A stretch of 64,000 nucleotides of DNA, from contig JABUMY010000020.1 of the NCBI GenBank assembly GCA_013327885.1, positions 1 to 64,000 of the forward strand, given 5' to 3'. This document shows, piece by piece, positions 1 to 64,000 of this stretch (positions within the stretch are counted from its first letter, which is position 1; each line of letters opens with the position of its first letter). A model generated the notes under the pieces. The model searched no databases and was not told where the DNA came from. It was given only the letters and a program-made list of their open reading frames with translations. The position numbers and the translations under genes are program-made. The stretch is from Flavisolibacter longurius. Its GTDB lineage: Bacteria; Bacteroidota; Bacteroidia; Chitinophagales; Chitinophagaceae.

Positions 1-127
<127 letters not shown>

Positions 128-148
128 AATATTTTGGCGAGGCAAGTT

Positions 149-185
149 AAAATAAAAACCTCCTGAACGTTCAGGGGGATTTTTT
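149..185 (-). terminator. Probable bidirectional intrinsic terminator after the YihY-type gene
   Basis: Bases 159-178 form a hairpin whose core CCTGAACGTTCAGG is self-complementary. It is flanked by an A-rich run (149-158) that reads as T-rich on the minus strand, and by six T's on the plus strand (180-185). It therefore can terminate in both directions and lies 65 bases past the end of the minus-strand YihY-type gene. Confidence 0.7.
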
Positions 186-249
186 ATGTGATAGAATGAT
201 AAAACAGTAGACATCCACTCTCACCACTGACCACTCACCATTTCACCAT

Positions 250-1176
250 TCACTCTTCCACCGCTGCGACCTTGTAATGCGTTGCATAGCGCAGGGGACG
301 GATGGGAATGCGCCAGTATTCGGACCATACAACCGTAAAAGCCGCGCCAAAATACATGATTAGCGAAGAGTAGAAGACAAACAGCAACAACAGTACAATG
401 GATGCAGAAGCACCGTAAACAGTGTTCAAATCACTATTGACCAAAAGAAGCCGGAGAATGTATTTGCCAATGGTAAACAACACACCGGTAACCACAGCAC
501 CGGCAAAAGCCACCCGCCAGGCTGCTTTGGCATCGGGCAGAATCCGAAAAATAATGGCAAACCAACAGCTAACAAAAAGCGTTGAGAACACATAGTTTAA
601 AAAGCCCGAAAAATAGGTGGCAAAAGCCGGCATTACCGACGTGATGGAAGAGTCGAGAAATGCTTTGAAGCCTTCGGCCAGGATGCTGAAAACAAACAGG
701 ATACCTGTTCCGGCAATAATGAGCAGGGATCGCAACCGGATCCCGAGCTTTTGCGCCAGGCTTCTTCCCGGTACTACACGAATACCCCAGAGCTGGTTCA
801 TGGAACCTTTGACCACCATCAGCAGCGTAGTAGAAACCAATAGCAGGAATAAAATACCAAAAGCGGTGATCAGTTTGTTTTTCGCCATGTCGCGAAAGGC
901 CTGCAGGATATCGATCACCTGCTGTATGGTGGCGAAGCCAAGAATTTCGCCGAGGGTTTGGTAAAGGTCTTGCCTGGCTGCTGCCTTGTCGAGAAATAAG
1001 CCCAGGAACTGCGAGAGAATGATCAGGATAAAGGGAAAGGCAAAGGAAGTGAAAAAGGCGGTAGCGCCGGCCATGCGCAACGGATCGTTCTGCGTAAGCC
1101 TTTGCAATCCCTTTCGTAAAAGCAAAAGAAAAATTAGTAGTGAGAAAGGGGCTCTTTTTACGGCCGCTCTTTTCAT
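250..1176 (-). CDS. YihY/virulence factor BrkB family membrane protein
   Basis: A 308-residue integral inner-membrane protein of the YihY/BrkB family, whose biochemical role is not firmly known (older annotations as ribonuclease BN are considered wrong). Hydrophobic segments lie near residues 37-62, 102-122, 150-168, 190-212, 222-242 and 256-284, giving about six membrane spans. The family hallmark VYGASAS followed by a hydrophobic stretch is at residues 253-259. The N-terminus is basic. Length matches the family. The gene is divergent from the small HNH gene, with about 107 bases between the starts. The alternative frames on the other strand in this region are shadows of this gene. Confidence 0.88.
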   Translation of the reverse strand: MKRAAVKRAPFSLLIFLLLLRKGLQRLTQNDPLRMAGATAFFTSFAFPFILIILSQFLGLFLDKAAARQDLYQTLGEILGFATIQQVIDILQAFRDMAKNKLITAFGILFLLLVSTTLLMVVKGSMNQLWGIRVVPGRSLAQKLGIRLRSLLIIAGTGILFVFSILAEGFKAFLDSSITSVMPAFATYFSGFLNYVFSTLFVSCWFAIIFRILPDAKAAWRVAFAGAVVTGVLFTIGKYILRLLLVNSDLNTVYGASASIVLLLLFVFYSSLIMYFGAAFTVVWSEYWRIPIRPLRYATHYKVAAVEE

Positions 1177-1283
1177 TTTCTAAAAAGCAGTGAAAAAGTC
1201 TTGCCACAGTTTTGCGCCTGCTGAAAAAACAATCGAAATAGAGGCGCAAGAGCTTGCGGTATTTTTTTTGTTCTGCAAGGTTG

Positions 1284-1571
1284 ATGCAGCAAGATGAACC
1301 CATTTGTCCCCTTTGCGAAAGAACACTGGCGCCACCCTGTAATCGTCACCACCTGCTTCCGCTCAGCAAAGGCGGCAAGGGAACGCAAACCATTCTCCTG
1401 CACAAGATCTGCCACGATAAGATTCATGCGGTTTTTAGCGAGATGGAACTAAAGCGGCATTACCATACCATCGAACGGTTAAAAGAGCAGGAAGAAATGA
1501 AGGCTTTCCTGCTTTGGGTGCGGAAAAAAGAACCGGAGTATTACGATAAATCCATCCGCAAAAACCGTTGA
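1284..1571 (+). CDS. Small HNH endonuclease-like protein
   Basis: A 95-residue protein when started at the ATG at 1284. A TTG 30 bases upstream in the same frame would add a less likely N-terminal extension. It shows a CPLC zinc knuckle near the N-terminus, then HHLLPLSKGG and later HKICHDKIH, which are the ordered Cys/His elements of the HNH fold. A YHTIE-containing helical tail completes the short HNH subfamily. Family proteins are probable metal-dependent nucleases of unknown target; no partner methylase or restriction gene is adjacent. Its stop codon abuts the stop codon of the convergent lipoprotein gene with no spare base. Confidence 0.75.
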   Translation: MQQDEPICPLCERTLAPPCNRHHLLPLSKGGKGTQTILLHKICHDKIHAVFSEMELKRHYHTIERLKEQEEMKAFLLWVRKKEPEYYDKSIRKNR

Positions 1572-2438
1572 TCAATTAAATGCCTTTCTGAATTCATCCA
1601 GTTTTGTTTTGTCACCCGATTCCACAACGGCCATCCAGTCTTTTACCGCAGCGGCAGCTTTTGTTGCTGGGTATTTTGCTAACAGGTAGGCATAGCCATT
1701 TTTGAATTGATCGCTAAAGGTGTTGGTTTCGCGGTTCAAAGAAGGCGAATTATCAGAGCCCAGGATAAAGGCACGGTTATAAAACCGGTTCAGGTTGGTC
1801 GCATCCGTTTTAAAAGAAATCGGCAATTGTTGTCCCAGCAATTGCTCACTTGTAGCCAGCCGGTCTGCAAGTTCCTCGGTTTCTATCACCAGGCCTGCAT
1901 CCAGCAAGGTTGGCGTGGTGTCTTCTTTCGCTCTTAGATCCAAATACGTATCTACCGGTGCAGAGGTTTTGTCTTTGATACCCGGGAGGATCATTTCATA
2001 CAAGGGCACAAAATACATTCCTCCTTCGCCATCGTGCACAAGTTTCAGATGATTGGCATGCAGTGCTGAATAAACGGCTTTTTGTCGTTCGGTGAGGTTG
2101 CCATCCGCAGGGTTGGGAAGAAGGTCCTGGTAGCCCGGGCTGCTAAAAAGACTATCGTTCTTTGCGCTGACAACGGTCCCGATAAATTGCAGGACGGCAA
2201 CGGCGGCGCTGTCGGCAGCGGTGCTGTCGTGTGCAATGATGATGTTGTAAAGCTGCAGCGTATGGGCAATAATGCCGGGTGTGGTTTTGTTTTGCACGGC
2301 AAGGGTATCGGTAAAATCAGTGAGGGTGTATTCCTTTTCGGGTGCAGGAATTTTAGGCTCCGCTGCAGGCTGGGTACCGGATTCGCAGGAAGCCAAAAAG
2401 AGCAGGAGCAAAGCAACCAGGGTAGTAACCTTTATCAT
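1572..2438 (-). CDS. Predicted lipoprotein of unknown function
   Basis: I do not recognise a domain family. Starting at the ATG at 2438 gives 288 residues with a clear lipoprotein signal: basic start, hydrophobic run and the lipobox LASC, after which a Thr/Pro/Glu-rich linker begins. An in-frame ATG at 2468 would add ten residues before the signal peptide and is less likely. The mature part is acidic and mostly alpha-helical in appearance, with no catalytic motif I can name. It is probably anchored in a periplasm-facing or outer membrane leaflet. It is divergent from the small hydrophilic gene at 2503. Confidence 0.7.
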   Translation of the reverse strand: MIKVTTLVALLLLFLASCESGTQPAAEPKIPAPEKEYTLTDFTDTLAVQNKTTPGIIAHTLQLYNIIIAHDSTAADSAAVAVLQFIGTVVSAKNDSLFSSPGYQDLLPNPADGNLTERQKAVYSALHANHLKLVHDGEGGMYFVPLYEMILPGIKDKTSAPVDTYLDLRAKEDTTPTLLDAGLVIETEELADRLATSEQLLGQQLPISFKTDATNLNRFYNRAFILGSDNSPSLNRETNTFSDQFKNGYAYLLAKYPATKAAAAVKDWMAVVESGDKTKLDEFRKAFN

Positions 2439-2502
2439 GGCTGAAAATTGTGGTTTAAAGATTGGCATTATTCTTTCGCCTAACTAAAAAAATTGGTCCA
2501 AC

Positions 2503-2718
2503 ATGACAAGCGATAGAAATGAAACAAACCGTGGCAATGCGACAGTACACAACGACCCTCACCACGGCCGCACCCACAACAGCCAGAATCCAGAATTTGA
2601 AGAACAGGGTACCGGTCGCGACATTAGCGAGATAGACCAGCAGGAAGGCAATATGAACAACGGTGAAAGTGGTGACCAGCATACAGGCACAAGGGATAAA
2701 AAAGAGAACCGGCAGTGA
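2503..2718 (+). CDS. Small hydrophilic protein, Asn/His/Asp-rich
   Basis: A 71-residue protein almost without hydrophobic residues, rich in Asn, Asp, Glu, Gln, His, Gly and Thr. It has no signal peptide, Cys or Trp, so it is probably disordered and cytoplasmic. It starts at the ATG at 2503 and is the first of three consecutive small hydrophilic genes on the plus strand. No family is recognised. The composition resembles hydrophilins or stress-tolerance proteins, which is only a compositional argument. Confidence 0.55.
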   Translation: MTSDRNETNRGNATVHNDPHHGRTHNSQNPEFEEQGTGRDISEIDQQEGNMNNGESGDQHTGTRDKKENRQ

Positions 2719-2801
2719 TAGGCTTCGTCGTGGCCGCATGGCTGATTGGCGATAAGTAGCATGGTTAAGAAGTAGTATGCTGGCATAAAAATTTAAAAGC
2801 T

Positions 2802-2978
2802 ATGGCAATGGAAAACGATAAAAAAATATTGGAAGAGCAAGAAGCGCCGCTGAAAAACAGCGACCATGCTTTTGTACAGGTGGGCAAAGATGGCCATCCT
2901 GTATTCCCGCAAACGTCGGAGGACAAAAAAGACGAAGCAAGGAGCCAGGACATCGATACACAGCGGGAAAGGCAATAA
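2802..2978 (+). CDS. Small acidic hydrophilic protein, 58 residues
   Basis: An open frame from ATG 2802 to TAA 2976-2978 encodes 58 residues, starting MAMENDKKILEEQE and ending DIDTQRERQ. A second in-frame ATG at 2808 is an alternative start. The protein is highly charged, with one central segment (HAFVQVGKDGHPVFPQ) that looks like a short folded or binding motif. It lies between two other small hydrophilic genes, 83 bases after the first and 43 bases before the third, which supports it being real. No function is assigned. Confidence 0.55.
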   Translation: MAMENDKKILEEQEAPLKNSDHAFVQVGKDGHPVFPQTSEDKKDEARSQDIDTQRERQ

Positions 2979-3021
2979 GGATTCGACAATCCTATTGACA
3001 GAGAAACATAAAATACATTTT

Positions 3022-3264
3022 ATGGAAGAGCGTAAATGGGAACCCGACCGCAAAGAAGGCAACCCGGAAAAAGCGTACCGGGATGAGTTGGAGAACAAGG
3101 GAAGCATGCTTTCGGATTCGCCTTCGGAAAGCGATGCCCGAGACAAAGCAAAAGTGGAAAAAGCATTAAGCGGCCAATCGCAGAAAATGGATTCTGTGCA
3201 TCCCGATGAATTGCAGGACGATGATGACGAGGCTATCCGCCGCGAAACGCTGGAAAATAAGTGA
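3022..3264 (+). CDS. Small acidic hydrophilic protein, 80 residues
   Basis: Eighty residues from ATG 3022, which I prefer over upstream in-frame starts because the upstream extension overlaps the previous gene in another frame. The sequence is dominated by Glu, Asp, Lys and Ser, with a run of four Asp near the C-terminus (LQDDDDEA), and is predicted to be disordered or loosely helical. It is the third gene in a cluster of small hydrophilic proteins. No domain is recognised. A role in stress protection would be an inference from composition only. Confidence 0.55.
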   Translation: MEERKWEPDRKEGNPEKAYRDELENKGSMLSDSPSESDARDKAKVEKALSGQSQKMDSVHPDELQDDDDEAIRRETLENK

Positions 3265-3281
3265 CGTGAGACAAGAAACGT

Positions 3282-3411
3282 GAGACGTCAGATGTAAAAC
3301 GGCGCTCACTAAGATTTTAAAACTCTTTTTCATGGTTGCCGGCTGGCTGTTCAACTGGAGAACCCCTAAACTCGTGAATTCGTGAACCTTCCATTTCTCG
3401 TCTGACGTCTC
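3282..3411. repeat. Intergenic inverted word repeat (GAGACGTCAGA)
   Basis: The 11-mer GAGACGTCAGA at 3282-3292 recurs as its perfect reverse complement at 3401-3411. Both copies sit in degenerate tracts of the word GAGACG (about 3262-3300 and 3391-3427). The interval separates two convergent genes. A similar GAGACG tract occurs after ilvE at about 14183-14211, so this is an interspersed low-complexity family. Confidence 0.7.
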
Positions 3412-3423
3412 CGTCTCTCGTCC

Positions 3424-3681
3424 TCACTTTAGTTGTCCCTTCAAAAATCCTTCGATCGCACTGCAGGGAACCATAAAGGGTTTGTCTGTAATGGCAATGT
3501 TGAGCGTATTTCCGCTCACGGTATAATTGCCTACGATCTTGTTGCCAAAAACCGAAACGGTAAAATCGCCGCTGTTGGTATCGCCGTTAAAATCGCCCCC
3601 CTGGCCCTGCACCGTTGTTTTTGCTTTTGCCAGTACATCTTCCGGGCTTCCGGTAAAAGGAATAGAAAAATCACACGCCAT
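3424..3681 (-). CDS. Conserved small protein of unknown function
   Basis: An 85-residue protein with no signal peptide. The pattern of alternating hydrophobic residues (DFTVSVFGNKIVGNYTVSG) suggests a mostly beta fold, preceded by a helix (PEDVLAKAKTTVQGQG). The N-terminus MACDFSIPFTGSPED and the C-terminal helix AIEGFLKGQ look like a complete small domain. It resembles small SRPBCC- or polyketide-cyclase-sized proteins in layout, but I cannot assign it. It is convergent with the small hydrophilic cluster. Confidence 0.6.
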   Translation of the reverse strand: MACDFSIPFTGSPEDVLAKAKTTVQGQGGDFNGDTNSGDFTVSVFGNKIVGNYTVSGNTLNIAITDKPFMVPCSAIEGFLKGQLK

Positions 3682-3986
3682 AATTATTTTTTTACAAGGT
3701 TACGGATTTGCGCTGTGCCAAATCATGTCTTTATTCATGGCAAGGAAAAGAACACCTATCTCGCCATCAAATTCGCCGTTACTGTTGTGGTATATCTGTC
3801 CAAACAAAACATATCTACCCATATAAATTGTGGATTCTGTATACAGCATAAGATGGGGCAGAGCAAACATTGCACACTGAAATTTAGTAGCCATAGAGTT
3901 TTAGCCACCTATGCCATTAACCAGGCAAACCACCTCAAAAAAGTTTACCTAACGGTGATGCACAAGTCAAGTGGGAAGCCAACTTC
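3682..3986. other. Stretch of about 305 bases without a supported gene
   Basis: This lies between two minus-strand genes and presumably carries the promoter of the 85-residue protein gene. A 64-codon minus-strand frame (3700-3894) exists, but its translation has no recognisable pattern. I see no hairpin-plus-T-run terminator and no repeat. Confidence 0.5.
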
Positions 3987-5045
3987 TTATTTTGCCAGGA
4001 TGCGCTGAAAACGGTGTACGTCTGCTTCGGGAGTGATAGGAAAGCCGTGCACAATTTGCTGCGCCAGTTGGTGTGCAAAAAAAGGTGCCAGCGAAACACC
4101 TTTTGTTCCCATGCCATTCAATATGCCCACAGCCGGTGCCTGTGGATGAAAGCCCACAAACGGCCGCCGCTCCAGCGTGGAAGGCCGTACGCCGGCTTTG
4201 TGTTCAATGACATCAAACGGTTTTTTCAGCCAGTGCTTCAGCATTTCGGTGGAAGCGGCTAGAAATTTTTCCGAAGGCTTGTTATCGGCATACTCCCATT
4301 GGTAGTTTGATCCCAGCCAGTAAAGTGGTGCCTGCGGTAAGGGTACCAGCAGCATGCCTTTTTTAAAAATATGTTCGCGGTTGAGGCCTTCGCAGGCAAT
4401 GATCAGGGCCTCGCCTTTACTGCCGGAAAAAGGTAATAGCTGAAACCAGGGATTGGATGCACCCGAGACACCATCACAAAACACGATCTTTTTGGCAGTT
4501 ATCGATCCATAGCGAACGCCATCCTTTTCTAACTGCAGGTTTTCTATCACAAACCGTTCTGATGCAAGGCTGCTTCCCTCTTCCAGTTTTCTTCGCCAGG
4601 CCGGCAAAAGTTGCTGCATGTCTACGGTGTAGGCCGGGCTGATCTCTCCGCAACCAAAATCATAGTTGAAATGCGAATTGAACTTGTTTTGATCGGGATA
4701 AGCATGGAGGTAAGTATCGTTCTCGCTGATGCGGTCAACAAAGGTGTTGCGCATATCCGGTGTGGGGAAAAAGTCGATGACTGTGTAAGGATAGATCAAT
4801 GGTGTTGACAGGTAGTCGCCCAGTTCTTTGTAGGCCAGCCGCGCAAACGGAAGCAGGTCGTCGGCCATCCAGGTGGTGTGGTAGCGCCGGCCGGTTACCG
4901 GGTTGATGATACCGGCAGCCACCTTTGAAGGCGTGGAAGAAACCGGCTCGTCAATCACAAAATACGACCGGCCTTCTTTGTGTAAAAACCACGATAGCAT
5001 GGTGCCGCAAATCCCCTGACCAATGATTAGTACGTCTACATCCAT
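3987..5045 (-). CDS. FAD-dependent oxidoreductase (DAO family)
   Basis: A flavoprotein of the D-amino-acid oxidase-like (DAO) superfamily, 352 residues from the ATG at 5045. The ATG at 5075 would put ten extra residues before the nucleotide-binding strand. The N-terminal Rossmann motif is VLIIGQGICG, which fits GxGxxG. The C-terminus carries the family's second FAD-contacting motif (ILNGMGTKGVSLAP) before the final helix. The substrate is not evident; the family oxidises amines, amino acids or sarcosine-like compounds. No signal peptide is present, so it is probably cytoplasmic. It is divergent from ispD, with 85 bases between the starts. Confidence 0.8.
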   Translation of the reverse strand: MDVDVLIIGQGICGTMLSWFLHKEGRSYFVIDEPVSSTPSKVAAGIINPVTGRRYHTTWMADDLLPFARLAYKELGDYLSTPLIYPYTVIDFFPTPDMRNTFVDRISENDTYLHAYPDQNKFNSHFNYDFGCGEISPAYTVDMQQLLPAWRRKLEEGSSLASERFVIENLQLEKDGVRYGSITAKKIVFCDGVSGASNPWFQLLPFSGSKGEALIIACEGLNREHIFKKGMLLVPLPQAPLYWLGSNYQWEYADNKPSEKFLAASTEMLKHWLKKPFDVIEHKAGVRPSTLERRPFVGFHPQAPAVGILNGMGTKGVSLAPFFAHQLAQQIVHGFPITPEADVHRFQRILAK

Positions 5046-5130
5046 GGGCCGAAGGTAAACGGAGAAAAGGCGCAAATTGAATGGAAGGATTCAGAAAGAA
5101 AGGAGTAATTTGCCCGTCCATTTTGTGTCT

Positions 5131-5835
5131 ATGGAAAAATATGCCATTATCGTAGCCGGAGGCGTTGGAAAGCGGATGGGCAGCGGGTTGCCTAAGCAGT
5201 TTTTGATGTTAAAAAACAAGCCTGTTCTTTATTATACCATCAAAACTTTTTTGGAAGCCTATGATGATTTAAACATCATTCTTGTACTTCCCGAGGAGTA
5301 TGCGGACCTGGGTCGGGAGATCATCGACGCTTATTTCGATTATGGCCGCATCCAGATCACGTCCGGTGGCGAAACCCGGTTTCATTCGGTACAAAATGGC
5401 CTGCGCCTTTTGCAGGGCGAAGGGATCGTTTTCGTTCACGATGCTGTGCGTTGCCTGGTCACTACAGAGCTCATTCACCGCTGTTACGAGCATGCCTTGC
5501 AGATTGGCAGCGCCGTGCCGGTGGTGCGGGCCAAGGACAGCGTACGCCTGCTGAACGAAGAGCAAAACGACAACGAAATCCTGGACCGTACCAAAGTAGT
5601 GCTGGTGCAAACACCGCAAACCTTTCACAGCCGCATTCTCCGCCCCGCCTTCGAGATCGACTACAAAGAACGCTTTACCGATGAAGCAACCGTTGTAGAA
5701 GCGTTTGGGTTAAAAATATCGCTGGTAGAAGGGGAGGAAGATAATTTAAAGATCACCCGCCCGGTTGATCTGCTCATTGCCGAAAAGATATTGGAGACGC
5801 AGCAGGGGCAGTCTGTTGGTGTTCTTAACAATTAA
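5131..5835 (+). CDS. ispD: 2-C-methyl-D-erythritol 4-phosphate cytidylyltransferase
   Basis: IspD catalyses transfer of CMP from CTP to 2-C-methyl-D-erythritol 4-phosphate in the non-mevalonate isoprenoid pathway. The 234-residue protein starts at ATG 5131, immediately before the CTP-binding loop VAGGVGKRMG...PKQF (residues 8-23). An upstream in-frame ATG at 5077 would add 18 residues and is not family-like. Further IspD signatures are TSGGETRFHSVQNGL, VFVHDAVR, VPVVRAKDSV and VQTPQTF, followed by the TDEATVVE segment. The last residues run slightly beyond the family core. It stands alone, divergent from the FAD oxidoreductase. Confidence 0.95.
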   Translation: MEKYAIIVAGGVGKRMGSGLPKQFLMLKNKPVLYYTIKTFLEAYDDLNIILVLPEEYADLGREIIDAYFDYGRIQITSGGETRFHSVQNGLRLLQGEGIVFVHDAVRCLVTTELIHRCYEHALQIGSAVPVVRAKDSVRLLNEEQNDNEILDRTKVVLVQTPQTFHSRILRPAFEIDYKERFTDEATVVEAFGLKISLVEGEEDNLKITRPVDLLIAEKILETQQGQSVGVLNN

Positions 5836-5981
5836 ATCTTGTGTTGAAAACAAATCCTGCATCCCGCCTGCAATTGGAGGGTTGCCGGTAACTTTTTGCG
5901 CCAGCGAAACTTAACAAAGCCATCCCGCTTGCAACGCAACTTTTGCGGATATTTGTCTCGTCTATAGTTGAATACAAAAGC

Positions 5982-6653
5982 ATGAGAACTATTTTTACCT
6001 ATACAATTGCCTTTTCTTTTTTGGTTTTGATGGCCTTTCCGGCGGCGGCGCAAAAAAAGCTTACTGAAGGCACCATCCTTTACAACATCACGGTCAATAA
6101 CGGTACCGACAAACCGCAAAATGCCGAGTTCCTCGACGGGGCCACCAACGCCGTTTACATCAAAGGCGGCAAGGTGCGTACAGAGATGGTAAGCTCGCTA
6201 GGTACCCAGTCAACCATCATCAACCTGGTGAACGGGAAGAAAGATGTCACCATCCTTAAAGAGTATGGTGCTCAAAAGTTCATGATCAGCCTTACCGGTA
6301 CCGATTGGGTGGACCTGAACAAAAAATACGAGAGTGTGACCTTTTCATACGATTCGCAGGAAACAAAAAGCATCCAGGGGTACACCGCCAAAAAAGCCGT
6401 GGGCACCCTGCAGGATGGAACCAACTTTACGGTTTGGTACACGCCTGAAATTACCGTTGACAACAAGGACTTTCAGTATGCCAACCGCAACCTGCCGGGT
6501 CTTGCATTGGAGTATGAAACCAATGTGGGTAACCTGAAAGTGGTTTATACGGTTGCCAAACTAAGCTTCACTCCCGTTCCGCAGGCAAAGTTTGACCTTC
6601 CCAAAACCGGTTTCCGCGTAATGACCTACCAGGAAAGCAAAGGAGGGAAATAA
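5982..6653 (+). CDS. Exported protein, GLPGLI/DUF4412-like
   Basis: A 223-residue protein from ATG 5982, starting with a clean Sec signal peptide (MRTIFTYTIAF... cleaved after AAAQ). An upstream start at 5943 would put 13 residues before it. The mature part alternates hydrophobic and polar residues as a beta-rich domain. Near residues 180-190 is NLPGLALEYE, which recalls the GLPGLI motif of a Bacteroidota family. The family link is an inference, and the function is unknown. It probably acts in the periplasm. No operon partner is apparent. Confidence 0.65.
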   Translation: MRTIFTYTIAFSFLVLMAFPAAAQKKLTEGTILYNITVNNGTDKPQNAEFLDGATNAVYIKGGKVRTEMVSSLGTQSTIINLVNGKKDVTILKEYGAQKFMISLTGTDWVDLNKKYESVTFSYDSQETKSIQGYTAKKAVGTLQDGTNFTVWYTPEITVDNKDFQYANRNLPGLALEYETNVGNLKVVYTVAKLSFTPVPQAKFDLPKTGFRVMTYQESKGGK

Positions 6654-6725
6654 GGTGGTAGCGCAAAAAGCCCTGCCGCAATTAACTGTGGTAGTTTGTT
6701 TGTCTGTTTTCCAATAAAGTGGCGA

Positions 6726-7067
6726 TTATTTCTGCGGAGGTGCAAAACGGATTTTACCCAGCAGAGGCATTTTCTTCAGGGGTAAAATGTAGGCAGCGTT
6801 ACCTTTTTGATAGGTAATCATTGGGTTCAGCATGATAAACTCCTTTTTCTCGGGCTTGCTGAACAGGTTGTTACTTCTGTAATTGTAATTGCTGCGAAGG
6901 GAGAAATCTTTGGCACTATAGGGGAGAAGCACCGGGTCGTTGTTCTTTTTACCTTGCCTGCCGCCATCGATAAGGGATGCAAAAGCGGCCACCGATACTG
7001 TTACCAGCACCAATGTTGCAATTTTCTTCCGCAGGATGCATTTCGATATAATGGACGGTCGGCTCAT
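6726..7067 (-). CDS. Conserved small exported or membrane-anchored protein
   Basis: A 113-residue protein with one hydrophobic segment near residues 16-33 (IATLVLVTVSVAAFASLI) preceded by basic residues. It could be an uncleaved signal anchor or a signal peptide. The rest is a short basic domain with the segment EFIMLNPMITYQKGNAAYILPLKK, whose regular spacing looks conserved. I do not recognise a named family. A candidate promoter box on the minus strand lies only nine bases upstream of the start codon. Confidence 0.55.
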   Translation of the reverse strand: MSRPSIISKCILRKKIATLVLVTVSVAAFASLIDGGRQGKKNNDPVLLPYSAKDFSLRSNYNYRSNNLFSKPEKKEFIMLNPMITYQKGNAAYILPLKKMPLLGKIRFAPPQK

Positions 7068-7075
7068 TTACTTCG

Positions 7076-7083
7076 CAAAGGTA
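7076..7083 (-). promoter_or_regulatory. Candidate -7 promoter box (TACCTTTG, minus strand)
   Basis: The minus-strand sequence TACCTTTG is a perfect match to the Bacteroidota -7 consensus TAnnTTTG. It lies nine bases upstream of the ATG at 7067, so transcription would start almost at the start codon, giving a near-leaderless mRNA. No good -33 TTG was identified at the usual distance. Confidence 0.35.
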
Positions 7084-7217
7084 ATCTATTTTATTAACAT
7101 TCTTTCAACTTTCGGGCATTTTCTTTACAATTACATTAACGGCTGGCACTGCATTTTGTTGTGAAAAAGAGCGGATTTTCGGCAGATTCGCGTAAATTGT
7201 TACAGGAGATTTAGACT

Positions 7218-8633
7218 ATGAAATCAGACCCGCATGAAGATAAGGACAGTCTATACGAACTCTTAAAAAGCTACAATAACCTGCGCAATGGCTCAGGCGG
7301 CTTTATTGATGAAGAGGCGTTTGAGCGCATTATTGACTATTACGACGACAAGGAAGAGATGGCCAAAGCGCTGGAAGCTTCCGAAACAGCCCTCACTTAT
7401 TTTCCTTTCTCCTCCGCTCTGCTTTTGAAAAAGGCCGACCTGTTGCTGGCTACCCGTAAATACAACCAGGCCCTGGAAACGCTGGAGAAAGCGGAGTTGT
7501 TTGATTCTCGGGATATCAACCTTTATATTTTAAAGACAGACGTTTACCTGGCGCTGGATAAACAGGAAAAAGCCGTGGAATTGCTGGAAGATGCCATCCA
7601 GAATTTTAGCGGTGAAGAAAAGATAGAGCTCCTGTTTGAGCTGGCTGATGTGTATGACGATTACGAAGAGTTTGACAAAGTGTTTGACTGCCTGAAGGTG
7701 ATCCTGGAAGAAGATCCCACCAACGAAGAGGCGCTTTACAAGATCTGCTTCTGGACCGATTTTACCGGCCGCAACGAAGAAAGCATCCGGCTGCACCAAC
7801 AAATCATCGACGAGCACCCCTATAGTGAATTAGCCTGGTTTAACCTGGCCGCTGCCTACCAGGGACTCAAACTGTACGAAAAAGCCATCGATGCCTACCA
7901 GTATGCCATTGCCATCGACGACAAGTTTGATTATGCTTATCGCAACCTGGGCGATGCCTATCTCCGCATCCGCAAATACAAAGATGCCATTGAGGCGCTG
8001 GAAAAAGTGCTTGAGCTTTCCAAGCCAGAAGAAGTGATTTACGAGGCTATCGGGCACTGTTACGACCGGTTGAAAAATTTTGCCCAGGCCCGGTTTCACT
8101 ACCGCAAGGCATCGCACCTCAATGCCGAAGACAGCAAGCTGTATTACAAAATTGCCTGCACCTATTACAACGAAGGGCAGTATGGCAGCGCCGTACGGCA
8201 ACTGGAGTCGGCCCTGAAGATCCACCGCCTGCAGCATGAATACAACCTGCTGATGGGTGAATGCAAAATGCAATTGGACCAAACCCGCGATGCCATTCAT
8301 TTTCTTTCGACGGCAATCCGGGTACGGCCCAAAAATGTTTCGGGCTGGGATTCGCTGATCCGCTGCTTGTACAATGCGGGTTATTACCAGGAGGCAAGGC
8401 AGCAGACCTTGTCCGCCATCAAGCATACGCAAGCCAAACCCGTCTTTGTTTACTACCTCAGCGCTGTGCTGTTTGCCATGAACAAACCCAAAGAAGCCCT
8501 TCTGTTCCTGGAAAAAGGCTTGCAGGCGTCGCCAAAAGGCGTAAAAAAGTTCGTTCAACTGAACCCTTCCATCTTGCAAAAGACGCAGGTGGTAGACCTG
8601 ATTGCCCGCTATAAACAAAATCGGCCGCAGTAA
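7218..8633 (+). CDS. Tetratricopeptide repeat protein
   Basis: A 471-residue protein made almost entirely of tetratricopeptide helix pairs. The 34-residue periodicity is visible through repeated A-x(2)-ALE/LLK-A, Y-x-A-I and A-x(3)-P elements (for example YNQALETLEKAELFD, YEKAIDAYQYAIAID, YKDAIEALEKVLEL, YGSAVRQLESALKI). About ten repeats fit. There is no signal peptide or membrane segment, so it is a cytoplasmic scaffold whose partner cannot be deduced here. The start ATG 7218 is preceded by a purine-rich GGAG at a plausible distance. The gene stands alone, 46 bases upstream of the phosphosulfolactate synthase-like gene. Confidence 0.9.
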   Translation: MKSDPHEDKDSLYELLKSYNNLRNGSGGFIDEEAFERIIDYYDDKEEMAKALEASETALTYFPFSSALLLKKADLLLATRKYNQALETLEKAELFDSRDINLYILKTDVYLALDKQEKAVELLEDAIQNFSGEEKIELLFELADVYDDYEEFDKVFDCLKVILEEDPTNEEALYKICFWTDFTGRNEESIRLHQQIIDEHPYSELAWFNLAAAYQGLKLYEKAIDAYQYAIAIDDKFDYAYRNLGDAYLRIRKYKDAIEALEKVLELSKPEEVIYEAIGHCYDRLKNFAQARFHYRKASHLNAEDSKLYYKIACTYYNEGQYGSAVRQLESALKIHRLQHEYNLLMGECKMQLDQTRDAIHFLSTAIRVRPKNVSGWDSLIRCLYNAGYYQEARQQTLSAIKHTQAKPVFVYYLSAVLFAMNKPKEALLFLEKGLQASPKGVKKFVQLNPSILQKTQVVDLIARYKQNRPQ

Positions 8634-8647
8634 ACCGATTACTTCCC

Positions 8648-8655
8648 TATTTTTG
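8648..8655 (+). promoter_or_regulatory. Candidate -7 promoter box (TATTTTTG)
   Basis: TATTTTTG is a perfect match to the Bacteroidota -7 consensus TAnnTTTG and ends 24 bases before the ATG at 8680. It would drive the phosphosulfolactate synthase-like gene and aroE as one transcript. No convincing -33 element was seen. Confidence 0.4.
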
Positions 8656-8679
8656 CCGGCAATTTTAATTGACTGTTGA

Positions 8680-9453
8680 ATGAATTTTAATCTGTCGCAA
8701 ATCCCGGAGCGCTTACAAAAGCCACGCAAAGCTGGTCTTACCATGGTTATGGACAAAGGACTGAGCACAGAAGAGGCCAAAAACTTTTTAAGCGTTTCGC
8801 ATCCGCATGTTGACATTGTAAAATTGGGCTTTGGCACTTCTTTCGTCACACCCAATCTCCGTGAAAAACTGGAAGTTTACCGCTCCTACGACCTGCCGAT
8901 CTACTTTGGCGGTACCCTATTTGAAGCGTTTTTGATCCGTAACCAGTTTGAAGATTATATCTCCGTTTGTAAAGAATTTGGCGTGAGCTACATGGAAGTC
9001 AGCGATGGCTCCATCGATATTCCGCACGCCGAAAAATGCGGCTACATTGAAAAACTGACCCAGCACGGCATTGTGTTGAGCGAAGTGGGCAGCAAAGATG
9101 CCGCACATATTATTCCCCCTTACAAGTGGATCGAACTGATGCGGGCTGAGCTCAGCGCCGGTGCTACCTACGTGATAGCCGAAGCCCGTGAGGCTGGCAA
9201 CGTGGGTATCTACCGCGGCAGCGGCGAGGTGCGGGAAGGTTTGGTCCAGGAAATCCTAACACAGATCCCGGCAGAAAAGATCATTTGGGAAGCCCCGCAA
9301 AAAGCACAGCAGCTTTATTTTATCGAACTCATTGGCTGCAACGTAAACCTGGGTAACATCGCCCCTACCGAAGTCATTCCGCTGGAAGCAATGCGTATTG
9401 GTTTGCGTGGCGATACCTTTCACCTCTTCCTGGATAAAGAAACCGCAAAATGA
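8680..9453 (+). CDS. Phosphosulfolactate synthase (ComA family)
   Basis: ComA-family enzymes add sulfite to phosphoenolpyruvate to give (2R)-phosphosulfolactate, first known from coenzyme M synthesis; bacterial homologues may serve other sulfonate pathways. The 257-residue length matches. Visible family segments are DKGLS near residue 26, IVKLGFGTS (47-55), IYFGGTLFEAF, YMEVSDGSIDIP, EVGSKD, and the C-terminal EAPQKAQQLYFIELIG with NLGNIAP. No other coenzyme M genes are in the window, so the product's fate is open. The stop overlaps the aroE start by four bases (ATGA at 9450-9453), indicating translational coupling. Confidence 0.82.
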   Translation: MNFNLSQIPERLQKPRKAGLTMVMDKGLSTEEAKNFLSVSHPHVDIVKLGFGTSFVTPNLREKLEVYRSYDLPIYFGGTLFEAFLIRNQFEDYISVCKEFGVSYMEVSDGSIDIPHAEKCGYIEKLTQHGIVLSEVGSKDAAHIIPPYKWIELMRAELSAGATYVIAEAREAGNVGIYRGSGEVREGLVQEILTQIPAEKIIWEAPQKAQQLYFIELIGCNVNLGNIAPTEVIPLEAMRIGLRGDTFHLFLDKETAK

Positions 9454-10187
9454 GGCGTTTTGGCCTGTTAGGCCGCACGTTGAAGCATTCGTTTTCGCAA
9501 ACTTATTTCACCAGGAAGTTTCGGGAAGCGGGCATTACCGATGCCGTGTACCAAAACTTTGAGTTAGCGACGATCGAAGAATTGTCAACGCTGCTCATGT
9601 CGCATCCCGACCTGCAAGGCCTGAACGTTACCATTCCTTACAAGGAAGACGTATTGCCTTTTCTGACAAGCGCCAATGCTGTTGTGCAAAAAATTGGTGC
9701 CTGCAACTGCATCAAAATTTCAAATGGAAAGCTGGCTGGCTACAACACCGATGTGGTGGGCTTTCGCCAGTCACTGGAACCAAAGCTGAAGCCACAGCAT
9801 CAACAGGCCCTGGTGCTGGGTACCGGTGGCGCTGCCAAAGCCATTTGGTATGTTTTGGAAGAATTGGGCATCGGGTATAAAAAAGTAAGTCGCGGTAAAA
9901 CAGGTGCTGACCTGACGTATGAAGAACTAACGCCGGATGTTCTGGCCGAACACCTGCTCATCATCAATACAACACCGCTGGGCATGTATCCCAATACCGA
10001 TGCGGCTCCTGCACTGCCCTACAGCGCTATCGGCAACCATCATTTTTTGTTTGATATTGTTTACAATCCCGAAGTCACCGCCTTCCTTGCCGAAGGCACA
10101 AAACGCGGCGCACAAACCTGCAATGGTTATGAAATGCTGATTGGCCAGGCGGAAGAAAGCTGGCGGATATGGACGTCTGAACCGTGA
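9450..10187 (+). CDS. aroE: Shikimate dehydrogenase
   Basis: AroE reduces 3-dehydroshikimate to shikimate with NADPH in aromatic amino acid synthesis. The 245-residue protein carries the substrate-site motif GLNVTIPYKE with catalytic Lys65, the second catalytic residue Asp101 in GYNTDVVGF, the NADP-binding loop VLGTGGAAKA (122-131), NTTPLGMYP and FDIVYNPE, and ends with the GYEMLIGQA helix. It is slightly shorter than the classical enzyme, as is common in Bacteroidota. It is translationally coupled to the upstream ComA-type gene. Confidence 0.95.
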   Translation: MRRFGLLGRTLKHSFSQTYFTRKFREAGITDAVYQNFELATIEELSTLLMSHPDLQGLNVTIPYKEDVLPFLTSANAVVQKIGACNCIKISNGKLAGYNTDVVGFRQSLEPKLKPQHQQALVLGTGGAAKAIWYVLEELGIGYKKVSRGKTGADLTYEELTPDVLAEHLLIINTTPLGMYPNTDAAPALPYSAIGNHHFLFDIVYNPEVTAFLAEGTKRGAQTCNGYEMLIGQAEESWRIWTSEP

Positions 10188-10239
10188 TGAATGGGATGCC
10201 TGGGAATAAGAGATATTAACCAAACGGCTCCCATGTATC

Positions 10240-10665
10240 CTACTTATCCCAGTTCAGGCGCACTTCTTCCGGCACTGCTGCTACTTTTCGCTTTTCGTAA
10301 TCAAAACATACCATACCGGTTTTGGCAAGGGCTACTGCAGTTCCGCCTTCGCTTTTCACCAGTTTGTAGTAGATGTCAAAGCCAACTTTGGTAAACTCAC
10401 CCGCGGTTACATAGGCCGTCAGCACGTCGCCGTAAAAAGCTTCTGCCTTAAATTCAATGGCCACATCGGCCATGATCAATCCCACACCACCAAGGTTTAG
10501 TTCGGAGTAACCTGCTGCTTTTAAATACTGCATTCTTGCTTCGTGCAGCAATCCCAGCACGGCATCGTTGCCCAGATGGTTGCCATAATTAATGTCGGTA
10601 ATACGAACAGGGATCTGCGTGGAAAAAGTAAAGTTTTCCGGTAGGGAAAGTTTGATTCTCGCCAT
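10240..10665 (-). CDS. Acyl-CoA thioesterase, 4HBT hotdog family
   Basis: A 141-residue hotdog-fold protein from the ATG at 10665; an in-frame ATG at 10671 is an alternative. The segment VRITDINYGNHLGNDAVLGLLHEAR is the YbgC/4-hydroxybenzoyl-CoA thioesterase signature, with the catalytic acidic residue region near residue 20. The remainder has the expected beta strands (AEAFYGDVLTAYV, FDIYYKLVK). Such enzymes hydrolyse acyl-CoA thioesters in the cytoplasm; the natural acyl group is unknown. It is the last gene of a tight minus-strand cluster, 17 bases from the putative anti-sigma gene. Confidence 0.85.
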   Translation of the reverse strand: MARIKLSLPENFTFSTQIPVRITDINYGNHLGNDAVLGLLHEARMQYLKAAGYSELNLGGVGLIMADVAIEFKAEAFYGDVLTAYVTAGEFTKVGFDIYYKLVKSEGGTAVALAKTGMVCFDYEKRKVAAVPEEVRLNWDK

Positions 10666-10682
10666 GCCCAAGATTACGCCAT

Positions 10683-11381
10683 TTACTGCAATTGCTGCAG
10701 CATTTCAAGGATGCCGGTAAAGTCGGTTGTCATGGCTTTGGCTGCCATTTTTTGTCGCAATTCCTGCAGGCGTTGCTTGCATTGCCAGTCGCCATCCTTG
10801 CAATTGATATAGGTTTCCATTTTGCGGGCCACCTTCATCACTTTCCCGCTGCCATCGCGGTACGAAACATAGTCGTTCTGCACAGCATTAAGTGGAGACG
10901 TATTGAACGTTCGCCTGCTGCCTGCAGACTTTCTTTTTGCCTGCATGTCCGCAGGAAACACATCATCATTGCTGGCTGTTCCTGTGGTCTCGGGATAAAC
11001 TTGTTGTGTGGTACTGGTAGAAGCGGGAATATTTGCAGCCGGTGCAGCGGTTGTACCATCGGGGTCAAGGGCGCCGGCTTCTGTACGTTCAGTGGTAAGG
11101 GTAATGGTAACAAGGGCAACTACAAGTATGCTGGCAGCAGCAATGTAGCGCATGGGCCTTGTAAAACGTTTACGCAGCGGAACCAGCTTTGCCTTTTCTG
11201 GTTGTACAGCCAAGCCCTGTTCGATCTTTTGCCAGTTGGCTGCCGGGGGCATTTCTTCGTAGGAGAAAAGACGTTCGGCAAACGATCCTTCGCTATCCAG
11301 TGCACCGGCAATTTTGTCCCAGGCCCCTGCGGGAGGCTCGGCACTGTATTGCTGCAGTTTGGTTTGAAGATCGTTGTTCAT
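10683..11381 (-). CDS. Putative anti-sigma factor, single-pass membrane protein
   Basis: A 232-residue protein with an acidic soluble N-terminal region of about 75 residues, one membrane segment near residues 78-97 (YIAAASILVVALVTITLTT), and a periplasmic Thr/Ala/Pro-rich part ending in a Lys/Arg-rich helical domain. Its N-terminus contains two similar short motifs (PPAGAWDKIAGAL and PPAANWQKIEQGL), seen in Bacteroidota membrane proteins next to ECF sigma genes. Its start overlaps the stop of the sigma gene by four bases, which supports a partner role. The regulatory function is inferred from topology and context. Confidence 0.65.
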   Translation of the reverse strand: MNNDLQTKLQQYSAEPPAGAWDKIAGALDSEGSFAERLFSYEEMPPAANWQKIEQGLAVQPEKAKLVPLRKRFTRPMRYIAAASILVVALVTITLTTERTEAGALDPDGTTAAPAANIPASTSTTQQVYPETTGTASNDDVFPADMQAKRKSAGSRRTFNTSPLNAVQNDYVSYRDGSGKVMKVARKMETYINCKDGDWQCKQRLQELRQKMAAKAMTTDFTGILEMLQQLQ

Positions 11382-11953
11382 GACTCTGGCATTTGTTTTC
11401 GTTTTTCAATGTAGGTCTGCACCATTTCCTGCAAAATTTGTTTTGCCCGGGATAGCTGCGACTTACTTGTGCCTTCACTGATGCCTAGCAGTTCTGCAAT
11501 TTGTTTGTGTGTGTAGCCTTCTACAACATACATATTAAATACCGTGCGGTAGCCGGGCGAAAGCTGTTGCACCAGCTTGATGATATCTTTTTCGGCCAGG
11601 CTGTCCAGCACCGAAAGATATTTGCCTTCTACCGTTGCTTCTTCATGTTCGGTGATCGGTTGCAGGTAGGTTTTTTTGCGGTAAAATTCAATAGCCGTGT
11701 TCACAAAAATGCGCCGTATCCACCCTTCAAACGAACCATCGCCGCGATACGAAGCAATTTTGCGGAACACTTTGATAAAGCCTTCCTGCAAAATATCTTC
11801 GGCTTCTTCGGCATTGCCGGCATACCGCAAGCATACCCCGTACATTTTGGGTGCAAACCGGTTGTACAGTTCCCGCTGCATCTTCCGGTCACCGTTGATG
11901 CATCCTGAAACTAAGTCGGTTTCACTGATTGATTGGTTGCTTCCGGTACTCAA
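11378..11953 (-). CDS. ECF-type RNA polymerase sigma factor
   Basis: A 191-residue sigma-70 family factor of the ECF group. Region 2 spans about residues 25-92, with LYNRFAPKMYGVCLRY and the core-binding and -10-recognition part DILQEGFIKVF, then FEGWIRRIFVNTAIEFYRK. Region 4 spans about residues 125-180, with LSPGYRTVFNMYVVEGYTHKQIAELLGISEGTSKSQLSRAK, a helix-turn-helix for -35 recognition. The linker is short, as expected. It overlaps rdgB by four bases upstream and the putative anti-sigma gene by four bases downstream, so all three are co-translated. Confidence 0.93.
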   Translation of the reverse strand: MSTGSNQSISETDLVSGCINGDRKMQRELYNRFAPKMYGVCLRYAGNAEEAEDILQEGFIKVFRKIASYRGDGSFEGWIRRIFVNTAIEFYRKKTYLQPITEHEEATVEGKYLSVLDSLAEKDIIKLVQQLSPGYRTVFNMYVVEGYTHKQIAELLGISEGTSKSQLSRAKQILQEMVQTYIEKRKQMPES

Positions 11954-12546
11954 ATTTCCGCTTTTGATTTGTTCAGATTGTTCAAAAATAAAACCAATTG
12001 GGCAACGGCCTTGCTGCGGTGACTGTACTTGTTTTTTTCTGCCAGGCTCATCTCCGCAAATGTTTTATCGGCACCATCCGGTACAAACACCGGGTCGTAG
12101 CCAAAGCCCTCCGTTCCTTTCTGTTCTGCAAGAATCCGGCCCTTGCAGATTCCTTCAAAAAAATGTTCCTTTCCAGTAAGGAGCAGGCAGATCACGGTTC
12201 TGAACTGCGCTTCCCTGTTCTCCTTTCCCTGCAGGTTCTGCAATAATTTTTCTATGTTTTGTTGAAACGATTTGTCTTCGCCGGCATAACGGGCACTGCG
12301 TACACCGGGTTCCCCGTTCAGGGCAAAAACTTCCAGTCCTGTGTCTTCGCTAAAGCAATCGATCTGTTTTAATTGAAATATTGTCACCGCTTTTTCCCTT
12401 GCATTTTCCTGAAGGGTAGGATGCGGTTCCGGGATGTCGATGTCAATACCGGCTTCTTTTAAGGTAAGTATGGTAAAGTTTGAAGGCAACACGGCTTTGA
12501 TCTCGTTGGCCTTGTGCTGGTTATTGGTAGCAAAGATCAGGTTCAT
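11950..12546 (-). CDS. rdgB: Non-canonical purine NTP pyrophosphatase (RdgB/HAM1)
   Basis: A house-cleaning enzyme that hydrolyses ITP, dITP and XTP to monophosphates, preventing their incorporation into nucleic acids. The 198-residue length matches. The N-terminal signature FATNNQHKANEIKAVL (residues 4-19) binds substrate; the segments DTGLEVFALNGEPGVRSARYAG and GRILAEQKGTEGFGYDPVFVPDG contain the metal- and base-binding residues. FAEMSLAEKNKYSHRSKA ends the domain. It sits between a gene of unknown function and the ECF sigma factor in one minus-strand operon. Confidence 0.95.
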   Translation of the reverse strand: MNLIFATNNQHKANEIKAVLPSNFTILTLKEAGIDIDIPEPHPTLQENAREKAVTIFQLKQIDCFSEDTGLEVFALNGEPGVRSARYAGEDKSFQQNIEKLLQNLQGKENREAQFRTVICLLLTGKEHFFEGICKGRILAEQKGTEGFGYDPVFVPDGADKTFAEMSLAEKNKYSHRSKAVAQLVLFLNNLNKSKAEI

Positions 12547-12555
12547 GAATGGGGC

Positions 12556-13047
12556 TTAAATACCAAATAATTGTTTGAGGGAAATCCAAAGCTGGCCTTT
12601 TGCTTCTTTTGAGCTTTCAATTTTATTCAGGGCAGGCGCCGCCACAAACGGGAGTCCGTCTGCCGCTTGCACGGTAAACAGCGGCGTTTGTGCAGGCAGG
12701 CCAAAAAGGGTTGGCGCCACGTCAAACAGGATCACAAACCGGGCAGCCGTTTGCGTTAGGGCCTCGGTCGCATCTTCACCATCAAACCTGTTGCCGTTCA
12801 CAATGGCCACATCCAGCAGGCTTAGTTGGCAGGCCGTCAATATTTTGGTCAGGAAAGAAAGTTCAGCATCAGGGAGGTAAGGAACATCGGGTTTGTTCAC
12901 CACGATCAGGATGTTTTTACCGTTTTTTCCCAGGTAGGGAACAGTGGTTTTGGTTACAGGCACGGGGGTTGCTGTACCTTCTACAAGCGAATCGTGGTAC
13001 AGGTCAGCCAGCAATTGAGAGGGTAAAGAAATGTTATTTAAACTCAT
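12556..13047 (-). CDS. Conserved protein of unknown function upstream of rdgB
   Basis: I do not recognise this family. The preferred start is the ATG at 13047, giving 163 residues; an upstream start at 13098 would add 17 residues of low-complexity sequence. There is no signal peptide. The sequence alternates helices and beta strands (NILIVVNKPD, LLDVAIVNGN, ARFVILFDV), consistent with an alpha/beta domain of Rossmann-like size but without a nucleotide-binding loop. It is the first gene of the minus-strand operon, ten bases from rdgB and 62 bases divergent from ilvE. Confidence 0.65.
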   Translation of the reverse strand: MSLNNISLPSQLLADLYHDSLVEGTATPVPVTKTTVPYLGKNGKNILIVVNKPDVPYLPDAELSFLTKILTACQLSLLDVAIVNGNRFDGEDATEALTQTAARFVILFDVAPTLFGLPAQTPLFTVQAADGLPFVAAPALNKIESSKEAKGQLWISLKQLFGI

Positions 13048-13109
13048 CCAACATGATTTAAGTCGCCCACTATCCGCGACCTTTTTGTTTATTTGCACCG
13101 CTAAATTAA

Positions 13110-14180
13110 ATGATTATGCTTGCTACAATAGACATTACTGTTAACAAGGTAGAACAAAGTAAACTGAAAGACTTTAGTCTGGAGAACCTGCCCTTTGGAA
13201 AGTATTTTTCCGACCACATGCTGGAAGCGGATTATGAAGGAGGAGAATGGAAGAACGTGGAGATCAAGCCGTTTCAGCCGCTGTTGCTGAGCCCAGCCCT
13301 GGCCGCCCTTCATTATGGCCAGTCTATCTTCGAAGGCATCAAAGCGTATAAAAATCAAGAAGGCGAAGCCTTCATCTTTCGTCCGCACGACAATTTTGAG
13401 CGTTTCAATATTTCGGCCGAACGGATGGCCATGCCTAAAGTTCCGGAAGATATTTTTATCGAAGGCATGAAGCAGTTGGTGGCGCTCGACAATGCCTGGA
13501 TCCCAAAAATGGACGATCACTCGCTATACATCCGGCCATTTATGTTTGCTTCCGATGAAGTGATTGGTGTAAAGCCTTCCGAGACCTACAAATTCATGAT
13601 CCTGTTAAGTCCAACAGGGCCATACTACAATGCGCCGCAGCGTATTTATGTAGAAGAGCAATACGTAAGGGCGGTACCGGGTGGTGTTGGTTATGCAAAG
13701 GCTGCCGGCAACTATGGCGCTGCCATGTATGCAACGGCAGAGGCCAAAAAGAAAGGGTACGACCAGGTGTTGTGGACCGATGCCTTTGAGCACAAATATG
13801 TACAGGAGATCGGTACCATGAACGTTATTTTTATCATTGGCGATAAAGCGGTGACACCGGACCTGGGACTGGGAACCATTCTCGCTGGTGTAACCCGCAA
13901 CAGCACTTTAACCTTGCTACGAGAAGCCGGTTTTACAGTGGAAGAGCGGCGGTTAAGCATCGACGAAATTATTGATGCCTACAAAGCCGGTCACTTGTTT
14001 GAAGTGTTTGGAACCGGAACGGCCGCTACGATTACATTAATTAAAGAACTGCGTTACAAAGATTTTGTGATGCATTTTGATACCGACAAATGGCGCACGG
14101 CTCCTAACATTAAGGCGTGGCTCAACGACATTCGCGAAGGACGAAAAGAAGACAAGTTTGGCTGGATGGTGAAGGTGTGA
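13110..14180 (+). CDS. ilvE: Branched-chain amino acid aminotransferase
   Basis: A PLP-dependent fold-type IV aminotransferase that interconverts Leu, Ile and Val with their 2-oxo acids. The 356 residues match the long (BCAT II-like) form. Evidence includes ALHYGQSIFEGIKAYK, RPHDNFERFNISAERM, the PLP-lysine region YAKAAGNYGAAMYATAEAKKKG, VLWTDAFEHKYVQEIGTMN, the phosphate-binding TILAGVTRNS, and FEVFGTGTAATI. An ATG at 13116 is an alternative start. It is followed by a strong terminator, so it is monocistronic. Confidence 0.95.
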   Translation: MIMLATIDITVNKVEQSKLKDFSLENLPFGKYFSDHMLEADYEGGEWKNVEIKPFQPLLLSPALAALHYGQSIFEGIKAYKNQEGEAFIFRPHDNFERFNISAERMAMPKVPEDIFIEGMKQLVALDNAWIPKMDDHSLYIRPFMFASDEVIGVKPSETYKFMILLSPTGPYYNAPQRIYVEEQYVRAVPGGVGYAKAAGNYGAAMYATAEAKKKGYDQVLWTDAFEHKYVQEIGTMNVIFIIGDKAVTPDLGLGTILAGVTRNSTLTLLREAGFTVEERRLSIDEIIDAYKAGHLFEVFGTGTAATITLIKELRYKDFVMHFDTDKWRTAPNIKAWLNDIREGRKEDKFGWMVKV

Positions 14181-14213
14181 GGGACGAGAGACGTTAAACG
14201 AGAGACGAGAGTA

Positions 14214-14255
14214 AGCAAAAGCCTGCGGAACTGATCGCAGGCTTTTGCTTTTTAT
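14214..14255 (+). terminator. Intrinsic terminator of ilvE
   Basis: A 14-bp perfect stem, AGCAAAAGCCTGCG at 14214-14227 pairing with 14236-14249, has an eight-base loop and is followed by a T-run through 14253. It is located 33 bases past the ilvE stop codon. Confidence 0.9.
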
Positions 14256-14429
14256 CGTACGAAACGAAGTGTTCAACCGCCAAGTCAATGCATCACTTGG
14301 TAAAATTCTTCCATCGGAAATACAAATATGTTGGAAACTCCTCTTAAACACCAATCAGAAAATGTATTGAATTCGAGGGATAATATGTAATCATGATTCC
14401 CAGAAAAGCAGGGGTCTGTGCATGGTTCT

Positions 14430-14450
14430 CCCTCTCCTTTCAGGAGAGGG
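14430..14450. repeat. Short hairpin repeat CCCTCTCC-n5-GGAGAGGG
   Basis: An 8-bp perfect stem with a five-base loop, followed by GTCGGGGTGAGG-like sequence. No T-run follows directly, so it does not look like a plain terminator. A related C-rich/G-rich hairpin (CCCCTCC-GA-GGAGGGG) occurs at 23822-23837, suggesting an interspersed palindromic family. Confidence 0.6.
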
Positions 14451-14471
14451 TCGGGGTGAGGCGTTTTTCTC

Positions 14472-14479
14472 TATCTTTA
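14472..14479 (+). promoter_or_regulatory. Candidate -7 promoter box (TATCTTTA)
   Basis: This matches the Bacteroidota -7 consensus at seven of eight positions and lies 18 bases before the ATG at 14498. The sequence CTTTAGCC-n2-TTAAA starting at 14475 is repeated at 21077 before the histidine kinase gene, which strengthens the case that both are promoters. Confidence 0.4.
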
Positions 14480-14497
14480 GCCGGTTAAAGAATTTGT

Positions 14498-14890
14498 ATG
14501 GCGAAAATGGATGCGGGTACCACCCTGAAGCGATTACGCAACCGCTACCGGCTGGTGGTAATGAACGATGATACCTACGAAGAAGTGGTTACGTTCAAGC
14601 TTTCCCGCTTTAGTGTGTACGTGATGTTGTCGAGCATCTTTGTTCTTTTGGTGGGCTTAACAGTGGCGCTGATCGTATTCACGCCGGTGAAATATTATAT
14701 TCCCGGTTACGGCAATGTGCGGATGGGCCGCGAGTACCGGCAGTTAAAATATGTAACTGATTCGCTGGACAAGCAGTTGTCGCTGCAAACGCAGTATATT
14801 CAGTCGTTAAAAAAAGTATTCAGCGGCGATGTGGAAATGAAGCTGGATACAACTCTGATAGCGGTTCCAAAAGAAGAGAGCAACGATTAA
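14498..14890 (+). CDS. Single-pass membrane protein upstream of bactofilin
   Basis: A 130-residue protein with a basic cytoplasmic N-terminus (LKRLRNRYRLVVMND), one membrane segment near residues 44-66 (VMLSSIFVLLVGLTVALIVF), and a periplasmic coiled-coil-like tail (EYRQLKYVTDSLDKQLSLQTQYIQSLKK). This is the layout of the N-terminal anchor of M23-type cell-wall peptidases found next to bactofilins, but the catalytic domain is absent. The frame simply stops, with no downstream peptidase remnant. It starts the bactofilin-AtpZ-SprT run, 15 bases before the bactofilin. A role in cell-envelope organisation is inferred from context. Confidence 0.7.
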   Translation: MAKMDAGTTLKRLRNRYRLVVMNDDTYEEVVTFKLSRFSVYVMLSSIFVLLVGLTVALIVFTPVKYYIPGYGNVRMGREYRQLKYVTDSLDKQLSLQTQYIQSLKKVFSGDVEMKLDTTLIAVPKEESND

Positions 14891-14905
14891 AACCAAACCA
14901 TTCCT

Positions 14906-15319
14906 ATGTTTAACAGAGACAAAAACACACAAACAGAAAAAGCAGTACCCACCAGTGCTACCCTCATCAGTGCCGGCACCGTTGTACAGGGCGACCTGAA
15001 AAGCCAGAGCGATCTGCGCATCGATGGCACCATCCACGGCAATGTTAGTTGCAGTGCCAAAGTGGTAATTGGTCCTTCAGGATTTGTTGAAGGCAATATC
15101 GATGGCGCCCATGCCGATGTTTCGGGCCGGCTGGTAGGTAATGTTGTGGCCAAGGAAATGGTGCAACTGCGTGCCCAATGCCACGTCCAGGGCAACATTA
15201 GCGCCGCCAGCCTGCAGATTGATGCCGGTGCCGTCTTTAACGGCCAAAGCCAGATGGGCAACGGTGGCAGCGTGGTGGTGATGAAAGAAGGGGAAACCGT
15301 GCATGCCAAAGCAAAATAA
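14906..15319 (+). CDS. Bactofilin, polymer-forming cytoskeletal protein
   Basis: A 137-residue bactofilin. The central region (about residues 16-125) has the right-handed beta-helix rhythm with Gly-rich turns every six or so residues: LISAGTVVQGDLKSQSDLRIDGTIHGNVS, VVIGPSGFVEGNIDGAHADVSGRLVGNV. Short polar tails flank the core, as in the family. Bactofilins polymerise without nucleotide and scaffold cell-wall enzymes or polar structures. Its 3' end overlaps the AtpZ gene start by 17 bases, so the two are co-translated. Confidence 0.92.
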   Translation: MFNRDKNTQTEKAVPTSATLISAGTVVQGDLKSQSDLRIDGTIHGNVSCSAKVVIGPSGFVEGNIDGAHADVSGRLVGNVVAKEMVQLRAQCHVQGNISAASLQIDAGAVFNGQSQMGNGGSVVVMKEGETVHAKAK

Positions 15320-15515
15320 AGCCTCCGCAGATTTGTTACGCTATGCCGGGCTGGGTGCACAGATCCTGGTTTCTATCGGCATTGCTGTTTTTGTAGGCCT
15401 CAAAGCCGACAAGTGGCTGAACCTTTCCTTCCCACTGCTGGTATGGCTGCTGCCCCTGCTGGTAGTTAGCGCCATGATTTATAAACTGATCAAAGAAACA
15501 GGAACGAAAAAATGA
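15303..15515 (+). CDS. AtpZ/AtpI family protein
   Basis: A 70-residue protein with two membrane helices (about residues 10-31 and 40-60) separated by the short loop GLKADKWLN. This matches the AtpZ/AtpI family, which assists assembly or Mg2+ supply of the F-type ATP synthase. It overlaps the bactofilin and the next membrane protein. Unusually, the F0 subunit genes that normally follow in this phylum are not here; a SprT-like gene takes that place. Confidence 0.82.
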   Translation: MPKQNKASADLLRYAGLGAQILVSIGIAVFVGLKADKWLNLSFPLLVWLLPLLVVSAMIYKLIKETGTKK

Positions 15516-15916
15516 TTTTACGAAACAGGTTCCGGGATTTTGCACCGGTGGTTTTATTGTTTGTGATTGTCAATGCCGTGGCCATTGCCATGCCCACAAG
15601 ACTGGGTGATGTAAACATCAGCCAGGACCTCTTGCTGGGCGGCAACATCTTTCTGTTTGTGGTGACGTTTTTTTCTTTCCTCATTGCCCGCAAAGGTTTG
15701 CAGAACGAAAATACCAATGCTTTTGTCCGGTCGGTTTATGGCAGCATTATGTTCAAGCTTTTTATCTGCCTGATTGCGGCGTTCATCTATATCGCCATTC
15801 AAAAGAAAGGGCTGAACAAGCCCGCATTTTTTACCTGCATGGGCCTTTACCTTGTTTATACCTTCCTGGAAGTGTCCATCTTAACCCGCATGTTACGACG
15901 CAAGCCGAATGAGTAA
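15512..15916 (+). CDS. Four-helix membrane protein next to AtpZ
   Basis: A 134-residue hydrophobic protein with four predicted membrane segments (about residues 10-28, 42-62, 76-95, 103-125). It overlaps AtpZ by four bases and SprT by eight bases. Proteins of this size and topology lie between atpZ and atpB in related genomes, so an ATP synthase-associated role is possible, but this is inferred from position only. No soluble domain or catalytic motif is present. Confidence 0.65.
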   Translation: MILRNRFRDFAPVVLLFVIVNAVAIAMPTRLGDVNISQDLLLGGNIFLFVVTFFSFLIARKGLQNENTNAFVRSVYGSIMFKLFICLIAAFIYIAIQKKGLNKPAFFTCMGLYLVYTFLEVSILTRMLRRKPNE

Positions 15917-16535
15917 AAAAGAAGCGCACATTTCTGCCCTGCAGCAATACCTTCCGCCCAATACTTACGAGCCTGTGCTGCACTACCTGCAATTTTACAA
16001 AGTGCACCTAACGGTGGCGCGGGAACGTAAATCGATCCTTGGCGATTACCGTCACCGGCACGGACAGCAAACGCACCGCATCAGCGTCAACGGCAACCTT
16101 AATACCTATGCTTTTTTAATAACACTCCTGCACGAGCTGGCCCACCTGCTAACGTTTGAAAAATGGGGGAACCGTGTGGCCGCCCATGGCAAGGAATGGA
16201 AAGCTGTTTTTGGTGAATTGCTGGCGCAGTTTATCCAGCATGATGTTTTCCCGGATGATATTAGGAGTGCACTGCTGCAATCGCTGCACAATCCTGCAGC
16301 CTCCAGCTGCGCTGATGAAGTGTTGCTGCGCACCCTGCGCCGGTATGATGAAAAAGGAGGAAATGCTGTGTTTGTAGAAGACCTGCCTGCAGGAACTTTG
16401 TTTCAAACAAGTGATGGAAGAGTTTTTCAGAAAGGACAAAAAATGCGCAAGCGGTATCGTTGCCTGGAAGTAGCTACCAACCGCATGTACCTGTTTAGCC
16501 CTGTGTACGAAGTACGGCCTGTTGAAACATCCTGA
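15909..16535 (+). CDS. SprT-like zinc metalloprotease domain protein
   Basis: A 208-residue protein with a SprT-like zincin motif HELAH (His75, Glu76, His79) and a third zinc ligand at His93 in AAHGKEWKAVF. The N-terminal helices and the C-terminal beta-rich tail (FQTSDGRVFQKGQKMRKRYRCLEV) match short bacterial SprT-like proteins. Eukaryotic relatives cleave DNA-protein crosslinks, while bacterial roles are less clear. There is no signal peptide. It overlaps the upstream membrane protein by eight bases and ends this operon-like run. Confidence 0.85.
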   Translation: MSKKEAHISALQQYLPPNTYEPVLHYLQFYKVHLTVARERKSILGDYRHRHGQQTHRISVNGNLNTYAFLITLLHELAHLLTFEKWGNRVAAHGKEWKAVFGELLAQFIQHDVFPDDIRSALLQSLHNPAASSCADEVLLRTLRRYDEKGGNAVFVEDLPAGTLFQTSDGRVFQKGQKMRKRYRCLEVATNRMYLFSPVYEVRPVETS

Positions 16536-16621
16536 TGCTGTTTACGGTGCAAAATAGTTGACGGCAGGACAGGCACTTCCTGTAAAATGCCTAACTTAAA
16601 GCCCTTAACTTTTGCCCCCGT

Positions 16622-17968
16622 ATGAAGAAGAACAGCATCCTTTTTTCCCTATTTCTTATTGTACAAACCCTTTCTGCTCAGCAATGGACGCCGCTTTTCA
16701 ATGGAAAAGATCTTAGTGGTTGGAAGCAACTCAATGGCAAGGCGAAATACACCATTGAAAAAGGTGAGATCGTAGGCACTACGGTTTTTGGCGAGCCGAA
16801 TACGTTTTTGGCCACTGAAAAAGACTACGGTGATTTTGTGCTGGAGTTTGAGTTTAAAGTGGACAGCACCATGAACTCCGGCGTGCAGTTTCGCAGCCTG
16901 AGCACACCCGAATTCAAGAACGGCCGTGTACATGGCTACCAGTACGAAATTGATCCTTCCCGCCGCGGGTGGACCGGCGGTATTTATGATGAAGCCCGCC
17001 GCGACTGGCTCTATACCATGGACCTGAACCCCGCTACCAAACCCGCTTACAAGCAAGGGGCGTGGAACAAAGCAAGAATTGAATGCATCGGGAACACTAT
17101 CCGCACCTGGATCAACGGGCAACCCGCCGCCTACGTGGTGGATGATGTAACGGCCAAAGGATTTATCGCTTTGCAGGTACACTCCATCGGCGATAAAAAA
17201 GACGAGGGCCGCCAGATCCGCTGGCGCAACCTGCGCATCCAAACAGGCAACATCAAACCTTCGCCACTCAATAACATCTTTGTGGTCAACCTTATTCCCA
17301 ACACGTTATCCGAAGCGGAAAAAGCCGCTGGTGTTTCTCTTTTGTGGGATACAAAAACAACCACCGGTTGGCGGGGTGCGCATAAAGACAAGTTCCCTGA
17401 AAAAGGCTGGGCCATCCAGGAGGGTACACTCAGCGTACAGCGATCGGGTGGCGGCGAATCCACCAACGGTGGCGACATTGTTACCGAAAAAGAGTTCAGT
17501 GCCTTTGTTTTCCAGTTTGAGTTTAAGCTGAGCGAAGGCGCCAACAGCGGTGTTAAATATTTTGTGACCGAAAAAGAAGCCGCTAGCGGCTCGGCCATTG
17601 GACTGGAATACCAGATCCTTGATGATGCCAAACATCCCGATGCGAAGCTAGGCGTGGTGAACAACCGTACACTGGCTTCCTTGTACGATCTTATTCCTTC
17701 CCTCCGGGAGCCAAGAGCAAGGCGGCCCATTGGCGAGTGGAACCGCGGGATGGTCATTGTTTACCCCGACAACCGTGTGGAGCACTGGCTCAATGGCTGG
17801 AAAGTGCTGGAATACCAGCGTGGTGCGCCTTATTACCATGCACTAGTAGCCCGCAGCAAATATGCGCAGTGGAAAGATTTTGGCCTGGCGCCAAAAGGCC
17901 GCATTCTTTTGCAGGACCATGGGGATGCCGTGTCGTTTCGGAGTCTTAAGATCATGGAGTTGAAATAG
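16622..17968 (+). CDS. Exported double DUF1080 protein (3-keto-disaccharide hydrolase-like)
   Basis: A 448-residue secreted protein with a Sec signal peptide cleaved near residue 20 (LSAQ). It carries two concanavalin-like DUF1080 domains, at about 21-205 and 235-447. Both contain the LFNGKDLSGW / LLWDTKTTTGWRG opening and repeated NSGVQFR / NSGVKYF segments that mark the family. Some DUF1080 proteins hydrolyse 3-keto-glycosides, and the nearby Gfo/Idh/MocA dehydrogenase fits an oxidise-then-cleave scheme. The specific substrate is unknown. A TAACTTTTG sequence just upstream (16606-16614) may be the promoter with a very short leader. Confidence 0.85.
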   Translation: MKKNSILFSLFLIVQTLSAQQWTPLFNGKDLSGWKQLNGKAKYTIEKGEIVGTTVFGEPNTFLATEKDYGDFVLEFEFKVDSTMNSGVQFRSLSTPEFKNGRVHGYQYEIDPSRRGWTGGIYDEARRDWLYTMDLNPATKPAYKQGAWNKARIECIGNTIRTWINGQPAAYVVDDVTAKGFIALQVHSIGDKKDEGRQIRWRNLRIQTGNIKPSPLNNIFVVNLIPNTLSEAEKAAGVSLLWDTKTTTGWRGAHKDKFPEKGWAIQEGTLSVQRSGGGESTNGGDIVTEKEFSAFVFQFEFKLSEGANSGVKYFVTEKEAASGSAIGLEYQILDDAKHPDAKLGVVNNRTLASLYDLIPSLREPRARRPIGEWNRGMVIVYPDNRVEHWLNGWKVLEYQRGAPYYHALVARSKYAQWKDFGLAPKGRILLQDHGDAVSFRSLKIMELK

Positions 17969-18451
17969 TTTGATGTTCGATGTTTATGGTTCGATGTTCG
18001 ATGTTAATTAAGTCAATCAATCGTTTTATATGGCAACCATTTCAAAGTTTGAAGACCTTGAAATCTGGCAGATGGCCAGGTTGCAGACCAATGATTTTGA
18101 TTGGCTGGTGACAAATACACTTTTGGCAAAAGACTATGAACTACGGAACCAGATGAACGCATCTTCCGGCTCGGTGATGGATAATATTGCGGAAGGCTTT
18201 GAACGATCCGGAAACAATGAGTTCAAGCATTTTCTTGTGATTGCAAAAGGTTCCAATGGGGAGTATCGTTCACAACTTTACCGTTGCCTTGACAGAAAAT
18301 ATATTTCAACAGACAAGTTTGAAGAACTCCTTGCAAAAAACAACAAGATTGGAAATAAGATCATGTCATTCATCAACTATCTTCAGCATTCCACCTTTAA
18401 AGGGCAAAGTCGCAAGCCAAAAGACGCTGCCACTTAACATCGAACATCAAA
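17969..18451. mobile_element. Putative small insertion unit: S23-type gene between 14-bp inverted repeats
   Basis: The 14-mer TTTGATGTTCGATG at 17969-17982 begins directly after the DUF1080 stop codon. Its perfect reverse complement occupies 18438-18451, directly after the stop codon of the enclosed four-helix-bundle gene. The left side contains further TTCGATG words (to about 18005), and the right side another copy-like word. The element contains only the four-helix-bundle gene and no transposase, so its mobility would have to be passive or gene-encoded in an unknown way. Confidence 0.5.
18030..18437 (+). CDS. Four-helix bundle protein (S23 / IVP family)
   Basis: A 135-residue protein of the 23S rRNA-intervening-sequence family, a four-helix bundle. 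The opening FEDLEIWQMARLQTNDFDWL, the middle NQMNASSGSVMDNIAEGFERSGNNEFKHFLVIAKGS and the final helix are characteristic. Family members occur inside rRNA intervening sequences or as orphan genes between unrelated genes, and are related to the accessory protein of diversity-generating retroelements. No reverse transcriptase is near. Here it splits a sugar-modification gene set and is flanked by inverted word repeats. Function unknown. Confidence 0.88.
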   Translation: MATISKFEDLEIWQMARLQTNDFDWLVTNTLLAKDYELRNQMNASSGSVMDNIAEGFERSGNNEFKHFLVIAKGSNGEYRSQLYRCLDRKYISTDKFEELLAKNNKIGNKIMSFINYLQHSTFKGQSRKPKDAAT

Positions 18452-18502
18452 CCTCGAACCTGGAACAATTAACAAATACGTCTAACCATAAAATTCGCAA
18501 GC

Positions 18503-19858
18503 ATGTCTTCACGCAGAAACTTCATAAAGAATTCTTCCAAAGCCGCTGCCGGTATCTATCTCGGTGCCCTGGGTTTTAGTGCCAAAAGTTATGGCCGCAT
18601 CCTAGGCGCCAACGACAGGGTAGGCGTGGGTGTGGTGGGCTATTCCGACCGCTTCCGCCAGTCCTTGTTTCCTTCTTTCATGAACCATTACAAGGAGTTG
18701 AATTTTGATATCATTGCTGTTTCCGATATCTGGAAGCTGCGCCGCGAAGAAGGCGGGGCTTTTCTCAAACAAAAGCTGCAGCATGATGTAACGCCGTATA
18801 TCAATAACGAAGAACTCTACCGCAACAAAGACGTGGATGCGGTGATAATCAGCACCGCCGATTTTCAGCACGCCCTGCATACGGTGGAAGCCGTAAGGGC
18901 CGGTCGCGATGCCTATACCGAAAAGCCTTTTGCCGAAACCATGGACGATGCCATTGCGGCCCTCAAAGCGGTAAAGGAAACCGGCAAGATCGTGCAGATT
19001 GGATCGCAGCGAAGAAGCGGTAACAACTATACAGCCGCCGCCGAATTTATCCAGAGCGGCAAGTTTGGTCCTATTACCATGGTGGAGCTTACCTGGAACG
19101 TAAACCAGCCGGGCCGCTGGCGCAGGCCGGAGCTGGTGGCAAAGATCCGGGAGCAGGATACCGACTGGAAGCGCTACCTCATGAACCGGCCTTTTGAAAA
19201 ATGGGATCCACGGAAATATTTGGAATACCGTCTTTTCTGGCCTTATTCATCGGGCATGCCCGGGCAGTGGATGAGCCACCAGATCGATACCGTGCACTGG
19301 TTCTCGGGCCTGGCGCATCCGCGCAGCGTAGTGGCCAACGGCGGCATTTACATGTGGAAAGACGGTCGCAGGAACTGGGACACCACAACGGCTGTTTTTG
19401 ATTACGGCCCGCAGGGGGATGCCACCACCGGTTTCCAGGTAACGTTTTCTTCCCGCATGCACAACGGCGATGAGCGGCCGGCAGAACTGTATTATTCTAA
19501 TGGCGGTGAGCTGAACCTGATTACCAACAAAGTATCACCCGCAGGTGGCCTGCGCAAAGGCCACGCCGATGCCATGGGCATGCAGCCTAATCTTTTGCCT
19601 GAACTGGACCTGGTAAAAGAACAGGTAAAGGTGGTGGCTTCGGCCAATACCGGCGGCGACCCGCTGACCAGTGCCCACGTTCGCAACTGGATGGAGTGTG
19701 TCCGTAGCCGTAAGCAGCCCAATGCGCCGGCCGAAGCGGGCTACAACCATTCCATTGCCTGCATCATGACCAATGCTGCCGTTCGTACCGGGGGCAAAGC
19801 CACCTTCGATGCCAAAAAACAACAGGTGATGGTGGATGGAAAAGTGTTTAAATATTGA
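18503..19858 (+). CDS. Tat-exported Gfo/Idh/MocA family oxidoreductase
   Basis: A 451-residue NAD(P)-dependent dehydrogenase. The N-terminus SSRRNFIKNSSKAAAGIYLGALG is a twin-arginine signal, so it is exported folded with its cofactor. The Rossmann domain shows VGVGVVGYSDR near residues 40-50, then AVIISTADFQHALHTVEAVRAGRDAYTEKPFAETMDDA with the catalytic-lysine motif EKPF. A C-terminal alpha/beta domain follows. Such enzymes oxidise or reduce sugars or cyclitols, often with tightly bound cofactor. The neighbouring DUF1080 and DUF6807 genes suggest 3-keto sugar chemistry in the periplasm. Confidence 0.9.
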   Translation: MSSRRNFIKNSSKAAAGIYLGALGFSAKSYGRILGANDRVGVGVVGYSDRFRQSLFPSFMNHYKELNFDIIAVSDIWKLRREEGGAFLKQKLQHDVTPYINNEELYRNKDVDAVIISTADFQHALHTVEAVRAGRDAYTEKPFAETMDDAIAALKAVKETGKIVQIGSQRRSGNNYTAAAEFIQSGKFGPITMVELTWNVNQPGRWRRPELVAKIREQDTDWKRYLMNRPFEKWDPRKYLEYRLFWPYSSGMPGQWMSHQIDTVHWFSGLAHPRSVVANGGIYMWKDGRRNWDTTTAVFDYGPQGDATTGFQVTFSSRMHNGDERPAELYYSNGGELNLITNKVSPAGGLRKGHADAMGMQPNLLPELDLVKEQVKVVASANTGGDPLTSAHVRNWMECVRSRKQPNAPAEAGYNHSIACIMTNAAVRTGGKATFDAKKQQVMVDGKVFKY

Positions 19859-19918
19859 GTGGTTAGTAGTTTGTGGTTTGTAGTTGAGAGCGATTTGTGA
19901 TCTCAAAAATTTTTGAGT

Positions 19919-20962
19919 ATGATGTTACGTAGCATTATAGCAGGGGTGGCTAGTTTCCTGTTTGCCAGTTCTGAAGCACAGCAGCAAAAAGGCTTTCAGT
20001 TTGTGGAGCGTCCGGCGCAAAAGCAGGTTGATGTAATTTATAACAATCAACTGCTCACCGCCTACACCTTTTATGATTCCAGCCGCAAGCCGGTGCTTTT
20101 CCCCGTCAATACAGTGGATGGGATTACGGTAACCCGCAGTTATCCTTTTAAAATGGTGCCCGGCGAACGTACCGATCACCCGCATCACACCGGCATCTGG
20201 TTTAATTACGAGTCGGTGAATGGTCTTGATTTCTGGAACAATTCCACTGCTATCCCCGTAGAAAAGCGTCACCTGTACGGAACGATCCGGCACAAAGACG
20301 TTGTTCAAAAAAGCAATACTGCAAATACCGCCACGCTGCAAACCACCAGTACCTGGGAGCGGCCCGATGGCAAGGTCCTGCTGAACGAAAACACAACGTT
20401 TCATTTCAGCGTGGAAGGCAGCAGCTTTATTATCGACCGCATCGCTACCCTAACTGCAACCGATACGGTTGTCAATTTTAAAGATGTCAAAGACGGCCTC
20501 GTGGCCATCCGCGTCGCCAGGGAGCTGGAACTGCCTTCGAAAGATGCCACCCGCTTTGTAGACAACCAAGGGAATGTTACCACCGTTGCGGCAACCGACA
20601 ACAAAGGAGTGACTGGCATGTATGTTGCCAGCAACGGCCTTACCGGCGATGCGGTGTGGAGCAGCAAAGGTCCCTGGGTAATGCTAACGGGAAAAAAAGA
20701 CGGCAGGGACGTTACTATCGGGATCATCGATCATCCGTCCAATGTTGGCTATCCTACGTATTGGCATGCCCGTGGCTATGGCTTGTTTGCCGCCAACCCA
20801 CTGGGACAAAAAATCTTCAGCAACGGGAAAGAAGCCCTGGACTTTTCATTGCAACCCGGTGCTTCGGCAACCTTCCGTTACCGCTTTGTGATCCAGTCAG
20901 GCAAAACCATTTCAGCCGACGACATGAACAAGCAAGCGGCAGCTTTCGCGTTGGAGAAATAG
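19919..20962 (+). CDS. Exported DUF6807 (PmoA-like) protein
   Basis: About 347 residues from the ATG at 19919; a TTG at 19913 and an ATG at 19922 are alternatives. It has a Sec signal peptide (VASFLFASSEAQ). The family-typical segment PGERTDHPHHTGIWFNYESVNGLDFWNN is near residue 80, and a second region (GIIDHPSNVGYPTYWHARGYGLFAANPLG) near the C-terminus. The fold is mostly beta, with conserved His that may bind metal. The family accompanies Gfo/Idh/MocA dehydrogenases and DUF1080 proteins in Bacteroidota and Planctomycetota. The molecular role is not established. Confidence 0.8.
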   Translation: MMLRSIIAGVASFLFASSEAQQQKGFQFVERPAQKQVDVIYNNQLLTAYTFYDSSRKPVLFPVNTVDGITVTRSYPFKMVPGERTDHPHHTGIWFNYESVNGLDFWNNSTAIPVEKRHLYGTIRHKDVVQKSNTANTATLQTTSTWERPDGKVLLNENTTFHFSVEGSSFIIDRIATLTATDTVVNFKDVKDGLVAIRVARELELPSKDATRFVDNQGNVTTVAATDNKGVTGMYVASNGLTGDAVWSSKGPWVMLTGKKDGRDVTIGIIDHPSNVGYPTYWHARGYGLFAANPLGQKIFSNGKEALDFSLQPGASATFRYRFVIQSGKTISADDMNKQAAAFALEK

Positions 20963-21073
20963 GCTATCCTTTTCGTACGCTGCTTTCCTTGTTAACCCAT
21001 CTTAAGGCAGAGCTTTGTTTCATTTATAATCGTTTAAACTGCCAAGAGTTTCAACAGTTCGGGTGCTTCTCCC

Positions 21074-21081
21074 TACCTTTA
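21074..21081 (+). promoter_or_regulatory. Candidate -7 promoter box (TACCTTTA)
   Basis: Seven of eight matches to TAnnTTTG, 31 bases before the ATG at 21113. The following bases CTTTAGCC-n2-TTAAA (21077-21091) match the segment at 14475-14489 before another gene. Confidence 0.4.
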
Positions 21082-21112
21082 GCCAATTAAATTTCCAGAG
21101 GCTACCCTAACC

Positions 21113-23002
21113 ATGATAACAAATTTCCAGCTACTGATTGAGTCAATCGGTGATGCCATATTTTTTTTAGACCAGGATGGCTACATCCAGTCTGTCAACC
21201 CTGCTACCACCACTCTTACCGGCTACAGCGAGCAGGAACTGCTGAACCAGCCCCTTGATAAATTATACAACACTGCGGAAGGTGGCTTAAAGGCTGCCTA
21301 TGAAATAGCTACGGCGCAAAAGCAGGGAAAATTTATTTCGGAAGGATGGAAGCTCCGCAAAGACGGAACCCAGTTCTGGGCCGAACTCACAATTTACCCG
21401 GTAAAAGAAGGCGCAGTAATAACTGGCTTTAGCTGTTTGCTGCGCAATGTGTCGGAACGGAAAAAAACAGAGCTGGAACTGCGGCAGAGTGAAGAACGTT
21501 TTCGCCTGATGGTGGAAAGCGTAAAGGACTATGCCATTTTTATGCTTGATCCCACGGGACATATCATGAGCTGGAACGATGGGGCCAAGCGGCTGAAAGG
21601 TTACCATACGAGTGAGATCATCGGCAAGCATTTCTCTATTTTTTATACGGCAGAAGACCTGGAAACGGAAAAGCCAAGGTGGGAACTGGAGATTGCTGTG
21701 GCCACAGGCAAGTATGAAGAAGAGGGCTGGCGTATTCGCAAGAATGGTTCCCTTTTCTGGGCCAATATTGTGATCACGGCGCTGTTCAATCACCAAAACC
21801 AATTGATCGGTTTTTCAAAAGTGACCCGCGACCTCACCGACCGGAAACACAACGACGAAAACCTGCGGCAAAGCGAAGAACGCTACCGTGCCCTGGTAGA
21901 GCAACTGACCGATTACGGCATTTTTATGCTGGACGAAAAAGGCCGCATCACCAGTTGGAACGAAGGTGCCAAGCGAATCAAAGGTTACCTGGCCGAAGAG
22001 ATCATCGGTAAATATTTTTCTATTTTTTATCCCGAAGAAGAGATCATTAACGGTAAGCCGGCTTATGAGCTCAAGGTGGCCAAGGCCGAAGGCAAGTACG
22101 AGGAGGAAGGCTGGCGATTGCGCAAGGACGGCACACGGTTTTGGGCCAACGTGGTGATAACAGCGGTTTACAACAACCAGGGCACGCACATTGGTTTTTC
22201 AAAAGTAACCCGTGACCTTACCGAGCGCAAAGAAGCCGAGCGGGCCCTGAAGCTAAGCTATGAGCGCTACCGTCAACTGGCCACTGAGCTGCGGGAAGCC
22301 AATACCGGCCTGCAATATGCCAACCAGGAACTCGAGCAATTTACTTCCATTGTTTCGCATGATTTGCAGGAGCCGATTCGTACCATCAAAAGTTTTTTAA
22401 AGCTGATCGATATAAAGCTTTCGCAGGGCGAATACACCGACCTCACACTTTACATCCAGAAATCGATTGGTGCTGCCAACCGGATGCGTGAGCTGATTCA
22501 CAACCTCCTGCATTATTCGCAGTTGGCCAAACACGAGGTGATGATGGAACGGATCGCTGTGAACGACGTGGTAAGCGAGGTTCTGCAAAATTTAAAATCG
22601 GCTGTGGAAAGAAGCAATGCCAGCATCATAGTCGACAGTGAAGTGGAGGAATTTGAAGGCGACCGGGTGCAGATCGTACAGCTGATCCAGAATTTACTGA
22701 GCAATGCCCTGAAGTTTACCCGCGACGAAAACCCACAGGTGACCATCCGCTGCCGGCGGGAAGGCAACTATGTTAAGTTTTCCATAGCAGACAACGGCAT
22801 TGGAATTGCAGCATCTGATATGACCAAGGTATTTGAGATCTTTCGGCGCCTGCATACAGACAAGGTTTATCCCGGAACAGGAATTGGGCTGGCCATTTGT
22901 AAAAAGATCGTGGATCGTCACCGGGGGCGGATATGGCCGGAATCAGAGATTGGAAAAGGCACAACGTTTCATTTTACACTGAACGAAGAAGAGGTACAAT
23001 AA
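21113..23002 (+). CDS. Multi-PAS sensor histidine kinase
   Basis: A 629-residue soluble kinase without membrane segments. Three PAS domains lie at about 1-118, 125-250 and 254-380, each ending in the C-terminal motif RDLTDRK / RDLTERK or similar. PAS2 and PAS3 are close duplicates (for example YAIFMLDPTGHIMSWNDGAKR versus YGIFMLDEKGRITSWNEGAKR). The phospho-acceptor is His416 in FTSIVSHDLQEPIRTIKS. The ATPase domain follows, with N-box LIQNLLSNALKFT, G1 DNGIGIAASDM and G2 GTGIGLAICKKIV. Ligand or redox signal unknown. It is followed by its probable response regulator after two bases. Confidence 0.93.
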   Translation: MITNFQLLIESIGDAIFFLDQDGYIQSVNPATTTLTGYSEQELLNQPLDKLYNTAEGGLKAAYEIATAQKQGKFISEGWKLRKDGTQFWAELTIYPVKEGAVITGFSCLLRNVSERKKTELELRQSEERFRLMVESVKDYAIFMLDPTGHIMSWNDGAKRLKGYHTSEIIGKHFSIFYTAEDLETEKPRWELEIAVATGKYEEEGWRIRKNGSLFWANIVITALFNHQNQLIGFSKVTRDLTDRKHNDENLRQSEERYRALVEQLTDYGIFMLDEKGRITSWNEGAKRIKGYLAEEIIGKYFSIFYPEEEIINGKPAYELKVAKAEGKYEEEGWRLRKDGTRFWANVVITAVYNNQGTHIGFSKVTRDLTERKEAERALKLSYERYRQLATELREANTGLQYANQELEQFTSIVSHDLQEPIRTIKSFLKLIDIKLSQGEYTDLTLYIQKSIGAANRMRELIHNLLHYSQLAKHEVMMERIAVNDVVSEVLQNLKSAVERSNASIIVDSEVEEFEGDRVQIVQLIQNLLSNALKFTRDENPQVTIRCRREGNYVKFSIADNGIGIAASDMTKVFEIFRRLHTDKVYPGTGIGLAICKKIVDRHRGRIWPESEIGKGTTFHFTLNEEEVQ

Positions 23003-23004
23003 GC

Positions 23005-23415
23005 ATGAAAATTTACAAGATCATTATTATTGAAAATGATGAGGACGAACAGTTCTTCATGCAGGAAGGTTTTGACAAGGTAGGACTCTTCCAGATACTG
23101 GCAATGTGCCGCAATGGCGAGGAACTTTTTGAGTGGCTGGCCGCTCACCCTATCGTTATCCCGGAGCTTTTTCTTTCGGACCTGAACATGCCCGGCAAGA
23201 ACGGTTACGACATCATTGAAGAAGTAAAAGCACACCCGGTATACTCCGGTATTCCCGTGGTGATCACCTCAACATCCTCTACGCCGGCCATCATGAAAAA
23301 ATGCCTCGACAAAGGCGCAGCCGACTACCTGGTGAAACCTGATACGTTTATCGAATATGAATCTTACGTGCGATCGCTCCACCAGCGGATCGAAGAAAAA
23401 AACCTTGTTAAATAA
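23005..23415 (+). CDS. Single-domain response regulator
   Basis: A 136-residue receiver domain with no output domain. The start at ATG 23005 is chosen because longer in-frame versions overlap the kinase. Acidic pocket residues lie in IIENDEDEQ (10-15), the phospho-acceptor is Asp59 in LFLSDLNMPG, the conserved Ser/Thr is in VVITSTSS (86-92), and Lys111 is in DYLVKP. It probably relays phosphate from the adjacent PAS kinase or acts by protein contact. The stop of the kinase gene is two bases upstream. Confidence 0.93.
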   Translation: MKIYKIIIIENDEDEQFFMQEGFDKVGLFQILAMCRNGEELFEWLAAHPIVIPELFLSDLNMPGKNGYDIIEEVKAHPVYSGIPVVITSTSSTPAIMKKCLDKGAADYLVKPDTFIEYESYVRSLHQRIEEKNLVK

Positions 23416-24433
23416 TTTGTTCGGGGCAGGAAGTTTTTTGCGTTGTTTAGGAACGTCAAGGCGCATGTTTACAAGTTCACAAGTTTTCAAGTTCACTTGT
23501 TCATGAGTTAGCGGACATAAAATCTTGGACATATAAAGCAGGAAACTGGCGTTCGTGAATGGCACCTACGAAAATGTCCTTTTGCGTAACATAGTTGTAA
23601 TATGTACGCTTCTACTCAATTCATTTATTCTCCAAAGCCCGACGGGCTTCAATGTGAATAGCACCGGGTGAAACCCGGTGAACAAATGCAATGATAATAA
23701 ACAACCCCGGAGGGGTTTACCGTTTCCTGACGTTGGCCTGAAATTATTCGATTGGACAGAGAATAGATTGTGCTGCGTGGACCCACCCCGATTCATTACA
23801 GCAATAACAAACGTTAGGTCGCCCCTCCGAGGAGGGGAAGGTTGCCTTAATAAGAACAGTTAGGAGAGGGAAAGAATGAAGTCTTCATCGCTAATTCACC
23901 ATTTCAAATAAATGCAGAAAGAAATGATCATTATTCAACTTTAAATGTCCAATTCTCAAATGAGAAACAACACTTCTTAAGATTCTCAATCTCGCTGATT
24001 CTGCGCCTTATTGCGCATTAGCTAACGCTTCTATTTGCTGTAAGAAAAGAGTAGCGCAATACAGCGCCAGCCGTTTCTTGCTTAACAAGCTGATAGAATT
24101 TTAGCATCATGCAATCTGAAGTGAAAAAAGTAACGAAAGAGAAAAACTGCTTACAATGTGAACCAAGCAACCAATAAAGAAACGTCTTTGTGCGCTGGCC
24201 TTGGCAAATCCAGCGGAGCATTGTATTTGCCTTGAACTTTTGGCTCCACCTTTTCGGGAGAGAAAAGGTGGAAAACAACCCAACGAAAAGAAAGACCAAA
24301 CCTAAAGCAACCAAAACGATCCGCCATCCTTTTTCCACAGGATCACCGTTATAGTCACCAAGTCTTCAATACCCACCCTCACAATATCACCACCCACTCC
24401 CCGGTATCGAAATTGCAGCTTAGTTTTACCACA
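23416..24433. other. Repeat-rich stretch of about 1 kb without a supported gene
   Basis: It holds a low-complexity tract of the word AAGTTCAC (about 23471-23502), three consecutive hairpins (23635-23717), and a C-rich/G-rich hairpin at 23822-23837. The remainder has short open frames whose translations are not protein-like. One minus-strand frame (24018-24338) begins with a hydrophobic stretch, but the rest is Cys/Phe/Arg-rich and looks like translated repeat DNA. No tRNA-like cloverleaf was recognised. Nothing here is clearly coding. Confidence 0.6.
23635..23717. repeat. Three consecutive short hairpins (REP-like element)
   Basis: Three perfect stems with three-base loops follow each other: AAGCCC-GAC-GGGCTT at 23635-23649, CACCGGGT-GAA-ACCCGGTG at 23662-23680, and AACCCC-GGA-GGGGTT at 23703-23717. 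The regular design, with no T-run after any of them, points to a repetitive extragenic palindrome or a structured RNA rather than a terminator. Confidence 0.65.
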
Positions 24434-25591
24434 ATGCTTCAGCAAGATCGCTATGAACGCAAAAAGGAAAGGCTGATCCTGGTGGTCTTTTTCATTCTAT
24501 CGGGTTTGATCACCGCCACCTGGGCTTCCCGCATCCCGGATATCCAACAAGGACTGGGTTTAAACAACCGCGAATTGGGCAATGTTCTTTTTGCCATCCC
24601 GGTCGGACTGGTAACCGGCCTGTTGCTCGCCGGCCGACTGATAGCCCGTTACGGCACCCGGCGGATCATGTTGCTGGGTTGCCTGCTACTGGCAGCCATG
24701 CTAACACTCATTGCCGTTTCAGGCACGGTATGGCAACTGGTGGCCTCTCTTTTTTTCCTAGGCTTTTTTCGAACCGTTTTTAACCTTTCTATCAATACCG
24801 GTGCGGTCGAGCTTCAAAAGCGGTATGCAAATCCTATTGTATCCTCTTTTCATGGCTTATGGAGCGTGGCCTGCCTCGTAGCTGCCGGCTTGGGCACGCT
24901 GATGATCGTTTACGGCGTTCAACCGCTCTGGCATTTTTTGGGTGTAACAACACTGGCCATAGCGCTGACGCTTTTGCTGGGAGAAAAGGAAAAAACAACT
25001 TCGCAACCCGGTGAACGCCGGCCGCTTTTTGTAAAGCCTGACCGCTATCTTTTTTACTTAGGATTACTTTCCCTTTGCGCTATGCTGGCCGAGAGTGCGG
25101 TCTTCGACTGGAGTGTGAACTATTTTGAAAAAATAGTAAAGGCAGATAAAGCCTATATAACGGCGGGGTATACCTGTTTTATTGCAGCCATGGCGCTGGG
25201 CCGCCTGTTTGGCGACCGGCTGATTGCCCGCTACGGTGTTTACACCATGCTATCCGCCAGCGGACTGTTACTGGCCACAGGATTTGTGGTGGTGTCAACA
25301 CTTCCCTTTCTCCTTCCGGCTGCCTTTGGTTTTTTACTCATTGGTGCCGGCGACGCCATGCTGGTACCCATGATCTACATGTTGGCAGCAGGCTCTAAAA
25401 AAATGACCTCGCATTATGCCCTGCAGGCTGTAACGCTCATTGGTTATGCCGGCTTTTTGATAGGCCCGCTGTTTGTTGGCAATGTATCGCAGCACTGGGG
25501 CATGGCAACGGCTTTTCTTTTTCTTGGTGGCACTAGTTTAGTTATTCTTTTTTTAACGGCAAGGGTAAAAAAGCAGGCCTTGCAGCCATAA
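24434..25591 (+). CDS. MFS transporter
   Basis: A 385-residue major facilitator superfamily protein with about 12 membrane segments, starting at ATG 24434; a TTG at 24413 in frame is less likely. The loop after helix 2 carries GRLIARYGTRRIMLLG, the MFS A-motif, and the duplicated half carries GRLFGDRLIARYGVYTML. The pattern ATWASRIPDIQQGLGLNNRELGNVLFAIPVG resembles YbjJ-type exporters or sugar transporters. The substrate is unknown. It is convergent with the xylan operon and shares the terminator region between them. Confidence 0.88.
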   Translation: MLQQDRYERKKERLILVVFFILSGLITATWASRIPDIQQGLGLNNRELGNVLFAIPVGLVTGLLLAGRLIARYGTRRIMLLGCLLLAAMLTLIAVSGTVWQLVASLFFLGFFRTVFNLSINTGAVELQKRYANPIVSSFHGLWSVACLVAAGLGTLMIVYGVQPLWHFLGVTTLAIALTLLLGEKEKTTSQPGERRPLFVKPDRYLFYLGLLSLCAMLAESAVFDWSVNYFEKIVKADKAYITAGYTCFIAAMALGRLFGDRLIARYGVYTMLSASGLLLATGFVVVSTLPFLLPAAFGFLLIGAGDAMLVPMIYMLAAGSKKMTSHYALQAVTLIGYAGFLIGPLFVGNVSQHWGMATAFLFLGGTSLVILFLTARVKKQALQP

Positions 25592-25617
25592 AAAAATCCG
25601 CTGTAAAAACAGCGGAT
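25588..25617 (-). terminator. Intrinsic terminator of the minus-strand xylan operon
   Basis: An 8-bp stem, ATCCGCTG at 25596-25603 with 25610-25617, and a six-base loop. Read on the minus strand, the hairpin is followed by a run of T's (plus-strand A's 25590-25596). It lies about 95 bases past the esterase gene's stop and overlaps the stop codon of the convergent MFS gene. Confidence 0.8.
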
Positions 25618-25710
25618 GCAGGTGTTCTTTTGTTATGGCAAATTGGTAAAAGCTTCTTTTTCGAACAGCACTTCCCATTAAATTACAGAAAATATTCCGG
25701 CGGTGGCTGC

Positions 25711-28386
25711 CTATTGTTTTTCTCCGCTTGATTTAATAAAACGGGCAACATCCAGCATCGGTGCTATCCAAATAGCATTTTCGTTTTGTTTGAGGTATTG
25801 CAACAACTGCCGGTGTGCCGGCAACGAAACATCCAGCCCATGCTCGCCGCCCACGCCATGAAACAAGAACACGAGCAAACGGTTATCGGCAACCGCTTTT
25901 TTCACCAGCGCAATTAGCTGCTCGCCGGTTTCGCCGTTGACCATATAGCTGGGCAAATTATACAGGTCGGTATTCTCCACTTCAGGCATTTCGGAGCGGA
26001 CGGCTCTGGCGGCAACAAAATCCTCTTTTGCATAATTGATGTAAGCGGTATCGCCAATCTTTGTATCGCTGCAGGGAAAGGCAAAGGTTCGCTCGGTTTT
26101 GCCATCGATGGCGGTGAGCAGGGTGTTCATGGTCTTCATTTCACCGGTAATGCGGCTAACGCTGTAGGCCCGGAGGTCAGTTTCCGGCTTTACAAATTCT
26201 CGTCCGGGCCGGCCGCCTTCGCAGGGATGATACACCGTATGATTGGCCAGTTCGTGCCCGGTTCTGGCTGCCATTTTCCATTTTGGTATTTGCGCCTGCA
26301 GGTTACCAAAATCGGAAATGTAAAATGTGCCTTTCAGGCCAACGGAGTCCAGCGCCGGTATGGCATTGGAAAGGTGCACATTCAGCGCATCATCATAGGT
26401 TAACACCACCGCTGCCTTTTTGCCGTTCCAGGGCAACCGGGAATTTGCCGAAGCAGGACCATCCGGTATGCCGATTTCTTTTTCAAACGGCGATGCCGGT
26501 AAGCCTTCGTGGTTGTACAGGTTGCAATCAAGCGGGTTATCAGCCCAGGCATAGCGTACATACCGTGGCGATGTTATGGCATCATGCCAGACCACCACTT
26601 TGTCGCCTTCGAGCTTTGTCTGTGCCCAAACAAACACTTTATCGGCACCGGCAATAGAGAACCAGTTGGGGGCTTCGCCGTTGTTGGTAACAAGCCCGCT
26701 GCCGGTGTTGTTAAAGAACAGGTTTACCCTGTTGCCTTCGGTACGGGCGGTTTGCAGCAGTGGTCCCGAATAAACAAGGTCCCTTTCATTGTAGGCAATT
26801 CTCCGGGCCGCAAGTGCAAGGCGGATGCCAACATCTTTTTTGTTGCCGGGATGAATGTCGTTCCATTCGCCAAGGTCAATGGCAACGGCCATACCGGTGT
26901 GCGGAATGGAAAGCGATTTGCGTTGCGCTTCCCGCAATACCGCCCAGTTGCTTTCAGACGGCAGGTAAGCCACATCCTGGAAGTTGGGCAACTGCACCGA
27001 AAGAAAGGGCAGGTTGTCGTTGGCCCATTTGCTCCGCCAGTCATAGATCAGGGCTGGCAGCAGTTTGTCGTATTGCTGCGCATTGCTGATATTGCTCTCG
27101 CCCTGGTACCAAAGCACGCCTTTGATGGCATAATTGGTGACGGGTGCTACCATGGCATTGTAAAGGGCCGTCGGCTGGTTTTGCAGGCTGATGCCGTTCG
27201 GTCCCCCGCCATTTGGCGGAAACACTTCACCCACCTTGTACTGCCAGTAGCCTTTCAGGTCGATGGTGTCAGCGCCGGCTGCCAGGTAATAGGGCTTGAC
27301 CGACACAAAACCACCTTTTCCGCCAAAATTTGTTACCCGGACCGTGATGATATTTTTGCCGGCCTTTAATATGCCGGCCGGTACGGTATAGCGCCGTTGC
27401 GGGTATTGGTAACCGGTAGTCCCTACCTGTGTGCCGTTTACATAAGCAACATCGGCATCTACAATGCGTCCCATGGATAGCCTGGCAGGTAAACTGGCCA
27501 TTGCGGCGGGAACATCGATCTCCCGTCGGTACCACACAACACCGTTCAGGTCACGAATGCCCTGGTCTTCCCAATAACCGGGGATATTGATGGTATGCCA
27601 GCCCGAAGGACGGTAAGCAGGGTCAAACCATTTCACCGCTTCCAGCATGCCTTTGTCCCTGGATGGTGGTCGCACAACACTGGCGGCTGCGCGGTTGGTG
27701 CTGTTAACATAAGCTGTATCCTTGTTGCGTTGAATGGTGGCCTGCACCTCGGCAAAATCTTTCAGCCCTTCTTCGCTTGTCCAGGCTTCAATGGGCGTAC
27801 CGCCAACACTGGCGTTGATCAAGCCAATGGGTACACCGTATTTCTCGTAAATATTGCGGGCAAAAAAATAGGCCACGGCCGAAAACTGCAGCACATCCTG
27901 CGGGTTGGCCCATTTCCAGTTGCCGGGGGGGAGGTCGTCTTTGGGACCCTGCAGTTCGGGAGTCGTCGGTATCCAAAAGTGGCGGATCTGCGGATTGTTG
28001 GCCTGTCGAATGTCTTCGGCAAAACGATCGCTGTGAAGCGAAAGCTGGTGCACCATATTCGACTGTCCCGAACAAAACCATACATCTCCCACCAGGATCT
28101 CCTTCAGGGTAATGCTGTTGCTGCCGGTTATCTGCATGGTGTAAGGCCCGCCTGCTTTGGTTGGCGATAGTTGCACTGCCCATTTGCCATTCGTGCCGGT
28201 TGTGGCCCGGTAGGTTTTGTTGTTGAAGCGAACCGTCAGCTTTTCGCCGGGAGAGGCCCAGCCCCAGACATTTAGTTTAGCATCGCGTTGCAGCACCATG
28301 CTGTCGCGAACAAGCGAAGGAAGCCGCACCTGTGCCGATGCAAAAAACGAAGAGAGCAACAAACCTGCAGCAAAAAGTTTCTTCAT
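25711..28386 (-). CDS. SGNH acetyl esterase (sialate O-acetylesterase-like) fused to NodB/CE4 deacetylase
   Basis: An 891-residue exported two-enzyme protein with a signal peptide ending near residue 18 (FFASAQ). The N-terminal part (about 20-640) is a sialate-O-acetylesterase-like SGNH hydrolase: VWFCSGQSNM with catalytic Ser109, GTPIEAW, LWYQGESN, and Asp/His in NDIHPGNKK. It is interrupted at about 250-390 by a jelly-roll domain (GWHTINIPGYWEDQG...VWYRREIDVP). The C-terminal part (about 660-885) is a polysaccharide deacetylase with TYDDA, HELANHTVYH, FAFPCSD and FLFHGVGG. Together they would remove acetyl groups from xylan or mannan. It is the last gene of the LacI-headed operon, three bases from GH43. 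Confidence 0.9.
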   Translation of the reverse strand: MKKLFAAGLLLSSFFASAQVRLPSLVRDSMVLQRDAKLNVWGWASPGEKLTVRFNNKTYRATTGTNGKWAVQLSPTKAGGPYTMQITGSNSITLKEILVGDVWFCSGQSNMVHQLSLHSDRFAEDIRQANNPQIRHFWIPTTPELQGPKDDLPPGNWKWANPQDVLQFSAVAYFFARNIYEKYGVPIGLINASVGGTPIEAWTSEEGLKDFAEVQATIQRNKDTAYVNSTNRAAASVVRPPSRDKGMLEAVKWFDPAYRPSGWHTINIPGYWEDQGIRDLNGVVWYRREIDVPAAMASLPARLSMGRIVDADVAYVNGTQVGTTGYQYPQRRYTVPAGILKAGKNIITVRVTNFGGKGGFVSVKPYYLAAGADTIDLKGYWQYKVGEVFPPNGGGPNGISLQNQPTALYNAMVAPVTNYAIKGVLWYQGESNISNAQQYDKLLPALIYDWRSKWANDNLPFLSVQLPNFQDVAYLPSESNWAVLREAQRKSLSIPHTGMAVAIDLGEWNDIHPGNKKDVGIRLALAARRIAYNERDLVYSGPLLQTARTEGNRVNLFFNNTGSGLVTNNGEAPNWFSIAGADKVFVWAQTKLEGDKVVVWHDAITSPRYVRYAWADNPLDCNLYNHEGLPASPFEKEIGIPDGPASANSRLPWNGKKAAVVLTYDDALNVHLSNAIPALDSVGLKGTFYISDFGNLQAQIPKWKMAARTGHELANHTVYHPCEGGRPGREFVKPETDLRAYSVSRITGEMKTMNTLLTAIDGKTERTFAFPCSDTKIGDTAYINYAKEDFVAARAVRSEMPEVENTDLYNLPSYMVNGETGEQLIALVKKAVADNRLLVFLFHGVGGEHGLDVSLPAHRQLLQYLKQNENAIWIAPMLDVARFIKSSGEKQ

Positions 28387-28389
28387 CTG

Positions 28390-29424
28390 TTAACGGTAAG
28401 GGTTGATCGTTTGAATGGTTCCGTCGTTGTTGTGGACAAGCTCTGTCACTTTTATCGAGCGGAGATGGGTAACGCCTTTTGATAAACTGGAGTCGTGGTA
28501 ATACAGGTACCACTTGCCCTCAAATTCTACGATGGAATGATGGCTTGTCCAGCCTACCACGGGATTCAGAATAACACCTTTGTAGGTGAAAGGCCCATAG
28601 GGATTATCGCCAACGGCGTAACAAATAAAATGGGTGTCGCCGGTGGAATAGGTAAAGTAATACTTCCTGTTGTATTTGTGCACCCAGGACGCTTCAAAAA
28701 AGCGCCGGTCGTTATCGCCCTGCAGCAGCGGCTGGCCTTCTTCGTCGAGTATCACCACGTCTTTTACGTCTTCGGTAAAGCTGAGGAGGTCATCGCTTAA
28801 TTTGGCCACCTTGGCACAAAGCGCCGGTTCATCGTCAGCCGGTAAAAACGCAACAGGACTGTCCGGTTGTTCGGCATTAAAACTGCCGGTACGCCAGCGT
28901 TGCAATTGTCCGCCCCAGATGCCGCCAAAATAAAGATAGTAGCTGCCGTCATCATCTTTGAAAACAGCGGGGTCAATGGAAAAGCTTCCCGCGATCGCTT
29001 CCGGTTGCGGGGTGAACGGACCTTCCGGGGTAGGAGAGGTTGCCACGCCAATCCTGAAAATTCCCTCGTGATCTTTGGCTGGGAAAAACAGGTAATATGT
29101 GCCGTCTTTTTCCGTTGCATCTGGTGCCCATAGTTGGCGCTCTGCCCAGGGAACGTCTCTAACGTGGAGGGCTAACCCGTGATCGGTGACCTCGCCATTT
29201 GGGCTGTCCATCGAAAGCACACGATAATCTTCCATGGCAAAATGACTTCCCAGGTCGTCAAATGCATCGCCGGCATCAATGTCGTGCGAAGGGTAGATAT
29301 AGATCTTCCCGTTAAATACGTGTGCCGACGGGTCGGCTGTATAAATATGTGTAACCAGTGGTGCAGAAATGGCCCTGTTATTCAGGTCTTCAAAGTCGAT
29401 GTGTGCAATGCTGTCTTCTGGCAT
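28390..29424 (-). CDS. Glycoside hydrolase family 43 (xylosidase/arabinofuranosidase type)
   Basis: A 344-residue five-bladed propeller hydrolase without a signal peptide, so it acts in the cytoplasm on imported oligosaccharides. The catalytic-base region is YTADPSAHVFNGKIYIYPSHD (near residues 28-48). The second acidic residue lies in SFSIDPAVFKDDDGSYYLYFGG, and the general acid Glu in RRFFEASWVHKYNRKYYFTYS. The C-terminus has GWTSHHSIVEFEGKWYLYYHDS, placing it in a GH43 subfamily of xylosidases and arabinofuranosidases. It lies between the esterase and the symporter in the operon. Confidence 0.9.
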   Translation of the reverse strand: MPEDSIAHIDFEDLNNRAISAPLVTHIYTADPSAHVFNGKIYIYPSHDIDAGDAFDDLGSHFAMEDYRVLSMDSPNGEVTDHGLALHVRDVPWAERQLWAPDATEKDGTYYLFFPAKDHEGIFRIGVATSPTPEGPFTPQPEAIAGSFSIDPAVFKDDDGSYYLYFGGIWGGQLQRWRTGSFNAEQPDSPVAFLPADDEPALCAKVAKLSDDLLSFTEDVKDVVILDEEGQPLLQGDNDRRFFEASWVHKYNRKYYFTYSTGDTHFICYAVGDNPYGPFTYKGVILNPVVGWTSHHSIVEFEGKWYLYYHDSSLSKGVTHLRSIKVTELVHNNDGTIQTINPYR

Positions 29425-29454
29425 AAGAATAGATTTTTTGCGTGAGAAATTTTT

Positions 29455-30933
29455 TTAAGAAGCCCGGCGCAGTTTCAGGTCGCTTTCAATCTGCATTTCC
29501 GTTTTTTTGTTGATCTCGTAAAAGAAAAGCAGGCCAACCGCAACCAGGAAAGGGATCGCCGGAAAAATGCTGATCAGCATTTTGGTGCCATGGATGGCGG
29601 TGTCTGTCTGAACCGCAGCACTGTTGGCAACGTAATCATACTTACCCAGGATCCAGGACACCAGCGAACTGCCGATGCTCAAACCTGCTTTCAGTCCCAC
29701 CATCATGGCCGAAAAAATAATGGCCGTAGCCCGCCGGTTGTTTTTCCACTCGCTGAAATCCGCCACATCGGCGATCATGGTCCACAGGATAGGCGTGCTG
29801 ATGCCGTAAAAAAAGCCGTGCAATACCTGGGCGCCAAAGATCAACGCAATGGATTTTGGCGGGAAAAAATAAAAGAAGATAATGAACAGGGTTGAAATGA
29901 AAAGCGAAGCCATAAAGGTGTTTCGCTTGCCGTATTTGTTGGCAAACCATTGCGAGAGCATAATGCCCACAAGCCCTACTAAAATGCCACCGCCGTTAAA
30001 CACACCCAGCCCCAGTGACGTATCGTTTTCAAAAGTTGGGAGAAAGGCTTTGAACGGTTCGAGAAAGGCTCCCAGTTCGGCCTTGTCAACGTAGTTCTCA
30101 AAATAATAAACATAGGAGCCGCCTTTCATGGCCAGTGTAATAAACACCAGTGTTGTTACCACCAGCATGATCACCCAAGGCTTGTTGCGAAACAGGTCCG
30201 ACAGGTCTTCTTTCAAACTGGACTTTTGCTCCGGCTTTGGAATCACCCGTTCTCTCGTGGTCAAAAAGCAAATGATCAGCATCACCGTTCCGATAATCGC
30301 AAGCACGGTCATGACCTTTGAAATACCAATGGCCTTGGCTTCGATGCTGGTGCCACCACCGGCTTTGATGATAAAGTTGTACATGAACACCTGCACAAAA
30401 AACTGGGCAAACATCACCGCTACAAAACGGTAAGCACCGATGCTGTTGCGCTGCTTCATGTCGCCGGTGATCACGCCGCTCAGGGCCGAATAGGGCAGGT
30501 TGTTAGCGGCATAAAGCAACAGGAGAAGCGCATACGTAACTACGGCGTAGATCACTTTTCCCTGGTAAGAAAAATCTGGCGTTTTAAAAGCCAGTAGCGA
30601 AACAATTCCCAGGGGCACTGCCGTCCATAAGATCCAGGGCCTGAACTTGCCCCAGCGGGTTCGTGTTCTGTCGGCAATGGCACCCATGATAGGGTTAAAG
30701 GCAAAGGCTGCCACCAGTCCTACGATCAGGGTCAACAGGGAGGCATGGTCGGGCTTTAAGCCGTAAATGTTCAGGTAATAATAAGCGATCCACGTTACGA
30801 GGGTTTGAAACACGAGGTTGGCCGCCAGGTCGCCAAGGCTGTAGCCAACTTTTTCAACAACGGATAATTTTTGCGAGGTAACTGCCGGTTTTGGTGGCAC
30901 GGTGGCTGCTGCTTCCTGTGTGCTTGTTTGCAT
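29455..30933 (-). CDS. GPH-family sugar:cation symporter
   Basis: A 492-residue transporter with 12 predicted membrane segments of the glycoside-pentoside-hexuronide family. Characteristic are the N-terminal VEKVGYSLGDLAANLVFQTL, the loop AFNPIMGAIADRTRTRWGKFRPWILW, the central RERVIPKPEQ, and the second-half motif MIADVADFSEWKNNRRATAIIFS. It is expected to import xylo-oligosaccharides or xylosides with Na+ or H+ for the cytoplasmic GH43. The middle of the protein has an inserted loop (FENYVDKAELGAFLEPFKAFL) that is longer than usual. It is third of six genes in the operon when counted back from the end. Confidence 0.9.
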   Translation of the reverse strand: MQTSTQEAAATVPPKPAVTSQKLSVVEKVGYSLGDLAANLVFQTLVTWIAYYYLNIYGLKPDHASLLTLIVGLVAAFAFNPIMGAIADRTRTRWGKFRPWILWTAVPLGIVSLLAFKTPDFSYQGKVIYAVVTYALLLLLYAANNLPYSALSGVITGDMKQRNSIGAYRFVAVMFAQFFVQVFMYNFIIKAGGGTSIEAKAIGISKVMTVLAIIGTVMLIICFLTTRERVIPKPEQKSSLKEDLSDLFRNKPWVIMLVVTTLVFITLAMKGGSYVYYFENYVDKAELGAFLEPFKAFLPTFENDTSLGLGVFNGGGILVGLVGIMLSQWFANKYGKRNTFMASLFISTLFIIFFYFFPPKSIALIFGAQVLHGFFYGISTPILWTMIADVADFSEWKNNRRATAIIFSAMMVGLKAGLSIGSSLVSWILGKYDYVANSAAVQTDTAIHGTKMLISIFPAIPFLVAVGLLFFYEINKKTEMQIESDLKLRRAS

Positions 30934-30962
30934 AATATTCGTTTGCTTTAATTAGGTGGAGA

Positions 30963-32105
30963 TCAAAACCCTTGTTTTGATGGGGCCGTTTTTGTTTCAA
31001 TGACCTTGTAAAACGCAGGCTTGGGTTGGTAATTACGATCGAACAGGAGCGGGTGGTTGGTGCGTCCCGGGATCGGCCAGCCGTTGAGCCAGGACTGACC
31101 GTCATGCACACCCCAAAATGTAATGCGGCTAATGTTTTCCTTGTACTTTAAAAAGAGATTGAAAAGGGCTGCGTAATTGGTCGAAAGCTTTTGCTGCATC
31201 GAATCGGGCAAAGCCGTTGTGTACGGATTCATGGAAGCGTCATAGGCCGCTCTTTGGTTCACATCGGCACCCACCACTTCGCGGGGATGTTGCAGCACAC
31301 CCAGGTCCAGTTCCGTAAACGCTACTTCCAGGCCAAGCGCAGCGTATTCTTTAATCGATTGCTCGATGTCGGCCAGCGGCACCCGGTAAGCACGCCAGTG
31401 TCCCTGTATGCCCACGCCGTCTATGCGAACACCGGCTGCCTGGATCTTTTTGATCAGGCGAATAGCACCAGCCCGTTTCTTCGGCTCTTCAATGTTGTAA
31501 TCGTTGTAATAAAGTTTGGCATTGGGTGAAGCTTTTTGCGCCAGGCGAAACGCTTCCACCACAAATTCTTCACCCATCATGTCAAGAAAGATGGATTTGC
31601 GCATCGTGCCGTCTTCTTCCAGCGCTTCGTTCACTACGTCCCAGGTATGCACCTTGCCATCGTAACGGCTTGCCACGGTGTTGATGTGTTCTGTAAAAAA
31701 GCGGCGAACAGAATCAGCATCTTTCATGCGGCGAACAAAGGAGGGCAACTGGCTGTGCCAGATAAGGGTATGCGCATTTACCTGCAGGTTGTGCTTTTGC
31801 GCATACGCAACCATCTTGTCTGCCAGCTCAAAATTATACCGTCCCCATTCAGGATGGATCTCTTCGGCCTTCATGATGTTTTCCGGTGTTACGGCATTAA
31901 AGTGCCGTTGTACCAGCATGTCCGCACCGGCTTCTTTTTCTTCGATCTGTTGGGCATTGAGGGCTGTTCCGATCAGGAAGTCATCTTTAAATGTTTCCTT
32001 GAGCGAAGGAGCGCCGGAAGCGGTTGTATTTTTTGTGCCTGCGCAACTGGTGAGCAGTAGGCCGGCAACGGCAAGCGGAAAAAAATGGGAAGAAATTTTT
32101 ATCAT
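30963..32105 (-). CDS. Endo-1,4-beta-xylanase, GH10 lipoprotein
   Basis: A 380-residue GH10 xylanase with a lipoprotein signal; the lipobox LTSC places the lipid on Cys21, so the enzyme is membrane-anchored. The fold is a complete (beta/alpha)8 barrel: FNAVTPENIMK, VNAHTLIWHSQLP, general acid Glu160 in WDVVNEALEE, and nucleophile Glu265 in FTELDLGV, ending in ITFWGVHDGQSWLNGWP. It cleaves internal xylan bonds, probably short xylo-oligosaccharides in the periplasm. It follows GH115 by six bases. Confidence 0.95.
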   Translation of the reverse strand: MIKISSHFFPLAVAGLLLTSCAGTKNTTASGAPSLKETFKDDFLIGTALNAQQIEEKEAGADMLVQRHFNAVTPENIMKAEEIHPEWGRYNFELADKMVAYAQKHNLQVNAHTLIWHSQLPSFVRRMKDADSVRRFFTEHINTVASRYDGKVHTWDVVNEALEEDGTMRKSIFLDMMGEEFVVEAFRLAQKASPNAKLYYNDYNIEEPKKRAGAIRLIKKIQAAGVRIDGVGIQGHWRAYRVPLADIEQSIKEYAALGLEVAFTELDLGVLQHPREVVGADVNQRAAYDASMNPYTTALPDSMQQKLSTNYAALFNLFLKYKENISRITFWGVHDGQSWLNGWPIPGRTNHPLLFDRNYQPKPAFYKVIETKTAPSKQGF

Positions 32106-32111
32106 ACAAGG

Positions 32112-34685
32112 TTATTTTTTACTGTTTAGAAGGGTTTCCTGCGGACCGAGATAGCTGGGTTTTAAGCCGCCCAGGTCAACTACAATTTTTTGCAGTACCA
32201 CACCCGGACTGATCATCCAGTATTTTAGTGTGTGCCTGCCCGTTTTTTGGAGTGGAAAGCTTGCTTTTTTGATGATGATATTATTAGCCACCCAGGTATT
32301 CCAGATGCCGCTGATGCTGTTCTTGTCTTCTTTGTTGAGCGAAACTACCTGGGGCTCGCTGTCGTTAATGGAAACAGCCACCTGCAGCCCTTCCTCTTCG
32401 TTATGAAAATTAAGTGTGGGCGAAAAGTAAAGGTTAACTTCCGCCTTGCCCGTGCTCGATGTATAAAAATCATAGTCAACCCGAGGCGAGGGAGCTGATA
32501 ACCGTGTGGCAGTTGTAACCGGGAAAGTGCTAATGCCCGAACCTGTTTTGCCAATATCCGGAATAACTTTCCATTTGATGCCGGCCGCATTCACCGCTCT
32601 TGTCCAGTGTTCAGCTTCCATGGCAACCAAGCTGTCTTTCTCATAAAATACATTACCGGTAACCGTTTTCGGTACCCGTTGCAGGGCGGGTGGTGCAAGC
32701 GTAGGAGGAGCGACGGTCGTATCAAAAGCAACACCATCCTGAACCCTTGCCACAGCGGGCATTTTGTTGAACGGCGGTTGCTGCCAGTAGGTATAACCGA
32801 TATGCGTCTGGCTCATCATGTGGTTCCATTTGCCACCGCCAAGCTGGTGGTATTCCAGCGAGATAAGCGAATCTTTTACATACAGTTGTTCGGCAGCATC
32901 GGCATACGCATTGGCCGATAAGCTGCTGTCTTTTGCATGGGCATGGTTGTAGGCAATGTTCCAATACATTTCATGCAGGTTAGCCAAGGCTTTTATAGGA
33001 TGCAGCACCAACTGGAAGTAAGCATCCCTGTACGCTGCCGGCAACGCTGTATTGATCTTTTCGGCGCTTGCATGCAGGTCCTGCCATTCTTTTAGCACCC
33101 GGTCAGCTTCGTTGTAATGTTGAATGCTGTAGGTCTTTTGATCCAGCAGTTCCGGTTTTATGCGGGCACTGATTTGGGCATAAAGCCGCAGCAGGTCACC
33201 GATCGCTTTGCTTTGTGGTTTACCAAACTGCTTTTCCGCCCAGGCGGTATAATAGCTTCGCAGGTTGTCTTCGTTCCACTTTTCGGGGTTCCAGGCATAA
33301 TCCAGGAAAAACGATGTCGGCAGCTCCATGGGCTTGATGTCGCCAACGTTCACGATCCAGATCCTGTCCACACCATGGCGCCAGGCCAGGTGCATTTGCT
33401 CCCACACCCGGGAAAGGTTGTTTGTGTTCAGCCATTTGTAATTGCGCGGCCCGCCCACATAATCAAAATGGTAATAAATGCCATGTCCGCCGGATCGCTT
33501 GGGATCAGTCAGTTTCGGCAGGCGGCGGATATTGCCCCAGTTGTCATCGGCCAGCAGGAGGGTAACGTCGTCGGGTACCCGCATTCCTTTGTCGTAATAA
33601 TCCTGCACTTCTTTGTACAGGGCCCACAGCTGCGGCGTTTCGGTGGCGGGTTTGCCGGTAACATCGGCAATGATTTGCCGCTGGTCGGTTACAATGCGTT
33701 CCAGCAGGGCTGTTGCCGTTTCGCGGCTCATGGGCTCATCGCCATCGCCCCGCATACCTACGCTGACGATCTTTTCATTCGTAGCCCGCTGCATGCCATC
33801 TTTCCAAAACTGTTGCAGGGCCACTGCATTGCTGTCGTAATTCCATTTGCCTTTTCCATGCCGGCGCCATTCATCGTGGGCTCGCATGAGGGGTTCGTGG
33901 TGCGAGGTGCCGATCACCACGCCGTAGTTGTCGGCAGCCTGCCGGTTCTGCGGGTCATCGTCGTAAAAAGCATTGCCCCACATGGCCGGCCAGAGGTAGT
34001 TGCCTTTGAGGCGCAGAATGAGTTCAAATACTTTTTCGTAAAAATTGTGGTTAAACCCGCCAAATGTTGAGCGGCTCCAGTTGCTTAGCGCCGGCGCTTC
34101 GTCGTTGATAAAAATGCCGCGGTATTTTACCCGGGGTGAATCCACCAAAACAGCACGGGGCTGCACATAAAGCTGGTTGGCTTTTTTCGCCGGCACATCG
34201 GCCCACCAATGCCAGGGTGATACGCCCATCTGCTGCGAAAGTTCGAAGGTGCCGTAGGCCGCACCACGACGGTCGCTGCCCACGATCACAAGTGCCTGCG
34301 CCACGCCTTTGAACGGCGCATTTACCACCTGTATCCTGTAGCCTTCCCATTTGTTTTGGATGTCGGTTACCGACAATTTTTTTTCGGCTACCAGTTGCTG
34401 GATAAAACGCGATTTCTGCAGGTTGCCGATAAGGATAATGTTTTTTGCCAGGCCCAATTTTGTAGCCACCGGCAGCGTTTTTCCGCTTACGCTTGCCACG
34501 TCCTGTTGCAGGAGGTAGGAAGCGATGCGTACCAGTGAATCGTCGGCTGCATCATACACAATGGTAGGTGCACTGGCCGGAGAAAACAGGGTAAACGAAC
34601 CGGCAAGCTTTTTTGTGCTGGTGATGTTCTGCGCAAAAATTTGTTGCGTGCAAAGGAGTACAAACAATCCGAAGAATCTTTTCAT
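32112..34685 (-). CDS. GH115 alpha-glucuronidase
   Basis: An 857-residue exported enzyme of GH115, which removes 4-O-methyl-glucuronic acid side chains from xylan. A Sec signal peptide ends near residue 18 (CTQQIFAQ). The N-terminal alpha/beta domain, the barrel segments LILRLKGNYLWPAMWGNAFYDDDP, VVIGTSHHEPLMRAHDEW, VSVGMRGDGDEPM and LLADDNWGNIRRL, and the C-terminal jelly roll match the family in order and length. It directly follows the LacI gene in the operon. A weak half-site of the LacI operator overlaps its start codon. Confidence 0.92.
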   Translation of the reverse strand: MKRFFGLFVLLCTQQIFAQNITSTKKLAGSFTLFSPASAPTIVYDAADDSLVRIASYLLQQDVASVSGKTLPVATKLGLAKNIILIGNLQKSRFIQQLVAEKKLSVTDIQNKWEGYRIQVVNAPFKGVAQALVIVGSDRRGAAYGTFELSQQMGVSPWHWWADVPAKKANQLYVQPRAVLVDSPRVKYRGIFINDEAPALSNWSRSTFGGFNHNFYEKVFELILRLKGNYLWPAMWGNAFYDDDPQNRQAADNYGVVIGTSHHEPLMRAHDEWRRHGKGKWNYDSNAVALQQFWKDGMQRATNEKIVSVGMRGDGDEPMSRETATALLERIVTDQRQIIADVTGKPATETPQLWALYKEVQDYYDKGMRVPDDVTLLLADDNWGNIRRLPKLTDPKRSGGHGIYYHFDYVGGPRNYKWLNTNNLSRVWEQMHLAWRHGVDRIWIVNVGDIKPMELPTSFFLDYAWNPEKWNEDNLRSYYTAWAEKQFGKPQSKAIGDLLRLYAQISARIKPELLDQKTYSIQHYNEADRVLKEWQDLHASAEKINTALPAAYRDAYFQLVLHPIKALANLHEMYWNIAYNHAHAKDSSLSANAYADAAEQLYVKDSLISLEYHQLGGGKWNHMMSQTHIGYTYWQQPPFNKMPAVARVQDGVAFDTTVAPPTLAPPALQRVPKTVTGNVFYEKDSLVAMEAEHWTRAVNAAGIKWKVIPDIGKTGSGISTFPVTTATRLSAPSPRVDYDFYTSSTGKAEVNLYFSPTLNFHNEEEGLQVAVSINDSEPQVVSLNKEDKNSISGIWNTWVANNIIIKKASFPLQKTGRHTLKYWMISPGVVLQKIVVDLGGLKPSYLGPQETLLNSKK

Positions 34686-34698
34686 GCAAGCGTTTTAT
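34685..34698 (-). promoter_or_regulatory. Weak LacI-type operator half-site at the GH115 start
   Basis: The plus-strand sequence TGCAAGCGTTTTAT keeps the central CG and one good half (TGCAAnC) of the pattern TGnAAnCGnTTnCA seen at 35838. Its other half is degenerate. It overlaps the GH115 start codon, so any binding would act as a roadblock. This is low-confidence. Confidence 0.25.
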
Positions 34699-34748
34699 AA
34701 CCAGTCTCAATTGCTTTCAAAGGACCGGCGTATCGTGAATGGGAAAGC

Positions 34749-35780
34749 TTAGTCTTCTTTCCGTAGCGATGATTTTCGCACCACCAGTTCCGACCGTACA
34801 ATAATGGTATTGGTCTGCTGCAGGTTGCTGATACCTTTCAGGTGGTTGATCAGGTTGCGGGCCGCAATCTCACCCATATCAATACCCGGGTAATTGATGG
34901 TGGTCAGCGTAGGCTCTATCAGTTTGCCGATGGCATCGTTGTTAAAGCCAACAACCGCAATGTCAGCGGGAATAGAAACACCGGCTTCTTTTAAGGTGCG
35001 CATGCAAACGGCTGCTACAAAATCGTTGGTGCAAAACACACCGTCGGGCATGGGCTTCATGGCCATGATCCTATTGGCAGCATCAATACCCGCCTGTTCG
35101 CTCAGGTCACCTACCAGCAGCAGGCTTTCGTCATACGGCAGCTCGTTATCGTAAAGGGCATCTTTGTAGCCTTTAAAACGTTGTGCGTAAACGTTACGGG
35201 CCAGGCTGGAGGTAACATGCACAATGCGTTTGCAGCCCTGGTTGATGAGGTGTTCGGTGGCAATGTAGCCACACTTGGTGTTGTCGATCACCACTACCGT
35301 TTTGGAACCGTCCTGCTCCACGCGGTCAAAGAATATCACCGGCACGCCTTTTTCGTAAAAAGGCTGAAAGTGGTCGAGGTTTTTGGTGTCAAAGGAAAGG
35401 GAGGCGATCAATCCGTCCACCCGTTTTTGAAACAGGTTGGCCGCGTTGGCCGCTTCTTTTGTATAGCTTTCCGAGGAGTGGGCAATGATTAGGTCATAGC
35501 CCGCTTCAGTAGTCACCTTTTCAATGCCGGCGAGCACGGAGGTAATAAAGTTACTGTTCAGCTCATGCACCATTACGCCAATAGTGAGGGTTTGCTTTTG
35601 CCGAAGGTTACGGGCAAAATGGTTGGTGCGGTAACCCAGTTGCTCCACCATCTCAAAGATCTTTTTCTTTGTTTTTTTGGAGATGCCGGGATGGTCGCTC
35701 AGGCCGCGGCTGACCGTTGCCGGCGAAATCTTGAGCTTTTTGGCAATGTCGTAAATGGTGACTTCCTTGTCTTCAGGCAT
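34749..35780 (-). CDS. LacI-family transcriptional regulator
   Basis: A 343-residue regulator. Residues 7-55 contain the LacI helix-turn-helix and hinge: VTIYDIAKKLKISPATVSRGLSDHPGISKKTKKKI, then GYRTNHFARNLRQ. The remainder is the periplasmic-binding-protein-like effector domain, with TIGVMVHELNSNF, VDGLIASLS, VIDNTKCGYIATEHLINQGC, VFCTNDFVAAVCMRTLKEAG and VVGFNNDAIGKLIEPTLTTI. It heads the six-gene xylan operon and probably senses a xylan-derived sugar. A strong LacI-type operator lies 58 bases upstream of its start, between it and the divergent GH10 gene. Confidence 0.95.
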   Translation of the reverse strand: MPEDKEVTIYDIAKKLKISPATVSRGLSDHPGISKKTKKKIFEMVEQLGYRTNHFARNLRQKQTLTIGVMVHELNSNFITSVLAGIEKVTTEAGYDLIIAHSSESYTKEAANAANLFQKRVDGLIASLSFDTKNLDHFQPFYEKGVPVIFFDRVEQDGSKTVVVIDNTKCGYIATEHLINQGCKRIVHVTSSLARNVYAQRFKGYKDALYDNELPYDESLLLVGDLSEQAGIDAANRIMAMKPMPDGVFCTNDFVAAVCMRTLKEAGVSIPADIAVVGFNNDAIGKLIEPTLTTINYPGIDMGEIAARNLINHLKGISNLQQTNTIIVRSELVVRKSSLRKED

Positions 35781-35808
35781 ACAATCGTTTACGTGTTGGA
35801 TGATATAG

Positions 35809-35816
35809 CTAAAATA
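35809..35816 (-). promoter_or_regulatory. Candidate -7 box TATTTTAG for the LacI operon
   Basis: The minus-strand TATTTTAG matches the Bacteroidota form TAnnTTnG. It is 28 bases upstream of the ATG at 35780 and exactly 24 bases from the 13-base core TATGCAACCGATT (plus-strand 35841-35853). The same box and spacing of 25 bases recur before the AraC gene. Confidence 0.5.
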
Positions 35817-35837
35817 GATTTTTTTTCAAAAAAATTA

Positions 35838-35851
35838 TGTAATCGGTTGCA
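35838..35851. promoter_or_regulatory. LacI-type operator TGTAATCGGTTGCA
   Basis: A 14-base imperfect palindrome (half-sites TGTAATC and TGCAACC) fitting TGnAAnCGnTTnCA, the LacI/CcpA-type operator pattern. It sits in the divergent region between the LacI gene and the GH10 gene, overlapping the probable -33 regions of both. The regulator is likely its own repressor, so one site could control the whole xylan set. A 13-base core is identical at 46689-46701. Confidence 0.65.
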
Positions 35852-35876
35852 TAAATTATTTTTCTGCCTAAATTCG
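35847..35876 (+). promoter_or_regulatory. Candidate promoter for the CBM-GH10 gene
   Basis: A TTG at 35847-35849 (inside the operator) and TAAATTCG at 35869-35876 are separated by 19 bases, which is the spacing expected between Bacteroidota -33 (TTG/TTTG) and -7 (TAnnTTnG) elements. The operator would cover the -33 element, so binding of LacI should repress. Confidence 0.45.
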
Positions 35877-36139
35877 GTTCTGAAAGAACAGTTGTTACAA
35901 CGGCTTGCTGAATGAAAATGGCCCCAAGGGCTGCGTGAACAGCGGTGACAGGTAAAGGTACAGGACACCGGTTCACAAAACGATTGGCTTTGGCAAAGCA
36001 ATGCACGAACAGCTTTCGCTCATTTTTCATCCCTAAAACAGCAGTCAGCATTTTGTCCGCTTATTCCACTTCTGCCGAAGTTTCGTTGGGCGAACCCTTT
36101 CGTTCCGTAACAGGACAGCGGGTTGCCTGCAAAAGCCGT

Positions 36140-37771
36140 TTGCGTTTACCGCTGTGGCTCCTGGCTGCAACCATTTGCCTGGTTGCCTGTAAAAAAGAAG
36201 CACCTGCCCCGGCACCACCGCCAGCACCCCAACCGCCGCCGGTAGCCCAGCCCGACCTGACCACGCCCCTGAAAGCCGAAGCTGACTTTCCCATTGGCGT
36301 AGCCGTTTCGTATACCGGCATGATGAACGATGCCCGCTACCAGGAAATCGTCAAACGCGACTTTGATGCCGTGACCTTTGAATACAACATGAAACACGGC
36401 GCCATTGTGGGTGCCAGCGGTACACTTGATTTCAGCCAGGCCGATGCGCTGGTGGACAAGTCTACGGCCGCCGGTGTGGCTGTTTTTGGGCATACCCTTG
36501 TGTGGCATCAAAACAATAATGGCGACTACCTACGTTCGCTGGGAACGACATCGGCTGCCAGCGGTCCAGACCTCCTGGCTGACCTTAACGGCAAGTTTGA
36601 GAACAGCGGCAGCGGCACAACACCGGCCACAATTTTCCAGAGCTGGTTTGGCTCTACCGGTGGCAACGGCGCCGCTACGTTTGAAAGAGAAACCAGCAGC
36701 CCGCATCAGGGCAGCGGGGCGTTGAAAATAACCGTAACCACTCCCGGCACCAATCCCTGGGATGTACAATATTTAAATGGCGACTGGAAGCCAACGGCAG
36801 GAAAAACCTATCAAATAAAATTCTGGGTAAAATCAAACGGCAGCGGAAGCTTCCGGGCCATCAACCAAACGCCCAATGCGGGCAGTCCGCATTTTACGCA
36901 AATGACGGTAACGCCAACTGCAACCTGGAGCGAAGTCGTATGGAATTACACAGCACCGGCCGGCGCCATCCAGTTTGGCTTTCATTTTCCTGCGGCCGGT
37001 ACGTTTTGGATCGATGCCGTTACCATTCAGGAAACATCCCAAACGCCGGTAAGCCCAACGGCGGGTGCACAGAAGCTGGATGCGGTGATGAAGGAATGGA
37101 TACAAACCGTGGTGAACCGGTATAAAAGTAAGGTTCGTGCATGGGATGTGGTGAACGAGCCGTTCACCGATGGAACGCCCGTGATTCGCAATGGCAGCAA
37201 TTCAACCGGCGATACCTATTACTGGGCGCAGTTCCTGGGCCGGGATTACATTGCCAAAGCTTTTCGGTATGCAAGGGAGGCCGATGCCACCGCCGATCTT
37301 TACCTCAATGATTATAACCTGGAATACAGCCCGGCCAAACTCGACTCCATCGTAGCCCTGGCCAACGAGTTAAAGGCAGCCGGCGTACCCATCACCGGTG
37401 TGGGCACACAAATGCATATTTCCACCACGGATTCGTACAGCAATATCGACCAGATGATGCGCAAGCTGGCTTCTACGGGGTTGAAGGTGCGGGTTTCGGA
37501 ACTGGATGTAAAAGCCGGTAATGGCGGTGCGGCCGGAACGCCACCCGGTGCAGCGGCCCTTGCCAGCCAGGCAGCCATGTACAAACACGTGGTGAGTTCT
37601 TACCTGAAAAACGTGCCGGCGGCACAACGGGGAGGCATAACCGTATGGGGTGTTACCGACAATACCAGTTGGCTGTACAATAACGGCGCACAGTATCCTT
37701 TGCTTTATGATAAAGATTATAACCGCAAGCCGGCCTACGGTTCGTTCCTGACGGCCTTGCGGGAGAAATAG
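36140..37771 (+). CDS. Endo-1,4-beta-xylanase, GH10 lipoprotein with inserted CBM
   Basis: An outer-surface-type GH10 xylanase. The frame opens at GTG 35945 but contains no ATG before the lipoprotein signal. A TTG at 36140 gives MRLPLWLLAATICLVAC, a correct signal with the lipobox LVAC, and is chosen here (543 residues). A Pro/Ala-rich linker precedes the barrel (FPIGVAVSYTGMM). After GHTLVWHQNNN the barrel is interrupted by a CBM4/9-like jelly roll of about 165 residues, then resumes with WDVVNEPF (general acid, about residue 340) and VSELDVK (nucleophile, about residue 454). A similar insert is known in a Bacteroides xylanase. It is divergent from LacI across the operator. Confidence 0.85.
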   Translation: MRLPLWLLAATICLVACKKEAPAPAPPPAPQPPPVAQPDLTTPLKAEADFPIGVAVSYTGMMNDARYQEIVKRDFDAVTFEYNMKHGAIVGASGTLDFSQADALVDKSTAAGVAVFGHTLVWHQNNNGDYLRSLGTTSAASGPDLLADLNGKFENSGSGTTPATIFQSWFGSTGGNGAATFERETSSPHQGSGALKITVTTPGTNPWDVQYLNGDWKPTAGKTYQIKFWVKSNGSGSFRAINQTPNAGSPHFTQMTVTPTATWSEVVWNYTAPAGAIQFGFHFPAAGTFWIDAVTIQETSQTPVSPTAGAQKLDAVMKEWIQTVVNRYKSKVRAWDVVNEPFTDGTPVIRNGSNSTGDTYYWAQFLGRDYIAKAFRYAREADATADLYLNDYNLEYSPAKLDSIVALANELKAAGVPITGVGTQMHISTTDSYSNIDQMMRKLASTGLKVRVSELDVKAGNGGAAGTPPGAAALASQAAMYKHVVSSYLKNVPAAQRGGITVWGVTDNTSWLYNNGAQYPLLYDKDYNRKPAYGSFLTALREK

Positions 37772-37838
37772 TGCCGGCTCTTGCCGGGAAAGCTGTCAAG
37801 AGAAGTACATTGCTTTTAGTAGTTTAGATGTTTTATAT

Positions 37839-39350
37839 ATGTTATTACTCGGAATCGATCTAGGAACCTCGTCTATCAAAGCGTCGGTAGTGGATGCCGC
37901 CACCGGCCGCTGCGTAGCTTCGGCACAGTATCCCGAAACGGAAGCCGATATTATAGCACCGCAACCCGGCTGGGCAGAGCAAAGTCCCGACCTCTGGTGG
38001 GAGCATACCAAGCAGGCCATTTTAAAATGCAACAGCAGCGGAACCTACGATCCCAAAGACATTGCGGCCATTGGCATTGCCTACCAGATGCATGGTTTGG
38101 TGCTGGTGGACAAAGATCAGGAAGTGCTGCGCAATGCCATTATCTGGTGCGACGGTCGTGCCGTGGGTATTGGTGAAGACGCTTTTGATGCCATTGGCGA
38201 GGAGCGTTGCCTTTCGCACCTGCTCAACTCACCCGGCAATTTTACCGCGGCTAAGCTAGCCTGGGTAAAAGAGGCGGAGCCGCAGCTTTACGAACGTATC
38301 GACAAAGTATTGTTGCCCGGTGATTTTATCAGCATGAAGCTGACCGGGGAGATCACCACCACGATGTCGGCGCTGTCAGAAGGCATCTTCTGGGACTTTG
38401 CCAACAACACTGTTTCCCGTGATGTCATGGATTATTTCGGGTTTGACGAAAGTCTGCTTCCCGACGTCCATCCCTTGTTCGCCCCGCATGGTGGCGTTAT
38501 GGCCGATGTGGCCGAACGGCTGTCATTAACGCCGGGCATTCCCGTTACCTACAAGGCCGGCGATCAGCCCAACAATGCGTTTTCGCTGAATGTGCTGAAC
38601 CCGGGTGAAGTGGCTTCTACAGCCGGAACCTCGGGAGTTATTTACGGCGTAAGCGATAACCTGCGCTATGATAAGCAATCCCGCATCAACTCGTTTGCCC
38701 ACGTGAATTATACGCCGGAGCAACCGCGCATTGGCGTGCTGCTTTGCATCAACGGTACCGGCATCTTCAACCGCTGGATACGCAATGCCGTGGGTGCCCA
38801 GCACAGCTACGAAAGTTTGAATACCGAAGCGGCCCAGGTACCGGCCGGCGCCAACGGCCTGCTGGCCCTTCCCTTTGGTAATGGTGCCGAACGCATGCTG
38901 AACAACCGCACCATTGGTGCGCATTTTCATAACCTTGATTTTAACCTGCACACCGCGGCACACCTGGTACGGGCAGCGCATGAAGGCATTGCCTACTCGT
39001 TTCGCTACGGGCTGGACATTATGCGGGAGAACGGCATGAGCCCCAGCATTATCCGGGCAGGCAGGGCCAATATGTTTTTAAGCGAAGTGTTCACCCAGTC
39101 ATTTGTCAACGCCACCGGCGTGCCGGTAGAATTGTACCAATCCGATGGCAGCATAGGGGCAGCCCTAGGTGCCGGCGTTGGGGCAAAGATCTTCAGCGAA
39201 CCGAAGGAAGCTTTTGCTGGCAGAAAGCCGCTGACCCTTGTAAAGCCAACGCAAACGGCCACCTACGATGCGCTTTACAGCACCTGGAAAGACCTGCTGA
39301 AAACGCAACTGCAAAAAACAACCGCATACAAACAAACCGTAAACGTATAA
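37839..39350 (+). CDS. xylB: Xylulokinase
   Basis: Phosphorylates D-xylulose to xylulose 5-phosphate with ATP. A 503-residue FGGY-family kinase: phosphate-1 motif [17 protein letters not shown] at the N-terminus, [33 protein letters not shown], the catalytic Asp region [25 protein letters not shown], and the C-terminal adenosine region [13 protein letters not shown]. It is the first of two genes with xylA, 19 bases apart, following the GH10 gene on the same strand. Confidence 0.95.
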
Positions 39351-39369
39351 CCAGCATAAAACAAAAACA

Positions 39370-40695
39370 ATGGAAGCAATTGCAACAAGAACATTTTTTA
39401 AAAATATCCCGCAGATCAAATACGAAGGTCTGGAAACCGACAATCCTTTTGCCTATCGTTGGTACGACGAGAACAAAGTGGTGGCCGGCAAAACCATGAA
39501 AGAGCATTTTAAGTTTGCCTGCGCCTACTGGCACTCTTTTACCGGAACAGGCAGCGATCCCTTTGGCGGACCAACGCATCTTTTTCCCTGGGACGAAAGC
39601 GGCGATGCCCTGGAGCGGGCCCGTGCCAAAGCCGATGCGGCCTTTGAATTCATTGCGAAGCTTGGCCTGCCGTATTACTGCTTTCACGATGTGGACGTGG
39701 TAGAGTATACCGATGACATTGCCGAAAACGATCGTCGCCTGCAGGCCATGACCGACTACCTGAAGCAGAAGCAGCAGGAAACCGGCATCAAGTTGCTCTG
39801 GGGCACGGCCAACCTTTTTTCGCACAAGCGCTACATGAACGGTGCTGCCACCAACCCCGATTTTCATGTGCTTACGCACGGTGCCGCACAAGTGAAAGCG
39901 GCCCTGGATGCTACCATTGCACTGGGTGGTGAGAACTATGTTTTCTGGGGTGGAAGGGAAGGCTATATGTCGCTCCTGAACACCAACATGAAGCGGGAAA
40001 AAGAACACATGGCCCGTTTCCTGCACACGGCAAAAGATTATGCCCGCAAGCAGGGCTTTACCGGTACCTTCTTTATCGAGCCCAAGCCGGCCGAACCTTC
40101 GAAGCACCAGTATGATTTTGACGTGGAAACCGTAGTAGGCTTCCTGCGCCAGTACGATCTGCTGAACGATTTTAAGATCAACATTGAAGTGAACCATGCC
40201 ACGTTGGCCGGTCATACGTTCACACACGAACTGCAGGCAGCCGCCGATACCGGCGTACTGGGTTCTATCGACGCCAACCGCGGTGATTACCAGAACGGCT
40301 GGGATACCGACCAGTTTCCCAACAACATCAACGAACTGGCCGAAGCGATGCTGGTGATCCTGGAAGCCGGTGGCCTGCAGGGTGGTGGTGTGAATTTCGA
40401 CGCCAAGATCCGTCGCAACTCCACCGATCCCGCAGACCTGTTTCATGCGCACATCGGTGGCATCGACACCTTTGCAAGAGCCTTGGTTGTTGCCGATGCG
40501 GTGCTGAGCAAATCCGAATACAAAGCCTTCCGCCAGGAGCGTTATGCTTCATTCGACAGCGGCGAAGGAAAAGCCTTTGAAGAAGGCAAGCTTTCACTGG
40601 AAGACCTGCGCCAGTACGCCATCAGCCATGGTGAGCCCGAAGTACGCAGTGGTCGCCAGGAGTGGCTCGAGAACATCATCAATCGCTATATCTGA
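39370..40695 (+). CDS. xylA: Xylose isomerase
   Basis: Converts D-xylose to D-xylulose using two divalent metal ions. A 441-residue class II enzyme. Visible are the substrate-binding FHDVDVVEY (catalytic His106, Asp109), [38 protein letters not shown], the metal-binding [18 protein letters not shown] and [33 protein letters not shown] and [13 protein letters not shown]. Length and order match. It pairs with xylB; an intrinsic terminator follows 10 bases after the stop. Confidence 0.97.
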
Positions 40696-40705
40696 TCCTC
40701 CTCAA

Positions 40706-40740
40706 CCTTACTGTCCAGCACAGGGCAGTAAGGTTTTTTT
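40706..40740 (+). terminator. Intrinsic terminator after xylA
   Basis: Stem CCTTACTG at 40706-40713 pairs with CAGTAAGG at 40726-40733, followed directly by seven T's. The inner loop can also pair weakly. It separates xylBA from the downstream symporter gene. Confidence 0.85.
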
Positions 40741-40803
40741 CTCGTTATATAGTTGCGAAGACTTATTTTGTATCCCAAACCTATTTATTCCTAAAGAACG
40801 CTT

Positions 40804-42477
40804 ATGTCGCAATTGCACTTGAACGACTACCTCGTCTTCATTGTTTACTTTATTGTGGTAGCCGGCTATGGATATTATGTCTACCAGAAAAAGAAAAAAG
40901 CAACCGTCTCCGCCTCTCACGATTATTTCCTGGCCGAGGGTTCGCTGACCTGGTGGGCCATTGGCGCTTCGCTGATTGCCTCCAACATTTCGGCGGAGCA
41001 ATTCATTGGCATGAGCGGCAGCGGTTTTAAAATGGGATTGGCCATTGCCACCTACGAATGGATGGCTGCCGCCACGTTAATGATCGTTGCCATTTTCTTT
41101 ATTCCTGTTTACCTGCGCAACAAGATCTACACCATGCCGCAGTTCCTCAATGAACGGTACAACGGTACGGTGGCCATGATCATGGCGGTCTTCTGGCTAC
41201 TGCTTTACGTAGTGGTGAACCTTACTTCCATTCTTTACCTCGGGGCCTTGGCCATCAACAGCATTTCCGGTATCAACATTACGCTATGTATGTACCTGCT
41301 GGCTGTCTTTGCCATCTTTATCACACTGGGTGGGATGAAGGTGATCGGGTACACGGATGTGATACAGGTTTTTTTCCTTATCCTCGGTGGCTTGGTAACT
41401 ACCTACCTGGCCCTCAACCTTGTTTCGGAAAAGTTTGGCACTGCCGGAACGGTCAATGGTTTTAAGATCATGACCCAGCAGGCCGAAAGTCATTTCCATA
41501 TGATTTTCGATCAGTCGAACGAAAACTACATGGACCTGCCCGGCCTGACCGTGCTGGTGGGCGGTATGTGGATCGTGAACCTGAATTACTGGGGCTGTAA
41601 CCAATACATTACCCAGCGTGCCTTGGGTGCCGATCTGAAAACGGCCCGTTATGGTATCCTGTTCGCGGCTTTTTTAAAATTGTTGATGCCGGTGATCGTT
41701 GTGCTTCCTGGTATTGCGGCCTTTGTGCTGCACCAGCAAGGCAGCTTTCAAACAGAACTGTTGCAGGACGGTGAGATCAATCCCGACCGGGCTTACCCCG
41801 TTTTGTTGAACCTCTTGCCGGTAGGCTTGAAAGGACTGGCGTTTGCTGCGTTAACGGCTGCCATCGTGGCTTCGCTGGCGGGCAAGGCAAACAGTATCGC
41901 TACCATCTTTACCTTGGATATTTATAAAAAGAAGATCGCACCGGAAGCATCGGAGAACAAAATGGTTTCTATCGGTAAGATCACGGTGATCGTTTCCATG
42001 ATCCTTGCCGTGATGATCGCTCCCATGCTGGGCATCGATAAAAAAGGAGGCTTCCAGTACATCCAGGAATACACCGGCTTTGTATCGCCGGGAATTTTTG
42101 CCATGTTCATCCTGGGCTTTTTCTGGAAAAAAACAACCTCCAACGCAGCGCTTTTTGCCACCGTTGGCGGCTTTGCGTTTTCCATCTTTTTCAAGTTCCT
42201 GCCCAACTTCATGGACCTGTCGTTTTTAGAACGCTTTGGTTTTGCCAAAGCCAATGCAGCGGGAGTTTATGAAATTCCCTTCCTCGACCGCATGGGGATC
42301 GTGTTTGTTATTTCCATCCTGGGTATGGTCCTGATCAGCCTGTGGGAAAACAGCCGCGGTGTTCAGCCCAAAGGCCTGGTAGTGGACAAACAAATGTTCC
42401 GCATGTCGCCAGGATTTGCCGTGGGTGCCCTGTTGATCTGTGGTATCCTGGTAGCGCTGTATTCAATTTACTGGTAA
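40804..42477 (+). CDS. Sodium/sugar symporter (SSS family)
   Basis: A 557-residue transporter of the solute:sodium symporter family, with about 14 membrane segments. The N-terminal DYLVFIVYFIVVAGYGYYVYQKK, the GSLTWWAIGASLIASNISAEQFIGMSGSGFK sodium-site region, NLNYWGCNQYITQRALGA, and LAFAALTAAIVASLAGKANSIATIFTLDIYKK are typical of SGLT-like transporters. It probably imports a monosaccharide, most simply xylose given xylBA next door. Its own hairpin terminator follows. Confidence 0.92.
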   Translation: MSQLHLNDYLVFIVYFIVVAGYGYYVYQKKKKATVSASHDYFLAEGSLTWWAIGASLIASNISAEQFIGMSGSGFKMGLAIATYEWMAAATLMIVAIFFIPVYLRNKIYTMPQFLNERYNGTVAMIMAVFWLLLYVVVNLTSILYLGALAINSISGINITLCMYLLAVFAIFITLGGMKVIGYTDVIQVFFLILGGLVTTYLALNLVSEKFGTAGTVNGFKIMTQQAESHFHMIFDQSNENYMDLPGLTVLVGGMWIVNLNYWGCNQYITQRALGADLKTARYGILFAAFLKLLMPVIVVLPGIAAFVLHQQGSFQTELLQDGEINPDRAYPVLLNLLPVGLKGLAFAALTAAIVASLAGKANSIATIFTLDIYKKKIAPEASENKMVSIGKITVIVSMILAVMIAPMLGIDKKGGFQYIQEYTGFVSPGIFAMFILGFFWKKTTSNAALFATVGGFAFSIFFKFLPNFMDLSFLERFGFAKANAAGVYEIPFLDRMGIVFVISILGMVLISLWENSRGVQPKGLVVDKQMFRMSPGFAVGALLICGILVALYSIYW

Positions 42478-42498
42478 TAGAAAATTCGAACCATTCAT

Positions 42499-42533
42499 AA
42501 AATACCGGCTTGTTTACAGGCCGGTATTTTTTT
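42499..42533 (+). terminator. Intrinsic terminator after the sugar symporter
   Basis: The stem AATACCGGC at 42501-42509 pairs with GCCGGTATT at 42520-42528 and is followed by a T-run to 42533. It lies 21 bases past the stop codon. Confidence 0.88.
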
Positions 42534-42743
42534 GGGGAGATATGGTTTCCCGCAGAATAAATAATCCGTAACAGTTCCGGATTTATCTGCTTTTTGCAAC
42601 GTTAATTATGTGTGATAAGAAGACGGACGATTCTCGTGCATTTGATTTCCCTTCCTGGTTAAAAATGTACAAGCATTGGTTGAACAAATAGGGGTTTGTC
42701 GCTTTGGGTTGCCTTAACTTGCCACTACCATATTCCTCTTCAA

Positions 42744-44153
42744 ATGATCAAACGATTTCTTTCTGCCGCTTTGTTAGTTACGGTTTGTCTTTCTGCCTTT
42801 GCTGATATACGCCTGCCGGCTATCATCGGCGACCACATGGTATTGCAAGGGGCCACCAACGTTACCTTCTGGGGTTGGTGCGATCCCGGTGAGAAAATTT
42901 CCATCCGCACCGGTTGGGATACCACCACTTATCGCACAACAGGAAACTCCGGCGCTACCTGGAAGCTGGTTTTGCCCACCCCAAAAGCCGGCGGTCCTTA
43001 TACCATCACTATCAGCGGGAACAATACCCTTGTGATTCAGGATGTGCTGGTAGGCGAAGTTTGGCTGTGCAGCGGGCAAAGCAACATGGAATGGGCACCG
43101 GCCTGGGGATTGCCCTACGAAAAAGAAGTGGCCGAAGCAACGGACAGGAACATACGTTTTTTTGCCGTGCCGCGAACAACAGCGCAGTATCCGCAGGACG
43201 ACGTAAAAGCAAGATGGGTAGTGTGCACCCCGGAGGAAATGAAAAAGTTCAGCGCAGTTGGGTATTTTTTTGGGAAAGCCATAGCAGAAAACAGGGCTTT
43301 GCCGGTTGGGCTTATCGGCTCGAGCTGGGGTGGTACTCCCGCTGAAGCCTGGACGCCGGATTCAATTGTTCGAAACGACCCGGCGCTGTCGGCGGCCGCG
43401 CAAAAACGAAAGCCTTCCAACGGCTGGCCCATTGTGGCCGGGGCAACCTATAACGCCATGGTATACCCGCTACAACAGTATGCCATTGCCGGCGCCATCT
43501 GGTACCAGGGCGAAAGCAATGTGGGTACCTGGGACACCTACCAGCCTTTGATGGTAAACATGATCGAATCCTGGCGCCGGGGTTTTGGAAAAGCCTTCCC
43601 GTTTTACCTGGTGCAGATCGCACCCTTTGCCGGTTACGGAAGCTATCCTTCTTCCGCTCTCCTCCGGGAAGCGCAAACAAAAATTGCCAGCCATCCCAAC
43701 ACGGGCATGGTGGTTATTCACGACCTGGTGGACAATATCAACGACATTCATCCCAAGTTAAAAAAAGAAGTAGGGCAGCGGCTGGCGGCCCTGGCGTTGA
43801 CAAAAACCTATGGGGTGAACGGACTGCAGGCAAGCTATCCGCAGTATAGCAGCATGGCGGTGGAAGGCGACAAGATAAATGTTGCCTTTACCAATGCCGA
43901 AGCGGGATTGACGGCCAGGGGAGGAGAGCTCACGGAGTTTTTTATTGCCGGTGAAGACAAGGTCTTTCATCCCGCAAAAGCTGTGATCAAAGGAACATCG
44001 GTAGTGGTATCGGCCAAAGGCGTGAAAAAGCCGGTTGCGGTTCGGTTTGGCTTTAGCAATGTGGCCATGCCTAACCTGTTCAGCAAAGACGGCCTGCCGG
44101 TAGGTATTTTTCGAACCGACAACTGGGATGTGACTGACAGCACTGCAAAATAA
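42744..44153 (+). CDS. Exported sialate O-acetylesterase-like SGNH esterase
   Basis: A 469-residue protein from ATG 42744, with a signal peptide ending near residue 20 (CLSAFA). The upstream in-frame start at 42696 would precede the signal and is rejected. The order GDHMVLQ, VLVGEVWLCSGQSNMEW (Ser113), GSSWGGTPAEAW, IWYQGESNVGT and DLVDNINDIHPKLKK (Asp/His) matches the acetylesterase family. It resembles the N-terminal half of the fused esterase at 25711 but lacks the jelly roll and the NodB domain. It probably deacetylates xylan or mannan. Confidence 0.9.
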   Translation: MIKRFLSAALLVTVCLSAFADIRLPAIIGDHMVLQGATNVTFWGWCDPGEKISIRTGWDTTTYRTTGNSGATWKLVLPTPKAGGPYTITISGNNTLVIQDVLVGEVWLCSGQSNMEWAPAWGLPYEKEVAEATDRNIRFFAVPRTTAQYPQDDVKARWVVCTPEEMKKFSAVGYFFGKAIAENRALPVGLIGSSWGGTPAEAWTPDSIVRNDPALSAAAQKRKPSNGWPIVAGATYNAMVYPLQQYAIAGAIWYQGESNVGTWDTYQPLMVNMIESWRRGFGKAFPFYLVQIAPFAGYGSYPSSALLREAQTKIASHPNTGMVVIHDLVDNINDIHPKLKKEVGQRLAALALTKTYGVNGLQASYPQYSSMAVEGDKINVAFTNAEAGLTARGGELTEFFIAGEDKVFHPAKAVIKGTSVVVSAKGVKKPVAVRFGFSNVAMPNLFSKDGLPVGIFRTDNWDVTDSTAK

Positions 44154-44258
44154 TGCTGATCGTATTTTTCGAAGCCTGTAAGTAGTCATGCCTGCAAAGG
44201 CGGAAACAGGTGCAAATGATCAGGGCTTTTCGCTACTTTCCATAAAACGGCCAGGCAA

Positions 44259-45623
44259 ATGAATACAAACGCTTTTTTGATTGGTGGGTTTCTCCTTGTA
44301 TCGGGCATCATCGACGCCAATCTGGCCGCTGCGCAAACGGAGAGCCGCCTGGCCATTGCAAGGGCGATGGAGGCCTCCCTGCAAACAGAGTTGCTGAACA
44401 AATGGTACCCGCAGTCGGTCGACAGCCTGCATGGCGGTTTTCTCAGCACGTTCACCTATGATTTCAAACCAACGGGCCCGCAGGATAAGTTTATTGTAAC
44501 ACAGGCCCGCCATACCTGGACAACGGCCAAAGCTGCACTGCTCTACCCGGAAAGATCATATTATCTCGCCAGTTCCAAATGGGGCTTCCGGTTTTTGCAG
44601 GAGGTGCTATGGGACAAAACCTACGGTGGTTTTTATAATCTTGTTACACGCAATGGAACAGTAAAACCTGCAGGCAAAGCAGACAAAGAAGCGTATGGAA
44701 ATGCCTTTGGTATTTACGCACTGGCCGCCCACTACGAAGCATCCCGCGATACGGCAGCATTGAACATGGCCAAGAAAGCATTTTACTGGCTGGAAGAGCA
44801 CAGTCATGACCCGGTTCATGGGGGCTATTTTCAACACCTGCAAAGGGATGGCACGCCTGTGCGGCGAGATGCCACGGTTCCCTCCACGTCGGACCTGGGT
44901 TACAAAGACCAGAATTCTTCCATCCATTTACTGGAAGCCTTTACGGAGCTATACGGCGTTTGGAAAGATTCCCTGCTACGGGAACGCCTGCAGGAAATGC
45001 TTTTTCTTATCCGCGACAAGATCACCACGCCGCAGGGCTACCTGACGCTTTTTTTTACGCCGGACTGGAAACCTATCACATTTCGGGATTCCACCAAAGA
45101 AGCGATTCTGCGTCACAAGGGCCTCGATCATGTTTCCTTTGGCCACGATGTAGAAACCGCTTACCTGATGCTGGAAGCCTCTCATGCCCTGGGACTGAAA
45201 AACGATACCCTTACCATTACCGTTGCCAAACGGATGGTGGACCATGCCCTGCGTAACGGCTGGGATACTGCCGTTGGTGGCTTTTACAACGAAGGGTATT
45301 ATTTCAAGGGAGAGAAAGGTATTTCCATTCTTTTTGACAGTAAGAACTGGTGGGCACAGGCCGAAGGGTTAAATACCCTGCTCCTGATGGCAGACCATTT
45401 TCCGGATGATCCAATGCGGTATGAAGAAAAGTTCAGGAAGCTGTGGGCCTATTGCCAAACCTACCTGATCGATCACGTGCATGGCGATTGGTTTGAAGAA
45501 GGATTGGATAAGGAGCCGCATCGCAAGACTACCCTGAAAGGCCATATTTGGAAGGGCACTTATCACCATTTCAGAGCGCTGGCGAATTGTATCAAACGAC
45601 TGAGATCGAAGGGAGGAGAATAA
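44259..45623 (+). CDS. Exported AGE-family epimerase-like protein
   Basis: A 454-residue (alpha/alpha)6-barrel protein of the N-acylglucosamine/cellobiose 2-epimerase family with a signal peptide (ANLAAAQ, about residue 26). Barrel motifs: VDSLHGGFLS, QARHTWTTAKAAL, KEAYGNAFGIYALA, DHVSFGHDVETAYLMLEA with the catalytic His, NWWAQAEGLN, and GHIWKGTYHHFRAL. An export signal is odd because the family usually acts in the cytoplasm. It may be a periplasmic mannobiose 2-epimerase or a different isomerase. It is adjacent to the esterase and upstream of the AraC gene, which is on the other strand. Confidence 0.82.
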   Translation: MNTNAFLIGGFLLVSGIIDANLAAAQTESRLAIARAMEASLQTELLNKWYPQSVDSLHGGFLSTFTYDFKPTGPQDKFIVTQARHTWTTAKAALLYPERSYYLASSKWGFRFLQEVLWDKTYGGFYNLVTRNGTVKPAGKADKEAYGNAFGIYALAAHYEASRDTAALNMAKKAFYWLEEHSHDPVHGGYFQHLQRDGTPVRRDATVPSTSDLGYKDQNSSIHLLEAFTELYGVWKDSLLRERLQEMLFLIRDKITTPQGYLTLFFTPDWKPITFRDSTKEAILRHKGLDHVSFGHDVETAYLMLEASHALGLKNDTLTITVAKRMVDHALRNGWDTAVGGFYNEGYYFKGEKGISILFDSKNWWAQAEGLNTLLLMADHFPDDPMRYEEKFRKLWAYCQTYLIDHVHGDWFEEGLDKEPHRKTTLKGHIWKGTYHHFRALANCIKRLRSKGGE

Positions 45624-45736
45624 GATATTGTGATATTGGTAATTCGATCATCCGTTCCGTAAAGTCCGAAGCAGTAAGAAGTATGCAGTAAGAAGTAGGC
45701 AGTAGGCAGTCAGCAATATTTCAATATCCCAATATC
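45624..45736. repeat. Intergenic inverted word repeats (GATATTG) around an AGTAGGC tract
   Basis: GATATTGTGATATTG at 45624-45638, immediately after the epimerase stop codon, is mirrored by the reverse complement at 45722-45736 (14 of 15 bases). Between them lies a degenerate GCAGTAAGAAGTA / AGTAGGC tract (45671-45713) related to the array at the left end of the window. The interval separates two convergent genes. Confidence 0.7.
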
Positions 45737-45747
45737 CGCCTTTCCTG

Positions 45748-46632
45748 TCACACAAACGCCCTGATCCCCGACGCATTGTACTGTTCTCGGAATTCCTTTG
45801 GGGTGCACTGCTTTTTCTTTTTGAACACCCGGTTAAAATTGGACATGTTGTTGAACCCGCAGCGGTAGGCAATCTCGCTGACGCTTTGCGTCGTATCAAT
45901 TAGCATCCGCGAGGCATGTCCCAGCCTGATCTCGTTCAGCGTTTCCACGAAAGTTTTCCCGGTGCGTAGCTTGAAGAACCGGCTGAACGCCACCTCCGAC
46001 ATCGAAACCTGTTTGGCCGCTTCGCTCAGGGTGATTTCTTTGTCGAAGTTTTTGTTCAGAAACCCCATCACATTGTCGATGCGCCGGCTGTTGTAGGTGA
46101 TGGAATCCGCAGCCTGGAAAGAGATGTCTGAAAGAATGCGCATGTTGGCCGAAGTGGAAAGAATATGAAGAATGGACAACAATTCAAGCACCGATTCAAA
46201 CCCCGATTTGTTTACGAGGTTAAGCACCCGCGGCATAATGGCTTCGGTCACTTCTTTTGAAAAAAGAATGCCTCGTAACGATTGCTGGAACATGTTCCGG
46301 ATAAGGCTCATCTGGTTGCGCTGCAAAAATTTTTCATCCAGCAGGTCGCGGTGAAACTGCAGGGTGATCTCGTGGATCTCGCTGCTTTTGCATTTGTGTG
46401 TAAACCAGCCGTGTTGCAGGTTGGGACCAACCAAAACCAGTTCCAGGTCGTCTATGGTTTCAAAATGTCCCCCAATCACCCGCTTGGCACCTTTTGCATG
46501 CTGAATAAAATTCAGCTCAAACTCTTCGTGGTAATGAAGCGGAAAGGAGAACTCGGATTTGGTCCGGGCAAGAATAGTAAAACAATCGCTTTGGGTAAGC
46601 GGCGTGATTTCCCGCAGGAGATTTTCTTTCAT
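45748..46632 (-). CDS. AraC-family transcriptional regulator
   Basis: A 294-residue regulator from the ATG at 46632; a longer frame to 46845 would run back across the operator and promoter and is rejected. The N-terminal cupin part has FSFPLHYHEEFELNFIQHAKGAKRVIGGH, a sugar-sensing arrangement. The C-terminal two helix-turn-helix motifs are ITLSEAAKQVSMSEVAFSRFFKLRTGKTF and QSVSEIAYRCGFNNMSNFNRVFKKKKQCTPKEFRE. It is divergent from susC and probably activates the mannan locus. A LacI-type operator lies in its promoter region. Confidence 0.93.
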   Translation of the reverse strand: MKENLLREITPLTQSDCFTILARTKSEFSFPLHYHEEFELNFIQHAKGAKRVIGGHFETIDDLELVLVGPNLQHGWFTHKCKSSEIHEITLQFHRDLLDEKFLQRNQMSLIRNMFQQSLRGILFSKEVTEAIMPRVLNLVNKSGFESVLELLSILHILSTSANMRILSDISFQAADSITYNSRRIDNVMGFLNKNFDKEITLSEAAKQVSMSEVAFSRFFKLRTGKTFVETLNEIRLGHASRMLIDTTQSVSEIAYRCGFNNMSNFNRVFKKKKQCTPKEFREQYNASGIRAFV

Positions 46633-46655
46633 GTAGCAAACACTTAAGGACGCTT

Positions 46656-46663
46656 CTAAAATA
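46656..46663 (-). promoter_or_regulatory. Candidate -7 box TATTTTAG for the AraC gene
   Basis: The minus-strand TATTTTAG is identical to the box before the LacI gene and lies 23 bases before the ATG at 46632. The 13-base operator core TATGCAACCGATT is 25 bases upstream of it (24 in the LacI case), so the two promoter layouts are superimposable. Confidence 0.5.
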
Positions 46664-46685
46664 AGCAATTGAGTTAAGATAGTAC

Positions 46686-46699
46686 CACAATCGGTTGCA
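46686..46699. promoter_or_regulatory. LacI-type operator in the AraC/susC intergenic region
   Basis: CACAATCGGTTGCA shares 11 of 14 bases with the operator at 35838, and the 13-base core AATCGGTTGCATA (46689-46701) is identical. Position relative to the AraC -7 box matches that of the LacI gene within one base. It suggests that the xylan LacI protein also represses the AraC activator. Confidence 0.6.
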
Positions 46700-46831
46700 T
46701 ATTTCCTTTTTTTCTTAGAACCCTTACCTGTATTGTGTTTCAGCCTTTCGGCCAAATATTGCGTTTGCAAAACATGTAAAAAAATACATCTCTTTGTTAA
46801 GAAAGTATCACATGCGAATAGGTAATAAAAA

Positions 46832-46839
46832 TATTTTTG
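46832..46839 (+). promoter_or_regulatory. Candidate -7 promoter box (TATTTTTG) for susC
   Basis: A perfect match to TAnnTTTG, ending 19 bases before the susC start codon at 46859. A TTTG at 46793-46796 is too far upstream to serve as a normal -33 element, which fits an activator-dependent promoter. Confidence 0.45.
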
Positions 46840-46858
46840 ATACAAATAAGTAAGCTAT

Positions 46859-49800
46859 ATGAGAAAATGCCTGTGCCTTAGGGTGCATCTGCTTTTGCTA
46901 TTTGCGCTCCTCTCAACTCTCGCTTTCGCTCAAGGACGAACTCTTACCGGAACCATTACAGACGACAAACAAGCCCCGCTCGCCGGCGCTACCGTTTCCG
47001 TAAAAGGAACAACGGCGGTTACCACCAGCGATGTGGCAGGCAAGTTCTCTATTAATGTTCCGCAGGGCGGCCGTACGCTTGTCATTTCTTTTGTTGGCAT
47101 GCAGCCACAGGAAGTGACCATTGGTACCGGCAACGTGGTGAATGTTTCCATGCAGGCCAGTGCAGGTGCCATGGCCGATGTGGTGGTGGTTGGTTATGGC
47201 CGTGCCAGGAGGGCAAACCTTACTACGGCACAAACCTCCGTTTCCGCCAAGGAAATTGAACGCACAGTCAACACCACGGTTGAGCAGGCGATCCAGGGAC
47301 GTGCCGCCGGTGTGTATGTAACGCAAAACTCCGGTCAGCCGGGTGGCGGCATCTCGGTCAACATCCGTGGTGTGAGCTCCATTACCGGTAATACCGAACC
47401 GTTGTATGTTATCGACGGTGTGCAGTTGCAGGGCGGTGGAACCACCAATTCCTCCAACCCCCTGGCTTCACTCAACCCTTCTGATATCGAAGACATACAG
47501 ATCTTACAGGGGCCTTCCGCAACGGCTATTTATGGTTCCCGCGCCACCAATGGCGTTATCATGGTAACTACCAAGCGTGGTAAAGCAGGACAAGCTGTAT
47601 TTAACTACAATATTCAGTACAATGTACAAACCCCGCCCAAGGCCTTGCCGGTGATGAACCTGCCGCAATATGCTGCCATGCGCAAAGAGTTTCATGCCCT
47701 GGCCGGTGGCACCACGCCGCAGGAGTTTTTAGATCCCTCCATCCTTGGTCCTGGTACCAACTGGCAGGACGAGCTGTTTAACAACGCAGCCATGCAAAAA
47801 CATCAGTTGAGCCTGAGCGGCGGGAGTGCCAATACTACTTATTATATGTCGGGTGAATACCTGAAGCAGGATGGCGTGGCCATTGGTTCCGGTTTCGACC
47901 GCTATGGCTTCCGGGTGAATTTGGAAAACAAGCCGCGGGAGTGGGTAACGTTGGGTGCCAACCTTAGCTTTAACCAAACCAACGAAAAGCTCACTACCAG
48001 CTCGGAAAGCGTTATTGCTGATGCCCTGCAGATCACACCACAGATCCCGGTGAAAAACCTCAACGGCTCCTGGGGCGGTGGGGATGACGTGAATGGTGCC
48101 ACGCAATTTGCACCGGTGAACCCCATTGCCATTGCCAGCCTGCGCACCAATACCAACCGCAGAAGGCAGTTCTGGGGTGGGTTGAATCTTGCCCTGAATC
48201 TCACCAAAGGCCTTACTTTCCGCACTTCCTTCAACACCGATATCAACTACTCCAATTCACTGTACTTTAATCCAACTTACCGCATTGGCTGGGCCGTGAA
48301 CACATCGGCTTCCCTGACCAATAACGTGAACATGAGTACGTACTGGAACTGGAACCAGTTGCTGGAATACACAAAGCAGCTGGGCAAGCATAATTTCACC
48401 TTGATGGCCAGCCATGAGTCGCAGGAATCAAAATGGCAGAACATTTCGGCCAGCCGCTCGGGCTTTCTTACCAACGATGTATTTGACCTGAGTGCCGGTG
48501 CTGCACCCGGAACAAACGGTGGCGGTTCAGGTCCCTGGGCCATGGAATCTTACCTGGGAAGGATCAACTACAACTACGACAACCGTTACCTCCTCACCGG
48601 TACCTACCGCAGGGATGGTTCAGCTGTTTTCGGTCCGGAGAACAGGTGGGGTGCTTTCCCTTCCGTGTCAGCCGCCTGGCGTGTTTCACGGGAGAGCTTC
48701 TTCAATGTTCCTTTTATCAGTGAATTAAAGCTGCGCTACGAAACCGGTATCACCGGTAATCAGGGTGGCGGAACCGGCATCTACTCACCGCTGAACTCCG
48801 GTATCTCTGACCTGGGAAGCGGCTTTTTGCCTGGCCGTTATGGCAACCCTGCCCTGCAGTGGGAAGAAACAAAAACAGATAACATCGGTTTGAATCTTGG
48901 CTTGCTGAACAACCGCATTACCATTGAAGCTGATTATTATGTAAAAAATTCGAGCAACCTGTTGATGGATAATCCCCTGCCTTTTTACATGGGTACAAGC
49001 GGACAAGGCTCAGTGGCCAACCCGCGGGTAAATATTGGTGAATTGCAAACAAAGGGCTGGAGCCTTACCATCAATACTACCAACATCAGCAAAAAAGATT
49101 TCCGCTGGGAAACAAACCTGAACCTCTCAAGCTTTGAAACAGAAGTAGAGAAGTTCTACAACGAATCGGCCGTGGTTGACCGTACCTCTACCTGGTACGA
49201 CAACTGGTCTCAAACATGGACGCAACGTGCCGCCGTTGGACTGGCGCCCTGGTTGTTCCGTGGTTATATCTATGAAGGATTGTTTCAGTCGGTGGAAGAG
49301 ATCAACAGCAGCCCTGTTCGGGTTGATGGTAACGGCAACCGTTATCCTACCGATCCAACCGGTGTTTGGGTAGGCGATGTGAAATACAAAGACGTCAATG
49401 GCGATGGCAGGATTGACTCCGGTGATGAAACCTATATCGGCAATCCCTGGCCAAAGCTGTTTGGTGGTTTTACCAACAATTTCTCCTACAAAGGATTTGA
49501 CCTGAGCATCCTCGTTACCGGCACATCCGGCAACGATATCTATAACATGCTGGCCATGGTCAACTCTAAAATGGGCCGTTTTTATACCAGCCGTAACCTG
49601 ATGACGGACGTGATGAATTATGCACGTTTGGAAGACCAGAATTCAAAGGTTGTTATTCTCAACCCAGAGACCAATGTTCCCCGGATCACCGGCTCACAGA
49701 TTCCCAATGACAACAACTACAATGTGATCAGCAGCCGTTGGGTGGAAGATGGTTCTTTTATCCGGTTGAAGAATGTGACGCTTTCCTACAACCTTCCGAA

Positions 49801-50014
49801 CGACCTGGTTCAAAAACTGAAAGTGGTAAGGGGCGTACGGGCCACGGTGGGTGTACAAAACCTGCTTACCTGGACGAAGTATACGGGCTACGATCCCGAA
49901 GTGGGAGCTTCTGTTGGCGCCAACGTAAATGCGCAAAACCAGGCCATTGGACTTGATTACGGCCGTTACCCGCTAACCCCCATTTACTCATTCAGCCTGG
50001 GTGTAAACTTTTAA
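46859..50014 (+). CDS. SusC/RagA-family TonB-dependent outer membrane transporter
   Basis: A 1051-residue glycan importer. A signal peptide ends near residue 24 (LAFAQG). A carboxypeptidase-regulatory-like domain (about 25-105, RTLTGTITDDKQAPLAGATVSVKGT) precedes the TonB box/plug, which includes VEQAIQGRAAGVYVTQNSG, PLYVIDGVQ and IQILQGPSATAIYGSRATNGVIMVTTKRG. The beta-barrel ends with YSFSLGVNF, the terminal Phe typical of outer membrane proteins. It imports long mannan or related oligosaccharides and forms a complex with SusD, encoded ten bases downstream. Confidence 0.97.
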   Translation: MRKCLCLRVHLLLLFALLSTLAFAQGRTLTGTITDDKQAPLAGATVSVKGTTAVTTSDVAGKFSINVPQGGRTLVISFVGMQPQEVTIGTGNVVNVSMQASAGAMADVVVVGYGRARRANLTTAQTSVSAKEIERTVNTTVEQAIQGRAAGVYVTQNSGQPGGGISVNIRGVSSITGNTEPLYVIDGVQLQGGGTTNSSNPLASLNPSDIEDIQILQGPSATAIYGSRATNGVIMVTTKRGKAGQAVFNYNIQYNVQTPPKALPVMNLPQYAAMRKEFHALAGGTTPQEFLDPSILGPGTNWQDELFNNAAMQKHQLSLSGGSANTTYYMSGEYLKQDGVAIGSGFDRYGFRVNLENKPREWVTLGANLSFNQTNEKLTTSSESVIADALQITPQIPVKNLNGSWGGGDDVNGATQFAPVNPIAIASLRTNTNRRRQFWGGLNLALNLTKGLTFRTSFNTDINYSNSLYFNPTYRIGWAVNTSASLTNNVNMSTYWNWNQLLEYTKQLGKHNFTLMASHESQESKWQNISASRSGFLTNDVFDLSAGAAPGTNGGGSGPWAMESYLGRINYNYDNRYLLTGTYRRDGSAVFGPENRWGAFPSVSAAWRVSRESFFNVPFISELKLRYETGITGNQGGGTGIYSPLNSGISDLGSGFLPGRYGNPALQWEETKTDNIGLNLGLLNNRITIEADYYVKNSSNLLMDNPLPFYMGTSGQGSVANPRVNIGELQTKGWSLTINTTNISKKDFRWETNLNLSSFETEVEKFYNESAVVDRTSTWYDNWSQTWTQRAAVGLAPWLFRGYIYEGLFQSVEEINSSPVRVDGNGNRYPTDPTGVWVGDVKYKDVNGDGRIDSGDETYIGNPWPKLFGGFTNNFSYKGFDLSILVTGTSGNDIYNMLAMVNSKMGRFYTSRNLMTDVMNYARLEDQNSKVVILNPETNVPRITGSQIPNDNNYNVISSRWVEDGSFIRLKNVTLSYNLPNDLVQKLKVVRGVRATVGVQNLLTWTKYTGYDPEVGASVGANVNAQNQAIGLDYGRYPLTPIYSFSLGVNF

Positions 50015-50024
50015 AAATCAGCAA

Positions 50025-51743
50025 ATGAAACGATTTACGATAAATAACAGAACGTATTTCTCCGGCTTGCTATTCGGCATACTGTGCCTGGCCGGGTGTA
50101 AAAAATCCTTTTTGGAAAGGCCGCCAACCGATGCCATTGTAGACGCCAATTTTTACAAAACAGATGAGCAATTGCTGGCAGCATCGTCACTGCTGTACAA
50201 CAAGGTTTGGTTTGATTACAACGAAAACCCTGCGTTTAGCTTTGGCGACATTCGTGCAGGTACGGCTTTCCGCGGCTATAACGAAAGAGGAAACGTGGAG
50301 TTTAACACCACCGACATCACACCGGAAAACCGACGTGCCTGGTCTTCGCTTTTTGTTGTCATCGGGCAGGCCAATCTTTTAATTGCCAATGTAGCCCGTT
50401 ACGCCGGTTCAGGTGTTTCCGAGCAGGCCAAACGAACAGCCAACGCAGAAGCCCGGTTCATGCGGGCTGCCGCTTACCGCATGCTGGTCATGAACTGGGG
50501 TGAAGTTCCGATCATCGAGAACAACCTCGAGTTGCTAAACGATCCCACTGTAAAAAAGCACACCGTAAAAAGCATCTGGCGTTTCCTCACAAGAGAGATG
50601 CGTGCAGCAGCGGAAGCCCTGCCTGCTGAAACAGTGCCCGGCAGGGTAAGCAGTTGGTCGGCCGAAGGTATGCTGGCCCGCTTTTACCTGACCCGTGCCG
50701 GAGTTGAGGCCAATGGCGCTTCCCGCAACCAGTCTTTCCTGGACAGTGCCAAGTATTATGCACAACGGGTGATCACGCAAAGCGGTAAAAAACTGTTGCC
50801 GAACTACGGCGACCTGTTTAAATATCCCTACGACAACAACCAGGAATCCTTGTTTGAGCTGCAATGGACGTTCTTGCCAGGCGGTCCCGGGTATGGTTTG
50901 GGCAACGGAGCCATTTCGCATTTTAATCCCAGCAACGAGATCAGTGCGGAAGGCTGGGGTGGCGACAAAGCTGCTACCTGGTGGATGCTGAGCCAGTACG
51001 AAGGCATTACCGCTTCGGGTGATACCATGCTCTCTGGCCGTACGCTCGACAGAAGGCTGAAAGAAACCTTTATGTTCCCCGGTTTTGTTTATCCTGAGAT
51101 CACCCGTACTGTGGGTGGTGTTGATACCAAACCCTATATCGTTCAGTACACCAATGATGCCTCACGCAATTTTGCCAACATCAAAAAATACGTGGTGGGA
51201 CAAGGAAAGGATATTGGCATCCCAACCATCGAACCGCAGCGTTATCCGCAAAACACCTATATGCTTCGCCTGGCTGAAATGTACCTGGTGTATATCGAAG
51301 CCACCCTTGGCAACGGAACCTCAACGGTTGATCCGCAGGCGGTGCAATACCTGAATGCCCTGCGTAACCGGGCGGGAATGCCGAATTACACCGATCAAAA
51401 CGGTGCAGCACTTCCCATTACGCTGGACCTTATCCTGAGTGAACGCTTTAAGGAGTTTGCCATCGAAGGCATGGCCTGGTACGACCTGGTGAGCCTGCAC
51501 TACTGGAACCCGCAAAAAGCCTATGATATTCTCAATTCGCAGGACAGGGGCTTTTACTGGATCGAGCCGGATGTGCGGAATGCGCAGGCCAACAACTGGG
51601 TGATCAAAAAAACGCCATGGGCGAACCCACCGGCCAACCCCAGGAAGATCAATGCGCATGCAGGCAATTTCCGGATACCGATTCCGTCTGTAGAAACAGC
51701 ACAGGCACCGTGGTTGAATGAACCTGCTGTTGAGTACCCCTAA
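50025..51743 (+). CDS. SusD/RagB-family surface glycan-binding lipoprotein
   Basis: A 572-residue lipoprotein with the lipobox LAGC followed by KKSFLERPPTDAIVDANFYKT, the hallmark N-terminus of SusD. The TPR-like helical part includes AEARFMRAAAYRMLVMNWGEVPII. The C-terminal RagB domain ends with VQYLNALRNRAGMP and SERFKEFAIEGMAWYDLVSLHYW. It caps the SusC channel and hands glycans to it. The gene follows susC by ten bases. Confidence 0.95.
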   Translation: MKRFTINNRTYFSGLLFGILCLAGCKKSFLERPPTDAIVDANFYKTDEQLLAASSLLYNKVWFDYNENPAFSFGDIRAGTAFRGYNERGNVEFNTTDITPENRRAWSSLFVVIGQANLLIANVARYAGSGVSEQAKRTANAEARFMRAAAYRMLVMNWGEVPIIENNLELLNDPTVKKHTVKSIWRFLTREMRAAAEALPAETVPGRVSSWSAEGMLARFYLTRAGVEANGASRNQSFLDSAKYYAQRVITQSGKKLLPNYGDLFKYPYDNNQESLFELQWTFLPGGPGYGLGNGAISHFNPSNEISAEGWGGDKAATWWMLSQYEGITASGDTMLSGRTLDRRLKETFMFPGFVYPEITRTVGGVDTKPYIVQYTNDASRNFANIKKYVVGQGKDIGIPTIEPQRYPQNTYMLRLAEMYLVYIEATLGNGTSTVDPQAVQYLNALRNRAGMPNYTDQNGAALPITLDLILSERFKEFAIEGMAWYDLVSLHYWNPQKAYDILNSQDRGFYWIEPDVRNAQANNWVIKKTPWANPPANPRKINAHAGNFRIPIPSVETAQAPWLNEPAVEYP

Positions 51744-51779
51744 GCCGAAACCTATTCTTTCCAACTTATTGCAAGTGAT

Positions 51780-52934
51780 ATGAAAAAGATACAAAAAACA
51801 TTGTTGCTGCTGCTGACAGCCTTTGCTGTGATCAGCGTTTACACGTCGTGTAAAAAAGAAGACCTTCCCAACGGGGGCGAACCACGCATTACGTATGTAA
51901 GGGTAACGGCGCCAGAATCCTCCGACTCGCTGTTGGTGGGTGCCGGCCAGGGTCAATTGATTGCCATCATGGGCGAGAACCTGCAGGATGCCGTAGAGGT
52001 TTGGTTCAACGATCAGAAGGCGGTACTGACACCTACTTATATCAGCAAAACCTCTATCCTGATCAGCGTACCCACAAGAATTCCTTCTACGGTTACCAAT
52101 AAACTCAAGATCGTCTTCAAAAACGGCAAAGAGCTGGAGCATGAATTTGAAGTGCAGATCAGCAAGCCTACCGTAAGCAGCATGCTCTCCGAGTTTGTGA
52201 ATGAAGGTGACGTAGCCGTTATCCGCGGTAATTATTTCTACGAGCCGCTGACGGTAACCTTCACCGGTGGCGTTACCGGTGAACTGGTAGAAGTAAAAGA
52301 CCAGGAGATCCAGGTACGTGTGCCGGCAGGCGCCCAACAGGGACCGATAATCGTAAAAACAAATTTTGGCGAAACAAAATCCAATTTCTGGTTTCGCGAT
52401 AACCGCAATGTTGTTATCAGCAGTGATCCGTATGAAGGCTGGTGGAATTCGGGTTACGTGGTGACCAACCCGGGCCAAAACGATCCGCCCAAGATCAATG
52501 GCAACTACATTCGTGTGACCAAGGTTCTTGGCGACTGGTCTTGGAACGAGATCGCCGGTGGCGATGCCGGTTCCATGCCCAACCACAGCAAGAATATCCC
52601 GGATGCAGCCATTCTGAAACCGGAGGACTACAACCTGAAATTTGAGGTGAATACCTTGAAGCCTTATAACAACAGTGTTATCCGAATTAATGTAGGCCTG
52701 TATGCACATGCAGAAGAAGACAATTCAAACTACCAGTGGAAGCCGCCGTATGATACAAAAGGGCAGTGGCAAACCGTGGTGATACCGTTTGACGAAGTGG
52801 TGGCCAGCTATGCCAAAAAGCCAAGGGTGAACCCCGCCGGTTACTGGACACGCCTGTTGATGCAGGGCCCCGGCGAACTGAATGCTGACATTGCCTTTGA
52901 CACCTTCCGCATTGTTCCAAAAGTGGATAAATAA
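51780..52934 (+). CDS. TIG-domain surface glycan-binding lipoprotein (SGBP-B type)
   Basis: A 384-residue lipoprotein; its lipobox is YTSC followed by KKEDLPNGGEPRI. Two Ig-like IPT/TIG domains follow (about 33-115, 118-203), carrying GQLIAIMGENLQDAVEVWFND and VAVIRGNYFYEPLTVTF. The C-terminal part of about 180 residues (YEGWWNSGYVVTNPGQ...GYWTRLLMQGPGELNADIAFDTFRI) is a beta-sandwich like the xyloglucan-binding SGBP-B domain. It is in the susCD operon, 36 bases after susD, and probably captures glycan at the cell surface. Confidence 0.85.
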   Translation: MKKIQKTLLLLLTAFAVISVYTSCKKEDLPNGGEPRITYVRVTAPESSDSLLVGAGQGQLIAIMGENLQDAVEVWFNDQKAVLTPTYISKTSILISVPTRIPSTVTNKLKIVFKNGKELEHEFEVQISKPTVSSMLSEFVNEGDVAVIRGNYFYEPLTVTFTGGVTGELVEVKDQEIQVRVPAGAQQGPIIVKTNFGETKSNFWFRDNRNVVISSDPYEGWWNSGYVVTNPGQNDPPKINGNYIRVTKVLGDWSWNEIAGGDAGSMPNHSKNIPDAAILKPEDYNLKFEVNTLKPYNNSVIRINVGLYAHAEEDNSNYQWKPPYDTKGQWQTVVIPFDEVVASYAKKPRVNPAGYWTRLLMQGPGELNADIAFDTFRIVPKVDK

Positions 52935-52961
52935 AATTCATTACGACTACAACTGAAAAGA

Positions 52962-54767
52962 ATGATCAAGCTAACGCATACAAAGCTGCTGTCTTTCCTT
53001 TGCCTGCTGCTGGCAGTCACGGTACTATCTTCCTGTAAAAAGGACAAGGATGAACGCACCAGCCAGATCCAGTTACTCAGCTATGGCCCAACAGGCGCCA
53101 TGCACGGCGATACCCTGCGCTTTTTTGGTACCAACCTCGATAAGGTAACGGAAGTGCATTTTACAGGGCCCAATGCCGTCGTAAAACAATCAGAATTTAA
53201 AAAGCAGGATTGGGAAGAACTGCTCCTGATCGTACCGGAATCGGCTGAAAGAGGCTATGTTACGCTGAAAACGCCACAGGGTGATATTGTCAGCAAAACA
53301 ATGCTCAACCTGAGTGTGGAATCAAGGGTAACACAGGTTTCGGGTCCTGCCCGCCCGGGAGAAACGGTTACCCTTACCGGTAATTTTTTGAACTGGGTAA
53401 AAAGCGTAACGTTCAACAAAGACCTGGTGGTTACCAACTTTGTCAGCCAGGAGATAAACAAACTGGTTGTGACCATTCCGGAAACTGCCCAAACCGGCCG
53501 CCTGGTATTAGCGTTTGGTGGTACCGATTCAAGCACATCGGAAACGGATACCTTGTGGGTGAAATTACCGGTGACGACCACGATGTCACCTGCCACGGTT
53601 AAGCCGGGAACTAACCTGACCATCACCGGTACAGACCTTGACCTGGCCAGGAAAGTGATATTTACAGGTGTGGCTACCCCTGTCACCACGTTTGTCAGCC
53701 AGTCTGCAACGCAAATCGTTGTAGCTGTTCCTATGACAGCAAAAAAAGGGAAGCTGATTCTGGAAGCGGCATCGGGTGTACAAACAACATCTGCGGCAGA
53801 CCTGGATATTGTTTTGCCCATGGCAACAGGCGTAACGCCGGCTTCTGTTAACCTGAATGGCGATGTTACCATCTCCGGTACCAATCTTGACCTGGTAAGA
53901 AAAGTGATCTTTTCAGGCGTAGCGGCACCCGTCACCACGTTTGTTAGCCAGTCGGCAACACAAATTGTAGTGAAAGCACCGGCAGGCGCCAGGAAAGGAA
54001 AGGTAACCCTGGAAGCGGCCTCCGGTGTGCAAACACAATCCACCGGTGAAATCAGCGTGGTGTTGCCAATGGTAACCTCATTTTCACCAAGCCCCGTAGA
54101 ACCCGGAACCAATTTGACCATCAATGGAACAAGGCTGGATATGGTTACTTCTGTTACCTTCCAAAACGCACCTGCGGTGAATAGCTTTGTCAGCAAGTCA
54201 GCTACGCAGATCGTGGTAAGAGTTCCAACAGGTGTGTTGAATGGAAGGGTCACCCTGGGCATCTCCAATCCAACAGATACAGTGCAGTCGGCACAAACGT
54301 TGGAAATAGCCGGTGCGGCGCCACCGCCAACCCTAGCTGTGCCCCTTTATCTTGATGAAGTGAAAAACTGGTCAGGCTGGAACGGCGGCTGGGGCGGTAC
54401 CAAAGTTATGGACAACACCGACCCAGTACGCGAAGGAACCAAATCCATAAAGATCACGTATAACACAGGCGGCGCTTATGGTTCGCCCTTTCAATTAGGA
54501 GCCGGTAACCTTAGCGTAGGCACCAATACAACTTTCAAGCTTTCCATATATGGTGCACCCGGTTCAAATGGAAAGACTATCCAGGTTAAGCTCAATGGTA
54601 ATTCCGGTCCCGGATTTCCGCTGACTGTTGTAGAAGGAAAATGGACAGACCACGTAATCCCTTTTACATCCTTGGGTAACGTTACTTCAATCACTGAAAT
54701 CTGGGTGCAGGATCAAACCAGCACCGGTGGTTATACGATCTATGTGGATGCGGTTGGATTAAACTAA
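52962..54767 (+). CDS. Multi-TIG surface lipoprotein with C-terminal binding domain
   Basis: A 601-residue lipoprotein (lipobox LSSC, then KKDKDERT) containing about five IPT/TIG Ig-like domains. Domains starting near residues 208, 287 and 370 are close copies of each other (VIFTGVATPVTTFVSQSATQIVV). The C-terminal domain (about 460-601, LYLDEVKNWSGWNGGWGG...YTIYVDAVGLN) is a jelly roll like carbohydrate-binding modules, rich in surface Trp. It extends a ligand-binding domain away from the cell. It is the last gene before the terminator at 54865. Confidence 0.82.
   Translation: MIKLTHTKLLSFLCLLLAVTVLSSCKKDKDERTSQIQLLSYGPTGAMHGDTLRFFGTNLDKVTEVHFTGPNAVVKQSEFKKQDWEELLLIVPESAERGYVTLKTPQGDIVSKTMLNLSVESRVTQVSGPARPGETVTLTGNFLNWVKSVTFNKDLVVTNFVSQEINKLVVTIPETAQTGRLVLAFGGTDSSTSETDTLWVKLPVTTTMSPATVKPGTNLTITGTDLDLARKVIFTGVATPVTTFVSQSATQIVVAVPMTAKKGKLILEAASGVQTTSAADLDIVLPMATGVTPASVNLNGDVTISGTNLDLVRKVIFSGVAAPVTTFVSQSATQIVVKAPAGARKGKVTLEAASGVQTQSTGEISVVLPMVTSFSPSPVEPGTNLTINGTRLDMVTSVTFQNAPAVNSFVSKSATQIVVRVPTGVLNGRVTLGISNPTDTVQSAQTLEIAGAAPPPTLAVPLYLDEVKNWSGWNGGWGGTKVMDNTDPVREGTKSIKITYNTGGAYGSPFQLGAGNLSVGTNTTFKLSIYGAPGSNGKTIQVKLNGNSGPGFPLTVVEGKWTDHVIPFTSLGNVTSITEIWVQDQTSTGGYTIYVDAVGLN
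53583..54068 (+). repeat. In-frame tandem duplication of TIG-domain coding DNA
   Basis: Two units of about 79-83 codons (53583-53819 and 53820-54068) encode nearly the same sequence, for example GVATPVTTFVSQSATQIVV and GVAAPVTTFVSQSATQIVV, followed by a more diverged third unit from 54069. This indicates recent duplication within the gene, lengthening the surface stalk. Confidence 0.75.
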
Positions 54768-54864
54768 TGCGTCACGCCGCCAAGGGAAAAATGGCCAAAA
54801 ATGGGAAGATACCTGGTGGTGTAGTCTTTATCGAAGAAGTTCTCTCCCATAGCAGCGATTACTA

Positions 54865-54902
54865 TACTGGTTCATTTCGAAAAGAAATGAACCAGTTTTT
54901 TT
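54865..54902 (+). terminator. Strong intrinsic terminator inside the mannan locus
   Basis: A 13-bp perfect stem (54865-54877 with 54883-54895), a five-base loop and a run of eight T's. It lies between the second TIG lipoprotein gene and the GH26 gene, so downstream enzymes either have their own promoter or are expressed by partial read-through. Confidence 0.9.
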
Positions 54903-54992
54903 AAAGGGCTGATTGTAGTAGATTGAGAGGCCTCAACAGGTAAATGACAACTACGTTTTAAAGGCGGTTTTCATTATTCAAACAAAGTGAGT

Positions 54993-56177
54993 ATGCAGAA
55001 AGCAGTGAGGCAATTACAAACTGGGATGTTGTTGCTGGTAATTTTTGGATTGGGTTGCACACAAAAATTGAGCGTGCCCACGTCACCAGATAATACAGCT
55101 AACCAAAGCATCCGGCTGGTTGACCAAAACGCCACAGCGGAAACAAAAGCTCTTTTTCACAACCTGATGCAACTCTCCCAGAACCACACTTTGTTTGGCC
55201 ACCAGCATGCCACCGAATACGGCCATGGCTGGTCGGGTGAGGAAGACCGCTCCGATGTTAAATCCGTTACCGGTTCGCACCCGGCGGTGATCGGTATTGA
55301 TGTGATGGGCTTTTCGGGCCAGCCAGAAAATGCCATTGAAAAAGAAAAAGAACGGCTGCGCAACGTGGCACAGGATCACTATAATCGTGGTGGCGTCATC
55401 ACCATTGCCTGGCATTTCAACAACCCGGTTTCTGCCGGTGGCTTTTACTGGAAAGATTCCGTGTCCAAACCGGCCGTGAAATACATTATTCCCGGCGGCG
55501 CAGCACACGATCAGTACAAACAGATCCTGCGCGGCATTGGCGACTGGGCCCAAACAACTAAGGGCAAAGACGGCAAGCCGGTGCCTATGATCTTTCGCCC
55601 TTTTCATGAATTTGACGGCGACTGGTTTTGGTGGGGTGCCCGACATGCTACCAAAGAAGAATTTATCAGCCTGTGGCGATTTACGGTTAGCTATCTCCGT
55701 GACAGCCTTGGCGTTCGCAACTTTTTGTATGCGTTTTCTCCCGATAACCGGTTTAACAGCGAAGCGGAATTTCTTGACCGGTATCCCGGCGATGCCTGGG
55801 TGGACATGGTAGGCATGGATAACTATGGCGACATGGGCCGCGATGGCCGCTACAACCTGGAAGCAGCTACCCGCAAGCTAAAGATCGTTTCGGACTATGC
55901 GATCAAGGCTAACAAACTGGCAGCGTTTACCGAAACGGGCCTGGAGTCCATCCCAAACCCGGCCTGGTGGAATGATGTGTTATTGAAGGTGATGAAAACG
56001 CCCGGCATGCGTCTATGCTATGTACTGGTTTGGCGCAACGACCAGCACAGTCCAACCCATTATTATGCGCCTTTTCCCGGTCACAGCAGTGTAGCCGATT
56101 TTCTGAAATTTTACAACGATCCTTATACCTTGTTTCTAACGGACTTGAAAAATATTTATCGTACTACCCGCCAGTAA
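54993..56177 (+). CDS. GH26 beta-mannanase lipoprotein
   Basis: A 394-residue GH26 enzyme from ATG 54993 (a GTG at 54987 is an alternative). The lipobox GLGC anchors it. The barrel shows TLFGHQHATEYG, HPAVIGIDVMGFSG, GGVITIAWHFNNPVSAGGFYWKD, general acid near residue 206 in FRPFHEFDGDWFWWG, nucleophile near residue 314 in FTETGLES, and VLVWRNDQHSPTHYYAPFPGH. It cleaves mannan, mostly releasing mannobiose. It is the first gene after the terminator, starting the transporter-phosphorylase run. Confidence 0.93.
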   Translation: MQKAVRQLQTGMLLLVIFGLGCTQKLSVPTSPDNTANQSIRLVDQNATAETKALFHNLMQLSQNHTLFGHQHATEYGHGWSGEEDRSDVKSVTGSHPAVIGIDVMGFSGQPENAIEKEKERLRNVAQDHYNRGGVITIAWHFNNPVSAGGFYWKDSVSKPAVKYIIPGGAAHDQYKQILRGIGDWAQTTKGKDGKPVPMIFRPFHEFDGDWFWWGARHATKEEFISLWRFTVSYLRDSLGVRNFLYAFSPDNRFNSEAEFLDRYPGDAWVDMVGMDNYGDMGRDGRYNLEAATRKLKIVSDYAIKANKLAAFTETGLESIPNPAWWNDVLLKVMKTPGMRLCYVLVWRNDQHSPTHYYAPFPGHSSVADFLKFYNDPYTLFLTDLKNIYRTTRQ

Positions 56178-56203
56178 AAAAAAGCAATCTTTACACCAGC
56201 CGC

Positions 56204-58093
56204 ATGCGCTTACACCTTATCGATATTGCGTTTATTGTTTTGTACCTCGTCATGATGGTGATGATTGGCTGGTACTATCGCAAAAAGGCAAGGCTCAACA
56301 AAGAAAGCTACCTGCTTGGCGGCAAAAAGCTTCCCTGGTACATGCTGGGGCTCAGCGATGCTTCCGACATGTTCGACATCAGCGGCACCATGTGGATGGT
56401 GGCTCTTTGTTTTGTGTATGGGTTTAAAAGCATCTGGATACCCTGGCTTTGGCCTGTGTTCAATCAGGTATTTAACATGATGTACCTGAGCAAGTGGTTG
56501 CGTCGCTCCAATGCCAACACAGGTGCGGAGTGGCTGGCCACACGGTTTGGCCTCAGCGGTAAAGGTGTGAAAGCCTCGCACAACGTGGTGGTGGCTTTTG
56601 CGCTTATCGGTTGCCTTGGTTTTTTGGCTTATGGCTTTGTTGGTCTTGGTAAGTTCATCGAGATTTTTGTGCCCTGGAACTTAGTGCAGCCCTACGTGCC
56701 GTTTACGGTTTCGCCGGAATACGTAGCCCATTTCTACGGCATCGTGTTTACGCTGTTTGCCATGTTCTATTCCATCCTTGGCGGCATGCACAGCATTGTG
56801 GTGGGCGACTTTATCAAGTACACCATCATGACCATTGGTTGCATTGCCATTGGTGTCATTGCCTTTATCAATGTGCAGGGAAAAACCTTAAGTGTACCCA
56901 CCAACTGGGCCGATCCTTTTTTTGGCTGGAACCTGGATCTCGACTGGTCGGGTATCCTGGCCGATGTCAACACAAAAATTGAAGAAGACAGCTTTAGTCC
57001 CTGGGGCTTTTTCTTTATGATGATGTTGTTCAAAGGCGCACTGGCCTCTTTTGCCGGACCGGCGCCCAACTACGACATGCAAAAAATTCTTTCCACCCGT
57101 TCGCCGAAAGAAGCGTCTAAAATGACAGGTTTTGTTTCCATTATCCTGCTGCCCATTCGCTATACAATGGTGATTGGGTTGACCGTCATGTCGCTGCTTT
57201 ATTTTGACCAGTTGAACCTTTCCAATGGTGCCGGCGGCACCGACTTCGAACGCATTCTTCCCGCAGCCGTCAATGCTTTTTTCCCGGTTGGAATTTTGGG
57301 TCTTGTCTTAACCGGTTTGCTGGGTGCATTTATGGGAACCTTTTCGGGAACACTCAATGCGGCGCAGGCCTACATCGTGAATGATATCTACCTCAAATAC
57401 GTAAATCCCCGGGCTTCTACCCGAAGGGTAATGGCCATGAATTACATCGTGGGTGTGATGGTGGTAGCCGTTGGCGTGGTGCTTGGTTTTTTTGCCCGTG
57501 ATGTCAACAGCATTTTGCAATGGATCGTTGGCGCTTTGTACGGTGGCTACATTGCCGCCAACATGCTCAAATGGTACTGGTGGCGATTTAATGCCAATGG
57601 TTTTTTCTGGGGTATGATGGCGGGCATTGCAGCGGCCCTGGTCTTTCCGTTTATTTTCACTGGCTTGCCCTTGTATAACTGGCCCCTCCTGTTTTTGATT
57701 TCGGTGATCGGATGCCTCGTTGGTACGTATACGGCACCGCCAACCGATTGGGCCGTGCTGAAAACGTTTTACAAAACAGTGCGTCCCTGGGGTTTTTGGG
57801 AGCCTGTTAAAAAAGAAGTGATGAGGGAAGACCCTTCCTTTCAACCGAACCGGCGTTTCCGGCTCGATATGTTCAACGTGGTGCTGGGAATCATTGCCCA
57901 GTGCTGCCTCACCATCCTGCCCATGTACCTGGTGTTGTGGATGAAATTGCCGCTCCTTGTCACCGTCCTGGTTTTACTCCTCATCATCCTGGTATTGAAA
58001 AAAACCTGGTGGAACCGCCTCGACGAAGGCGAAGATATTTCGACTATCCAGCCGCAAGGCGATAAAAAACGAGAACATGAATACAGCATTTGA
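56204..58093 (+). CDS. Sodium:solute symporter, probable mannobiose transporter
   Basis: A 629-residue SSS-family protein, starting at ATG 56204. The long upstream extension of the frame lies within the GH26 gene and is rejected. It has about 14 membrane helices, with motifs [41 protein letters not shown], and [26 protein letters not shown]. The C-terminus is a charged tail. In mannan loci such transporters carry mannobiose into the cytoplasm for the epimerase and phosphorylase encoded next; its 3' end overlaps GH130 by 17 bases. Confidence 0.9.
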
Positions 58094-59297
58094 CAAACGG
58101 CTGGCGGCGTTGCAAGCCGCGAGGGAAACATTGCTAACGCAAAAGAATACAAAGGAAACGTTGGGCAATGGTGTGTATGACCGGTATCAACATCCCGTAC
58201 TGACCGCACAGCATGTACCCCTTTTCTGGCAGTATGATCTTGACCGGCAAACCAACCCGCACCTGATGGAGCGCTTTGGTATCAATGCCACCTTCAATGC
58301 CGGTGCCATCAAGCTGAATGACAATTATTATCTAGTGGCAAGAGTGGAAGGCGCCGACCGCAAATCGTTTTTTGCCGTGGCCGAAAGTCCGAACGGCATC
58401 GACAACTTTCGCTTTTGGGATTACCCCGTGCAATTGCCGGCGGCTGATGAGCCGGATACCAACGTGTACGACATGCGCCTGGTGCAGCACGAAGACGGCT
58501 GGATCTACGGGCTTTTTTGCACCGAGCGAAAAGACCCGGCAGCACCCCTTGGCGATGAATCATCGGCCATTGCCCAATGCGGTATTGCTCGCACCAGGGA
58601 CCTCCTCCATTGGGAACGGCTGGCTGACCTGAAAACGCCTTCGCCGCAACAGCGCAACGTGGTGCTGCACCCCGAATTTGTGCAGGGCAAATACGCCTTT
58701 TATACCCGTCCGCAGGATGGCTTTATCAATACCGGAAAGGGCGGCGGCATCGGCTTTGGCCTCAGCGCCTGTATCGAATGTGCCGTGGTTGACGAAGAGA
58801 TCGTCATCGACCCCAAGCAATACCATACCGTGTACGAAGCCAAGAATGGCCTGGGGCCGGCACCTCTCAAAACAAGCAAGGGTTGGCTGCACGTGGCACA
58901 CGGTGTACGGAATACGGCTGCGGGTCTCCGTTATACGCTCTATCTTTTTATGACCGACCTGCAGGATCCCACGAAAGTGATCTACAAACCGGCGGGTTAT
59001 TTTATGGCGCCGGAAGGAGAGGAGAGGGTTGGCGATGTGTCGAATGTGCTCTTTAGCAATGGCTGGATCGCTGACGACGACGGAACGGTTTTCATTTATT
59101 ATGCTTCGTCGGATACCCGCATGCACGTGGCCACATCAACGGTGGAAAAGCTGCTGGACTATTGCATGAACACGGCCGCAGACGGGCTTACCTCTGCCGC
59201 TTCCGTGCAAACGTTAACCGGCATTATTGCAAAGAACAAAGCCATAACAGGCCTTCTTCCCCAAACAGCAAAAATGTCTTCGGCAAATGCTGGATAA
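58077..59297 (+). CDS. GH130 4-O-beta-D-mannosyl-D-glucose phosphorylase
   Basis: A 406-residue five-bladed propeller enzyme that phosphorolyses mannosyl-glucose to mannose 1-phosphate and glucose. No signal peptide is present. Family segments: [47 protein letters not shown], the catalytic-acid region [46 protein letters not shown] and [21 protein letters not shown]. This matches the mannosyl-glucose type of GH130. It is translationally overlapped with the symporter and followed by the epimerase, which makes its substrate. Confidence 0.93.
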
Positions 59298-59338
59298 AAT
59301 CGTAAAAGGATCGCTTTTCAATCTCCTTTTAAACAGGC

Positions 59339-60535
59339 ATGGAAAATAACTTGCTACAATACAGGGAAGAAGTCACAAATGAGTTGCACAACATCCTTGC
59401 CTACTGGATAAAGCATACGCCTGACAATGCCAACGGCGGCTTTGTCGGGCGGATCGATCATGACGGCACCATTCATGCCGATGCACCCAAAGGTTCGGTG
59501 CTCAACAGCCGCATCCTGTGGAGCTTTTCAGCGGCGTATAACCTGACTGGCAATAACGAATACCTGGCCACCGCCGAAAGAGCATTTGACTACCTGCTGC
59601 ATCATTTTTTCGATCCCAATTTTGGCGGTGTGTACTGGACGGTTGATGCGTCCGGCAAGCCACTCGATACCAAAAAGCAGATCTATGCGCTTGCCTTCGC
59701 CATTTATGGTGCCAGCGAATATTTTTTGGCTGCCAAAGACGAAAGGGCGAAGGCGCTGGCGCAACAACTTTATTACGACATTGTAAAGTATAGCTACGAT
59801 GTAAAGCATGGCGGTTATCTCGAGGCCTTGTCGCAAAACTGGCAGGAGCTGGATGACCTGCGGTTAAGCGCCAAAGACGCCAACGAAAAAAAATCCATGA
59901 ATACGCACCTCCATGTACTGGAAGCGTTTACCAATCTTTACCGCATTTGGCCGGATGAAGATTTAAAAGAACGCATCGAAGAACTGGTGACTTTGTTCCT
60001 TGATCGCATCATGGGTGAAGACAATCACCTCATTTTATTTTTCAGCGATCGCTGGGAACCTCGCTCCCGCATCATCTCTTATGGCCATGATATTGAGGCT
60101 GCCTGGCTGGTGCAGGAAGCCGCTGCATTGGTGGGCAATGAAACACTTCTTTCACAGGTGAAAGAAAAATCAGTTGCCGTGGCAAAAGCTGCGGCCGAAG
60201 GCCTGGATAGTGATGGCGGTCTTTGGTATGAACACGACCGGGCAACGGGTCATACGGTTCGTGAGAAACACTGGTGGCCGCAGGCGGAAGCCATGGTTGG
60301 TTTTCTCCACGCCTGGCAGGAAAGTGGCGATGAGAACTTCCTGCAACAGTCCTGGCAAAGCTGGAACTTTAGTAAAGCTCACCTCCTGGATAAAGAAGAG
60401 GGTGAATGGGTGTGGGGCGTGAAAGAAGATTATTCGGTGATGACCGAAGAGGACAAAGTGGGTCTTTGGAAATGTCCTTACCATAACAGCCGCGCCTGTA
60501 TGGAAGTGATCAGGCGTATTTCAGCAAGGCCGTAG
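59339..60535 (+). CDS. Mannobiose/cellobiose 2-epimerase (AGE family)
   Basis: A 398-residue cytoplasmic (alpha/alpha)6-barrel epimerase converting beta-1,4-mannobiose to mannosyl-glucose. The segments NANGGFVGRIDHDGTIH, GSVLNSRILWSFSAAY, NFGGVYWTVDASGKPLDTKKQIYALAFAIYGASEY, ISYGHDIEAAWLVQEAAAL (catalytic His), KHWWPQAEAMVGF and GLWKCPYHNSRACMEV are typical. No signal peptide, unlike the paralogue at 44259. Its place after GH130 is the standard mannan-catabolism pair. Confidence 0.93.
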   Translation: MENNLLQYREEVTNELHNILAYWIKHTPDNANGGFVGRIDHDGTIHADAPKGSVLNSRILWSFSAAYNLTGNNEYLATAERAFDYLLHHFFDPNFGGVYWTVDASGKPLDTKKQIYALAFAIYGASEYFLAAKDERAKALAQQLYYDIVKYSYDVKHGGYLEALSQNWQELDDLRLSAKDANEKKSMNTHLHVLEAFTNLYRIWPDEDLKERIEELVTLFLDRIMGEDNHLILFFSDRWEPRSRIISYGHDIEAAWLVQEAAALVGNETLLSQVKEKSVAVAKAAAEGLDSDGGLWYEHDRATGHTVREKHWWPQAEAMVGFLHAWQESGDENFLQQSWQSWNFSKAHLLDKEEGEWVWGVKEDYSVMTEEDKVGLWKCPYHNSRACMEVIRRISARP

Positions 60536-60576
60536 CCGCAACAGGACAATAGCCGGCAACCATTAAAATCAAGCAT

Positions 60577-62088
60577 ATGAAAAGTTCTTTTCGCGACAAC
60601 GCTTTGACTTTTCTTTTCCTGAGCAGCCTTCCGTTTATGACGGCGGCGCAAGGCAATGGCATCTTCGAAGACCGGGCTGATATCGGGCCTGTCCTGCACA
60701 AAGGCGGCCTGGTGTACAACAAAAGCAGCGGTGAATACCTTGTTTCCGGCTCCGGCGCCAACATCTGGGCAGCTGCGGACGAAGCCCATTTTGTGTGGCG
60801 AAAACTAAAGGGCAATTTCATTTTGCAGGCAAGGGCAAAATTTATCGGCGCCGGCGTTGACCCGCACCGAAAGCTGGGCTGGATGATCAGGCAATCCCTG
60901 GCAACCGACGCGGCAACGGTGATTGCGGCCGTTCATGGCGATGGACTGGCTTCGCTGCAATACCGGAAAGAGACCGGTACAGCCATTGCAGAGACAAAGT
61001 TTGCAACCACGGCGCCGGATGTCGTTCAGCTTGAACGGAGGGGCAACCAATTCATCATGTCCGTTGCCCGGTCCGGTGAGCTTTTTTCCGTACAAGAGGT
61101 GCAGGATATTGATTTGGGTGACGAGCTATACGTGGGTTTGTATGTATGTGCCCATAACAAGGACGTGGTGGAAAAAGCCATTTTCGATAACGTACGCATT
61201 GTGGTGCCGGCAAGGGAAGGCTTGGTGCAATACCGCGAATTCCTCGGCAGCAACATCGAACTGTTTGAGATGGCGACCGGTAAGCGACGCGTTGTTTACA
61301 GCGAGCCTTTCTCCCTGCAGGCACCCAACTGGATGCTGGACGGCAAGTCGCTTCTTTACAACAAAAACGGCCGGATCTTTCAATTGGACCTGGCCAGTAA
61401 AAAGGTTTCAGAACTCAATACGGGTGCGGTACAGAATAACAACAACGACCATGTCATTTCCTTCGATGGAAAAATGCTGGGATTGAGTGCCACCAGCCCG
61501 GATAAAAAATACAATTCTGTTGTGTACACGGTGCCCATCACGGGTGGCGATCCAAAACAGGTAACACCTGTCGGACCTTCTTATTTACACGGCTGGTCGC
61601 CGGACGGCAGGTGGCTGACGTATACGGCCCAAAGGAATGGCGATTTTGACATCTATAAAATTCCTTCGGAGGGCGGCGAGGAAGTGCGCCTCACTACCGC
61701 ACCGGGGCTGGATGATGGCCCGGAATACAGCCCGGACGGCGCCTATATTTATTTTAATTCGACGCGGAGCGGCCGCATGCAACTCTGGCGCATGAAGCCT
61801 GACGGTACAGCACAAACGCAAATCACAAATGATACGCTGAACAACTGGTTCCCGCATCCTTCACCAGACGGAAAGTGGCTTTTGTTTCTAAGCTTTCAAG
61901 CTGATGTAAAGCCAGACGAGCATCCTTTTTACAAACAGGTCTACCTGCGCATGATGCCGATGGAAGGCGGTGAGCCCAAAGTCCTGGCTTACCTCTATGG
62001 CGGCCAGGGTACCATCAATACGCCATCCTGGTCGCCCGACAGTAAACAATTTGCCTTTGTATCCAACTCCGGTTTATTGCTGGAATAA
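60577..62088 (+). CDS. Exported TolB-like beta-propeller protein
   Basis: A 503-residue protein with a signal peptide (PFMTAAQG, about residue 25). Residues 28-210 resemble a concanavalin-like domain (FILQARAKFIGAGVDPHRKLGWMIRQS, YVGLYVCAHNKDVVEKAIFDNVRI). Residues 215-500 form TolB/PD40 propeller blades, with repeats GWSPDGRWLTYTAQRNGDFDIYKIPSEGGEE and EYSPDGAYIYFNSTRSGRMQLWRMKPDGT. No catalytic residues are recognised. Its operon position suggests binding or processing of glucomannan in the periplasm, but the role is unknown. Confidence 0.78.
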   Translation: MKSSFRDNALTFLFLSSLPFMTAAQGNGIFEDRADIGPVLHKGGLVYNKSSGEYLVSGSGANIWAAADEAHFVWRKLKGNFILQARAKFIGAGVDPHRKLGWMIRQSLATDAATVIAAVHGDGLASLQYRKETGTAIAETKFATTAPDVVQLERRGNQFIMSVARSGELFSVQEVQDIDLGDELYVGLYVCAHNKDVVEKAIFDNVRIVVPAREGLVQYREFLGSNIELFEMATGKRRVVYSEPFSLQAPNWMLDGKSLLYNKNGRIFQLDLASKKVSELNTGAVQNNNNDHVISFDGKMLGLSATSPDKKYNSVVYTVPITGGDPKQVTPVGPSYLHGWSPDGRWLTYTAQRNGDFDIYKIPSEGGEEVRLTTAPGLDDGPEYSPDGAYIYFNSTRSGRMQLWRMKPDGTAQTQITNDTLNNWFPHPSPDGKWLLFLSFQADVKPDEHPFYKQVYLRMMPMEGGEPKVLAYLYGGQGTINTPSWSPDSKQFAFVSNSGLLLE

Positions 62089-62098
62089 AAAATAAGAA

Positions 62099-63856
62099 AT
62101 GATCATTCGAAACAGCCTTTTCTTTTTTGTAACGACACTGCTTTCTACACTAATCAATGCGCAAATTGGCAGCAACCGCATTCAACTAAACCAGGTGGGT
62201 TTTTACAGTGCTGCACCCAAACTTGCGGTGGTCACCGGCAACACAAGCGCCACGCAATTTTCCGTAACCTCACCGGATGGTCGCACCACGTTTTATACCG
62301 GCAAGTTGTCGGGTGAAAAGAGCTCGAAGTATTCATCAACCCTCACAAAAACGGCGGATTTCAGCGCCTTTAAAAAGAGTGGGAGCTATGCCATCACCAT
62401 TCCAGGTGTGGGCACATCTTACCCCTTTGCCATTGGGGCCGATGTGCATGCAAGTGCCGCCAAGGATGTGTTGAAAGCGTTTTATTTTATCCGCTCTAAC
62501 ACGCCACTGGAAGAAGCCTATGCCGGCAAATGGGCAAGAGGGGCTGGCCATCCCGATACGGCGGTGCTGGTGCACCCTTCTGCGGCAACGGAACTGCGCC
62601 CTGCGGGTACTGTCATCTCTTCTCCCGGTGGCTGGTACGATGCCGGCGATTACAACAAGTACATCGTTAATTCAGGCATTACCATGGGAACGCTGTTGGC
62701 TGCATACGAAGATTTTCCGCAGTATTTTAAAACACTTTCTGTTGCCATACCGGAAAGCGGCAACGCAGTGCCGGACATCCTGGACGAAGCGGTTTACAAC
62801 CTGCGCTGGATGCTCACCATGCAAGACGGCGCCAATGGCGGTGTGTACCACAAACTAACCAATGCCAGCTTCGATGGCATGGTGATGCCCGGCGTTACCA
62901 AAGAACCACGTTACGTGGTGCAAAAAGGCACGGCTGCCGCGCTGGACTTTGCCGCGGTAACAGCCATGGCTACACGTATTTTAAAACCCTATGCGCAATC
63001 TTTTCCCGGTCTTGCCGACAGTTGTCTCAACGCCGCTGAGGCGGCCTGGAAATGGGCAGGAGAAAATCCTGCCGTCCGTTACAGCCAGCAGGAGATGGCT
63101 CCCAAATTTGACCCTGACATCACCACCGGTGAATACGGCGACCGCAATTTCAATGACGAACAGCTGTGGGCTGCAGCAGAGCTCTTTGCCACTACCGGTG
63201 AGCAAACGTACCTGGATGCTGTAAAGGACAGGATGAAGGATGCTGTGCCGCTGCCTTCCTGGGCTAATGTGGCCATGATGGGTTATTATACAATGATCAG
63301 GATGGAAAACAAATTGCCCGCCGTGGCGGCGCCTGTTGTTGCTGCTATGAAGGATACGGTGCTGAAAAGAGCAGCAACGTATTTAGCGAATGTGCCGGCC
63401 AGCGCCTTTGCTACTGTGATGGGACAAACCGCCCGGGATTTTAGCTGGGGTGGAAGTTCGGTGGCGGCCAACCAGGGCATGCTGTTGCTTTATGCTTATA
63501 AGCAAACAAAGGATAAAAAGTTTTTGCACGGCGCCCTTTCCAATCTCGATTATTTGCTGGGACGTAACGCCACCGGTTATTCGTTTGTAACAGGATTGGG
63601 CAGCAAACGGGTGATGCACCCGCACCACCGCCCTTCGGAGGCCGATGGTGTGGTTGACCCGGTGCCGGGGCTCTTGTCGGGCGGTCCCAACCCTGGTATG
63701 CAGGATAAATGCACGTACCCTTCAGCCGAGCCCGAACTGGCCTTTGTGGATAATGTTTGCTCGTATGCTTCCAACGAGATCGCCATCAACTGGCAGGCAC
63801 CGGCGGTATACCTTGTGGGAGCGATGGAAGCCTTGAAAAAGCACTTCCGTAACTGA
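62099..63856 (+). CDS. GH9 glycoside hydrolase (endoglucanase type)
   Basis: A 585-residue exported inverting hydrolase. A signal peptide ends near residue 21 (INAQ). An N-terminal Ig-like domain (about 24-115) precedes the (alpha/alpha)6 barrel. Catalytic parts are SPGGWYDAGDYNKYIVN (bases Asp181 and Asp184), MHPHHRPSEAD, and the acid near Glu560 in FVDNVCSYASNEIAINWQAP. It probably cleaves beta-1,4-glucan bonds of cellulose, glucomannan or xyloglucan. It follows the TolB-like gene by ten bases and is the last complete gene in the window. Confidence 0.93.
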   Translation: MIIRNSLFFFVTTLLSTLINAQIGSNRIQLNQVGFYSAAPKLAVVTGNTSATQFSVTSPDGRTTFYTGKLSGEKSSKYSSTLTKTADFSAFKKSGSYAITIPGVGTSYPFAIGADVHASAAKDVLKAFYFIRSNTPLEEAYAGKWARGAGHPDTAVLVHPSAATELRPAGTVISSPGGWYDAGDYNKYIVNSGITMGTLLAAYEDFPQYFKTLSVAIPESGNAVPDILDEAVYNLRWMLTMQDGANGGVYHKLTNASFDGMVMPGVTKEPRYVVQKGTAAALDFAAVTAMATRILKPYAQSFPGLADSCLNAAEAAWKWAGENPAVRYSQQEMAPKFDPDITTGEYGDRNFNDEQLWAAAELFATTGEQTYLDAVKDRMKDAVPLPSWANVAMMGYYTMIRMENKLPAVAAPVVAAMKDTVLKRAATYLANVPASAFATVMGQTARDFSWGGSSVAANQGMLLLYAYKQTKDKKFLHGALSNLDYLLGRNATGYSFVTGLGSKRVMHPHHRPSEADGVVDPVPGLLSGGPNPGMQDKCTYPSAEPELAFVDNVCSYASNEIAINWQAPAVYLVGAMEALKKHFRN

Positions 63857-63950
63857 GCAAAGAAGATGGCTTTACACGTTTTATTTAACAGCGTTACTTT
63901 TTACATTGTTAATAATCAGGATAGCGAGGCTGCCTTTTTTGGTCCCGCTT

Positions 63951-63958
63951 TATCTTAG
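63951..63958 (+). promoter_or_regulatory. Candidate -7 promoter box (TATCTTAG)
   Basis: A perfect match to TAnnTTnG, 13 bases before an ATG at 63972 that starts the last, truncated frame. Confidence 0.35.
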
Positions 63959-63971
63959 CGAAAATACCACC

Positions 63972-64000
63972 ATGAAAAAACGACTTGGTTTTGCTGTTGT
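63972..64000 (+). CDS. Partial gene at the right edge
   Basis: ATG followed by AAAAAACGACTTGG reads MKKRLGFAVV before the window ends. The basic start and hydrophobic continuation look like the beginning of a signal peptide, so this is probably another exported protein. Nothing more can be said. Confidence 0.45.

Follow-up and report, generated by a model that had tools for sequence, protein, structure and literature searches.

Plant-polysaccharide clusters in Bacteroidota are usually pictured as separately switched by their own sensors. A 64-kb window of the Flavisolibacter longurius genome (the whole stretch analyzed, positions 1 to 64,000 of contig JABUMY010000020.1) raises the question of whether a predicted repressor of xylan genes could also govern the activator of a neighboring mannan cluster. 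A preliminary description proposed that a LacI protein represses itself, a divergent GH10 xylanase, and an AraC activator, based on an identical operator core and promoter geometry before the two regulator genes. The genes concerned, assigned with Pfam, are:

25711..34685, minus strand: xylan operon downstream of lacI (GH115, GH10, MFS sugar transporter, GH43, SASA esterase/polysaccharide deacetylase)
34749..35780, minus strand: lacI, LacI-family repressor of 343 aa with an HTH and a sugar-binding domain
35945..42477, plus strand: divergent genes (GH10 xylanase with CBM_4_9, FGGY kinase, xylose-isomerase-like protein, SSF symporter)
45748..46632, minus strand: araC, AraC-family regulator of 294 aa (HTH_18, HTH_AraC)
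46859..63856, plus strand: mannan/glucomannan-type cluster (SusC, SusD, SGBP-B, TIG protein, GH26, SSF, GH130, epimerase, PD40 protein, GH9)

The xylan operon genes are on the same strand with gaps of at most 64 bp, and the divergent genes are followed by SASA esterase and epimerase genes, up to 45623. The enzymes of the last cluster suggest mannan or glucomannan as its substrate.

The lacI region and its predicted operators

LacI matches PF00356 (LacI), PF13377 (Peripla_BP_3), and PF00532 (Peripla_BP_1), all above cutoffs, in a genome with 10 LacI matches at E ≤ 0.001. Gene content points to xylose or a xylo-oligosaccharide as its likely effector; the solved LacI relatives examined gave no clue to it. 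The sites at lacI are:

35780..35793: O2, degenerate second candidate operator CGTAAACGATTGTA (minus strand), over the lacI start codon, 58 bp from O1
35809..35816, minus strand: TATTTTAG, candidate −7 element of the lacI promoter
35838..35851: O1, 14-bp palindrome TGTAATCGGTTGCA, predicted main operator of LacI, in the spacer that separates lacI from the divergent xylan/xylose operon
35869..35876, plus strand: TAAATTCG, candidate −7 element of the divergent operon, one base off TAnnTTTG

The LacI-type pattern TGnAAnCGnTTnCA, to which the site at 35838 had been assigned, is matched there exactly and nowhere else in the window, and TGYAAYCGRTTRCA occurs exactly only at O1 genome-wide. The O1-type consensus, TGCAACCGATTGCA, is an even palindrome with a central CG; with at most one mismatch, the motif lies at −40 to −140 before 36 of 63 lacI relatives, the other 27 being without it there. 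In Flavisolibacter it is found ahead of lacI in 6/7 orthologues; G008 has LacI but no O1 upstream of lacI. In relatives, FGGY kinase genes are also preceded by O1-type sites, and G001 repeats the lacI O1 exactly (TGCAACCGATTACA) ~60 bp ahead of a GH67 α-glucuronidase gene, on a different contig from that of lacI. Judged from sequence, O1 is very probably an operator of this LacI. TAnnTT(T/A)G follows O1 after 21 nt in 12 of 36 O1-anchored sequences (after 22 nt in 3) and stands on the other strand, 17 nt from O1, in 14 of the 36; TATTTTAG before lacI is a good −7 candidate. A conserved operator between two promoter-like boxes thus favors the proposal that LacI regulates both its own gene and the divergent xylan/xylose operon.

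The second candidate operator over the lacI start codon was absent from the preliminary description. Strict O1-O2 pairs number 20, in 18 of 394 family genomes, versus a single match for the reversed pattern, and all 20 lie directly upstream of a lacI homolog with fixed spacing. A loose pattern applied to the genus gave 13 places versus 5 for the reversed control (7 before lacI, 6 elsewhere); of the two patterns, only the strict one is clean.

The site before araC

The 13-mer AATCGGTTGCATA is present at 35841-35853 and 46689-46701, as described, and these are its only mismatch-free copies in the window, where 0.0019 are expected from base composition. On the minus strand TATTTTAG does follow, 24 or 25 bases past the 13-mer, and the next start codons are those of lacI (35780) and araC (46632). 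The word is rare genome-wide, with three exact copies in 5.75 Mb versus 0.17 expected from base composition. Tolerant searches gave 8 matches with one mismatch in the genome versus 4 for a reversed control, and 4 with two mismatches in the window versus 1.62 expected, so only exact copies stand out. The third of these, C49:88859, ~450 bp ahead of a phosphofructokinase-like gene (identified by eye), was rejected as an operator or regulon member: within the genus, this copy is shared only with G006, the nearest relative, and it borders a dispersed repeat found between genes. An Rfam search of the window and loci L003 and L039 gave no match.

The shared word lies within a denser arrangement of sites in the araC-susC spacer:

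46652..46664, minus strand: second half-site of the araC-proximal AraC-type box, 21 bp on from the first, containing TATTTTAG (46656-46663)
46673..46687, minus strand: first half-site of the same box, one mismatch to ATACTNTNTTA, sharing 46686-46687 with O3
46686..46699: O3, LacI-type candidate operator TGCAACCGATTGTG (minus strand), beginning 67 bp before araC
46775..46809, minus strand: susC-proximal AraC-type box, two half-sites 21 bp apart
46832..46839, plus strand: TATTTTTG, candidate −7 element of susC, fitting TAnnTTTG

The operator before araC is not identical to that before lacI. The 14-mer at 46686 (CACAATCGGTTGCA) has two mismatches to TGnAAnCGnTTnCA, a departure that the preliminary description leaves unmentioned, and matches the LacI consensus at 12 of 14 positions; both bases off consensus are the last two, at one end, and both belong to the AraC-type box, so conservation of O3 may be partly owed to AraC. 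A weight matrix built from 16 sites, none from this genome (G000), gave the araC site a score of 15.1, which is not fully independent because one training site is identical to the araC 14-mer; conservation is used as support instead. The 17-mer TGCAACCGATTGTGGTA is the longest invariant run across four Flavisolibacter araC upstream regions that are only 55-75% identical (this genome, G006, G009, and G007, the first two being close), and exact copies turn up in just 4 of the 394 family genomes sampled, each of them before araC. One-mismatch hits of this 17-mer in the sample number 20, and 16 of them were examined: 2 (L092, L093) precede a lacI homolog, whereas the ~3-kb stretches around the remaining 14 contain no lacI and no araC. 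Within the genus, O3 is present in 4/4 genomes with both the LacI ortholog and araC and in 0/2 with araC alone (G013, G014); outside it, 0/21 araC orthologs have O3, though at least 12 of those genomes have a wide-clade LacI. Only in four Flavisolibacter species does a connection with the mannan activator appear. In G007, O3 is kept though araC and lacI are on separate contigs, and the open frames examined in the 7.7 kb before araC include no xylan gene; the assembly is fragmented, so lacI and araC may still be linked there.

E. coli AraC binds direct half-sites spaced 21 bp, with an autoregulatory site before araC. The candidate araC-proximal box would be alike in half-site spacing and autoregulatory placement and differs in sequence, and here a LacI-type operator overlaps the first half-site. 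Across araC-ortholog loci, ATACTNTNTTA occurs exactly 30 times on one strand and never on the other, with a shuffle mean of 0.2, but the seed was picked by eye from the same sequences, which flatters both the shuffle control and the strand bias. In the box profile, which left out locus L056 (one AraC box, no LacI-type site), the second half-site is a weaker T-rich block at +22 to +30. The susC-proximal box carries exact ATACTNTNTTA in all four O3 genomes; the araC-proximal box is degenerate, with one mismatch here and two in G006, G009, and G007. The two-base overlap of O3 with this degenerate direct repeat is a further observation beyond the preliminary description. The promoter box said to be shared by both regulators is a good −7 candidate before lacI; before araC it falls inside an AraC repeat half and is unevenly conserved (7/8 bases in G006, not clearly in G009 or G007), and so may not act there as a promoter element common to both genes, although TATTTTAG at 46656-46663 may also serve as the araC −7 element. 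O3 lies 22 nt from this −7-like box, and O1 lies 21 nt from its own. The TAnnTTTG of susC is kept in all four aligned sequences.

What may bind O3 and what it may control

A chance match of a short word is the least credible account of O3. It could appeal to one-mismatch 13-mers, only twice the control, and to TGYAAYCGRTTRYR, which has 4 exact places in the genome versus 2.7 expected by composition (two in this locus, C3:165997 ahead of a SusC gene, and C11:418180 inside an open frame) and therefore cannot by itself define a regulon beyond the window. The excess of exact 13-mers and, above all, the alignment of four diverged upstream regions already disfavor coincidence. We also find it improbable, less markedly so, that O3 is an extended AraC site unrelated to LacI: O3 abuts and overlaps an AraC-type box, yet most araC orthologs have AraC boxes without the TGCAACCGATTG part, the susC-proximal box of the same spacer is likewise without it, and the sequence agrees with the LacI consensus at 12 of 14 positions.

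The remaining alternatives accept a LacI protein at O3 and change its identity or its target. A paralogous LacI at C33:293577, which adjoins GH67, SusC, and glucuronyl esterase genes, has an HTH almost identical to that of LacI 34749, including the SPATVSR stretch, and its own operator, TGAAACCGATTGCA, in the same O1-O2 layout. O3 differs from this operator and from O1 equally (3/14 each), and TGCAACCGATTGTG is also found ahead of paralogue-clade lacI-like genes in genus g6; the paralogue, or both proteins, might thus bind O3, so that the gate would be read by a second xylan repressor. This we consider unlikely, though the least so of the alternatives: G009 has O3, yet, its ortholog aside, none of the best three of its eight LacI matches exceeds 36%, and G013, with araC and a LacI of the paralogue clade, has no O3. 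Slightly less likely still, LacI at O3 could act chiefly on susC, for example by bridging or by obstructing AraC at its site there, rather than on araC transcription. O3 does lie in the common araC-susC spacer, but next to the araC-proximal box and ~97 bp away from the susC-proximal one, and the interval between O3 and the −7-like box upstream of araC resembles that in the lacI promoter.

A proposed gate between two hemicellulose clusters

We consider it probable that LacI is a repressor of its own gene, of both xylan operons, and of araC, the mannan activator gene, whose control would be a genus-level addition. The sites themselves, among them the conserved LacI-type site before araC, are observed in the sequences together with their conservation, spacing, overlap, and co-occurrence; binding, repression, effector, and activation of the mannan genes by AraC are predictions from them. 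We posit that LacI 34749-35780 is a local autoregulated repressor for xylan and xylose use, which on O1, where a −7-like box of each divergent promoter lies 17 or 21 nt away, would shut both the lacI/xylanase operon and the GH10-kinase-isomerase-symporter operon, while O2 over the lacI start codon could strengthen autorepression. In Flavisolibacter the same LacI would bind O3, which runs two bases into the AraC-type box, and would either (i) stop araC transcription or (ii) hold AraC off its own box. A xylan-derived sugar would release LacI from O3, and AraC with its own ligand would then turn on the mannan cluster via the box before susC; the xylan signal would thus be a permissive gate on the mannan activator. 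More tentatively, and in our view rather doubtfully, O3 and the AraC box could work as one composite switch, with LacI and AraC competing for the DNA that their sites share. A xylan signal would then license the mannan activator ahead of mannan itself, as an AND gate of two hemicellulose clusters, and a LacI operator would have been gained within Flavisolibacter at an older AraC autoregulatory site; degeneracy of the araC-proximal box in the four genomes lowers the likelihood of such a switch. In another genus, a LacI-type palindrome of another sequence stands at −77 before araC of G053, and the 34 kb examined there contain no lacI; such wiring may arise repeatedly.

LacI-family local sugar regulons are described as having even palindromes with a central CG, autoregulation, and sites located for the most part 30-140 bp upstream of the start codon (PMC4052901). 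The present LacI shares these traits and the sugar-use genes beside the regulator, but here a second candidate operator lies on the start codon and one site precedes the activator gene of another cluster; its Chitinophagaceae clade is not named in the available text of that survey. GlyR2 of Clostridium thermocellum, a reportedly mannobiose-responsive LacI-family protein from a Gram-positive host that is linked to mannanase and xylanase genes, likewise ties one regulator to both mannan and xylan genes, but is predicted to act on the enzyme genes, and no AraC step is described in the text available (PMC10766802). Bacteroides XylR (BT0791) also controls xylose use in Bacteroidota but is an NrtR-family protein, which the LacI of this locus is not, and the regulator table for Bacteroides, as available, lists LacI members for uronic acids only (KdgR, UxaR, UxmR, UxuR) (PMC3878776). 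Control by HTCS or SusR-type regulators similarly pairs an AraC-type DNA-binding domain and direct-repeat sites with SusC/SusD clusters (PMC3878776, PMC10766802), whereas here AraC is a stand-alone protein whose own gene is apparently LacI repressed. A limited search of the published literature found no description of such LacI-AraC coupling of xylan and mannan use.

The conserved repressor site before another cluster's activator is a specific example, open to experiment, in which the signal from one hemicellulose would gate use of a second, and it bears on the way cross-cluster wiring is gained in evolution; it also comes with an operator motif for a LacI group widespread in Chitinophagaceae. 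It suggests that the xylan and the mannan toolkits of the soil bacterium F. longurius are both opened with the help of a single plant sugar signal.

Probable operators before lacI and their spread

The features considered here lie as follows:

34749-35780, minus strand: lacI, LacI-family repressor
35780-35793: O2, putative second operator
35838-35851: O1, LacI-type palindrome
adjoining lacI (xylan/xylose): GH115, GH10, MFS, GH43, esterase
further genes beside lacI: GH10 with CBM, FGGY kinase, xylose-isomerase-like protein, symporter
45748-46632, minus strand: araC, AraC-family regulator
46686-46699: O3, LacI-type site before araC
araC side: SusC, SusD, SGBP-B (xyloglucan-binding Pfam family), GH26, SSF, GH130, epimerase, GH9, interpreted as a cluster for mannan or glucomannan

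The preliminary description placed the 13-mer AATCGGTTGCATA at 35841-35853 and 46689-46701, with TATTTTAG coming next on the minus strand, 24 bases away in the first case and 25 in the second, and then the starts of lacI and araC; both the positions and the spacing were borne out. It had named frequent, randomly placed copies in the genome as refuting; the genome (5.75 Mb, 52 contigs) holds three exact copies versus 0.17 expected. Allowing one mismatch gives eight matches, and the reversed control four; it is therefore just the exact copies that stand out. At full length, the palindrome TGYAAYCGRTTRCA has a single genomic occurrence, at 35838. The third copy lies at the end of a dispersed intergenic repeat (L003, ~1410-1501, on contig C49 before a phosphofructokinase-like gene), part of which is matched in 16 of 18 genus genomes, in 8 of them more than once; it has no Rfam match.

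LacI-family sites are for the most part even palindromes with a central CG, more than 75% lie 30-140 bp before a start, and 72% of the regulators studied autoregulate, as described in PMC4052901. Our LacI search gave matches in 59 of 118 genomes, the own genome included, and 63 distinct lacI genes (≥50% identity) with usable upstream DNA. TGYAAYCGRTTRYR is present 40-140 bp before the start in 36 of these, exactly in 32 and with one mismatch in the rest; the 27 without it include members of tandem pairs and genes with the site closer to the start (L017, -22; L018, -16; L021, -25). Tandem pairs made up of two divergent lacI copies occur at L118, L122, L124 and L127 (genomes G001, G019, G043 and G050). 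Within the genus, O1 is kept before six of seven lacI orthologues; the exception, G008, has a near-consensus site before an FGGY kinase gene, though no O1 before lacI. A GH67 alpha-glucuronidase gene of G001 is preceded at ~60 bp by an exact copy of the O1 of lacI (L160:1447-1460, C35), on a contig other than that of lacI, which fits the idea of a xylan regulon. Of the 36 sequences, 12 have a TAnnTT(T/A)G box (flavobacterial -7 consensus, TAnnTTTG; PMC9723704) 21 nt from O1 towards lacI, and 14 have one 17 nt away on the divergent side; given these fixed distances, O1 appears to be placed between two divergent promoters. On that divergent side, the GH10 frame (35945-37771) begins at GTG and has a signal-peptide-like stretch, recognized by eye, at about residues 65-80, so its true start is probably further downstream.

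O2 (YGTAAACGATTGTA), 58 bp from O1, overlaps the start codon of lacI. Among 394 sampled family genomes, 18 contain the strict O1-O2 pair (reversed pattern, one match). Each of its 20 occurrences stands directly before a lacI homologue (52-100% identity); in a few of them the aligned start comes 70-117 nt later, where O2 would not necessarily overlap it. A paralogous lacI gene elsewhere in the genome (C33:293577) is preceded by sites in this same arrangement. A looser pattern is noisier in the genus (13 places, 7 before lacI; control, 5). In the own genome, O1-like and O2-like sites exactly 58 bp apart also occur at C3:165941-166010 (L180, ~7942-8011), ~490 bp before a SusC/SusD cluster and with an HTCS gene on the opposite side; neither lacI nor a recognizable remnant of it was found there, the pair pattern did not recover this pair in other genus members, and, at this noise level, it possibly arose by chance.

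The site before araC and AraC-type boxes

Comparison among relatives, proposed in the preliminary description, covered 260 bp before araC in four genus genomes (the own genome, its nearest relative G006, G009 and G007; 55-75% identical in pairs). Here the 17-mer TGCAACCGATTGTGGTA, at the araC site, is the longest stretch without variation, followed by one of 13 bases at the start of susC. Exact 17-mers occur in 4 of the 394 family genomes, before araC every time; one mismatch adds 20 places, and 2 of the 16 examined precede a lacI homologue.

Exact ATACTNTNTTA boxes were found in 22 of 26 regions (300 bp) upstream of araC orthologues, all 30 copies being on the same strand as araC; 100 shuffles gave a mean of 0.2 and a maximum of 2, a contrast flattered by the choice of the seed by eye from the same sequences. 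A weaker T-rich block comes next, at a spacing of 21 bp. The susC-near box is exact in the window, as in G006, G009 and G007; the araC-proximal box has one mismatch in the window and two in those relatives. This proximal box starts within the LacI site: positions 46686-46687 belong to both. They end the LacI 14-mer, being the two bases that depart from its consensus, and count as -1 and -2 in the box. The shared TATTTTAG box thus stands as a good -7 candidate before lacI; before araC it falls within the second half-site of the AraC-type box and may be an AraC half-site, a -7 box or both. There, 7 of its 8 bases are kept in G006, and it is not clearly kept in G009 or G007.

In G006, araC is 93% identical and the downstream mannan-cluster genes 74-86%, with SusC at only 39% and SusD at 30% (46859-51743 versus L112:4729-9448), as if this outer-membrane pair had been exchanged.

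Which LacI would read O3

The own genome has 10 LacI matches, and the paralogue, the nearest of them, adjoins GH67, SusC and glucuronyl esterase genes; its HTH has the SPATVSR stretch in common with the LacI at 34749. The paralogue may cross-bind O3, which differs at 3 of 14 bases from either protein's operator; TGCAACCGATTGTG also precedes paralogue-clade lacI genes in genus g6 (L035, L092, L093). In a tree, the paralogue falls in a clade (96/90) separate from the orthologues of 34749. The site is kept in G009, where LacI matches other than the orthologue reach at most 36% among those listed, and missing from G013 despite the presence of the paralogue clade. These two patterns favor the 34749 LacI as the O3 reader.

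A proposed genus-level link between xylan and mannan genes

An araC orthologue is present in 6 of 18 genus genomes. The 17-mer site is found in all four that have both araC and a LacI orthologue; the araC-bearing G013 (LacI of the paralogue clade only) and G014 (best LacI, 36%) are without it. It is absent from all 21 araC orthologues outside the genus, and at least 12 of the genomes concerned possess a LacI belonging to the same wide clade. With the site so limited, the putative lacI-araC link is a genus-level trait. In G007 (~250 contigs), araC and lacI lie on different contigs, and of six open frames checked over the 7.7 kb preceding araC, none is a xylan gene. In another genus, the araC (18966) of a mannan-type cluster has before it a perfect LacI-type palindrome of different sequence, TGCAAACGATTGCA (L214:18898-18911; G053, C21); the 34 kb examined there contain no LacI homologue.

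The xylose regulator named for Bacteroides is of the NrtR family (PMC3878776), and in Clostridium thermocellum the LacI regulator GlyR2 is linked jointly to mannanase and xylanase genes (PMC10766802); a limited literature search found no description of a LacI repressor sited upstream of an AraC activator that serves a different polysaccharide cluster. We posit, as the simplest mechanism, that LacI would repress at O1, O2 and O3 and be released by a xylan sugar, whereupon AraC, given its own ligand, would activate the mannan genes.
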